From Candidatus Omnitrophota bacterium (GTDB taxonomy: Bacteria > Omnitrophota > Gorgyraeia > Gygaellales > Profunditerraquicolaceae): a stretch of DNA of 36,241 nt. The stretch covers positions 1 through 36,241 of the forward strand of contig JALOQJ010000010.1 of assembly GCA_025453445.1 (NCBI GenBank). Reading direction: 5' to 3'. Below the pieces are notes generated by a model, which saw only the letters and a program-made list of their open reading frames with translations, was not told the DNA's origin and did no database searches. A program made the position numbers and the translations under genes. Below, in pieces: positions 1 through 36,241 of this stretch. Numbering within the stretch: position 1 is the stretch's first letter; every line of letters begins with the position of its first letter.

Positions 1-1009
1 TTTTAATCTCCTCTTGTAGGCGGCTTTTAATAAAAGCCCCATTATACAACCCTGTGAGCGCATCTTTTATTTCTAATTTTTCTACCCAGTGCGACAAGAG
101 GTCATTCTCGATGGCAATGGATATCTGTTTACTGAAAATATCCAGAAGTTCCAAATCGTCTTTTTTATAAACAAATTCTTCTTTGTTATTGCCGATACCC
201 ATTATGCCGGTTACTCTGCCTCTTAAGAAAATCGGAAGGGCTAAAACATTCCTCAGCCGGAATTTATCATAAAAAACTGCTCCGGAATTTCCGGATAAAA
301 TGTTTTCGCTATCCAGCATCAACGGCTTGCTGTAATGAATGAGCTTATTAAATACCGGATCATCAGTATCAATTTTCAGTTTGGCGAGATAAACCGAATT
401 TTGTCCTTCTGCTGTCTTTAGATAAAAATTATCCTCATCAGAAACCCGGGAAAATAAAAAAGCAATCTCCGAATTGGCTAAAAGATGCGCTTTTTCAATC
501 GTAAGCCTTAAAACCTCGTCTAATTTCAGCCCCTGAGAAATAAGCGAACTAATCTGCAATAGGCTTGAGAGGGCAAGTACGCGCTTCTGAATTTCAAAAT
601 TTATCTCTGTGGTCCTTTCGCTGTACCCTTTTAATTCCTCCATATTGCTGCGAATCTGCATGGTCAGCTGATTTAATGAATCGCCCAGGAATCCTACTTC
701 ATCTTCTTTGCCTGTTTCAACCATACGGCTGGTATCACCCTGGACAATCATCTTGGCATCCGAGCTGATTGAGACAACACGGTCAAATACTTCCTTGACC
801 ACAAAGAAACCTACAATAGAAACAAAAATACTGACAATAATCGATATGGCAATGGTGATATCTAATTTAAAACCTGCTTTCGGCAAAATATAATTGGAGA
901 CAAAAAATGCGGATACCAGCAATGGCAGAATGGACATCAGGCAAAAGGCTATCCTGAGCTTATACTGCAGACTCCCCGCAGAAAGAAGGGCTTTTTTATG
1001 GTTTGCCAT
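1..1009 (-). CDS. HAMP-GAF-GGDEF membrane signalling protein, 3' end cut by window edge
   Basis: This is a probable diguanylate cyclase or related c-di-GMP signalling protein; 336 codons are visible. Translated by eye, it has two hydrophobic segments (about residues 20-42 and 50-71), a HAMP-like linker (about 70-125), a GAF-like sensor region (about 145-300) and then KDALTGLYN near residue 317, the usual opening of a GGDEF domain. The GG(D/E)EF signature itself lies beyond the edge, so activity cannot be judged. The ATG at 1009 is well supported by CGGAGGTAAG seven bases upstream and by a promoter at 1046-1074. It is a separate transcription unit behind the mre operon. It could equally be a catalytically inactive GGDEF protein or continue into an EAL domain. 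Confidence 0.85.
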   Translation of the reverse strand, partial: MANHKKALLSAGSLQYKLRIAFCLMSILPLLVSAFFVSNYILPKAGFKLDITIAISIIVSIFVSIVGFFVVKEVFDRVVSISSDAKMIVQGDTSRMVETGKEDEVGFLGDSLNQLTMQIRSNMEELKGYSERTTEINFEIQKRVLALSSLLQISSLISQGLKLDEVLRLTIEKAHLLANSEIAFLFSRVSDEDNFYLKTAEGQNSVYLAKLKIDTDDPVFNKLIHYSKPLMLDSENILSGNSGAVFYDKFRLRNVLALPIFLRGRVTGIMGIGNNKEEFVYKKDDLELLDIFSKQISIAIENDLLSHWVEKLEIKDALTGLYNGAFIKSRLQEEIK

Positions 1010-1045
1010 ACTTACCTCCGTAATTAATTTACTTTATTTAATAGA

Positions 1046-1074
1046 ATTATACAGCTTAACTTATGTTATTTCAA
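1046..1074 (-). promoter_or_regulatory. Sigma70-type promoter for the GGDEF gene
   Basis: On the minus strand TTGAAA (1069-1074), a 17-base spacer and TATAAT (1046-1051, preceded by TG) match the vegetative consensus closely. It overlaps the 3' end of the radical SAM gene and sits about 37 bases before the GGDEF start codon. Confidence 0.7.
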
Positions 1075-2815
1075 TAGCTTTAATAAATTCCGCAAGTAAA
1101 TGATCCTTGCTTACCCCAGTATCGAGAAAATCCCAAGGCAGTACTTCATCTCTCCCCTTTTCCCGAAGGTAAAAGTGAGGTTCTATGCCGCATTCAGTAA
1201 AAGCTTCCTGCCAGCGCTTGTGGATAAAATGATCCTCCCAGGCATCGAATCGCGCACCCTTCAAAAACGCTTTCTCAATTACAGGCGAAAGGCGGCGGTC
1301 TCCGCGGGAAAGTACTGCTTCCAAAAAACTCATTTCAGAATTATGAAAATTGATCCTTAATTTCTTGTTCTTTAGCTTCGCTCTCAGGTAATGAATTTTA
1401 GAATTGATACTCTCAATACTTTCCATCCCCAACCACTGAAAAGGCGTATGCGGCTTAGGAATCAGCGTATTTATGCTGATATTAATTTCCGCCGCGCCGT
1501 TGCTGCAAACTTTTTTTAATTCGGAAACCTGCCCTGCGAATTCTAATATACCATCCAAATCTTCTTCATCCTCCTGCGGCAGGCCAATCATAAAATATAG
1601 CTTAACCCTGCGGTAACCCGCAGCATAAGCCTCTTTTAGCGATTTAAAAAAATTCTCCAGCTCAAAATCTTTGTTTAAAACTTTGCGCATTCTCTCACTG
1701 GCTGCTTCCGGAGCAAAAGTCAGGCCGGTCTTTTTAATTGTGGCAATCAGAGCGGCAAAATTCCCCACCAGCGACTTGGGTTTTATTGAAGGCAAAGATA
1801 CACTCACTGCCTTACCCTTAAAAAGTTCCAACAGTCCGGTAATTAAATCATTGCCAAAAGCATAGTCGCTTACCGACAAACCTGCCAAGGAAATCTCTTC
1901 GTAACCGCTATTTTTATAAGTTTCGGAAGATAACTCTAGTAATTTTTTGACACTCCTTTGCCTGAGAGGAAAATACGTCTGCCTTGCTTGACAAAAACGG
2001 CACTGATTAGGACAGCCGCGCATCACCTCCAAGGTAATCCGGTCATGGACTATTTCAATATAAGGGACAATCCAGCAGGAAGGAAAGTATGCACTGTCTA
2101 AATTTTTTACAATGCGCTTCTTGATTCTTTCCGGAAGGTTCCCTATCTTGGGGGAAAATTTATTTATTCTACCGCCTTCTCCATAGCTTACCTCGTATAA
2201 TGCCGGGGCATAAACCCCTTCAATACCGGATAACAAAACCAGTAGTTCCTCTTTACTTATTATACCTGATTTAAATTTATCTTTTAAACCGTGGTATAAC
2301 TCGATAATCTCTACAATCGCCTCCTCTGCTTCACCGATAAGGAATAAATCAATGAATTCGTGCATCGGCTCAGGATTTATTACCGTCGGCCCTCCGGCAA
2401 TTACCAAAGGAAATCCAGGACCGCGCTGCGCTGCTTTTAAGGGGATTTTCCCGAGGTCAAGAATATTTAAAACATTGGTATAACTTAATTCATACCCCAG
2501 AGAAAACCCGATAATATCAAAATCTTTAATGGACTTTTTTGATTCCAAAGAAAAAATTTCTTTATTCTCAGTGCGCAGGATATTTTCCATATCAAGAGCA
2601 GGAGAAAAGAATCTTTCACAGGCAACATCAGGTAGGTTATTCAGTACACCATAGAGGATCCTTAAACCTAAATTGCTCATCCCCACTTCGTAAAGATCAG
2701 GAAAACAAAGGGCAAATTTTACCCCGCTTCCGGCAAAATCTTTTTTTGAAACATTCCATTCGTCGCCGATATAACGGGCGGGTTTTCTAACGTCTAATAA
2801 GAAGTCTTCTGACAT
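1061..2815 (-). CDS. B12-binding-like radical SAM protein (TIGR03960-like)
   Basis: This 584-residue protein has an N-terminal Rossmann-like region (about 30-200, with SLGYELSYTN and VIAGGPTVINPEP) followed by a radical SAM core. Cys268, Cys272 and Cys275 in RGCPNQCRFCQ form the CxxxCxxC motif that binds the 4Fe-4S cluster and S-adenosylmethionine. Length and order match the uncharacterised TIGR03960 family, which in several proteobacteria follows rodA and precedes a DUF2344 partner and RNase G. Here it also follows rodA, but neither partner appears; the next gene is a GGDEF protein. The ATG at 2815 follows a heptamer repeat array directly and has no Shine-Dalgarno sequence. The exact reaction is unknown; a tRNA or rRNA modification role is only a guess from the usual neighbours. 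Confidence 0.85.
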   Translation of the reverse strand: MSEDFLLDVRKPARYIGDEWNVSKKDFAGSGVKFALCFPDLYEVGMSNLGLRILYGVLNNLPDVACERFFSPALDMENILRTENKEIFSLESKKSIKDFDIIGFSLGYELSYTNVLNILDLGKIPLKAAQRGPGFPLVIAGGPTVINPEPMHEFIDLFLIGEAEEAIVEIIELYHGLKDKFKSGIISKEELLVLLSGIEGVYAPALYEVSYGEGGRINKFSPKIGNLPERIKKRIVKNLDSAYFPSCWIVPYIEIVHDRITLEVMRGCPNQCRFCQARQTYFPLRQRSVKKLLELSSETYKNSGYEEISLAGLSVSDYAFGNDLITGLLELFKGKAVSVSLPSIKPKSLVGNFAALIATIKKTGLTFAPEAASERMRKVLNKDFELENFFKSLKEAYAAGYRRVKLYFMIGLPQEDEEDLDGILEFAGQVSELKKVCSNGAAEINISINTLIPKPHTPFQWLGMESIESINSKIHYLRAKLKNKKLRINFHNSEMSFLEAVLSRGDRRLSPVIEKAFLKGARFDAWEDHFIHKRWQEAFTECGIEPHFYLREKGRDEVLPWDFLDTGVSKDHLLAEFIKAIEIT

Positions 2816-2819
2816 GTTG

Positions 2820-2882
2820 GCTATCAGCTATCAGCTATCAGCTATCAGCTGAATGCTGAAAGCTGAAGACTGAAAGCTAGAA
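2820..2882 (-). repeat. Two-part heptanucleotide array between rodA and the radical SAM gene
   Basis: Nine heptamers fill the 67-base spacer in one register. On the plus strand there are four GCTATCA units (2820-2847) and then GCTGAAT, GCTGAAA, GCTGAAG, ACTGAAA and a degenerate GCTAGAA. The two halves are related as opposite orientations of one motif, so the transcript reads TTCAGC units and then GCTGATA units. The junction is close to palindromic, with TCAGC pairing to GCTGA. The array ends three bases before the downstream ATG. Confidence 0.9.
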
Positions 2883-3986
2883 TTAAAATGTTGTCCTGTT
2901 TCTGGCGATATTTGCCAGTATCCCCAGCGAAATAAATGTTATCATGATCGAAGATCCGCCGTAACTCATCAGCGGCAATGGGACTCCTACTACCGGTGCT
3001 AAGCCTAAATTCATGGCAATGTTTACAAAAATCTGTATACCCAGCATTAAGCTTATACCGAAAGCAAGCAGCCGTCCAAAATAATCACCTGTAGCCAAAG
3101 CAATCTTGATCCCCTGCCTGATTAAAATAAAATATAAAAAAAGCAAAAATAAAGCACCCAGAAAACCCCACTCTTCGGCAAAAGTGGCGAAAATAAAATC
3201 GGTATGCGACTCAGGCAAAAAATGCAGCTGGCTCTGCGTGCCGGCAAGCCAGCCTTTACCGAATAACCCTCCTGAACCAATGGCAATCTTGGATTGAATT
3301 ACCGTGTAGCCGGCTCCCAGCGGATCTATATGTGGATTTAAAAATGCCATCAGCCTGTCTTTCTGATAATCCCTTAAAACATGCCAAAATACCGGCAAAA
3401 GAAGAACACCGATGAGAGAAATTGTAATCAGGTATTTTGACCTTACTCCGCCGATATACATAAAAGCCACAAAAATAAAAAGAATAATCAGGCCTGTGCC
3501 TAAATCAGGCTGTTCGATAATCAGGCCTACAGGCAGAGCAATAAAAAACGACGGTAAAATAAACGCGCGGAATATCCCGTATTTGGCTGCGGTATGATGT
3601 ATGCTGCTTGCTGATTTGGCGCTAAAATACCTTGCCAGAAAAATTACCCCGGCTATCTTAGCCAATTCAGACGGCTGAAAATTCAACCATGCTATTCTGA
3701 TCCAGCGTTGGGCGCCGAGGCGCACTAACCCCAGGATAACAACCAAAAACAGTAAAAACAAAGCAAGCCCGTAAAGAAAGTATGTCATATCCCATAGCCT
3801 GCGGTAATTAAAACGCGACATCGCCAGAAAAAATAATACGCCCAAAATAATCCAGAATATCTGGCGTTTATAAATAATTTGCCAGAGCTCGCCTTCTTTC
3901 TGCGAAGTGCTTGAATAAATCGACAAGATCCCCATGCAAGTAATTAAAAGCGCGACTGCCAATATCAACCATGTAGAATTTTTCAA
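2883..3986 (-). CDS. rodA: Lipid II polymerase RodA (SEDS family)
   Basis: RodA is the SEDS glycosyltransferase that polymerises lipid II into glycan strands during side-wall growth, working with the class B PBP MrdA encoded just upstream. The 367-residue protein is almost entirely membrane-spanning (about ten segments) and carries SEDS signatures: LNFQPSELAKI near residue 105, EQPDLGTGLI near 158, FLPESHTDFIFATFAEEWG near 252 and a C-terminal LPLMSYGGSS. The start is a TTG at 3986, chosen because AGGAGGGG lies upstream inside the end of mrdA and the hydrophobic N-terminus follows at once. It is one base from the mrdA stop, so the two are translationally coupled. It differs from FtsW at 25329-26423 by its mre context. 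Confidence 0.95.
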   Translation of the reverse strand: MKNSTWLILAVALLITCMGILSIYSSTSQKEGELWQIIYKRQIFWIILGVLFFLAMSRFNYRRLWDMTYFLYGLALFLLFLVVILGLVRLGAQRWIRIAWLNFQPSELAKIAGVIFLARYFSAKSASSIHHTAAKYGIFRAFILPSFFIALPVGLIIEQPDLGTGLIILFIFVAFMYIGGVRSKYLITISLIGVLLLPVFWHVLRDYQKDRLMAFLNPHIDPLGAGYTVIQSKIAIGSGGLFGKGWLAGTQSQLHFLPESHTDFIFATFAEEWGFLGALFLLFLYFILIRQGIKIALATGDYFGRLLAFGISLMLGIQIFVNIAMNLGLAPVVGVPLPLMSYGGSSIMITFISLGILANIARNRTTF

Positions 3987-3987
3987 T

Positions 3988-5697
3988 TTAAATCAGCCCC
4001 TCCTGCGCCATTGTAAACAGTATTTGTTTAGTCAGAACACAAGCAGCGTAACCTGAACCGCCATATTCCAAGAAAACACAAATTACATATTTGGGGTTCT
4101 TGTAAGGAAAATAGCCGCAAAACCATGCATGAGGTTGGCCGCGGGGAACCTGCACAGTGCCTGTTTTACCGGCAACTGCCACATTTAAATCTGCCAGCAC
4201 ACTAGCTGTCCCTTGAGGATCAGAGACTGTTTTCCTCATCCCCTGCCGGACATAATTTAATGTAGAATCTTTCAAAGGCATCTTCGTAGCTTTTTTGTGG
4301 AATGAAGAAACATCATAATTCTCTATTGTTTGCACTACATAAGGATTTATCAACATACCGTTGTTGGCGAATACCGCGGTCATCCTGGCAACCTGCAACG
4401 GCGTAACCATCAGGTCACCTTGTCCGATAGAAAAATTTGCCGTATCGCCATCATACCAAGTTTGGAACCTAGACATCCTTTTCCAGAGAGGCGATGGCAC
4501 AAACCCTCCTGCCTCATACGGCAGGTCAATAGAAGTAGGCTTATCAAAACCAAACTTCAGCGCATAATCATGAATTGATTGTGCTCCCAATAAAAGCCCG
4601 CTGTGATAGAAAAAAACGTCGCAAGAATGCGCAATCCCACTAACCAAATCCTGCTCTAGATGAGTATTCCAACAGGAAAATTTACGCCTGCCAACCATTA
4701 GGCTTCCAGGGCAGTAAAATGAGGTTAAGGAGTTAATTTTTTTCGTCTCAAGTGCAGCAGATGCCACAACCAGTTTAAATACCGATCCCGGAGGATAAAG
4801 CCCGCTTATAGCACGGTTAATCAGCGGCGCGTCTGAATCAGTGAATATTCGGCCAAGGGATTTTGATTTATTCACAAAAGCCGCAGGGCTAAAATCAGGG
4901 CTATTTGCCATTGCTATTATTTCGCCAGTGTCGGGCTTAAGAATAACTACACTTCCCTTGCGGCCGGAGAGCGCACTTTCAGAAATCTTTTGTATTTTTA
5001 AATCCAGGGTCAACTGCATATTATTACCGTTCTGCGGCGGCCTGAATCCTAAAACACGTACAAATTTACCCTGATGATCCACTTCTACGGAAAGCGCACC
5101 TTCTTTCTCGCGCAGAAAATAATCAAATTTTTCTTCTACTCCGCCAAAACCTACAATATCCCTCGCCTTATACCCATAGTCAGATAACTTAGAAAGGCGC
5201 CAATGGTCAATCTCATTAAGATAACCGAGCACATGAGAAGCAAGGCTGCCATAAGGGTACTTCCTGAGAGGATGCGGCTGCACAACTATCCCCGGAGTAT
5301 TCAATTTAAGCTCCTCTAATGCAATTGCTTTTTTTATTTCGATATTGTTGGCGACGCGCACCGGCAAAAAAGACGCCAAGAAGCCTGCCTTAAATTTTTT
5401 CTTCAGTTCCCCAGTATCACAATCTAATATCCGCGCGACATTAAGCAGAGTCTGCTCCAACTGCCCCTTTTCCTGCGGCATAATCAAAACATCGTAAGTC
5501 AGGTAGTTATCCACGATAATCATGCCATTGCGGTCAAAGATTTTACCGCGTGCTCCCGGCTGCAACAAAAGCCGGATGGAATTTTTGTTGCTTAGCTGGC
5601 GGAACCTGCGGCCCTGAATCACCGAAAGATTAAATACAGCCAAGGCCATTAAAATAAACAAAAAACCTACAATTAAATTTACAATTCTTATTCTCAT
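3988..5697 (-). CDS. mrdA: Penicillin-binding protein 2, elongasome transpeptidase
   Basis: This class B PBP crosslinks peptidoglycan in the elongation complex, on the outer face of the cytoplasmic membrane. The 569-residue sequence has one N-terminal membrane segment (about 7-27), a pedestal region (about 50-220) and the transpeptidase domain. All three active-site motifs are visible: Ser305-x-x-Lys308 in PPGSVFKLV, SCD at 358-360 (the SxD form usual for PBP2) and KTGT at 511-514. The ATG at 5697 lies three bases after the mreD stop. Its order after mreBCD and before rodA is the classic mre arrangement, which separates it from the septal ftsI paralogue at 31624. Confidence 0.95.
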   Translation of the reverse strand: MRIRIVNLIVGFLFILMALAVFNLSVIQGRRFRQLSNKNSIRLLLQPGARGKIFDRNGMIIVDNYLTYDVLIMPQEKGQLEQTLLNVARILDCDTGELKKKFKAGFLASFLPVRVANNIEIKKAIALEELKLNTPGIVVQPHPLRKYPYGSLASHVLGYLNEIDHWRLSKLSDYGYKARDIVGFGGVEEKFDYFLREKEGALSVEVDHQGKFVRVLGFRPPQNGNNMQLTLDLKIQKISESALSGRKGSVVILKPDTGEIIAMANSPDFSPAAFVNKSKSLGRIFTDSDAPLINRAISGLYPPGSVFKLVVASAALETKKINSLTSFYCPGSLMVGRRKFSCWNTHLEQDLVSGIAHSCDVFFYHSGLLLGAQSIHDYALKFGFDKPTSIDLPYEAGGFVPSPLWKRMSRFQTWYDGDTANFSIGQGDLMVTPLQVARMTAVFANNGMLINPYVVQTIENYDVSSFHKKATKMPLKDSTLNYVRQGMRKTVSDPQGTASVLADLNVAVAGKTGTVQVPRGQPHAWFCGYFPYKNPKYVICVFLEYGGSGYAACVLTKQILFTMAQEGLI

Positions 5698-5700
5698 CTT

Positions 5701-6177
5701 TTAAAACGGTTGGTTATCTTCAAAAGCCGGACAAATAAACCTTAAAATCAGAAGTGATACAATCGCGGTATAAAACGGCTCCAGGATAAGTACTTTAAAA
5801 AAAATCCCCGCTGAAACAGGAATATCTGATATCATTTTAACTGCTGCGCCGTTTAACCCTGCCAGAAAAAAGATGAATCCGGCACGGATAAAATCATTAT
5901 CCAGCGAAATTTTTCTGCCCAACTGAATAGTTAAAAAACCCCAGATAGGGAATAAAAGCGAGTTTAGCCCGAAATTATGAAAACCTAAAATATCCTTATA
6001 CACACCGATAAAAATACTAAACCCTATTGCCGCTACAGGGCTGAAAAATAAACCAGCTATCACTACACAAATAAGCAATAAATCAGGCTTAACCCAGAAT
6101 AAACGAAAATAATTCAGGATGGTTGCTTGCAATAGACCCAGGATAAGTATTAAGACAAGTAAAAATATTTTTTTCAC
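5701..6177 (-). CDS. mreD: Rod-shape protein MreD
   Basis: MreD is a small integral membrane subunit of the elongation complex. The 158-residue protein is hydrophobic throughout, with about five membrane segments and a basic N-terminus (MKKIFLLVLILILGLL). FRLFWVKPDLLLICVV near residues 26-42 resembles the family's conserved PDLLL region. It begins with GTG at 6177, and this codon overlaps the mreC stop as GTGA, a strong coupling signature. Sequence identity in this family is low, so the call rests mainly on hydropathy, size and position between mreC and mrdA. Confidence 0.9.
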   Translation of the reverse strand: MKKIFLLVLILILGLLQATILNYFRLFWVKPDLLLICVVIAGLFFSPVAAIGFSIFIGVYKDILGFHNFGLNSLLFPIWGFLTIQLGRKISLDNDFIRAGFIFFLAGLNGAAVKMISDIPVSAGIFFKVLILEPFYTAIVSLLILRFICPAFEDNQPF

Positions 6178-6947
6178 TGGACGATAATTAATACTTCTTC
6201 TGTATTGGATAAGTTAACTGCGGGTTTTATTACTGCGTATTTGCTCAAACCGGAAAATTCTTCCTCTATGCCAACCACTGTGCCGATAACCAGGCCTTTA
6301 GGATAAGCTAAAGTCAAGCCGGAAGTAATAATTTTATCGCCTGTATTGATATCCGCATCCTTAGGTAAATATTTCATAATCAACGAGTTGCCTAAGGTGC
6401 CACAAATAAGCCCTTCCTGACGGCTGCGCTGGCTTAAACCTGATACGCTTAAATTGGGATCATTAAGCAGCATAATCTTACTGGTAGTTGAGCCACTTTC
6501 AATGACGCGGCCCAATAAACCTTCATAACCAATAACAACACAGCCCGCCCTAATACCATGATAGCTGCCTTTACTTATAATAATGATAGACGACCAGTTG
6601 TCCGGGTCGCGGGCAATTACCTTGGCAGCAATAACTTTATGGGGAGATTCTTTTTTTAATGCGAGCAGCTCTTTCAGGCGGGCATTTTCCAGTTTGGCTT
6701 CCTCAAAGGTATTTAATCTTTGTTGTAAAATGCCTAAATCATTTTTTAGGCGGTCATACTGGATAAAATTACGATGATAAAAAACTATTGCCCTGACTTC
6801 TCTCCCAATCAGGCTCAAAAACGTCAGGGGAAATTTTAAGGTATTTATTACTGTTGGCCGCAGGGAAGGGATAAGGCCGGAAAGAAAAAAAACAAAAAGG
6901 ACCGTGGCAAGAACAACAATTAAATTTCTTTTATTAAGATTAAGCAC
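6174..6947 (-). CDS. mreC: Rod-shape protein MreC
   Basis: MreC is the bitopic scaffold linking cytoplasmic MreB to the periplasmic wall synthases. The 257-residue sequence shows a membrane segment (about 8-27), a coiled coil (about 62-95) and the C-terminal double beta-barrel region, recognisable from ARDPDNWSSIIIISKG near 112-127 and SGLTLAYPKGLVIGTV near 209. The start is GTG at 6947, 21 bases after the mreB stop. The stop overlaps the mreD start. Length is normal for the family. Confidence 0.93.
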   Translation of the reverse strand: MLNLNKRNLIVVLATVLFVFFLSGLIPSLRPTVINTLKFPLTFLSLIGREVRAIVFYHRNFIQYDRLKNDLGILQQRLNTFEEAKLENARLKELLALKKESPHKVIAAKVIARDPDNWSSIIIISKGSYHGIRAGCVVIGYEGLLGRVIESGSTTSKIMLLNDPNLSVSGLSQRSRQEGLICGTLGNSLIMKYLPKDADINTGDKIITSGLTLAYPKGLVIGTVVGIEEEFSGLSKYAVIKPAVNLSNTEEVLIIVQ

Positions 6948-6968
6948 ATTCTGAATCTCTTTTAAAAA

Positions 6969-8042
6969 CTAAGCATGCATTTCAGACTTAATCGGGACAG
7001 TGACTTTTTTCAGGTAATGAATCTCGTTTAAAACTATACCTGTGCCGTTAGCCACGGCGGTCATTGGATCTTCGGCGATATGCACCGGCAGGCCTGTTTC
7101 TTCAGCGATTAATTTATCCAAACCTCTCAGCAGCGAACCGCCGCCTGCCATTACAATGCCGTGCTCAATGAGATCCGCGGATAATTCCGGCGGAGTCCGC
7201 TCTAATGATATCTTGGTAGATTCCAATATCGCGCGCATAGGTTCCTGCAATGCTTCGCGCACTTCTTCAGAAGTAATAGTTACGGTTTTAGGCAAGCCTG
7301 CAACTAAATCCCGCCCCTTTACTTCCAAAGTCATTTCCTCTTCTAATGGATAAGCTGAGCCGATTTTAATTTTTATATCTTCGGCAGTACGTTCGCCAAT
7401 CATCAAGTTATAGGTTTTCTTTAAATATTCAATTATAGCGTCATCCATCTCATCGCCGCCAATACGGATAGAACGCGAAAAAACAATTCCTGCCAGAGAG
7501 ATAACAGCAATCTCTGTGGTGCCGCCGCCGATATCAATAATCATATTGCCGATGGGATCCTGTATAGGCAAGCCTACGCCGATTGCCGCAGCTACCGGTT
7601 CCTCAATTAAAAAAACCTCCCGTGCGCCGGCGCGCTCTGCAGAATCTTTTACCGCGCGTTTTTCCACTTCGGTGATTCCGGAAGGAATGGCAATAACAAT
7701 CCGCGGCCGGACTAAGACCCTGCGGTGATGGACTTTCTTAATAAAATATCTTAACATTGCTTCGGTAATTTCAAAATCAGCAATAACCCCGTCTTTCATC
7801 GGCCTGATGGCAACAATATTGCCGGGTGTGCGACCAAGCATACGTTTTGCTTCTTCTCCTACTGCTAAGACATGGGATGTGCCGCGTTCGATTGCCACAA
7901 CTGATGGTTCGCAAAGCACCACCCCCTCACCCTTAACATAAACAAGGGTAGTTGCCGTGCCTAAATCAATACCCATATCATTAGAAAATAAACCAAGGAC
8001 ATAATTAATTAATTTTTTGGCTATTTCACCTAATTTTGCCAT
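6969..8042 (-). CDS. mreB: Actin-like rod-shape protein MreB
   Basis: MreB forms membrane-associated filaments that guide side-wall synthesis. The 357-residue protein has canonical actin-fold nucleotide motifs: phosphate 1 GIDLGTATT (residues 24-32), phosphate 2 [10 protein letters not shown] near 168 and the adenosine motif [11 protein letters not shown] near 298. An N-terminal stretch (residues 1-20) is extended and amphipathic, as expected for membrane contact. The ATG at 8042 has an AAGGAGA Shine-Dalgarno sequence and a consensus promoter upstream, so mreB heads the unit mreB-mreC-mreD-mrdA-rodA. Its intact motifs contrast with the divergent FtsA in the same window. Confidence 0.98.
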
Positions 8043-8093
8043 GGAAATCTCCTTAAAATAACCGGTTTTGTGGGGGGTAACGATGTAAAGGAA

Positions 8094-8122
8094 ATTCTAT
8101 CAGAGATTAAACCCTATGTCAA
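8094..8122 (-). promoter_or_regulatory. Sigma70-type promoter of the mreB operon
   Basis: On the minus strand a perfect TTGACA (8117-8122), a 17-base spacer and TAGAAT (8094-8099) lie about 50 bases before the mreB ATG, which has a good AAGGAG ribosome site. This is one of the two strongest promoters in the window, with the one before mraZ. Confidence 0.85.
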
Positions 8123-8164
8123 ATCAATTTTTACGTCATTTTATCTAACTTAAATTGATACTGA

Positions 8165-8197
8165 GCGGCCCTATTCGAATATCACTTTTTTGGCCGC
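8165..8197 (-). terminator. Inverted repeat between aroA and mreB, possible terminator
   Basis: GCGGCC (8165-8170) and GGCCGC (8192-8197) can form a 6-bp GC stem around a 21-base loop that contains the smaller palindrome ATTCGAAT. It lies directly after the aroA stop and before the mreB promoter, a sensible place for termination. No uridine tract follows on the minus strand, so a protein-binding site is an equally good reading. Confidence 0.3.
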
Positions 8198-8215
8198 GAA
8201 TGTATAAAAAGTTCG

Positions 8216-9553
8216 CTAAAACTTCCGGGTAAGGGTCTTAAAGAAATGGATAAACTCGGGGAAGGATTTATCAATACAAGAGATATCGTCCAATGAAGTC
8301 TTACCTTCTGCAGCAAGGCCGGCAATAATCATACTCATAGCAGTGCGGTGATCACCAAAGCTCCTTACCTTTGTTCCTTTTAGCTGTTCTACGCCGTTAA
8401 TCACAATCTTTTCTCTGTCCTGGCTTTTGATAACCTTAATAGAAGCACCCATTTTCTTTAGGTTAACACACATTGACTTAATCCTGTCTGTTTCCTTAAC
8501 GCGCAGCTCTTCTACACCCTGAAATACTGTTTTTCCTTTGGCAAAACAAGCAGCCACCATTAAAACCGGCAACTCATCGATCAAGAAAGGTATTTCTGCT
8601 TTTTTTACTATTGTGCCTTTCAATAAACTGCTTTTGATTATTAAATTACCCATTGGTTCATAGGCTGATAGCTGAGAGCTGAAAGCTGAGAGCTGAATAT
8701 CCGCGCCCATTCTTTTTAATACACTGATAATACCGGTACGCGTTGGGTTTAAACTGACATTCTTTATCTGCAATTTAGAACCAGATACAATAGTCGCTGC
8801 CACAATAAAAAAACTTGCCGAAGAAATATCCCCGGGCACATAAATTTTCCTTGGCGAGGCCAGCTCTTCTCTACCCGTAATGCTTATTTTATTTTTCCGG
8901 CTTTTTATATCTGCCCTGAATAATCTCAGCATCTGCTCAGTATGATCCCGCGTCTTAAGCGATTCAATCACCACAGTCCTGCCTTCTGCATAAAGCCCTG
9001 ACAAAAGAATCGCTGATTTTACCTGCGCTGAAGCCACTGGCGTTTTATAAGTAATCGCATGAAGATCCCCGCCTTTAATTAAAATAGGCGGATACTCCTC
9101 TAACTTAGAGCCCTGAGCTCTAAGCCTTGAGCCAATTTGCGCTCCCATCAATCGTAGCGGTTCTGTAACACGGCGCATCGGCCGTTGGCAAAGAACCTTA
9201 CCTGCAGTTACAGTGACGCTGAATAACTGCCCAGCCAAAACACCCAGAAGCAAACGCATGGTAGTACCTGATTCAGAAATAAAAACAGGCCTTTTGGGCT
9301 TAGCTAAACCAAAAAGGCCTTTTCCAAAAATTGTTACAACATTAGCCTTTTTATCTGCTGATATTCTTATGCCTAATTGTTTGAAAACGCTGACAGTGCT
9401 AAGACAATCTCTGTTACTAGGAAAATTTTTGATTACGGTTTTGCCTTTACTGAGCGCACCAAGGATTATTGCACGATGGGCAATGGATTTGTCGCCCGGA
9501 AGGAAAATCTCACCCTTAAGAAGTGAAACCGGCTGAACTGAATAATGCCGCAT
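8216..9553 (-). CDS. aroA: 3-phosphoshikimate 1-carboxyvinyltransferase (EPSP synthase)
   Basis: AroA joins shikimate 3-phosphate and phosphoenolpyruvate in the shikimate pathway. The 445-residue sequence shows PGDKSIAHRA at the N-terminus (Lys22 in the substrate site), SGTTMRLL near 95-102, TPVASAQVKSA near 171-181, DELPVLMVAACFA, ELRVKETDR and a late FGDHRTAMS motif. Three stretches look inserted: residues 141-153 and 287-301, both encoded by 35-bp heptamer modules, and the segment around 80-91 encoded by a 34-bp palindrome. All stay in frame, and the catalytic motifs are intact. The ATG overlaps the stop of the coiled-coil gene by one base (TAATG), so the two are coupled. Confidence 0.95.
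   Translation of the reverse strand: MRHYSVQPVSLLKGEIFLPGDKSIAHRAIILGALSKGKTVIKNFPSNRDCLSTVSVFKQLGIRISADKKANVVTIFGKGLFGLAKPKRPVFISESGTTMRLLLGVLAGQLFSVTVTAGKVLCQRPMRRVTEPLRLMGAQIGSRLRAQGSKLEEYPPILIKGGDLHAITYKTPVASAQVKSAILLSGLYAEGRTVVIESLKTRDHTEQMLRLFRADIKSRKNKISITGREELASPRKIYVPGDISSASFFIVAATIVSGSKLQIKNVSLNPTRTGIISVLKRMGADIQLSAFSSQLSAYEPMGNLIIKSSLLKGTIVKKAEIPFLIDELPVLMVAACFAKGKTVFQGVEELRVKETDRIKSMCVNLKKMGASIKVIKSQDREKIVINGVEQLKGTKVRSFGDHRTAMSMIIAGLAAEGKTSLDDISCIDKSFPEFIHFFKTLTRKF
8663..8697 (-). repeat. Five-unit heptamer module inside aroA (AGCTGAA family)
   Basis: Five heptamers in register on the plus strand: GGCTGAT, AGCTGAG, AGCTGAA, AGCTGAG, AGCTGAA. Read on the coding strand they give QLSAFSSQLSAY, an extra loop in AroA at about residues 287-298. 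In this orientation the motif has no stop codons. Confidence 0.9.
9098..9132 (-). repeat. Five-unit heptamer module inside aroA (second family)
   Basis: Five degenerate heptamers on the plus strand: CTCTAAC, TTAGAGC, CCTGAGC, TCTAAGC, CTTGAGC. They encode the hydrophilic insertion LRAQGSKLEE near AroA residues 144-153. The module has the same length and unit count as the one in murE (31385-31419), with related sequence. Confidence 0.7.
9287..9320. repeat. 34-bp near-perfect palindrome inside aroA
   Basis: AGGCCTTTTGGGCTTAG and its partner half pair at 15 of 17 positions around a central AGCT, with no spacer. It encodes LFGLAKPKRP on the aroA strand, and the opposite strand reads nearly the same peptide, GLAKPKRPF. 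Confidence 0.85.
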
Positions 9554-10434
9554 TATAATTTCTGTACTACTTTATCGCCCTCGTTGACGCCGTCTTTCAT
9601 ATTGGCAGAAGCAAGGCCGGCTGCGGACATCGATTCGTGGACTTTCTCTACTTTTACTTCACCGATATATTTTTCATTGTGATAAACACCAAAGACATCC
9701 CCGGCTTTCACGCCTTCTTTACCGCCAAGGTTTATCACTACAAAATTATAGTCTTTATTCACTACCAGAACATTCCCTTCTAATTTTACTGCTGCTTCAA
9801 CTACCGCAGGCCTCTTTACTTCTTCTTTCACCGGAGCTGGAGATGCTTTTTTAACTTCTTTTTTTACTTCTTTGGCCTTCTTGGCTTTTTTCGCCGGCTG
9901 CTTTGCTTCCGGGCTGACTACGATAGTACCCAACTCAATCCCCTGAACCTTGGCTTCAAGATCACGAGACTTGGCTTCTAAAGTTTTTACCTTCTCTTCC
10001 AACTCTGTCTTTTGCGTCTCCAGCTGAGAAAGCTGATTCTGAGTTTTTCTGAATTGGCCTTGCGCTTCATTAAACTGTTTTTCTAAATTAACCCTTAAAA
10101 TTTTCTGTTGATCCAACTCAGCCCTTAAGCGTTGCGCTTCATTCTGAGACTCTACTTTAGCGATTTTCTCCGCTTCTAAATCAGTAGTCAAAGAGTCAAT
10201 CTGGGTTTGGGTTTCTTTGAGTTTTACCTCAAGGGTAGAAATCATGTTTTTAGATTCGTCAAGCTTGGCCTCAGTTATGCGCTGCTTTTCCTTGATGTCT
10301 GTCAACTGCTGCTGCAAATTAATATTGATCGCACGTTCTTTCTGCAAGAAATATGCCAATCCTCCAAGCGAACCTAAAACAATCAAAATTATAATCAATA
10401 CTACCGGAGAAACTTTTCCCTTTTGGCTAATCAT
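9553..10434 (-). CDS. Membrane-anchored coiled-coil protein with C-terminal beta domain
   Basis: I do not recognise a named family. The 293-residue protein has one N-terminal membrane helix (about 9-29), a long coiled coil (about 32-170) rich in Gln, Glu, Lys and Leu, an Ala/Lys/Pro linker (about 178-212) and a compact C-terminal domain (about 215-293) with GNVLVVNKDYNFVVINLGGK and GVKAGDVFGVYHNEKYIGEV. That last part looks like the small beta-barrel of envelope proteins where a repeated GxKxGD turn is common. The topology (short inside, long coiled coil outside) resembles an envelope spacer or scaffold. It has its own promoter and a strong GGAGGAGA ribosome site and is coupled to aroA. A role in the envelope is inferred from topology and neighbours. 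Confidence 0.8.
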   Translation of the reverse strand: MISQKGKVSPVVLIIILIVLGSLGGLAYFLQKERAININLQQQLTDIKEKQRITEAKLDESKNMISTLEVKLKETQTQIDSLTTDLEAEKIAKVESQNEAQRLRAELDQQKILRVNLEKQFNEAQGQFRKTQNQLSQLETQKTELEEKVKTLEAKSRDLEAKVQGIELGTIVVSPEAKQPAKKAKKAKEVKKEVKKASPAPVKEEVKRPAVVEAAVKLEGNVLVVNKDYNFVVINLGGKEGVKAGDVFGVYHNEKYIGEVKVEKVHESMSAAGLASANMKDGVNEGDKVVQKL

Positions 10435-10474
10435 CTTTATCTCTCCTCCATTTTAAATTGACCCTTGTTTTTTA

Positions 10475-10502
10475 ATTATAATCGCGCTTTTACAAAAATC
10501 AA
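10475..10502 (-). promoter_or_regulatory. Promoter for the coiled-coil gene and aroA
   Basis: On the minus strand TTGATT (10497-10502), a 16-base spacer and a perfect TATAAT (10475-10480). The -35 box overlaps the end of rluD. GGAGGAGA follows 8 bases before the ATG at 10434. Confidence 0.65.
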
Positions 10503-11413
10503 GTCTTTTTTATAAATTCTTTAAATTCAATGGGTAACTGACAGGAAAACTCCATAAATTTTTTACTCTCAGGATGCAGAAAACCTAAAGAAATAGCATG
10601 CAAAGCAAGCCGGATAAAATTATTATTCCTGCCGTATTTAACATCCCCAAGAATCGGATGCCCCAGATGCGCCAGATGCACACGCAGCTGATGTGTCCTT
10701 CCGGTAAACGGCTCTAATTCCAGCAGGCTGCAATCCTTCCTGCGCTCAAGCGTGCGATAAACGGTTTTGGCGTATTTAGAATCCTTAGCAAAACTCACAG
10801 CCATATTCATTCTTTTCAAAGGATGCCTTGCGATAGGCAACTCAATCACGCCTTCATCAAATTCCACCTTACCCTGCACTAGTGCTATGTATCTGCGCTT
10901 AATCGAATGTTCGGCAAACTGCTCTGCCAAAAAAAGATGTGCATGATTATTTTTAGCAATTACCAACAACCCCGAAGTATCTTTATCTAAACGATGCACT
11001 ATTCCCGGCCGCTGCGGATTAATGTCCGAGAGATGCTTAAAACAGGCCAACAGCGCATTTACCAGTGTGTGCTTTGCATTCCCCGGAGCCGGATGCACCA
11101 CTAACCCCGCAGGTTTATTAATGATTGCCAGGTCTTTATCCTGATAAATGATTTCTAGCGGGATATCTTCTGCCGCAGGGCAGCCTGCTTTTTTCTCTTC
11201 GACACGGATAATAATCTCTGCGCCGGCTTTGATCTTCTCATGCGGCTTTAAAGATACTTCCTTATTTTTAAGGGTAATTTGTCCAGTAAGGATTAATTTT
11301 TTAATAAATTCGCGGGAAAGGCCAAAGCGGTTATTCTTGGAAAAATCGGCGAGAAATAAATCCAGGCGCTTTCCGGCGTCTGCCGGAGCAACTGTTATAA
11401 AATATTCCTGCAT
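10499..11413 (-). CDS. rluD: RluD-family 23S rRNA pseudouridine synthase
   Basis: The enzyme isomerises uridines in 23S rRNA (positions 1911, 1915 and 1917 for E. coli RluD). The 304-residue protein has an N-terminal S4 RNA-binding domain (about 14-75, SREFIKKLILTGQITLKNKEV) and a catalytic domain with NKPAGLVVHPAPG near 98 and GIVHRLDKDTSGLLVIAKN near 138-156, whose Asp in HRLD is the family nucleophile. GRTHQLRVHLAHLGHPILGD near 240 is also typical. Start ATG at 11413 follows the lgt stop by two bases. In many genomes rluD follows lspA, as it nearly does here. Exact target sites cannot be read from sequence. Confidence 0.93.
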   Translation of the reverse strand: MQEYFITVAPADAGKRLDLFLADFSKNNRFGLSREFIKKLILTGQITLKNKEVSLKPHEKIKAGAEIIIRVEEKKAGCPAAEDIPLEIIYQDKDLAIINKPAGLVVHPAPGNAKHTLVNALLACFKHLSDINPQRPGIVHRLDKDTSGLLVIAKNNHAHLFLAEQFAEHSIKRRYIALVQGKVEFDEGVIELPIARHPLKRMNMAVSFAKDSKYAKTVYRTLERRKDCSLLELEPFTGRTHQLRVHLAHLGHPILGDVKYGRNNNFIRLALHAISLGFLHPESKKFMEFSCQLPIEFKEFIKKT

Positions 11414-11415
11414 TT

Positions 11416-12150
11416 TTATTTCTTCTTTCTTGCCAGATATATCAGTCCTGCCAAAGACACGAAGAAGATAGCAACGCTTAAAATCTGAAATAAGGTAAAC
11501 CCTGAAAAGACGATGGGATTATCCGCACGCAGGGATTCGATGAAAAACCTCTTTGGCGCATAAAGCAATAAATAAACAAAAAATATCTGCCCCTCTTTAT
11601 GCGGCTTATCCTGCAGGAGGCGCAAAATAATAAAAATAACCAGCAGTAATAAAGAAGAGTACATCTGCGTAGGAATAAGTACAGCGTCATGAACCGCAAA
11701 ATAAATGCCGTGTTCCGGGCTGGGCTTACCAAAACAACAACCATTAAGCAAACAGCCAATCCTGCCGATACTCTGAGCCAGAGCCAGAAAAGGGATAACC
11801 AAATCTATGATTTTCAGGATGTGTAATTTTTTTATTTTAAGGTAAATAACGCTTGCAATTACTCCGGCAAAGAGGCCACCGAACCAGGCAAGCCCGCCAT
11901 GCTGCAGCATAATGATTTCTTTGGGGTCTTTAAGGTAATCTTTAAGGTTTTGTATTACATAGAAAATCCGTGCGCCGATGATCCCGCAGATAAAAACAAA
12001 AAATAACAGGTTAAAGATAATTTCCGGATTAATATTTTCTTTTCTTGCCTGCCGGGCCGCCAGGAAAGAACTTACCACAAAAGCCAAAACCAACATCAGG
12101 CCGTAGGAATAAACGGTAAACGGCCCTATTTTACAGATTTCCGGATGCAT
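11416..12150 (-). CDS. lgt: Prolipoprotein diacylglyceryl transferase
   Basis: Lgt moves diacylglycerol from phosphatidylglycerol to the lipobox cysteine of prolipoproteins, the first step of lipoprotein maturation, in the cytoplasmic membrane. About seven membrane segments are visible. Conserved motifs are YSYGLMLVLAF at the N-terminus, HGGLAWFGGLFAG near 83-95 and the signature SIGRIGCLLNGCCFG near 127-141, with a Cys-rich form of the Lgt signature. I chose the ATG at 12150, preceded by GGGGTGG; a GTG three codons earlier (12159) is also possible. It overlaps lspA, the next enzyme of the same pathway, and the two are almost certainly co-translated. Confidence 0.95.
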   Translation of the reverse strand: MHPEICKIGPFTVYSYGLMLVLAFVVSSFLAARQARKENINPEIIFNLLFFVFICGIIGARIFYVIQNLKDYLKDPKEIIMLQHGGLAWFGGLFAGVIASVIYLKIKKLHILKIIDLVIPFLALAQSIGRIGCLLNGCCFGKPSPEHGIYFAVHDAVLIPTQMYSSLLLLVIFIILRLLQDKPHKEGQIFFVYLLLYAPKRFFIESLRADNPIVFSGFTLFQILSVAIFFVSLAGLIYLARKKK

Positions 12151-12584
12151 ATATTCCACCCCAATAGTATTGCTCCGATAGTTATTGCTGAATCAGCAAT
12201 ATTAAATACCGGCCAGATGCGAAAATCAAAAAAATCAATCACGTGGCCAAAAAATATCCGGTCAATTAAATTTCCCAGCCCCCCTGCTAATATCAGGCTC
12301 AAAGACAAGTTATAAACCGCAGGCTGCTTATGCTGCTTATTTTTTAAATTTATGGATATTAAAATTATCGCCGCCAGGGCAGTAATGATAAAAATCGGCA
12401 GTTGATTTTTTAAAATACCGAATGCCGCCCCGCGGTTATGGACAAGCGTAAAATAAAAAAAGCCCTTGATAACTGCAACGGGCTGGTTTAATGCTAAATA
12501 TTTATTCGCCAGGAATTTAGTGAGCTGATCTACTAAGAGGATACCTGCAATGATACCTATTTCTTTTCCTTTTTTTCCTGACAT
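12126..12584 (-). CDS. lspA: Lipoprotein signal peptidase (signal peptidase II)
   Basis: LspA cuts the signal peptide from diacylglyceryl-prolipoproteins. The roughly 152-residue protein has four membrane segments. Its family motifs are VDQLTKFLANKYL near the N-terminus, HNRGAAFGI near 50, and the two catalytic aspartates in GNLIDRIFFGHVIDFFDF near 105-122 and FNIADSAITIG near 127-137. I chose the ATG at 12584; a TTG three codons upstream (12593) also opens the frame. The gene overlaps the zinc-finger gene upstream and lgt downstream. Confidence 0.95.
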   Translation of the reverse strand: MSGKKGKEIGIIAGILLVDQLTKFLANKYLALNQPVAVIKGFFYFTLVHNRGAAFGILKNQLPIFIITALAAIILISINLKNKQHKQPAVYNLSLSLILAGGLGNLIDRIFFGHVIDFFDFRIWPVFNIADSAITIGAILLGWNICIRKSVK

Positions 12585-12985
12585 TTCACGCAAAGACGCG
12601 CATAAGGGACTGCCTTGAGCCGGGTTTTTGCGATAAGCGCTTTACAGTTCTCGCAAATGCCGAATACGCCGTCGTCTATTTTTTTCAAAGCATCTTCCAG
12701 CTCATAAAGAAATTGCCTGTCATTGGAAGCAAGCCCGAGAGAAAACTCCCTGTCATAAGTATCCGTTGCCACATCTGCCATATGGTAGGTATAACCTGAA
12801 ATATCGCCTGAAGCATCTTTCTGGGATTTCTTCAGGGTATCATCAGAGATGTGTTTTATGTCGTCCACGATGCTATCTTTAACCTTAAGGATTAATTTCT
12901 TAAAATCAATCAATTCTTTTTTACTGAATTTTTTTACTTTGACTTTTTTTGCTTTTACTATTTTTGTTTTGGCCTTTTTTTTCAC
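12557..12985 (-). CDS. DksA/TraR-type C4 zinc-finger protein
   Basis: The 142-residue protein has a very basic N-terminus (Lys-rich for the first 25 residues), a helical hairpin region and a C-terminal zinc finger (CENCKALIAKTRLK...CVKC, with two CxxC pairs about 17 residues apart). That is the layout of the TraR/DksA family, which bind the RNA polymerase secondary channel. The DxxDxA acidic tip of DksA is not clearly present, although ADVATDTYDRE (near residues 73-83) is suggestive. Start GTG at 12985, four bases after ileS. A zinc-finger gene of this kind between ileS and lspA is a recurring arrangement. Whether it acts with ppGpp is unknown. Confidence 0.85.
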   Translation of the reverse strand: MKKKAKTKIVKAKKVKVKKFSKKELIDFKKLILKVKDSIVDDIKHISDDTLKKSQKDASGDISGYTYHMADVATDTYDREFSLGLASNDRQFLYELEDALKKIDDGVFGICENCKALIAKTRLKAVPYARLCVKCQEKKEKK

Positions 12986-12989
12986 TTTT

Positions 12990-15755
12990 TTACTTCGCCT
13001 CCCCTATTGCCTCCAGACAGCTAACACAGATTGAAGGATGGGCCTGATTTTTCCCCACAGAATGTGAATAATTCCAGCAGCGCGCGCATTTATCGCCTTC
13101 GGCAATAAATGCTTCTATCTTTACTTCTGAAAGTTCCTTGGCCGGATCAAATTTAATCTCAACCTGTGAAACTTTAAAAATCTCGCAAAGATCAGCCTGC
13201 AAGCTTGTTAAGAATGTATACCGATCTTGGTTGTTTGTCAATAGATTTATTCTTGCATCAAAAGAACTGCCAATTTCGCCTTTAGCGCGCATTTCTTCCA
13301 GTATTTTTGCCGCAGCAGGAATTAACTGGATAACACTGTCCAGTTTACTTACGGATAAATCAGAATACCCAACATCGTCAGGCCAGCCTAAAAGATGCGC
13401 ACTGCTTAAACAGGCATTTTTCTGCGGCTTAGGCATATTCTGCCAGATTTCTTCTGCGCTAAATACTAAAATCGGGCTGATTAACTTAATCAGGGTATTT
13501 AAGACTTCGTAAATAGCACTTTGCGCTGCCCGCCTCTTTAAAGACGTTGCAGCAGAAGTATAGAGCCTTCCTTTAACCATATCCAAATAATACATGGAAA
13601 GCGTTTCATTGCAAAAATCGTATACAGCCTTATAAGCGCGGTGAAAAGCAAAGGCATCGTATACTGCCTGCACTTCTCCTACCAGGTCTTTTACCTTAAC
13701 CAATATCCATTTATCTAACTTCGGCAAATCTTCGATTGCTACCTTGTCAGTATCCGGATTAAAATCATAGAGGTTACTTAAAATAAACCGGGCGGTGTTT
13801 CTGATTTTGCGGTATGCTTCAGAAAGCCGGGTTAAAATTTCTTTGGAGATACGGATATCTTCATTATAATCGCTTGAGGCAACCCACATTCTCAGGATAT
13901 CCGCGCCGTAATCTTTAATAATATCCTGCGGCGAGATAACATTGCCTAAAGACTTGGACATTTTCCTTCCTGCCCCATCGACGACAAAGCCATGCGTTAA
14001 AACACTTTTAAAAGGCGGCTTGGCGTCAATACATACTCCCGGGATTAATGATGATTGGAACCACCCGCGGTGCTGATCAGAACCTTCTAAATATAATTCT
14101 GCCGGAACACCCCCCAGCTCTTTTCTCTTCTTTAATACTGCCTGGCTGCTTACTCCGGAATCAAACCAGACATCAAGAATATCTGAACCCTTAGAAAAAT
14201 CTTTTGCCTTGCAATACGGGCAGCTAATATCCGCAGTAATAAAATCTTTGATATCATGTTCAAACCAGCTGTCAGAGCCTTGCTGCGCGCTGAAATGCGC
14301 GAATTTATCAATTACTCCGGAATCAAAAAACTGCTCATGGCAAGTATCGCATACCAATGCCGGTATGGGCACACCCCAATATCTCTGCCGCGACAAGCAC
14401 CAGTCCGGCCTTAATCCAACCATCGCCGAGATTCTTTCCTTGCCCACTGCTGGGATCCACTCCACATCCTTATCAATAGCCGTAAGCAGAGTCTGCCTTA
14501 GATTATTTTTGTCAATTGACAAAAACCACTGCTTGGTGGCACGGAAAATAATCGGAGACTTACAACGCCAGCAATGCGGATAAGAATGTTGGATCTGAGA
14601 ATTAAAAAGCAACACATCAAGGCTGGTTAATTTCTCTAAAATTAATTTATTAGCAGCAAAAATATTTAAGCCCTGAAATTCTCCTGCCGTAGCATCAAAA
14701 TTTCCCCTAGTATCCACAGGCATAATAATATCCAATTTATATTTGACGCCGGTAAAATAATCCTCGTTGCCGTGGCCAGGAGCAGTATGCACTAAGCCTG
14801 TGCCATCTTCTTTGGATACATAATCTGCCAGGACAACACGGCCTTTTCTTAAGCCAAAAGGATGGGAATAAATTAACCCTTCAAGCTCTTTACCGCTGAA
14901 TTCCCTGATTACCGAGTAATCTTTTATCCCCATTTGCCCGAGGGCAATATCCAACAGGCTTTTAGCAATAATTAAATTGCCTTTACCGGTCTTTGCATAT
15001 ATATAGGTAAAGTCCGCATGCACAGCCACTGCCACGTTAGCAATTAAAGTCCAGGGCGTTGTTGTCCAAATTACCAAATAACTATTTTTATCAAAACCTT
15101 TCGTATCGTCTAATCTGAATTTTACATAAATTGAAGGCGAAGCATGATCCTCATATTCCACCTCTGCTTCTGCCAAGGCAGTCTCGCATTTATAACACCA
15201 GTTTACCGGCTTAAGCCCACGAAAAATATAACCTTTCTTTACTAGCTGATTAAATGATGTAATAATCGCCTCTTCATATTCATGGCTCAGGGTGAGATAT
15301 GGATTATCCCAGTCTCCAAAAATACCCAGACGCTTGAATTGCTCGCGCTGCCTGCCTACAAAATTCATTGCGTATTCATGTGCTTTTTTGCGGAAATCCA
15401 ACTGAGGAATCTGCGACTTATGAATTTTTAATTCTTTAAGCAACGCGTGCTCGATAGGAAGCCCGTGGCAATCCCATCCCGGCACATAAGGTGAAGAAAA
15501 ACCGCGCATAGTTTTATATTTTATAATAATATCTTTCAGGGTCTTATTCAGGGCATGGCCGATATGAATATCGCCATTGGCATAGGGAGGCCCGTCGTGC
15601 AAGATATACTTACCCTTATCCGCAGTTTTGCTGAGGATAAGTTTATAAATATCCTGCTCCTGCCATTTTTTCAATACTTCCGGCTCCCGCTTCGGCAAAT
15701 CTGCCTTCATCGGGAAATCAGTTTTGGGTAAGTTAAGAGTAGATTTGTAATCCAT
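12990..15755 (-). CDS. ileS: Isoleucyl-tRNA synthetase
   Basis: IleS charges tRNA-Ile and edits valine. The 921-residue protein is full length for the bacterial type. It has the HIGH motif at residues 64-67 (GDIHIGHALN), the inserted editing domain with VIWTTTPWTL near 227, the KMSKS loop GRKMSKSLGN near residue 600 and a C-terminal zinc motif CARCWNY...CVSC. The ATG at 15755 follows a heptamer array in the leader, with only a weak TGGAAA as possible ribosome site. I looked for a T-box leader and found none. ileS just before lspA is a widespread arrangement. Confidence 0.97.
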   Translation of the reverse strand: MDYKSTLNLPKTDFPMKADLPKREPEVLKKWQEQDIYKLILSKTADKGKYILHDGPPYANGDIHIGHALNKTLKDIIIKYKTMRGFSSPYVPGWDCHGLPIEHALLKELKIHKSQIPQLDFRKKAHEYAMNFVGRQREQFKRLGIFGDWDNPYLTLSHEYEEAIITSFNQLVKKGYIFRGLKPVNWCYKCETALAEAEVEYEDHASPSIYVKFRLDDTKGFDKNSYLVIWTTTPWTLIANVAVAVHADFTYIYAKTGKGNLIIAKSLLDIALGQMGIKDYSVIREFSGKELEGLIYSHPFGLRKGRVVLADYVSKEDGTGLVHTAPGHGNEDYFTGVKYKLDIIMPVDTRGNFDATAGEFQGLNIFAANKLILEKLTSLDVLLFNSQIQHSYPHCWRCKSPIIFRATKQWFLSIDKNNLRQTLLTAIDKDVEWIPAVGKERISAMVGLRPDWCLSRQRYWGVPIPALVCDTCHEQFFDSGVIDKFAHFSAQQGSDSWFEHDIKDFITADISCPYCKAKDFSKGSDILDVWFDSGVSSQAVLKKRKELGGVPAELYLEGSDQHRGWFQSSLIPGVCIDAKPPFKSVLTHGFVVDGAGRKMSKSLGNVISPQDIIKDYGADILRMWVASSDYNEDIRISKEILTRLSEAYRKIRNTARFILSNLYDFNPDTDKVAIEDLPKLDKWILVKVKDLVGEVQAVYDAFAFHRAYKAVYDFCNETLSMYYLDMVKGRLYTSAATSLKRRAAQSAIYEVLNTLIKLISPILVFSAEEIWQNMPKPQKNACLSSAHLLGWPDDVGYSDLSVSKLDSVIQLIPAAAKILEEMRAKGEIGSSFDARINLLTNNQDRYTFLTSLQADLCEIFKVSQVEIKFDPAKELSEVKIEAFIAEGDKCARCWNYSHSVGKNQAHPSICVSCLEAIGEAK

Positions 15756-15768
15756 TTTCCAGTCGTCA

Positions 15769-15831
15769 GCTATCAGCTATCAGCTATCAGCAAAAAGCTG
15801 AAGGCTGAATGCTGAGAGCTGAAAGCTTAAA
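15769..15831 (-). repeat. Two-part heptanucleotide array between mtnP and ileS
   Basis: Nine heptamers in one register on the plus strand: three GCTATCA units, a GCAAAAA, then GCTGAAG, GCTGAAT, GCTGAGA, GCTGAAA and GCTTAAA, the last holding the mtnP stop. The total of 63 bp equals the array at 2820-2882, and the two-orientation design is the same. In RNA the halves can pair (15 of 19 positions) around a UUUUU loop. The array replaces the usual leader of ileS. Confidence 0.9.
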
Positions 15832-16684
15832 TATATTTCCCAATAATTATCTTTAAGTCTTTTTTTACTTTTGTTGGAATCATTTTTTTGTCGGTGACAA
15901 TCGCATATTTTAAGCTATCCTGGCAACTGCAATGGCGCTGGCAGGATATATTTTTTACGATCAAAGAAATTATCTTTTTTGAATTTTCTACATTTTTAGC
16001 CAAATTAGAAATAATCATTTCTAAGGTTACGCTTTCATGCTGCGGGTGCCAGCAATCATAATCAGTAATTGCCGCTAGAGTCGAATAGCAAATTTCTGCT
16101 TCGCGTGCCAATTTAGCTTCGCTCATATTGGTCATTCCGATAATATCCACCCCCCAGCTGCGGTAAAGATTTGACTCAGCCAGAGTGGAAAATTGCGGGC
16201 CTTCCATATTAACGTAAGTGCCTGTGTTATGAATTCTTAAATTCAGGCTTTTGCCCGCGTCGTAAACTACTTTACTTAATTCGCTGCAAACAGGATGCGC
16301 AAAAACAATATGCGCGACAATCCCCTTATCAAAAAAAGTCATTGCCCGAGCCTGGTTAGTCCGGTCGATAAATTGATCCACCACTACAAAATCCAGCGGC
16401 CTTAATTCTTCTCTCAGGCTTCCGCAGGCACTCACTGAAACAATTTGCCCGACGCCGAGCTTTTTCATCGCGTAAATATTTGCCCGGTAATTAATTTTGC
16501 TAGGCGAAATTCGGTGCCCTACGCCATGCCGCGGCAGGAATACCACTTCTTTACCTTCCAGATTACCAATAATAAATTTATCCGAAGGAGCGCCAAACGG
16601 CGTCCTCACAGATACTTTTTTTAAATTTTTTATCCCCTCAATATTATATAACCCGCTGCCGCCGATAATCCCGATGCGCCCCAT
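15827..16684 (-). CDS. mtnP: S-methyl-5'-thioadenosine phosphorylase
   Basis: MtnP splits methylthioadenosine to adenine and methylthioribose-1-phosphate in methionine salvage. The 285-residue protein starts GRIGIIGGSGLYNIEG, then has FLPRHGVGHRISPSKINYRAN (phosphate site), VSACGSLREELRPLDFVVVDQ, NMEGPQFSTLAES, GMTNMSEAKLAREAEICY and the TDYDCWH signature that points to MTA phosphorylase rather than purine nucleoside phosphorylase. The ATG at 16684 has AGGAGT upstream inside the end of proC. The gene ends directly at a heptamer array, whose last unit contains the stop codon. Confidence 0.93.
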   Translation of the reverse strand: MGRIGIIGGSGLYNIEGIKNLKKVSVRTPFGAPSDKFIIGNLEGKEVVFLPRHGVGHRISPSKINYRANIYAMKKLGVGQIVSVSACGSLREELRPLDFVVVDQFIDRTNQARAMTFFDKGIVAHIVFAHPVCSELSKVVYDAGKSLNLRIHNTGTYVNMEGPQFSTLAESNLYRSWGVDIIGMTNMSEAKLAREAEICYSTLAAITDYDCWHPQHESVTLEMIISNLAKNVENSKKIISLIVKNISCQRHCSCQDSLKYAIVTDKKMIPTKVKKDLKIIIGKYI

Positions 16685-16689
16685 ATACC

Positions 16690-17517
16690 TTACTCCTTTG
16701 CTAACTCCGCTGCCCTTTTAGTCGCGGCGTGCACTGCCTCAAGTATTGATCCGGTTTTATGTAATGCTTCCAGGCCTGCTTCAGTAGTCCCGCCCTTGGA
16801 AGTAATTTTTTTCTTTAGTTCTGCAGGAGATAATTTTGTTTTCGACAATAAACCCTCGGCAGCAATACCGCTGCCTGTGCTTAAAAAAATTGCTTCCTCA
16901 TGGCTGAAACCGTTTTTTTCCGCCGCCTCCATTAGATACATAATGAAATCTTTCAGGATCTTTTCCGGATTACTCCGATAATTCTCCGGATTAGATTCGA
17001 TAATATCAAAATAAAACCCGGGGCCGCTTCCGGATATGGCTGTAACAACATTCATCTTTTCTTCTTCTACCTTCAGAGTCATACCCATATAACTGAATAT
17101 TGCTTCTGCAAAATCAAAATCTTCCGTCGTAGTGTATTTGCCGTGGCAAACGCAGGAAAACCCCTGCCCTACCTGAATTGCCATATTCGGCATTACCCTG
17201 ATAACCCTTACCACCCCTAAAGCATTTTCAATATAACGGGTAGTAATCCCCGCAGCAATAGAAATAAATAATTTATCGAGTAAATGCGGACAGGCCTTAA
17301 TTTCTTTCAGAATGCTTTCGAAATCCTGTGGCTTAACCGCTAAAACCACAGCCTCAACTTTTTCTATTAAATCCGCGATATTCCCTACAACCCCTACTCC
17401 AGAAGAAGATGTTTTGGTTGTGTCGCTGTCAAAACAATAAACCTGATGATCACTCTTAAGTTGATAGGCAATTGCCTGGCCCATATTCCCGAAACCGATA
17501 ATCCCTATCTTATGCAT
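16690..17517 (-). CDS. proC: Pyrroline-5-carboxylate reductase with an internal insertion
   Basis: ProC performs the last step of proline synthesis with NAD(P)H. The 275-residue protein has a Rossmann nucleotide site at the N-terminus (IGIIGFGNMGQAI), VLAVKPQDFESIL near 60, VIRVMPNMAIQVGQG near 104-118, the ISGSGPGFYF region near 161-170 and a C-terminal KKITSKGGTTEAGLEAL motif. Between the GSGP loop and the following dimerisation helix there are about 15-20 extra residues containing SNPENYRSNPEK, a seven-residue near-duplication. Canonical ProC has an alanine after GSGP; here it is glycine. The ATG at 17517 lies two bases after yggS, and yggS-proC adjacency is common. Confidence 0.92.
   Translation of the reverse strand: MHKIGIIGFGNMGQAIAYQLKSDHQVYCFDSDTTKTSSSGVGVVGNIADLIEKVEAVVLAVKPQDFESILKEIKACPHLLDKLFISIAAGITTRYIENALGVVRVIRVMPNMAIQVGQGFSCVCHGKYTTTEDFDFAEAIFSYMGMTLKVEEEKMNVVTAISGSGPGFYFDIIESNPENYRSNPEKILKDFIMYLMEAAEKNGFSHEEAIFLSTGSGIAAEGLLSKTKLSPAELKKKITSKGGTTEAGLEALHKTGSILEAVHAATKRAAELAKE
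16964..17005 (-). repeat. 21-bp imperfect tandem duplication inside proC
   Basis: TCCGGATTA occurs at 16964 and 16985, exactly 21 bases apart, each followed by a related CGATAAT stretch. The unit equals three heptamers and gives the seven-residue protein repeat SNPENYR/SNPEK in ProC. Confidence 0.6.
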
Positions 17518-17519
17518 TT

Positions 17520-18218
17520 TTAGCCCCCGAAGATTGCCCTGCCCAATCTTATCATGTTTGCGCCTTCTTCCAGCGCTATTTCAAAATCATCAGTCATGCC
17601 CATGGACAAAAATCCTAAATTCGAAATCCTAAATCCGAAATCATTACAAATTTTGTCTCTTAACTCCCTTAATTGCCTAAAATACGGACGTGATTTTTGC
17701 GGATTATCCACGATTGGCGCAATCGTCATTAAGCCTAATAAATTTATATTTTTTAATTTGGCTATTTCTTTTATAACTTCAATTACTTCATCGGGTTTTA
17801 AGCCAAATTTAGTTGCCTCAGGCGAAGTTTTCACTTCCAGCAGAATATCCTGAATTTTATTAATCCGGCTGGCTTGTTTATCGATTTCCTGCGCTAAGCG
17901 CAAGCTGTCTACCGAATGGATTAAATCAAATATGTGTACCGCGTCTTTTACCTTATTGGTCTGTAAATGCCCAACTAAATGCCACCTGACAGCTGAAAGC
18001 TGACAGCTGAAAGCTGACAGCTGATTATATTTAGAAAGAGCTTCCTGCACCCTATTTTCGCCTATATCGGTAATGCCTGCGGCAATAGCCTCTTCTATAT
18101 CCTCAGGCCGCCTGTTCTTAGTAACACAAATAAGGATTATCTCCTCTGACTTAAGCTTATTTTTAGCGCAAACAGAGGCAATACGGTCTTTTACCTTTAA
18201 TATATTATCCCCAAGCAT
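17520..18218 (-). CDS. yggS: YggS/PLPBP-family pyridoxal phosphate homeostasis protein
   Basis: Members bind pyridoxal phosphate without known catalysis and influence vitamin B6 and amino acid balance. The 232-residue protein shows LICVTKNRRPEDI near 29-41 (Lys binds PLP), GITDIGENRVQEAL near 48-61, WHLVGHLQTNK near 79-89, GLMTIAP near 154 and LSMGMTDDFEIALEEGANMIRLGRAIFG at the C-terminus. Two inserts come from heptamer repeats: QLSAFSCQLSA near 66-76 and DFGFRISNLGF near 193-203. Both are in frame and between conserved blocks. A promoter precedes the ATG at 18218, but no Shine-Dalgarno sequence does. In most dcw clusters ftsZ lies between ftsA and this gene; here only 46 bases do. Confidence 0.93.
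   Translation of the reverse strand: MLGDNILKVKDRIASVCAKNKLKSEEIILICVTKNRRPEDIEEAIAAGITDIGENRVQEALSKYNQLSAFSCQLSAVRWHLVGHLQTNKVKDAVHIFDLIHSVDSLRLAQEIDKQASRINKIQDILLEVKTSPEATKFGLKPDEVIEVIKEIAKLKNINLLGLMTIAPIVDNPQKSRPYFRQLRELRDKICNDFGFRISNLGFLSMGMTDDFEIALEEGANMIRLGRAIFGG
17611..17645 (-). repeat. Heptamer module inside yggS (AATCCTA family)
   Basis: Plus-strand heptamers AATCCTA, AATTCGA, AATCCTA, AATCCGA and a degraded AATCATT. On the coding strand they read as GATTTCG/GATTTAG units and encode DFGFRISNLGF. This is a third sequence family with the same 7-bp period. Confidence 0.8.
17991..18025 (-). repeat. Five-unit heptamer module inside yggS (AGCTGAA family)
   Basis: AGCTGAA, AGCTGAC, AGCTGAA, AGCTGAC, AGCTGAT on the plus strand, with a degenerate ACCTGAC just before. 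The coding strand reads NQLSAFSCQLSA, the same peptide theme as in aroA and murF. Confidence 0.9.
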
Positions 18219-18236
18219 TATTTTAATAATCTATAT

Positions 18237-18264
18237 ATTATACACGAGAAAAATGGAGGGTCAA
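18237..18264 (-). promoter_or_regulatory. Promoter for the yggS-proC-mtnP block
   Basis: On the minus strand TTGACC (18259-18264), a 16-base spacer and a perfect TATAAT (18237-18242) directly follow the ftsA stop. The expected start of transcription is only about 12 bases before the yggS ATG. Confidence 0.7.
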
Positions 18265-19527
18265 TTAAAAGTACTCTTGATACACTTCCTTGAATTTATT
18301 AATAATCTTAAAAACCGGATGATGCATACAAGCGCTACTGGAGATCATTTTAGGCTGTTCATCGTTTAAAATCCGGTAAATCATCCCCAGGCAGGTCAGG
18401 TAAGAAAGGTATTTCTGCCCCCGGGAATCGCTGTTATTATGCACCAGAGAAAGCATCCCTGGATTGGTTACTTTACCAAGTTTTACGGAAATCCCTAAGT
18501 TATTTTCCAGCATTTCCAAAAAGCCTTCCAGATAAACTGCTCTTCCGCAGACAACGAAATTATTTATTTCGGCAAGGCCTACATGGGCTTCAATTTTCTT
18601 TTTTATTGCCTCGCAGATTAATTTTGCCTTGGCAGTAACTGTTTCTATCACGAAACTCTGTTTTATAGGCTTGTAGATATTATCTTTTTTTACCAATATT
18701 TCTTTATCACCGCGGCTGCGGCTGGAATCCTGAATACTGGCATACGACCTTTTGACATCTTCTGCCAATTCCCAAGGAATCTTTAATGCAGCAGACAATT
18801 CCTGAGTCAAATCATCCCCTCCGAGGGGCAGGACTTCTGCCTTTTTTAACATTCCGTCGCGAAAAATCAGTATTTCAGTTATATCACTGCCGATATCGCA
18901 GAGCACATGCACGCCGCTTTTGATATTTTCGTTAAATACAGCATAGCTTGTGGAGGTAGCGGAAAAAAATAAATCTTTTATCTCATAACCTGCCTGATTT
19001 GTCACTCGGGTCAGCGTCTGAATAGAAGATAACTTGGCGCAAACAAGGTATAAATCCACTTCCAGCCTGTGGCTATACAACCCCAGAGGATTAGAAATAC
19101 TATGCTGCGAATCAATGGCATAATTAAAAGGTACCTGGTCGATAATTTCCTCTTCCAGGCTCGAACCTAATATGCGTGCCTGCTCGCTCACTTTTTCTAT
19201 ATCAGACAGAGTAATCACTTTATTGCCGCGCTCGGCAAGCGGAATAATCGCATGGCTATGCTTAGTAGAAATATCCTGGCCGGAAAAATCAGTATAAATA
19301 TATTTAATATTGATTCCGGATTTCAATTTAAGATTTTTCATTACTGCCTCGATACAGGCGATCAAATCTATGGAATCGGTAATCGAACCGCGCTTTACAC
19401 CCTTAGCAGGCATCATCTCAAAAAATATCTCGGCAATATTCTGCTTGTTAATCCTTGCCGCTACTGCAGCAACCTTACTGGAACTGATATCCATTGCGCA
19501 GATATAATTATTATTCAGTATCCTCAA
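18265..19527 (-). CDS. ftsA: Divergent cell division protein FtsA
   Basis: FtsA is the actin-like protein that normally ties FtsZ to the membrane. The 420-residue sequence ends in an amphipathic helix (PVFKIINKFKEVYQEYF), the usual FtsA membrane-targeting tail, and has the expected 1A-1C-2A-2B length. The nucleotide motifs are weak: phosphate 1 reads AMDISSSKV rather than DIGTSK, phosphate 2 reads CDIGSDITEILIF, and the adenosine motif reads VVCGRAVYLEGF, lacking the GGG(A/S) seen in MreB here. The TTG start at 19527 is supported by GGAGGT seven bases upstream, formed by the last codons and stop of ftsQ. No ftsZ follows. PilM is a possible alternative, but the tail and context favour FtsA. 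Confidence 0.88.
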   Translation of the reverse strand: MRILNNNYICAMDISSSKVAAVAARINKQNIAEIFFEMMPAKGVKRGSITDSIDLIACIEAVMKNLKLKSGINIKYIYTDFSGQDISTKHSHAIIPLAERGNKVITLSDIEKVSEQARILGSSLEEEIIDQVPFNYAIDSQHSISNPLGLYSHRLEVDLYLVCAKLSSIQTLTRVTNQAGYEIKDLFFSATSTSYAVFNENIKSGVHVLCDIGSDITEILIFRDGMLKKAEVLPLGGDDLTQELSAALKIPWELAEDVKRSYASIQDSSRSRGDKEILVKKDNIYKPIKQSFVIETVTAKAKLICEAIKKKIEAHVGLAEINNFVVCGRAVYLEGFLEMLENNLGISVKLGKVTNPGMLSLVHNNSDSRGQKYLSYLTCLGMIYRILNDEQPKMISSSACMHHPVFKIINKFKEVYQEYF

Positions 19528-19532
19528 AGTAG

Positions 19533-20339
19533 TTACCTCCTCTGGCTGCTCTCGCTATTATCAAGCTTGATTACCGGCTCTTTAAAACGCAAATCGATAT
19601 ATTTTATATTAAACTGCTCATTATTTACCTGTGACAAAAGGCTGGCTAAAATATTAATCTTATCCCGGATATTATCCGGCCCGATTTTCACTTCCAGCAG
19701 GCCGATGCCTGCAGGATTGTTACCAGCGGTATTATTGGCTGTTGTTGACAGACCAAAAGATAAAAAAGCCGTTGTATTGCCGAGGCTCGCAACATCAATT
19801 TTTTTAAGCTGATAAACTCTGAATGCCCTGTTATTTTTTATCCCACGTGCTATTTCCAACGCAGTTGTTAACTCTTTAATATTATAGCGTGATCCAGGCT
19901 TCGGGCCAAAGATTTTTGTGTCCAGGCCGGTGATCACCGGCAGGCCAACGTCAGGCGCAAGCTGCGGGGCTTCAAATAACACAGCGTCGCTATCCACGTA
20001 AAATGAACGGTAAAGCCTAACATAAGCCAGTGGTATGCGTTTTACAAAATCTATGTACAGCCGATCCGGAAAAACCCTGATTATCCTGATTTTTTTGTAA
20101 TCCGGGAATTTTTGCAATAAAAACTGTGCTTCCTTATCCAGGTCAATTGCGAAGATGGATTCATTTTTCAGGTAAGACAAACTATCCGCATTTTTCTCGC
20201 TAAAAATTATCTCTTTTACCTTAAAATAATCCGCCTGAGCAGTAATCTTAAATATATACCGTGCAGCAGCAAGCAGCAATAGTATTATGACAACAGGAAT
20301 TACTAACTTAAAGGGAAATTTTGGCTTCTGCTTTTTCAT
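19533..20339 (-). CDS. ftsQ: Cell division protein FtsQ (POTRA domain)
   Basis: FtsQ is the bitopic protein that recruits and regulates the septal synthases. The roughly 268-residue sequence has a basic cytoplasmic tail (MKKQKPKFPFK), one membrane helix (about 12-30) and a POTRA-like start, YFKVKEIIFSEKN. A later block, KKIRIIRVFPDRLYIDFVKRIPLAYVRL, matches the family pattern of a strand followed by (V/I)xExxP-like text. A low-complexity STTANNTAGNN stretch near residue 215 may be a loop insertion. I chose the ATG at 20339; a TTG two codons earlier also opens the frame. It overlaps ddl, and its last codons supply the ribosome site of ftsA. Confidence 0.88.
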   Translation of the reverse strand: MKKQKPKFPFKLVIPVVIILLLLAAARYIFKITAQADYFKVKEIIFSEKNADSLSYLKNESIFAIDLDKEAQFLLQKFPDYKKIRIIRVFPDRLYIDFVKRIPLAYVRLYRSFYVDSDAVLFEAPQLAPDVGLPVITGLDTKIFGPKPGSRYNIKELTTALEIARGIKNNRAFRVYQLKKIDVASLGNTTAFLSFGLSTTANNTAGNNPAGIGLLEVKIGPDNIRDKINILASLLSQVNNEQFNIKYIDLRFKEPVIKLDNSESSQRR

Positions 20340-21273
20340 ATGCAAGTTGAATCAATTTAAAACACAATTGAGAAAACTCTATGCCTGCAACTTTAGCTGC
20401 TTTCGGCAGAAGGCTGGTGGGTGTAAAACCGGGAATCGAATTAAGTTCCAGTATATACGGGGTATTATCACGGCTTAAGATAATATCTACCCGCGAACAT
20501 CCGAAACAACCTAAAAGCTTATGTGTCTTAAGCGCCGCAGACTGCACTAGCTTAGCTATATTTTCTTCAAGAACAGCAGGCACAATGTATTCTGTAAAGC
20601 CCGCCTGGTATTTTGCCTCATAATCAAAAAATCTTTTTTTCGGGACAATCTCTATTACCGGTAATGCTTCATCTTCCAATATGCCAACGGTAAGCTCCCT
20701 GCCCCTGATATATTCCTCAGCAACCACCTTGTCGTCGAATTTAAACGCCAGCTCCAGAGCCGGCTTTATCTCCTCTTCTTTCTCAGGAATAGACAAGCCA
20801 ATGCTGGAGCCATGTGTCGCAGGCTTAATCACAAGCGGCAGGCCCAAACAGGCGCTGAGGCTTAAATTATCATTCTGCGAAACCTTATCGATTATTATAT
20901 ATTTGGGAACCGCTAAATTATAAACTTCCAATACTTTACGAGAAGCAATTTTATCCATTGACAGTTTACTGGATAAAACTCCGGATCCGGTATAAGGAAT
21001 ATTTACATTTTCCAGAATTTCCTGGATGGCGCCATCTTCTCCAAAACGGCCGTGTAAAGCAAGAAAAGCGCAATCTATCTTCTCTGATTTTATCAGGTTT
21101 ATATTATCATCGGCCTTATCTGATGTAATATCTATACCGATTACATCAAGGCCTGCCTGCTTTAATGACTCATATACGGCTTTACCGGATTTTAGAGAAA
21201 CTTCTCTTTCTGAGGAGGACCCTCCCATCAAAACACCGATTTTTCCGTAATCAGCCTGTTTACTTACCGCCAT
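20308..21273 (-). CDS. ddl: D-alanine--D-alanine ligase
   Basis: Ddl makes the D-Ala-D-Ala dipeptide that MurF adds. The 321-residue ATP-grasp enzyme shows IGVLMGGSSSEREVSLKSG near 12-30, FLALHGRFGEDGAIQ near 72-86, TGSGVLSSKLSMDKIASR near 96, KPATHGSSIGLS near 151-162, EEYIRGRELTVGIL near 185 and LELNSIPGFTPTSLLPK near 275. These cover the serine loop and the Mg/ATP residues. The ATG at 21273 overlaps the end of murB by ten bases. Nothing suggests D-Ala-D-Lac specificity, but I cannot exclude it from sequence alone. Confidence 0.96.
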   Translation of the reverse strand: MAVSKQADYGKIGVLMGGSSSEREVSLKSGKAVYESLKQAGLDVIGIDITSDKADDNINLIKSEKIDCAFLALHGRFGEDGAIQEILENVNIPYTGSGVLSSKLSMDKIASRKVLEVYNLAVPKYIIIDKVSQNDNLSLSACLGLPLVIKPATHGSSIGLSIPEKEEEIKPALELAFKFDDKVVAEEYIRGRELTVGILEDEALPVIEIVPKKRFFDYEAKYQAGFTEYIVPAVLEENIAKLVQSAALKTHKLLGCFGCSRVDIILSRDNTPYILELNSIPGFTPTSLLPKAAKVAGIEFSQLCFKLIQLAYEKAEAKISL

Positions 21274-22151
21274 ATTTGTATCTCTGGTTTTAAATCTATA
21301 TTAAATTTATTTTTTACTTTTCTTTTTGCTAAAGCTATTAATTTCATAACATCGCCTGAGCTTGCCTTTCCCCTATTGATGATAAAATTTGCATGCTTTA
21401 AGGAAATAGAGGCCCTGCCGATCGAACTACCTTTTAACCCACAGGAATCTATTAATTTACCGGCAGAAAACCCTACGGGATTCTTAAAAATACAGCCTGC
21501 CGATGGATGGGCTGAATCCTGCGAATTTTTACGGTACGATAAATATTCCCTGATTTTTCCGGCAGCCTCTTTTTTATTGCCTTTATTAAATTTTATCCTT
21601 GCGCTTAAAATTATACACCCGGATAAATTAGATTTTCGATAACTAAACTTCAGCTGCTTACCGGTAAGCACTTTAATATTACTATTATAATCCATAATTG
21701 TCACTTTTTCCACTAAATCTCCGAAATTGCGCTGATTTTTTCCTGAGCCGGCATTCATAACCAATGCCCCTCCGACGGTACCGGGTATTCCGGACAACAA
21801 CTCATATCCAGAAAGAGCTCTCTTTGCTGCCTCGCTTATTAATTTCTGCAGAGGACAACCTGCACCTGTTTCGGCAATATTTCCTTTAAAGGTTAACTTT
21901 GTAAAACTTGGCGCAGTAAGATGCAGCACTGCGCCGATTAATCCTCTGTCCGAAACCAATACATTACTGCCCGCGCCGATGACCAAAAACGGTACATGAT
22001 ATTTTTTTAATAAACTAAGCGCTAATTTTAAATCATCGATATCTTCCGGCTCGATAAAATAACCACACGGCCCTCCGATCTTAAAAGTCGTATGCTTATT
22101 TAACCGTTCGTTAAAGCTTATTTTACCCTTTAATTTTTTCCACCAGCTCAT
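21264..22151 (-). CDS. murB: UDP-N-acetylenolpyruvoylglucosamine reductase
   Basis: MurB reduces the enolpyruvyl group to give UDP-MurNAc, using FAD and NADPH in the cytoplasm. The 295-residue enzyme has the FAD-binding segment VIGAGSNVLVSDRG near 57-70, the SGIPGTVGGALVMNAG motif near 120-135, SYRKS with Arg172 and a C-terminal EIQIW with Glu290. It resembles type II MurB, lacking the extra E. coli loop. The proton-donor position, serine in most enzymes (SAG-S-xFKNP), is Cys220 here in PSAGCIFKNP. The ATG at 22151 overlaps the murC end by 29 bases. Confidence 0.95.
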   Translation of the reverse strand: MSWWKKLKGKISFNERLNKHTTFKIGGPCGYFIEPEDIDDLKLALSLLKKYHVPFLVIGAGSNVLVSDRGLIGAVLHLTAPSFTKLTFKGNIAETGAGCPLQKLISEAAKRALSGYELLSGIPGTVGGALVMNAGSGKNQRNFGDLVEKVTIMDYNSNIKVLTGKQLKFSYRKSNLSGCIILSARIKFNKGNKKEAAGKIREYLSYRKNSQDSAHPSAGCIFKNPVGFSAGKLIDSCGLKGSSIGRASISLKHANFIINRGKASSGDVMKLIALAKRKVKNKFNIDLKPEIQIWR

Positions 22152-23484
22152 CGCAAATTCTAGTAATGTCTCCGGCGCCTAAAGTTGCTACCAGGTCGCC
22201 CGTCTTTATTATTTCCAAAATATAACTGGCTAAGTTTTCTTTAACAACGAAAGTTGTATCCTTGTGCTGCGCTTTTATTTTTTCGGCAAGCTGACTACCG
22301 GAAATTCCTTTTATCGGAGGCTCGCTGGCAGCATAAATATCGGTAATAATAAGCACATCCGCCAAATCAAAACAACTGCTGAATTCATCCATTAATAATT
22401 TTGTGCGCGTATAGCGGTGCGGCTGAAAAACAACGATTATCCTCTTGGCCCCGATGCGCTTAATCGCCGATAGAGTAGCCTTAATCTCCGTCGGATGATG
22501 CGCATAGTCATCGATAATTAAATAATCATTATTTTTTAATTTTATTTCAATGCGCCGGCCAGCCCCTTTATAGCCAGCCAAGGCATTCCTGATAAATTTT
22601 AAATCAATGCCTAACTCCATACCCAGAGCAATTACAGCCAGGGCATTAGAAATATTATGCATCCCTCCTAAAGCAAGATAAAACTTTCCTAAAGATTTCC
22701 CTTGATGCATACAATCAAATTCAGATGACAAACCGTTAATTGCGATATTTTCCGGAAAAACATCTGCGCCCGCACGTAAACCAAACGATACCCTCCTGCC
22801 TTTATAACCATCCATTATTTTTATCAGGCTGGAATCATCAGCACAGTAAAAAATACATCCGTCAGGAACCGTCTTATTGATAAACTTCTCAAAAGCATTG
22901 ATTTCACTCTGAAAATCACCGTAATAATCAAGGTGTTCGTGGTCGATATTAGTGATAATCGAATATTTCGGCCGGTAAAATAAAAACGACCCATCAGACT
23001 CATCTGCTTCAGCAACGAATAATTCGCCCTTTCCCCAGCAAGCGTTATTTCCGGTGTTCTTTAAAATACCTCCGATAGCAACACTAGGATTTAGGCCCGC
23101 CTCAATTAAAAGATATGAGACCAACGAAGTAGTAGTAGTTTTACCATGGCTGCCGGCTACGGTAATTACATCCTTATCCCGCATTAATTCAGCCAGGGCC
23201 TCTGCCCGTTTAATTAAAGGGATTTTTTGCTTTTTTGCCTCTATTATTTCCGGATTGCTCTCCTTTATCGCCGATGAATAAACCACTAAATCTGCTCCGC
23301 GGATATTTTCTGCATTATGGCCGATAAATATATTTGCGCCAGCTGCCCTGAGTTCTTCGGTGGCAAAGCTCTCTTTTAAATCAGACCCGCTTACTTTCCT
23401 GCCACAGGATAACAAAATCCGTGCGATCCCGCTCATCCCAATGCCGCCGATACCGATAAAATGCATATGTTCAACTGATTTCAT
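22123..23484 (-). CDS. murC: UDP-N-acetylmuramate--L-alanine ligase
   Basis: MurC adds the first amino acid, L-Ala, to UDP-MurNAc. The roughly 453-residue protein begins with a nucleotide-sugar site FIGIGGIGMSGIAR (about 9-22), then the ATP loop AGSHGKTTTTS (about 110-120), ITNIDHEHLDYYG near 190, and IDDYAHHPTEIKATLSA near 330, all standard for MurC. I chose the ATG at 23484, whose first bases overlap the stop of the metallopeptidase as ATGA; a TTG eight codons upstream (23508) is less likely. It is coupled to that peptidase on one side and to murB on the other. Confidence 0.96.
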   Translation of the reverse strand: MKSVEHMHFIGIGGIGMSGIARILLSCGRKVSGSDLKESFATEELRAAGANIFIGHNAENIRGADLVVYSSAIKESNPEIIEAKKQKIPLIKRAEALAELMRDKDVITVAGSHGKTTTTSLVSYLLIEAGLNPSVAIGGILKNTGNNACWGKGELFVAEADESDGSFLFYRPKYSIITNIDHEHLDYYGDFQSEINAFEKFINKTVPDGCIFYCADDSSLIKIMDGYKGRRVSFGLRAGADVFPENIAINGLSSEFDCMHQGKSLGKFYLALGGMHNISNALAVIALGMELGIDLKFIRNALAGYKGAGRRIEIKLKNNDYLIIDDYAHHPTEIKATLSAIKRIGAKRIIVVFQPHRYTRTKLLMDEFSSCFDLADVLIITDIYAASEPPIKGISGSQLAEKIKAQHKDTTFVVKENLASYILEIIKTGDLVATLGAGDITRICDELVEKIKG

Positions 23485-24320
23485 TGTTGTAATAAATATT
23501 TCTCCCAAGCCTCTCCTAATGACTGCGTATCTGCAAAAGGATAGGTTGTACTAAGCGCTTTCCGGAAATCTTTTAATTCCTTTAAGCGCTGGCAAAAAAT
23601 AAGAAAACTTTCCCTGCCGAATTCCTTGATTAGATAATCCACTAAACTTAATGATTCTAAATAAAACAGGCTCACCTCTGCATCATCTTTCATTAAGCTC
23701 GGGGCAGCCGTAGATAATGCTTTAAAACTTATGAATTTATTCTCACGCAATGCCTGCTTCAGCTGCCAGCCAGCCTGCCGGAGCGCTGAATTCTCCTGAT
23801 AAATAGCCACGCCTTCTTCCAGCCATAAAGGCACAGCAGGATTAGTTAACCCTACTGTTTCACGAAAAATAATATGCCCCATCTCATGCGGCAGCACTGT
23901 TTCAAAAAAACCCTTTGCATAGGGATAACTATAAATTGTTTTCTCTCCTACCTGCGCATACCCTGCTGACCATACAGGCTGATGCGTAGATTCGATATAA
24001 TCCTTGCTGTCATTATAAATGTAGATTTTAGCGCGGTTATCCCAAAGCCAGAAATCATAACGCCTTAACCCGAGATTTTCAGCAATTTTATCGTAATAAC
24101 TCTCGGCATAATTGAGCAGCTGACGGATAAAATCTTCTTTTGCTTCCTTGTAAAAAACAATAAAATGCGTGCTTTTTTCGGTATTCCATTTATCTGTAGC
24201 AGAGGCAGAACAAACTTGCCAACAGCTTAAAAGTACAAAAAATAGAGTGGCACTTTTCTTAAACACAAGCTGCCAGCCTTTCTGCTGCATCCGGTATAGA
24301 AAGGCCATAATAAGCCCCAC
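23481..24320 (-). CDS. Secreted or lipid-anchored MA-type zinc metallopeptidase
   Basis: The protein (279 residues from GTG at 24320; ATGs at 24308 and 24290 give shorter forms) carries LPHEMGHIIFRE, an HExxH zinc site, with downstream WLEEGVAIYQE supplying a likely third zinc ligand in the manner of gluzincins (peptidase MA-like). The N-terminus is a signal sequence with FFVLLSCWQVCSASA, which could be cut by signal peptidase I after ASA or act as a poor lipobox at LLSC. The upstream part (KSTHFIVFYKE, YDKIAENLG) is typical of MA-like peptidases that read as periplasmic. It overlaps murG and joins murC by ATGA, so it is a true member of the dcw operon. Its substrate is unknown. Confidence 0.85.
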   Translation of the reverse strand: MGLIMAFLYRMQQKGWQLVFKKSATLFFVLLSCWQVCSASATDKWNTEKSTHFIVFYKEAKEDFIRQLLNYAESYYDKIAENLGLRRYDFWLWDNRAKIYIYNDSKDYIESTHQPVWSAGYAQVGEKTIYSYPYAKGFFETVLPHEMGHIIFRETVGLTNPAVPLWLEEGVAIYQENSALRQAGWQLKQALRENKFISFKALSTAAPSLMKDDAEVSLFYLESLSLVDYLIKEFGRESFLIFCQRLKELKDFRKALSTTYPFADTQSLGEAWEKYLLQQ

Positions 24321-25332
24321 GCATCTTACTCAGGCTAACCTGATTGTCAATTAACGGAAGTACCATTCGCTTCAGCTGTCCCAAGCTTAATTCTTCATCT
24401 TTGATAATCAACGCAGCGCCTGCTCTTTCTAACACCAGGGCATTGTTCAATTGATGCTGGTAAGCATACGGATAGGGGATAATAACCGCGGGAAGTGCAA
24501 AAAACATGATCTCAGCAATTGTAGTTGCGCCTGCCCTTGAGATAATCAGATCCGCGGCGCTGTAAGCATATTCCATCGGTTGCAAAAAATCGAATAATTT
24601 ATATTCTATACCCAAACCTGCGTAACTTTCTTTAAGGCGGCTGTAATCTTTACTGCCGCAAAGATGAATCACCTGTAATTTATTTTTTTGCGGAATAAAC
24701 CCTATGAACTTCACAAACTCTTCATTAATCCGGCTGCAGCCTTGGCTGCCGCCAGCAACTAAAATTGTAAACTTATCCTCTTTTAGGGCAAGGTAAGCAC
24801 AAGCAATTTTTTTATCAATCCTAACCAATGACTTTCGGATGGGATCTCCGGTCAATACGATCTTTTTCTCCTTGCCTTTAAAATATCCGACTGTCTCTTT
24901 AAACGAAACGGCAATTTTATCGCTGAAATAGGCAAGAAATTTGTTAGCCTTGCCCGGTAAAACATTTTGTTCATGTATTACAGTCGTAGTGCGAAAAAAC
25001 CAGGCCAATAAAATAACCGGCAAAGAAGCCAGGCTGCCGAACCCTATTGCAACATCCGGACGGAAATTAATAAAAATAAGAATAACCTGAAAAAAAGACT
25101 TTATCATCTGCCAGATACTTTTTAAGCCGGCGAAACTAAAATTTAATTTTATCGGAGTAACCGTGATATATTTTACCGGACAAGGCAGAACACCCTCTGC
25201 TTTTAAAATATTTTTTTTCGGCAAAACTAAAAGTACCTGCGCATCATTATTGCCTGCTTTTAATGCCTCAATAAAACTGATTGCAGGGAATATATGCCCG
25301 CCGCTTGAACCGGATGCAACCAAAACTCTCAC
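24259..25332 (-). CDS. murG: Lipid II synthase MurG
   Basis: MurG transfers GlcNAc from UDP-GlcNAc to lipid I on the inner face of the membrane. The 357-residue GT-B enzyme starts VASGSSGGHIFPAISFIEAL, the glycine loop, with SS in place of the more common GT. It continues with GFGSLASLPVILLAW near 97, HEQNVLPGKANKFLA near 118, VAGGSQGCSRINE near 192 and DLIISRAGATTIAEIMFFALPAVIIPYP near 259, whose glutamate and arginine contact the sugar nucleotide. GTG start at 25332 forms GTGA with the ftsW stop, and GGAGA lies six bases before it. Confidence 0.96.
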   Translation of the reverse strand: MRVLVASGSSGGHIFPAISFIEALKAGNNDAQVLLVLPKKNILKAEGVLPCPVKYITVTPIKLNFSFAGLKSIWQMIKSFFQVILIFINFRPDVAIGFGSLASLPVILLAWFFRTTTVIHEQNVLPGKANKFLAYFSDKIAVSFKETVGYFKGKEKKIVLTGDPIRKSLVRIDKKIACAYLALKEDKFTILVAGGSQGCSRINEEFVKFIGFIPQKNKLQVIHLCGSKDYSRLKESYAGLGIEYKLFDFLQPMEYAYSAADLIISRAGATTIAEIMFFALPAVIIPYPYAYQHQLNNALVLERAGAALIIKDEELSLGQLKRMVLPLIDNQVSLSKMRGAYYGLSIPDAAERLAACV

Positions 25333-26423
25333 GGATATTCTCCTGTACGCGCAATATTTAAAAGTATGCCCACACTCACCATATCAAAAATAAAAGACGA
25401 ACCGCCATAACTGATAAAAGGTAATGGCAGGCCTTTTGTCGGCAGGAGACCGCAGGAAACTCCAATATTTACCATTGCCCTGAAACAAATCATTGTAATC
25501 AACCCCAAGCCAAGAAAATAGCCGAATTTATCCTGTGTATTTTTTATAATTTTAATTGCCTGCCGGATAAAAACAACAAATAAAATAATCACGCTAAGAG
25601 TACCAATCAGGCCAAGCTCTTCTCCGATAATTGAAAAAATAAAGTCCGTGTGCGCCGCCGGCAAATAAAATAATTTCTGCCGGGAATGCCCTAAGCCTAC
25701 GCCAAACCATCCGCCTGAACCCAAAGCAACCTGTGACTGGATAATCTGAAAACCGCTCCCCTTTGGATCAAGCCAAGGGTTTAAAAAAGCTAAAATACGC
25801 GCCCTGCGGTAGGGAACGCTGAAAATTAAAAGATACAAAAACGGCAGGCTGGATAAAAATACTCCCAATAAATAGGAACCACGCACCCCAGCAACAAAAA
25901 GCATGGTAAAAACTACTACGCCTAAAGATAAAGTCGTCCCCAAATCAGGCTGTAAGAGGACCAGCAGCGCTGTAGCGCCCAGGATACATAAAGGCGGAGC
26001 AAACCCTTTCCAAAAAGATTTAATTAGGCTACCTTTACGGCTGATAAAATCCGCAACATAAATGATTACTGCCAGGACCGCCAGTTCCGAAGGCTGAAAA
26101 CTCATGAATTTGAACCTAAACCATCTGCGCGCTCCGGAGACTTCCCTGCCGATACCGGGAATTAAAACTAAAACTAATAATAACAATGCAATAATCAACA
26201 GCGGCTTGGCGTAGGAGCTAAGTTTGCGGTAATCTATTACCATCATCAGGTAGGCACACAAAGCTCCGATAAGCAGGAAAGAAATATGGCGTTTTAAAAA
26301 AAATAAACTATCCTTATAGCGTTCCCAGGCGTAAATGCTGGAAGCGCTGTAAATCATCACTATGCCTATACAAATTAAAATAAAGGTAACGGCAAAAAGG
26401 TTAATACGGATATTCCTGAGCAT
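25329..26423 (-). CDS. ftsW: Septal lipid II polymerase FtsW (SEDS family)
   Basis: FtsW is the SEDS glycosyltransferase of the divisome and works with FtsI. The 364-residue protein has about ten membrane segments and SEDS motifs: FMSFQPSELAVLAVI near 108, LQPDLGTTLSLG near 160, LGHSRQKLFYLPAAHTDFIFSIIGEELG near 247 and LPLPFISYGGSSF near 335. It starts one base after murD and ends coupled to murG, the usual order. SRQKLFYLPAAHTDFIF and the dcw context separate it from RodA at 2883. Confidence 0.96.
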   Translation of the reverse strand: MLRNIRINLFAVTFILICIGIVMIYSASSIYAWERYKDSLFFLKRHISFLLIGALCAYLMMVIDYRKLSSYAKPLLIIALLLLVLVLIPGIGREVSGARRWFRFKFMSFQPSELAVLAVIIYVADFISRKGSLIKSFWKGFAPPLCILGATALLVLLQPDLGTTLSLGVVVFTMLFVAGVRGSYLLGVFLSSLPFLYLLIFSVPYRRARILAFLNPWLDPKGSGFQIIQSQVALGSGGWFGVGLGHSRQKLFYLPAAHTDFIFSIIGEELGLIGTLSVIILFVVFIRQAIKIIKNTQDKFGYFLGLGLITMICFRAMVNIGVSCGLLPTKGLPLPFISYGGSSFIFDMVSVGILLNIARTGEYP

Positions 26424-26424
26424 C

Positions 26425-27693
26425 TTAATTATTATTTTTAGCTAATAACAAAACAGCTTTTTTAAAAACTTTGCCTCTTTCTTCATAGCTGGAAAACATA
26501 TCAAAACTTGAGCACATCGGAGAAAGCAATACGCAGTCGCCCGGATTTGCCTTTTCATAAGCCTGATTCACTGCTTCCTCCAGCGATGTTGCCTCATTTA
26601 AAGGAAATTCTCCTTTTAGCGCTCCGCTGATATTTTCCTTAGCTTCGCCGATAAGAATTGCTTCTTTTATTTTGTTGCGCGCGCTGGGAAGCAAAGTCCT
26701 ATAATCAACTCCTTTATGCCTTCCTCCGGCAATCAGGATTACCGGGCCTGCCAGATTATCCAACGCCATCCTGCAGGATTCAACCGTAGTCGCTTTTGAA
26801 TCATTGATAAATTTAACCCCTTTAACTTCTGCCACAAACTCAAAGCGGTGCTCAATCCCCTTAAACTCCCTGAATACCTTGTAAGAAATTTCTTTATCTA
26901 TCCCGAATATACCGGCGACAACAGCTGCTGCCGCCTGATTCGGAGAAAGCCTTGCGCTGCGCGAAAAAAACAAAACCCCTGCTTTCACCTCATGCTCCAG
27001 CCCTTGAGAAATGGCATCTTCGGCATTAAGTACAAAAAAATCATCTTTATTTTGATTCATAAAAATCCGTTTCTTAGCGCTAATATACTCCTGCATATCC
27101 TTATACCTGTCCAAATGATTACGGCTGAAATTTAAAATCAGCGCAACTTTGGGATGAAAAGTTTTAATATGTTCAAGCTGAAAAGAACTTATTTCCAAAA
27201 CAACAAAATCTTCCTCTTGCATCTTAGTAATCTCTCCGCAAAAGGCGTTCCCGATATTACCACAGGTAAAAACCTTTTTACCGGCTGCTTCCAGAATTTT
27301 ACCGATCAGGGTTGTCACAGTAGTCTTGCCGTTTGATCCGGTCACAGCAATAATTGTGGCTGGACACAGAATTCCGCCGATTTCGATTTCGCTTACAAGC
27401 GGGATATTTAATTCTTTTGCCCAGATAACCGGCTGCGCGCTATCCTCTACCCCGGGAGAAATAACCACCATGTCCCTGCCAATAATAAATTCACGGGTAT
27501 GCCTGCCTAATTCTAATTGAATATCCTGTGAATTAAGCTTTGAAGCATTCAGGCGGATATTGCTATTATCCTGGATATCGGTGATACTGACATCCGCGCC
27601 AATGCTTTGCAATAAATTCGCACAGGCAAGCCCGCTTCTGGCAAAACCAACAATGGTAATTTTTTTGCCTTTAAAATAATCTGTATTCTTCAT
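26425..27693 (-). CDS. murD: UDP-N-acetylmuramoylalanine--D-glutamate ligase
   Basis: MurD adds D-Glu to UDP-MurNAc-L-Ala. With the start chosen here the protein is about 422 residues, with an N-terminal sugar-nucleotide fold (KKITIVGFARSGLACANLL), the ATP loop VTGSNGKTTVTTL near 118-130, NFSRNHLDRYKDMQEY near 208 and FINDSKATTVESC near 294. I prefer the ATG at 27693, five bases after the mraY stop and right before MKNTDYFKGKK. The frame is open to 27756, but that would overlap mraY by 58 bases with a poor N-terminus. Confidence 0.94.
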   Translation of the reverse strand: MKNTDYFKGKKITIVGFARSGLACANLLQSIGADVSITDIQDNSNIRLNASKLNSQDIQLELGRHTREFIIGRDMVVISPGVEDSAQPVIWAKELNIPLVSEIEIGGILCPATIIAVTGSNGKTTVTTLIGKILEAAGKKVFTCGNIGNAFCGEITKMQEEDFVVLEISSFQLEHIKTFHPKVALILNFSRNHLDRYKDMQEYISAKKRIFMNQNKDDFFVLNAEDAISQGLEHEVKAGVLFFSRSARLSPNQAAAAVVAGIFGIDKEISYKVFREFKGIEHRFEFVAEVKGVKFINDSKATTVESCRMALDNLAGPVILIAGGRHKGVDYRTLLPSARNKIKEAILIGEAKENISGALKGEFPLNEATSLEEAVNQAYEKANPGDCVLLSPMCSSFDMFSSYEERGKVFKKAVLLLAKNNN

Positions 27694-27698
27694 AAAAT

Positions 27699-28787
27699 TT
27701 ATCTTACTTTCAGAGTTACCAGCGTAAATAACGCCAAAAGGCCGGCAATAATCCAAAAACGCACGATTACTTTGCTTTCCGGCCAGCCTGAAAACTGAAA
27801 ATGATGATGGATTGGCGCAATTTTAAAAATACGGCGCTTAAATATCCGGAAGGAAAATACCTGCAGAATTACGGATAGCGCTTCTACTACAAAGATGCCT
27901 CCGACGATTATCAAGAGTAATTCTTTTTTAATCAATAAAGCAACAGTACCGAGAGCGCCGCCCAAAGCCAAAGACCCTACATCGCCCATAAAGACAGAAG
28001 CAGGATAACAATTAAACCAGAGAAATCCCAACCCTGCTCCGAATATAGCAGAACAAAATACAGTCAGTTCGCCGCTTCCCTTAATATACGGTACTAATAA
28101 GTAATCGCTAAACCTCATATTACCGCTGACATAACATAATAAACTAAATGCCAAAGCCGCCATAATCACACAACCGATTGCCAGCCCGTCAAGACCGTCA
28201 GTAAGATTAACTGCATTAGAGGAACCAGTGATTACTACAATTACAAAAAGTATATACAGTACTCCCATTTCTAAAGAAATATTTTTTAAAAAAGGAATAT
28301 CCAGTTTTGTATTAATCTGCGGATCCATAAGAAGAATCAAACCTACTATCAGCCCTAAGACAATTTGGCTGGTAAATTTCGCTGTTACGGTCAAGCCTTT
28401 GGATTTTTTCTTCACCTGCTTTAAGTAATCATCATAGAAACCGGTTATCCCCAGCCATATGGTTACCCCCAAGGATAAAATAATGTATTTATTAAAAATA
28501 TCTGCCCACAATAAAGTTGAAACAATAATCGCTGCCAAAATCAGAATTCCGCCCATTGTCGGTGTATCCTGTTTTGTTTTATGCAATTCATCAAGACGGA
28601 CGCTATCCCCCTTATTAATATTCTCTCCGATTTTTAACTTGGCCAGCATTCTGATAAGCGAAGGCCCAAGAATTAAACTAACGAGAAAAGCGGTTATCGC
28701 AGCCATAGCAGCGCGGAAAGTAATATAATGAAAAATATTTAAAGCGGAAAACTTATCATGCAAAGGATATAAAAGATAGTCCAACAT
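27699..28787 (-). CDS. mraY: Phospho-N-acetylmuramoyl-pentapeptide transferase
   Basis: MraY joins UDP-MurNAc-pentapeptide to undecaprenyl phosphate, giving lipid I, the first membrane step. The 362-residue protein has about ten membrane helices. Motifs include DTPTMGGILIL near 73-83, GFYDDYLK near 116-123 (the Asp pair), NLTDGLDGLAIG near 195, VFMGDVGSLALGG near 263 and IAPIHHHFQFSGWPE near 324, the His-rich loop in the active site. The ATG at 28787 follows the murF stop by three bases. MurF-MraY-MurD is the canonical dcw order. Confidence 0.97.
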   Translation of the reverse strand: MLDYLLYPLHDKFSALNIFHYITFRAAMAAITAFLVSLILGPSLIRMLAKLKIGENINKGDSVRLDELHKTKQDTPTMGGILILAAIIVSTLLWADIFNKYIILSLGVTIWLGITGFYDDYLKQVKKKSKGLTVTAKFTSQIVLGLIVGLILLMDPQINTKLDIPFLKNISLEMGVLYILFVIVVITGSSNAVNLTDGLDGLAIGCVIMAALAFSLLCYVSGNMRFSDYLLVPYIKGSGELTVFCSAIFGAGLGFLWFNCYPASVFMGDVGSLALGGALGTVALLIKKELLLIIVGGIFVVEALSVILQVFSFRIFKRRIFKIAPIHHHFQFSGWPESKVIVRFWIIAGLLALFTLVTLKVR

Positions 28788-28790
28788 CGC

Positions 28791-29987
28791 TTACCTGAAT
28801 ACTCCTTCCATTTTCATTGCCCGCGAACCCTTTACCAGGATTACATCATCTTTAACCGGGCATATTTTATTAAAAAGCACTTTACCTGCCTCGCATGAGT
28901 TTCTGCAGCTAAAAATATTTTCTAAACCAAATTTAGCTGCGGAGGCGGCGGCAAATTTAGAAAGTTTGCCAACCGTAATAAAAATATCGCATACCTCTGC
29001 CGCTTCTCTGCCTGCCTGCGCGTGCAATAATTCTTTACCGGCGCCTAATTCCAGCATATCGCCCATAACGAGTATTTTTCTCCCTCGGGTTTCAATTTTT
29101 TTAAAAGCATTTAAAGCGGCGGAAAGGGAAAACGGATTAGCATTATAAGTATCATCAATCAAAGTTGCCTGTCTCATAATGATTGCCTTCAGCCTTCCTT
29201 GCGGAAATTCAAAACAGGCAAGCCTTTCAGCAATCTCAAGGTAAGTTAAACCGAATATTCTCCCCAGAGAAATAGCTGCCAAAGCATTATAAATATTATA
29301 CTCTCCCCAGGTATTTATTACAAACTTTTGTTCTGCCACGCTAAACTCCGTCCTGCCGCAGCAGGAATGGATATTACGAGCAGTAAAGTCGCTCCTATTT
29401 TGTATAGCAAAACTAAAAATCAGATGCCTACCGGTATTGCCGGAAATTTTCTTTTCCAGCCTCTGGTCATCACGATTCAGAATCCCGATACGCGGATTCT
29501 GTAAATTTTTGATTAAAGAATATTTTTCACGCATTACCCCGGATAAATTTCCAAAATGCTCAAGGTGCGCTGAAGCAACATTGGTAATGATACCGATATT
29601 AGGAAGGCAAATTTTTGCCAGATTCTCTATTTCATGGAAATGATTTGTCCCCAGTTCCAACACAACTACATCAAACGAAAAATCCAGCTTCAATAACGTA
29701 AGCGGCAGGCCAATATGATTATTTTTAGTGCCTTCATTTTTCAATACCCTGAATTTTTTTGACAGAACCCAGGATACCATTTCTTTGGTGGTAGTTTTGC
29801 CGTTTGAGCCTGAAACAGCAATAACCGGAATATTAAACTTCTGCCTGTTGAAACGCGCAATATCTGCCAGCGCCTTTGTTGTATCTTTAACAATAATAAA
29901 TGGGATTTTAGCTGAAGGCTGAAGGCTGAAGGCTGAAGGCTGAACAATAGCTGAAGGCTGAAGGCTGAAGGCTGAACAATAATACAA
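28791..29987 (-). CDS. murF: MurF, central and C-terminal domains (second part of a frame-broken gene)
   Basis: MurF adds D-Ala-D-Ala to UDP-MurNAc-tripeptide. This 398-residue open frame carries the ATP loop VSGSNGKTTTKEM (about 58-70), NEGTKNNHIGLPLTLL, TNVASAHLEHFGN and IDDTYNANPFSLSAAL, all normal. Its first 26 residues (MYYCSAFSLQPSAIVQPSAFSLQPSA, TTG start) are repeat-encoded. KDTTKALADIARFNRQ right after them is the usual linker that follows the MurF N-terminal domain. That domain is encoded by 29977-30175 in another frame. No independent ribosome site is visible, so I treat this as the second part of one gene whose frame is broken by the array. Confidence 0.9.
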   Translation of the reverse strand: MYYCSAFSLQPSAIVQPSAFSLQPSAKIPFIIVKDTTKALADIARFNRQKFNIPVIAVSGSNGKTTTKEMVSWVLSKKFRVLKNEGTKNNHIGLPLTLLKLDFSFDVVVLELGTNHFHEIENLAKICLPNIGIITNVASAHLEHFGNLSGVMREKYSLIKNLQNPRIGILNRDDQRLEKKISGNTGRHLIFSFAIQNRSDFTARNIHSCCGRTEFSVAEQKFVINTWGEYNIYNALAAISLGRIFGLTYLEIAERLACFEFPQGRLKAIIMRQATLIDDTYNANPFSLSAALNAFKKIETRGRKILVMGDMLELGAGKELLHAQAGREAAEVCDIFITVGKLSKFAAASAAKFGLENIFSCRNSCEAGKVLFNKICPVKDDVILVKGSRAMKMEGVFR

Positions 29988-30175
29988 CTCGCCCCCTTTT
30001 TAATTGCCGCATCGATAAAAGAATGCCCGTCGAAATTATTTCCTTTTATGGCGATAAATGCTTCGCCTCTCTTGATTGTACGGGAATCTATCGAGAAAGC
30101 CTTAATTCCGGCCTCTTTATCTCCACAGATGAATTTACCTGCACAAACCTGTAATATTTCGCTTACTTTAAGCAT
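29741..30175 (-). CDS. murF: MurF, N-terminal domain (first part of a frame-broken gene)
   Basis: The first 66 residues (MLKVSEILQVCAGKF...FSIDSRTIKRGEAFIAIKGNNFDGHSFIDAAIKKGASCIIV) are a good MurF UDP-sugar-binding domain. The frame then enters two heptamer arrays (QPSAFSLQ...) and reads out of frame through the linker and ATP-loop region to a stop at 29741; residues after about 66 are not MurF-like. The ATG at 30175 overlaps the murE end by 13 bases, normal coupling. Between GTT (Val66) and the codons for KIPFIIVKDTT there are 65 bases. An insert of 72 (one more heptamer) or 51 (two fewer) would keep the frame open. Confidence 0.85.
   Translation of the reverse strand: MLKVSEILQVCAGKFICGDKEAGIKAFSIDSRTIKRGEAFIAIKGNNFDGHSFIDAAIKKGASCIIVQPSAFSLQLLFSLQPSAFSLQLKSHLLLLKIQQRRWQILRVSTGRSLIFRLLLFQAQTAKLPPKKWYPGFCQKNSGY
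29910..29976 (-). repeat. Double heptamer array that breaks murF
   Basis: On the plus strand 29910-29944 is AGCTGAA plus four GGCTGAA (five units, 35 bp), then CAAT, then 29949-29976 is AGCTGAA plus three GGCTGAA (four units, 28 bp), again followed by CAAT. It is a tandem duplication of array plus CAAT in which one copy is a unit short. All units are in the stop-free orientation for murF. Confidence 0.95.
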
Positions 30176-31617
30176 TCAAAAGCAACCTTCCGGTCGTTAA
30201 ATGGTATTCGATTATTCTTTAATATCTGATAATCTTCATGGCCCTTACCGGCAATTAAAACTATATCCTGGGACTTAGCTAGCGCCAATGCCTTCTTAAT
30301 TGCTTCTCTACGGTCAGGAATAACGCAATAATTATTTTTTTTGATCCCTGATTTAATATCACTGATAATCTGCTGGGGATCTTCTGAACGCGGATTATCA
30401 TTAGTAATCAAAGCATAATCTGCTAATTCCGTAACCGCCTCCCCCATCTTCGGCCGCTTGGCTTTATCGCGTTCTCCGCCGCAGCCAAAAACTACAATTA
30501 TTTTATTCCTTGATACTTCCCTTAAAGTACTGATTACGTTACGCAAGGCATCTTCAGTATGGGCATAATCGATTAAAACAGAAATATTTTTTTTATTTTC
30601 CACTTTTTCCAGCCTGCCGGGGACAAAAGTAAATTTTTCCAGCGCGGATTTTATCGTCGTAAAATCTATCCCTTCATGAATGGCAAAAGCAATCGCAGCC
30701 AGGATATTATAAACATTGTGCCTGCCGATAAGATGCACGCTAAAACCCAGCTCCTTTAAACCTGCCTCCAGAATAAATTCAGTATGCATCGCATCGAAGG
30801 TTATACCTTTTGCCAGGACATCCACATTATATTTAATACCATAAGTTACTACCTTAGCCTGAGTCAAATTTATTAATTTTTTCGCATACCCATCATCGTT
30901 ATTAATTATTGCCAAAGACCCGGGTTTCAAACTAATAAAAAGCCGTGCCTTCGCCTGAAAATAATTATCGAGATTGTGATGGTAATCAAGATGATCCTGC
31001 GTCAGATTAGTGAATATCCCTGCATAAAAATTTACGCCTGCTACCCGCTCCTGATCCAAGGCATGAGAAGAAACTTCCATAATTACGTGGCTGGCGCCAT
31101 TATCCAGCATTCCTTTAAGCATGGCCTGCAAATCCCCGGCACCAGGCGTAGTATTTTTTGCCGGAATTAATTTATCTTGAAAACGGTAATTGATCGTGCC
31201 GATAACTGCCGGCTTTAAGCCAGCTTCTTTCAGGATAGCCTCAATCAAATACGTAATGGTAGTTTTTCCGTTGGTGCCGGTAATACCGATAACTTTTATT
31301 TTTTCGGAAGGGCAGCCGAAAAATTTGGCTGCTAATTTTGCCAATGCCTCATGCGTATCATCCACGCTGATATAGCATGCCTTCTCGTGACTCGGAACTT
31401 TGAGTTCTGAGCCCTGAACTATTACCGCTTTTGCCCCTCCTCTGATTGCATCATCAATATATTTATGCCCGTCGCAGGATGTGCCTTTTATTGCCACAAA
31501 AATATACCCTTCAGCAACATTCTGAGAATTACAGGTAATACCTTTTACTTCAAAATCAGCTAAATCCGAAAGAAGCTGATAACTACCCAGGCTCTGCAAT
31601 AACTCAACTAATTTCAT
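30163..31617 (-). CDS. murE: UDP-MurNAc-L-Ala-D-Glu--2,6-diaminopimelate ligase
   Basis: MurE adds the third amino acid of the stem peptide. The 484-residue protein shows the N-terminal fold GYIFVAIKGTSCDGHKYIDDAI, the ATP loop GITGTNGKTT at 111-120, TTPGAGDLQAML near 155 and LTQDHLDYHHNLDNY near 210. DNPR at 407-410 (TNDNPRSEDP) is the signature for meso-diaminopimelate, so this cell wall is most likely DAP-type. Residues 68-79 (QGSELKVPSHEK) are an insertion encoded by a 35-bp heptamer module. The ATG at 31617 lies six bases after the ftsI stop with little ribosome site. Confidence 0.96.
   Translation of the reverse strand: MKLVELLQSLGSYQLLSDLADFEVKGITCNSQNVAEGYIFVAIKGTSCDGHKYIDDAIRGGAKAVIVQGSELKVPSHEKACYISVDDTHEALAKLAAKFFGCPSEKIKVIGITGTNGKTTITYLIEAILKEAGLKPAVIGTINYRFQDKLIPAKNTTPGAGDLQAMLKGMLDNGASHVIMEVSSHALDQERVAGVNFYAGIFTNLTQDHLDYHHNLDNYFQAKARLFISLKPGSLAIINNDDGYAKKLINLTQAKVVTYGIKYNVDVLAKGITFDAMHTEFILEAGLKELGFSVHLIGRHNVYNILAAIAFAIHEGIDFTTIKSALEKFTFVPGRLEKVENKKNISVLIDYAHTEDALRNVISTLREVSRNKIIVVFGCGGERDKAKRPKMGEAVTELADYALITNDNPRSEDPQQIISDIKSGIKKNNYCVIPDRREAIKKALALAKSQDIVLIAGKGHEDYQILKNNRIPFNDRKVAFECLK
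31385..31419 (-). repeat. Five-unit heptamer module inside murE (second family)
   Basis: Plus-strand units TCGTGAC, TCGGAAC, TTTGAGT, TCTGAGC, CCTGAAC. They encode most of the hydrophilic loop VQGSELKVPSHE at residues 67-78. Divergence between units is high, but the 7-bp phase is kept, and the module resembles 9098-9132 in aroA. Confidence 0.65.
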
Positions 31618-31623
31618 TTTATA

Positions 31624-33327
31624 TTATTCATCCTGCGTAAGCACCAATGGCTCTTTACTCTTCAAATACCTCAAAGCCTCTAAAGCAACATTTTTAAATA
31701 CCGGCGCAGACACCACTCCGCCAAAATAATAAGGATGCGGCTCATCCACTACCACTGCAATGGCAAGCTTAGGATCCTCTGCCGGCGCAAACCCGATAAA
31801 AGAAGCAACAAATTTATTATGTGAATATGCACCGTTGTCTTCTAACTTCTGGGCAGTACCGGTTTTCCCTGCAAAACTCAGGCCCTCAACCTTAGCCATT
31901 CTACCCGTTCCCTCTTCTATAACGCCAATCAGTATTTTTCTAATCCGTGCTGCTGTATCCAAAGAGATTACTTTATTCTTCATCTGAGGAGAAAATGTTT
32001 TAATCGACTCAGCATACCTATCCCTGATTTCTTTTACCACATAAGGCTTCATCAGCTGCCCGCCATTGGCAATCGCAGAAATTGCGCTGACTAATTGCAG
32101 TGCTGTCACTCCTACTTCCTGGCCCATTGGCACTGCCGCAATTGACGTCTTTGACCAAAAACGAGGCTCTTTGATCGAACCGCTGATTTCGCCGGGCAAA
32201 TCCACTCCTGACTTTCCTCCAAAACCAAATAACCTGATATAACGATAAACTTCATTCGCCCCCAACAACTGAGCTATCTTACAGGTGCCGATATTGCTTG
32301 ACTGTTCTATAACCCCGGTAAAAGTAAGCCAACCGTGCGGTTGATGATCATGCAATATATGGTTTGCCACTCTATAAGAGCCGTTTTCACAGAAAAATCT
32401 ATCTTCTTCGGATACTTTTTTTTCATCCAGCGCTGCTGATGCAGTAACGATTTTAAACACAGATCCCGGCTCGAATAAGTCGGTAATTGCCCGGTCGCGC
32501 ATAATTTCTTTTGTGGCATCCCGGTATTCATTTAAGTCAAAACTGGGACGGTTGGCCAAAGCAAGTATCGCGCCGGTATGCGGGTCCATCACAACAATAC
32601 TAGCGCCCTTAGCGTGATTGGATTTAAACGCCTTATCCAGTTCTCTTTCTGCGATATACTGGATAACTTCATCAATAGTCAAAATTAGATCGTAGCCGTC
32701 CTTAGGCAAAACCATCCTATCCCAAAGGTCCAATTTTTTCTGGCGGGCATCACGTAAAAATAAAGCCCAGCCCGGCTCGCCTTTTAAGTATTTATCATAA
32801 TACATTTCAAGGCCGTCTAAGCCCGCATTATCCAGCCCGGCAAAACCAAGAATATGGCTGGCTAAATAACCATTAGGATAACAACGCTTACTCTCTTTAA
32901 CCATACCAATACCTTTAATATTCAATGCTTTTACAGCGTCGGCCTGCTGAGGAGTGATTTTTCTTGCCAGCCAGATAAAAGATTTTTTCCGCGACAACCT
33001 GTCTTTCAGATAAGCATGATCAAGCTGCAGCGCAAAACTAAGTTTTCTGATAATTATTTCTTTATCTTTATCGGATATTTCGTTGGGAGAGGCATAAACT
33101 GAATCTACAGCGATATTAAATGCCTGGGGCCGGAAATTAGAATCATAGATAGTACCTCTGCGCGGCTCTAATTCTACATACAAATTGTGTTGTTTATTGG
33201 CAATATTAGCGAGATAGTTAGAGCGGAAAAACTGGATAAAAATCAGGCGGGCAGCGCAGAATAAAAAGAAAAGGACGAATAATAGAGATACCGCGCCAAA
33301 TCTACGGTAATAATTACGGATATACAC
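31624..33327 (-). CDS. ftsI: Septal penicillin-binding protein FtsI (PBP3)
   Basis: FtsI crosslinks septal peptidoglycan. The 567-residue class B PBP has one N-terminal membrane helix (about 11-33), the pedestal start ELEPRRGTIYDSN near 52-64, and transpeptidase motifs Ser289-x-x-Lys292 (EPGSVFKIV), SSN at 343-345 and KTGT at 488-491. There is no C-terminal PASTA domain, which argues against the Firmicutes SpoVD/PBP2x type. The start is a GTG at 33327, since an in-frame stop lies a short way upstream; no Shine-Dalgarno sequence is visible. It follows the ftsL-like gene after 39 bases and precedes murE, the canonical order. Confidence 0.95.
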   Translation of the reverse strand: MYIRNYYRRFGAVSLLFVLFFLFCAARLIFIQFFRSNYLANIANKQHNLYVELEPRRGTIYDSNFRPQAFNIAVDSVYASPNEISDKDKEIIIRKLSFALQLDHAYLKDRLSRKKSFIWLARKITPQQADAVKALNIKGIGMVKESKRCYPNGYLASHILGFAGLDNAGLDGLEMYYDKYLKGEPGWALFLRDARQKKLDLWDRMVLPKDGYDLILTIDEVIQYIAERELDKAFKSNHAKGASIVVMDPHTGAILALANRPSFDLNEYRDATKEIMRDRAITDLFEPGSVFKIVTASAALDEKKVSEEDRFFCENGSYRVANHILHDHQPHGWLTFTGVIEQSSNIGTCKIAQLLGANEVYRYIRLFGFGGKSGVDLPGEISGSIKEPRFWSKTSIAAVPMGQEVGVTALQLVSAISAIANGGQLMKPYVVKEIRDRYAESIKTFSPQMKNKVISLDTAARIRKILIGVIEEGTGRMAKVEGLSFAGKTGTAQKLEDNGAYSHNKFVASFIGFAPAEDPKLAIAVVVDEPHPYYFGGVVSAPVFKNVALEALRYLKSKEPLVLTQDE

Positions 33328-33366
33328 GAAGTTTATAGGATTGAATCTATTTTAAAGAAGCAGTTC

Positions 33367-33741
33367 CTACGGGTTGATTGTCCTTGCTTCAGCCTGCCTC
33401 TTGATCCCGAAAAGGCGTGAGAATAAATTTTCTTTTTTATATTTATTCCGCGCTAATTTTAAATTTTCCAGCGGCTGCGCCAGCCTTACTAACCTGTAGG
33501 TATCGGGCATCTGATAGTCACGGGCCTGAAAAACTTTATTTCCGATACGGATCAGCGAGGCATTCTTTTCTATATTATATCTCAAGAAAGTATTCTTATC
33601 AAGCAAATCCAAGAAAGATACTTCTTTCTTTTGGCCGACATAAGCCAGCCTAAAGACTTCTGTCTGCTGATAGACATAAAGCAGGCAGCATAAAGTAGCA
33701 ACAGTTGTGACGGACAAAAATTTAGAGAGCCTCATTTTCAT
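33367..33741 (-). CDS. ftsL: FtsL-like small bitopic division protein
   Basis: The call rests on position (rsmH, then this gene, then ftsI) and topology: 124 residues with a short basic tail, one membrane helix (about 8-24, SVTTVATLCCLLYVYQQ) and a soluble outer part with helix-forming text (QKKEVSFLDLLDKNTFLRYNIEK) suited to the FtsL-FtsB coiled coil. FtsL is highly divergent, and no sequence motif proves identity. The C-terminal 35 residues are basic and longer than in many FtsL proteins. Its ATG overlaps the rsmH stop as ATGA. Confidence 0.75.
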   Translation of the reverse strand: MKMRLSKFLSVTTVATLCCLLYVYQQTEVFRLAYVGQKKEVSFLDLLDKNTFLRYNIEKNASLIRIGNKVFQARDYQMPDTYRLVRLAQPLENLKLARNKYKKENLFSRLFGIKRQAEARTINP

Positions 33742-34631
33742 ATTTTCTCCGCTACGCGGAATTTTGCGCTGCGGCTCAAAGGATTGACTCTCACCTCGGA
33801 GTATTCAGGCACAAGAGGCTTGGGCGTAATAATATTAACCAAACCTTCCGCAGCAGCTTTTTTGAAATTTAATTTTACTATCCGGTCCTCAAGGGAATGA
33901 AAAGAAATAACACAGATTCTTCCTCCTTTATTAAGGAGCCCAATGGCCTTATCCAGTGCCGGGTCAAGCACTTCCAATTCCCTGTTTACGGCAATACGCA
34001 CTGCCTGAAAAGTCCGTGTTGCCGGATGAATACGCTGATGCCGGTATCTATAGGGAATGGCTTTAACAATAATATTGGATAATTCCTGTGTCGTGGAAAT
34101 CGGGTGAATCTCTCTTTCCTGCACCAGGAAACGGGCAATACGGTTGTGCCACCTCTCCTGCCCAAAATTCCACAATAACCCGGAAAGCTCATCCTGATTC
34201 AGATTATTTATGAGGTCATAAGCAGAAACATAACTACTCTGATCCATGCGCATATCCAACGGCCCCTCATTCTGAAAACTAAAACCCCGCTCAGGCGACC
34301 TCAACTGATATGAAGAAATACCTAAATCAAATAATATACCGTCTGCTTTTTTAACTTTTAGTTTTTTAAAAATAGTATCCAAATCTGTAAAATTACCATG
34401 CACGAATTCACAATTTGCCCCTGATGCCTGCAATCTTTCTTTTGCCAAGGCAAGTGATTCCTGGTCACGGTCAAGAGCAATTAATTTCCCTTGCGCACCG
34501 ATGCGGCCGGCAATTTCTATACTATGGCCTCCGGTTCCCACCGTAGCATCAACGATTATTTTGCCTTCCGCCAGATTAAGATAATCTATTGCTTCTTGCA
34601 GCATTACAGGTTTATGGTATTCTAGTGCCAC
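33738..34631 (-). CDS. rsmH: 16S rRNA (cytosine1402-N4)-methyltransferase
   Basis: RsmH (MraW) methylates C1402 of 16S rRNA. The 297-residue enzyme has HKPVMLQEAIDYL at the start, the S-adenosylmethionine loop DATVGTGGHS (28-37), LIALDRDQESL near 50-60, DGILFDLGISSYQL near 96, ERGFSFQNEGPLDMRMD near 112-128, a helical insert, and RICVISFHSLEDRIVK near 240-255 with a C-terminal NPLSRSAKFRVAEK. All are family hallmarks. GTG start at 34631, shortly after mraZ. Confidence 0.96.
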   Translation of the reverse strand: MALEYHKPVMLQEAIDYLNLAEGKIIVDATVGTGGHSIEIAGRIGAQGKLIALDRDQESLALAKERLQASGANCEFVHGNFTDLDTIFKKLKVKKADGILFDLGISSYQLRSPERGFSFQNEGPLDMRMDQSSYVSAYDLINNLNQDELSGLLWNFGQERWHNRIARFLVQEREIHPISTTQELSNIIVKAIPYRYRHQRIHPATRTFQAVRIAVNRELEVLDPALDKAIGLLNKGGRICVISFHSLEDRIVKLNFKKAAAEGLVNIITPKPLVPEYSEVRVNPLSRSAKFRVAEKI

Positions 34632-34643
34632 TGTTTCTTTCTA

Positions 34644-35081
34644 TCAGCTATCGATAAGTTTTTCTGCAATCTCTTCAAATGATTTCTGGGAATTTCCGTA
34701 GAAAGCCTGCCACTTATCTTTTGACCAGACCTCTATCCTGTTGGAAACTCCGACGATAATTACATCTTTTTTAATCTCCGCGAAATCCTTCAGATACTGC
34801 GGTAGAAGAATTCTTCCCTGCTTGTCCGGAATAATCTCTACTGCGCCGGAAAAATACAAACGATTGAAAGTACGGGATTCCTGCTTGGTAAACGATACGG
34901 ATTTAAATTTAGTTTCCTGCTGCCGCCATTCCTCCTCGGAAAACATAAACAAACATTTATCTAATCCGCGGGTTAAGAAAAATTTCTCTACGAAATTATT
35001 TTTAGCTGCTTCACGAAATCTGGCAGGCATGATCAGGCGGCCTTTACGGTCTATGGAATGTAAATACTCCCCGTAGAACAT
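34644..35081 (-). CDS. mraZ: Transcriptional regulator MraZ
   Basis: MraZ is the AbrB-fold regulator that binds repeats in front of its own operon. The 145-residue protein has both halves of the tandem fold, each with the DxxGR motif: DRKGRLIMPARFRE near 11-24 and DKQGRILLPQYLKDFA near 85-100. The ATG at 35081 is preceded by AAAGGA, a strong promoter and three matching operator repeats. Its final codons and stop lie in a single GATAGCTGATAG stretch, which resembles one heptamer of the repeat family seen elsewhere but is too short to be sure. Confidence 0.96.
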   Translation of the reverse strand: MFYGEYLHSIDRKGRLIMPARFREAAKNNFVEKFFLTRGLDKCLFMFSEEEWRQQETKFKSVSFTKQESRTFNRLYFSGAVEIIPDKQGRILLPQYLKDFAEIKKDVIIVGVSNRIEVWSKDKWQAFYGNSQKSFEEIAEKLIDS

Positions 35082-35097
35082 GGGATTGCTGTCCTTT

Positions 35098-35122
35098 CCA
35101 CTTTACTCCACTATTAACCACT
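35098..35122 (-). promoter_or_regulatory. MraZ operator: three AGTGG repeats at 10-bp spacing
   Basis: On the minus strand AGTGG occurs three times, at 35118-35122, 35108-35112 and 35098-35102, each ten bases apart with 5-base spacers. It lies between the promoter and the mraZ start codon. Known MraZ sites are short GTG/TGG repeats with this period, so autorepression of the dcw operon is likely. The last repeat sits just before the AAAGGA ribosome site. Confidence 0.8.
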
Positions 35123-35132
35123 TAATATGCAA

Positions 35133-35161
35133 AGTATAGCCAAATCCACCCCCTTTGTCAA
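35133..35161 (-). promoter_or_regulatory. Sigma70-type promoter of the dcw operon
   Basis: A perfect TTGACA (35156-35161), a 17-base spacer and TATACT (35133-35138) on the minus strand. The predicted start of transcription near 35126 places the MraZ repeats in the first 30 transcribed bases. Confidence 0.85.
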
Positions 35162-35221
35162 GTAAAATATTTTCCTAAGTTGAATAAATACAACGATTAG
35201 TGGGTATTTAGCGCAATAACG

Positions 35222-36151
35222 CTATATCTTGTGGCAAGAACCCGGGGAGGAGAATAACCGTTTTGCAGAAATTATGTCTTTTTTGATTTGAGCAGCCAGA
35301 ATGCCTTGCGAAGAGAATTTTCTCTGAGATCTCAAAAACTTGACGAATTGTATTTCCAAATAAGCACCGTATATATTTTTATTAAAATTAAAAATATGAG
35401 TTTCGATATGCTGAATTTTTTGCTGATTAAAAGTAGGCTTATGGCCGATAGAACAGGCGCCAAAATATTTTTTTTGCTTATAAATAATTTTTACTGCATA
35501 CACGCCCGGCGGAGGCAATACCTCATGGTGCGGATCGATATTTGCCGTGGGAAAACCCAGTTTTCTTGCCAGCGAAGCGCCTTTAACAACTGTGCCCAAA
35601 ATACATACCGGATGCTTCAGCAGCCTCTCCGCTTCTTTAATCTTGCCTTTTTTAATTAATCTACGGATATAAGTACTGCTAATTGGCTGATGTTTTATTT
35701 TAATCACATGAAAGGCTTTTAATTTAAAACCACAGGCCGTCGATAATTCTTTTAAAAGGCGGTAATCGCCTTTTGCTCCGTAGCCAAAGTTAAAATTCTT
35801 TCCGATAAAAATATATTCCGCCCCGATCTTGGCTGCTAAAATATTTTTTACGAAATCCTCTGCCCGTATTCGCGCAAACTTCTTATTAAAACGAATTACC
35901 ACACAAACATTAATACCGGATGCAGCAATTAATTTCAGGCGGTGCGCCAATGAATACAAGCTCTCTTCTTTCTGCGGATGCGGATCAAAGGTAACCAGAA
36001 TGCTTGTACCTTTTATCTCGTGTGCCTTCTGAACAGTTGAGCGCAAAATCTCCCGATGCGCCAAATGCACCCCATCAAACACCCCCAACACCACAACAGG
36101 CTTCTTAAATTTCTTAAAATGTCTTAATCCATAAAATATTTGCATAGTCAT
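35222..36151 (-). CDS. ribF: Bifunctional riboflavin kinase/FAD synthetase
   Basis: RibF phosphorylates riboflavin to FMN and adenylates it to FAD. The 309-residue protein has the N-terminal nucleotidyltransferase domain with VLGVFDGVHLAHREIL near 20-36 (the HxGH position reads HLAH, Gly to Ala), TFDPHPQKE near 54, KIGAEYIFIGKNFNFGYGAKGD near 108-129 and SSTYIRRLIKKG near 157, then the C-terminal kinase domain with GTVVKGASLARKLGFPTANI near 185-204 and PPGVYAV near 212. The ATG at 36151 lacks a clear ribosome site; a second ATG two codons later (36145) is possible. It is separated from mraZ by 140 bases and reads in the same direction. Confidence 0.94.
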   Translation of the reverse strand: MTMQIFYGLRHFKKFKKPVVVLGVFDGVHLAHREILRSTVQKAHEIKGTSILVTFDPHPQKEESLYSLAHRLKLIAASGINVCVVIRFNKKFARIRAEDFVKNILAAKIGAEYIFIGKNFNFGYGAKGDYRLLKELSTACGFKLKAFHVIKIKHQPISSTYIRRLIKKGKIKEAERLLKHPVCILGTVVKGASLARKLGFPTANIDPHHEVLPPPGVYAVKIIYKQKKYFGACSIGHKPTFNQQKIQHIETHIFNFNKNIYGAYLEIQFVKFLRSQRKFSSQGILAAQIKKDIISAKRLFSSPGSCHKI

Positions 36152-36241
36152 TTATTGAATTTTTAGCGGGTCCTGTCTGCCGATCCACCTCGCCGTCCTC
36201 GCTATTCGCTGCGGGCGGCAAGGTCTTCGTCTCGTCAGCCA
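36152..36241. other. GC-rich segment at the right edge, nature unresolved
   Basis: This 90-base stretch upstream of ribF has much higher GC content than the rest and no ribosome site for ribF. On the minus strand one frame runs from the window edge to a TAA directly before the ribF ATG, and a second is open into ribF. It could be the end of an upstream gene, part of a structured RNA, or a dispersed GC-rich repeat. I cannot decide from what is visible. Confidence 0.3.

Follow-up and report, generated by a model that had tools for sequence, protein, structure and literature searches.

In most bacteria the division ring is formed by FtsZ, whose usual partner is FtsA, and FtsZ ranks among the most conserved of bacterial proteins. 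The 36,241 nucleotides of contig JALOQJ010000010.1 (assembly GCA_025453445.1) analyzed here, hereafter the window, carry an ftsA gene, and the question raised by this locus is whether the Omnitrophota bacterium it belongs to possesses ftsZ at all and, if not, what its FtsA may be doing. All the genes of the ftsA region lie on the minus strand, in the order mraZ-mraW-(ftsL-like)-ftsI-murE-murF-mraY-murD-ftsW-murG-(peptidase MA)-murC-murB-ddl-ftsQ-ftsA (Table 1). An earlier note, made from the sequence alone, had described ftsZ as missing from its usual place between ftsA and yggS and the gap as occupied by a promoter. Both points were borne out: the gap contains no ftsZ, and the promoter holds as a consensus match, sigma-70-like and identical to the consensus at 11 of 12 positions (18264-18237, minus strand). 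The tubulin signature, also reported as lacking, was found in no frame of the window. The same note regarded the dcw cluster as otherwise complete and canonical in order, a description that stands with two corrections, namely that a peptidase-like gene separates murG from murC and that murF is split.

Table 1. Features of the division, wall and elongation gene clusters in the window.
Feature	Coordinates	Strand	Remarks
mreC, mreD, mrdA, rodA (separate elongasome set)	2883..6947	-	
mreB	6969..8042	-	PF06723, 2.4e-151
yggS, next gene after ftsA	17520..18218	-	Ala_racemase_N
ftsA-yggS junction, expected ftsZ place	18219..18264	-	46 bp; bears TTGACC-16-TATAAT promoter-like site
ftsA	18265..19527	-	420 aa; 1A/1C/2A/2B layout, 2B kept; Pfam FtsA and SHS2_FTSA; C-terminal amphipathic helix, end KIINKFKEVYQEYF
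ftsQ	19533..20345	-	PF03799 above cut-off
ddl	20308..21273	-	
murB	21264..22151	-	
murC	22123..23508	-	
murG	24259..25332	-	
ftsW, divisome SEDS glycosyltransferase	25329..26423	-	position in dcw cluster
ftsI, divisome penicillin-binding protein	31624..33327	-	position in dcw cluster
short ORF at ftsL position	33367..33741	-	no Pfam match; name by position only
mraZ, first gene of dcw cluster	34644..35081	-	

The peptidase-MA-like gene (23481-24320) is shared with many relatives of the same class. The murF gene consists of two overlapping minus-strand frames (29741-30175 and 28791-29987), split by a perfect 32-bp tandem duplication with heptamer-like repeats (29918-29981) that reflects either a true frameshift or an assembly error. 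Tandem repeats of 7 bases, of the types AGCTGAA, AGCTGAC and AAATCCG, are dispersed over intergenic gaps and coding sequence, with arrays at 2820-2883, 8664-8697, 15766-15831, 17610-17642, 17986-18024 and 29911-29981, two of which are located within yggS. A coiled-coil protein is encoded at 9553-10434, between murA and rluD and close to the mre operon.

The genome to which the window belongs is, like all those analyzed, an assembly from an uncultured organism (1.29 Mb, 57 contigs, 93% complete). It gave no match to the tubulin/FtsZ model PF00091, nor did any of its 58 nearest relatives (0/58), and neither of the two FtsZ/tubulin models used found an FtsZ in it. The phylum was sampled with 285 Omnitrophota genomes, of which 216 were at least 90% complete and some were single-contig assemblies (G127, G129, G254); here PF00091 matched one genome only, against 13 of the 14 distant controls, which include archaea, while the full-length FtsZ model TIGR00065 scored above its cut-off in none of 126 genomes. 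The sole PF00091 match (genome G238, L010:1012-2295) is a lysine-rich TubZ/FtsZ-like protein whose gene adjoins one for phosphoglycerate mutase; unlinked to division genes, it was rejected as ftsZ. This GTPase is the only tubulin-family protein among the 285 genomes. Searching with E. coli FtsZ (tblastn) retrieved no remnant of the gene, either at the window junction or in relatives, for which the sequence covered amounted to about 0.97 Mb, chiefly around ftsA. The contrast between 0/58 and 1/285 on one side and 13/14 controls on the other exceeds what chance or an assembly gap can produce, and FtsZ is missing from essentially the entire phylum Omnitrophota. It is on the phylum that the case for its loss rests, since single absences in one incomplete genome prove little: FtsK was likewise undetected in the window's own genome. 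The earlier note had left two options open, a displaced ftsZ and a lineage dividing without it; the former is refuted by these searches, and the latter is supported for the whole phylum rather than for the lineage of the window alone.

Two ways of explaining the absence away were weighed. Draft metagenome assemblies, that of the window with its many contigs included, may in principle miss or misplace a gene, but ftsZ is absent from 284 of the 285 genomes, single-contig assemblies among them, and we give an artefact or a plain relocation practically no credence. That a tubulin-family division protein is present, having diverged past recognition by FtsZ models, is somewhat less far-fetched and still improbable. 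Sub-threshold partial matches to TIGR00065 in 12 of 126 genomes, together with the TubZ/FtsZ-like protein of one genome, are what such divergence might leave; these matches are, however, short pieces of at most 15.5 bits, FtsZ is highly conserved and is matched by the models even in the archaea among the distant controls. True loss of FtsZ, moreover, predicts both the shortening of FtsA in ten families and the lack of ZapA and SepF reported below.

The identity of the window FtsA was established from its sequence and its position. The protein matched the Pfam models FtsA (3.4e-16) and SHS2_FTSA (4.6e-15), with PF14450 at 60.2 bits and PF02491 at 56.2 bits, both above cut-off, and its closest PDB sequences and folds are FtsA structures. 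Its AlphaFold model is weak (mean pLDDT 55.6, from a shallow alignment, and not to be read in detail), and the best PDB matches of this model were again FtsA structures, one of them that of T. maritima FtsA in complex with the FtsZ tail. The gene directly follows ftsQ in the dcw cluster; this neighbor and the SHS2_FTSA match ruled out that the protein is a PilM. In the phylum sample, PF02491, which describes the FtsA-specific 1C insert, was present in 251/285 genomes, and a home-made profile built from 45 Omnitrophota FtsA gave E-values of at most 1e-20 in about 260 of them. These two measures replaced a count by PF14450 alone (285/285), rejected because that model matches MreB too. In family f38 (e.g., G238, G242, G243, G282) FtsA was barely recognizable, SHS2 being absent or found at E near 1e-4, as was the case in some other genomes, which suggests that in this family FtsA itself is decaying. 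With no FtsZ in the genome or in the phylum to bind, the window protein is an FtsA by descent and not by FtsZ binding.

Among the 49 ftsA neighborhoods examined (40 fetched and nine named), the order ftsQ-ftsA was kept in nearly all and ftsZ never followed ftsA. The next gene was variable (yggS, proC, pilT and others), and the idea of a substitute gene in the ftsZ slot was rejected, as no candidate (proC, glycine cleavage, ribB, fabG, etc.) was common to the loci. FtsZ-sized ORFs found after ftsA in seven distant families were, like the other genes in this slot, named by eye from their sequence; they are PilT-like ATPases and were also discarded. In these seven families (L042, L045, L056, L061, L063, L075, L076) the PilT-like gene stands next to ftsA or one gene after it, sometimes with a radical-SAM gene coming after it, an arrangement that possibly reflects an old link between division and type IV pili.

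The FtsA proteins themselves were compared in an alignment of 127 distinct Omnitrophota sequences with E. coli FtsA as reference, taking as 2B segment the part aligned with E. coli residues 240-306 and solved FtsA structures as the FtsZ-bearing comparison. The length of this segment was two-peaked, with 0-17 residues in 39 of the 127 sequences, 43 in four and 57-108 in the rest. Most Omnitrophota FtsA, then, keep 2B, including that of the window, whose segment counts 66 residues and may hold the contact residues for the FtsZ tail. The short form was shared by all members sampled from ten families (f12, f17, f19, f22, f24, f35, f40, f45, f47, f51), with nearly constant length within most of them, and in a further family (f14) the segment varied from 43 to 105 residues. 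The shortened proteins are encoded by single open frames with an in-frame deletion and intact flanking motifs, they still match SHS2_FTSA at 1e-12 to 1e-20, and their genes, where neighborhoods were available, are located after ftsQ; the 1C domain, whose main ligand in E. coli is FtsN, is kept. On a tree of murC, ddl, murG and murB covering 44 loci, the deletion required four changes, and f51, which belongs to another class and was not in the tree, adds one; counting strongly supported branches only, two changes remained in the four-gene tree, the support of which was moderate. As judged from these alignments and trees, 2B appears to have been deleted several times independently.

Sequences retaining 2B also differ from the FtsA of FtsZ-bearing bacteria. 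The E. coli, Xenorhabdus poinarii, V. maritimus and S. aureus chains all carry an arginine at E. coli position 300, with a putative role in FtsZ binding; it was found in only 8 of 84 2B-bearing Omnitrophota sequences. Published work locates the site for the FtsZ tail on 2B, close to R286 (PMC9098913), a position that falls inside the deleted stretch, and FtsA protofilaments are built from IIA-IIB contacts, while FtsN binds the cleft between 1A and 1C (PMC7613929). Deletion of 2B with retention of 1C and of the membrane helix would thus abolish both FtsZ binding and the usual filament contact, and what is left would be a membrane adaptor. In many lineages FtsA seems to have lost exactly the part that would bind FtsZ; since most of the proteins keep 2B, FtsA filaments may be in use in some of the phylum.

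The C-terminal helix of the window FtsA (HPVFKIINKFKEVYQEYF) has a hydrophobic moment of 0.53, 2.7 sd above shuffled sequences, the E. coli value being 0.51. The amphipathic C-terminal helix closes with YF in 119 of the 127 Omnitrophota proteins, and most of the remaining eight are truncated at a contig end or by a frame break. Over the last 18 residues, the mean hydrophobic moment lies about 2 sd above shuffles in proteins with and without 2B alike. Given the retention of this helix, the binding of FtsA to the membrane is probably kept.

Other division proteins were sought by profile in 97 Omnitrophota genomes. ZapA and SepF, which the earlier note had proposed to look for, were both found in none (0/97 each), so that the layer of FtsZ-binding proteins is lacking. 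By the same kind of search FtsK was detected in 93/97 genomes, DivIC/FtsB in 87/97 and MreB in 94/97, including all 73 of the best genomes (73/73). The membrane divisome is present with FtsQ, FtsB/DivIC, FtsW, FtsI and FtsK, as are the mur genes and MreB. The divisome has thus kept its membrane and wall-synthesis layer intact and lost its tubulin layer. In the window, mreB belongs to an ordinary mreBCD-mrdA-rodA operon, apart from the ftsI-ftsW pair.

The reading that we favor, with a probability of about 0.75, is that FtsZ was lost long ago while an ordinary Gram-negative membrane divisome was kept, with FtsA serving septal wall synthesis as an adaptor at the membrane. FtsZ would have disappeared early in the phylum together with ZapA and SepF, unless the latter two were never present, and division would have continued by means of FtsQ, FtsB/DivIC, FtsW, FtsI and FtsK, with FtsA still attached. 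No longer a tether for FtsZ, FtsA would have been retained because it contacts the membrane divisome: its C-terminal amphipathic helix would hold it on the inner face of the membrane, and its 1C domain would touch divisome proteins at their cytoplasmic ends; through these contacts FtsA would recruit septal wall synthesis or switch it on. Subdomain 2B, which comprises the FtsZ-tail site and half of the filament interface, would have become dispensable once FtsZ was gone and then have decayed in at least ten families through several separate events. An adaptor function is most likely for FtsA, and constriction would be driven mainly by septal wall synthesis, with FtsW-FtsI the first choice for the source of force; candidates for placing the septum are MreB, FtsK, FtsA filaments where 2B survives, or an unrecognized protein. 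A sharper version of this scheme, in which the divisome is free of any ring and FtsA, released from FtsZ, acts as a pure membrane adaptor from the cytoplasm to FtsQ-FtsB and FtsW-FtsI, in ten families without the subdomain for FtsZ binding and filaments, is put forward tentatively, at somewhat less than even odds.

Two other cytoskeletal solutions compete with the adaptor reading. MreB, with the RodA-MrdA set, could direct division in a Chlamydia-like manner, as the earlier note had surmised, a scheme compatible with an adaptor role of FtsA; almost every genome searched has MreB, and chlamydial MreB with RodZ is described as able to direct division (PMC7029139). We nonetheless judge it unlikely, as two synthase pairs are kept (ftsW-ftsI in the dcw cluster and rodA-mrdA in the mre operon), as in ordinary rods, the FtsQ-FtsB-FtsA arm is retained as well, and MreB showed no sign of specialization on shallow inspection. 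Slightly less probable still is that FtsA took the place of FtsZ, a filament of FtsA, alone or with FtsN, constituting the cytoplasmic division ring. FtsA is homologous to actin and assembles into double filaments (PMC7613929), no other cytoskeletal division protein is left, and the 2B of most Omnitrophota proteins, the window's included, speaks for it too. The ten families that deleted 2B, which contributes half of the contact along the filament, show that a conventional FtsA filament cannot serve the phylum at large.

The parallel drawn in the earlier note with Planctomycetes and Chlamydiae is apt in part: according to Pende 2021 (PMC8178401) these groups lack FtsA too, which Omnitrophota have retained along with the complete membrane divisome. 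Chlamydiota share the absence of FtsZ and the retention of peptidoglycan genes, FtsK, FtsW/FtsI and MreB (PMC12283558 and PMC7029139), but they are also without FtsA and FtsB, in contrast to the ftsQ-adjacent FtsA and the FtsB/DivIC of Omnitrophota. Planctomycetota, likewise FtsZ-less members of the PVC superphylum, have no FtsA, and in several of their orders most genes for wall precursors are gone (PMC12283558); in the Omnitrophota window the set of mur and fts genes is complete and forms a cluster. With the canonical FtsA of E. coli, T. maritima and S. aureus, the nearest solved structures, the Omnitrophota proteins have in common the actin-like layout, the 1C domain and the C-terminal membrane helix, and they differ in the missing FtsZ partner, the rarity of Arg 300 and the deletion of 2B in ten families. 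By analogy, a possible role for an FtsZ-free FtsA may be modeled on PilM, the actin-like adaptor of type IV pili, which has an FtsA-like fold with a 1C domain and binds the cytoplasmic tail of the bitopic PilN (PMC7613929); the Omnitrophota proteins differ from it in being FtsA by sequence and by position.

The absence of FtsZ itself is already on record, but disputed and undeveloped. The legend of Figure 5 in Pende 2021 places Omnitrophica among FtsZ-less groups with Planctomycetes and Chlamydiae, and names only the latter two as FtsA-less (PMC8178401). Rivas-Marin 2016 reports FtsZ in one Omnitrophica-assigned assembly and leaves two others undecided (PMC5147048). Omnitrophota dcw genes are called highly conserved in a 2025 iScience paper (PMC12283558), and a large study of Omnitrophota genomes does not mention fts genes (PMC10066038). 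Neither the retention of FtsA across the phylum nor the 2B deletions were found in the accessible text of the open-licence papers searched. As far as these papers go, what is new is an FtsZ-less division that keeps FtsA across a phylum, with a 2B-less FtsA amenable to testing.

The present result bears on a disagreement among published accounts as to the presence of FtsZ in Omnitrophota. A whole phylum without the tubulin layer and with nearly all else kept implies that the jobs of FtsA and of the septal synthases are separable from that of FtsZ, and the repeated deletion of 2B in FtsA amounts to a natural domain-deletion experiment. If the ring-free divisome proposed above is true, it would offer a living example of an FtsZ-independent function of FtsA and would be intermediate between the ordinary divisome and the division systems of Chlamydiota and Planctomycetota.
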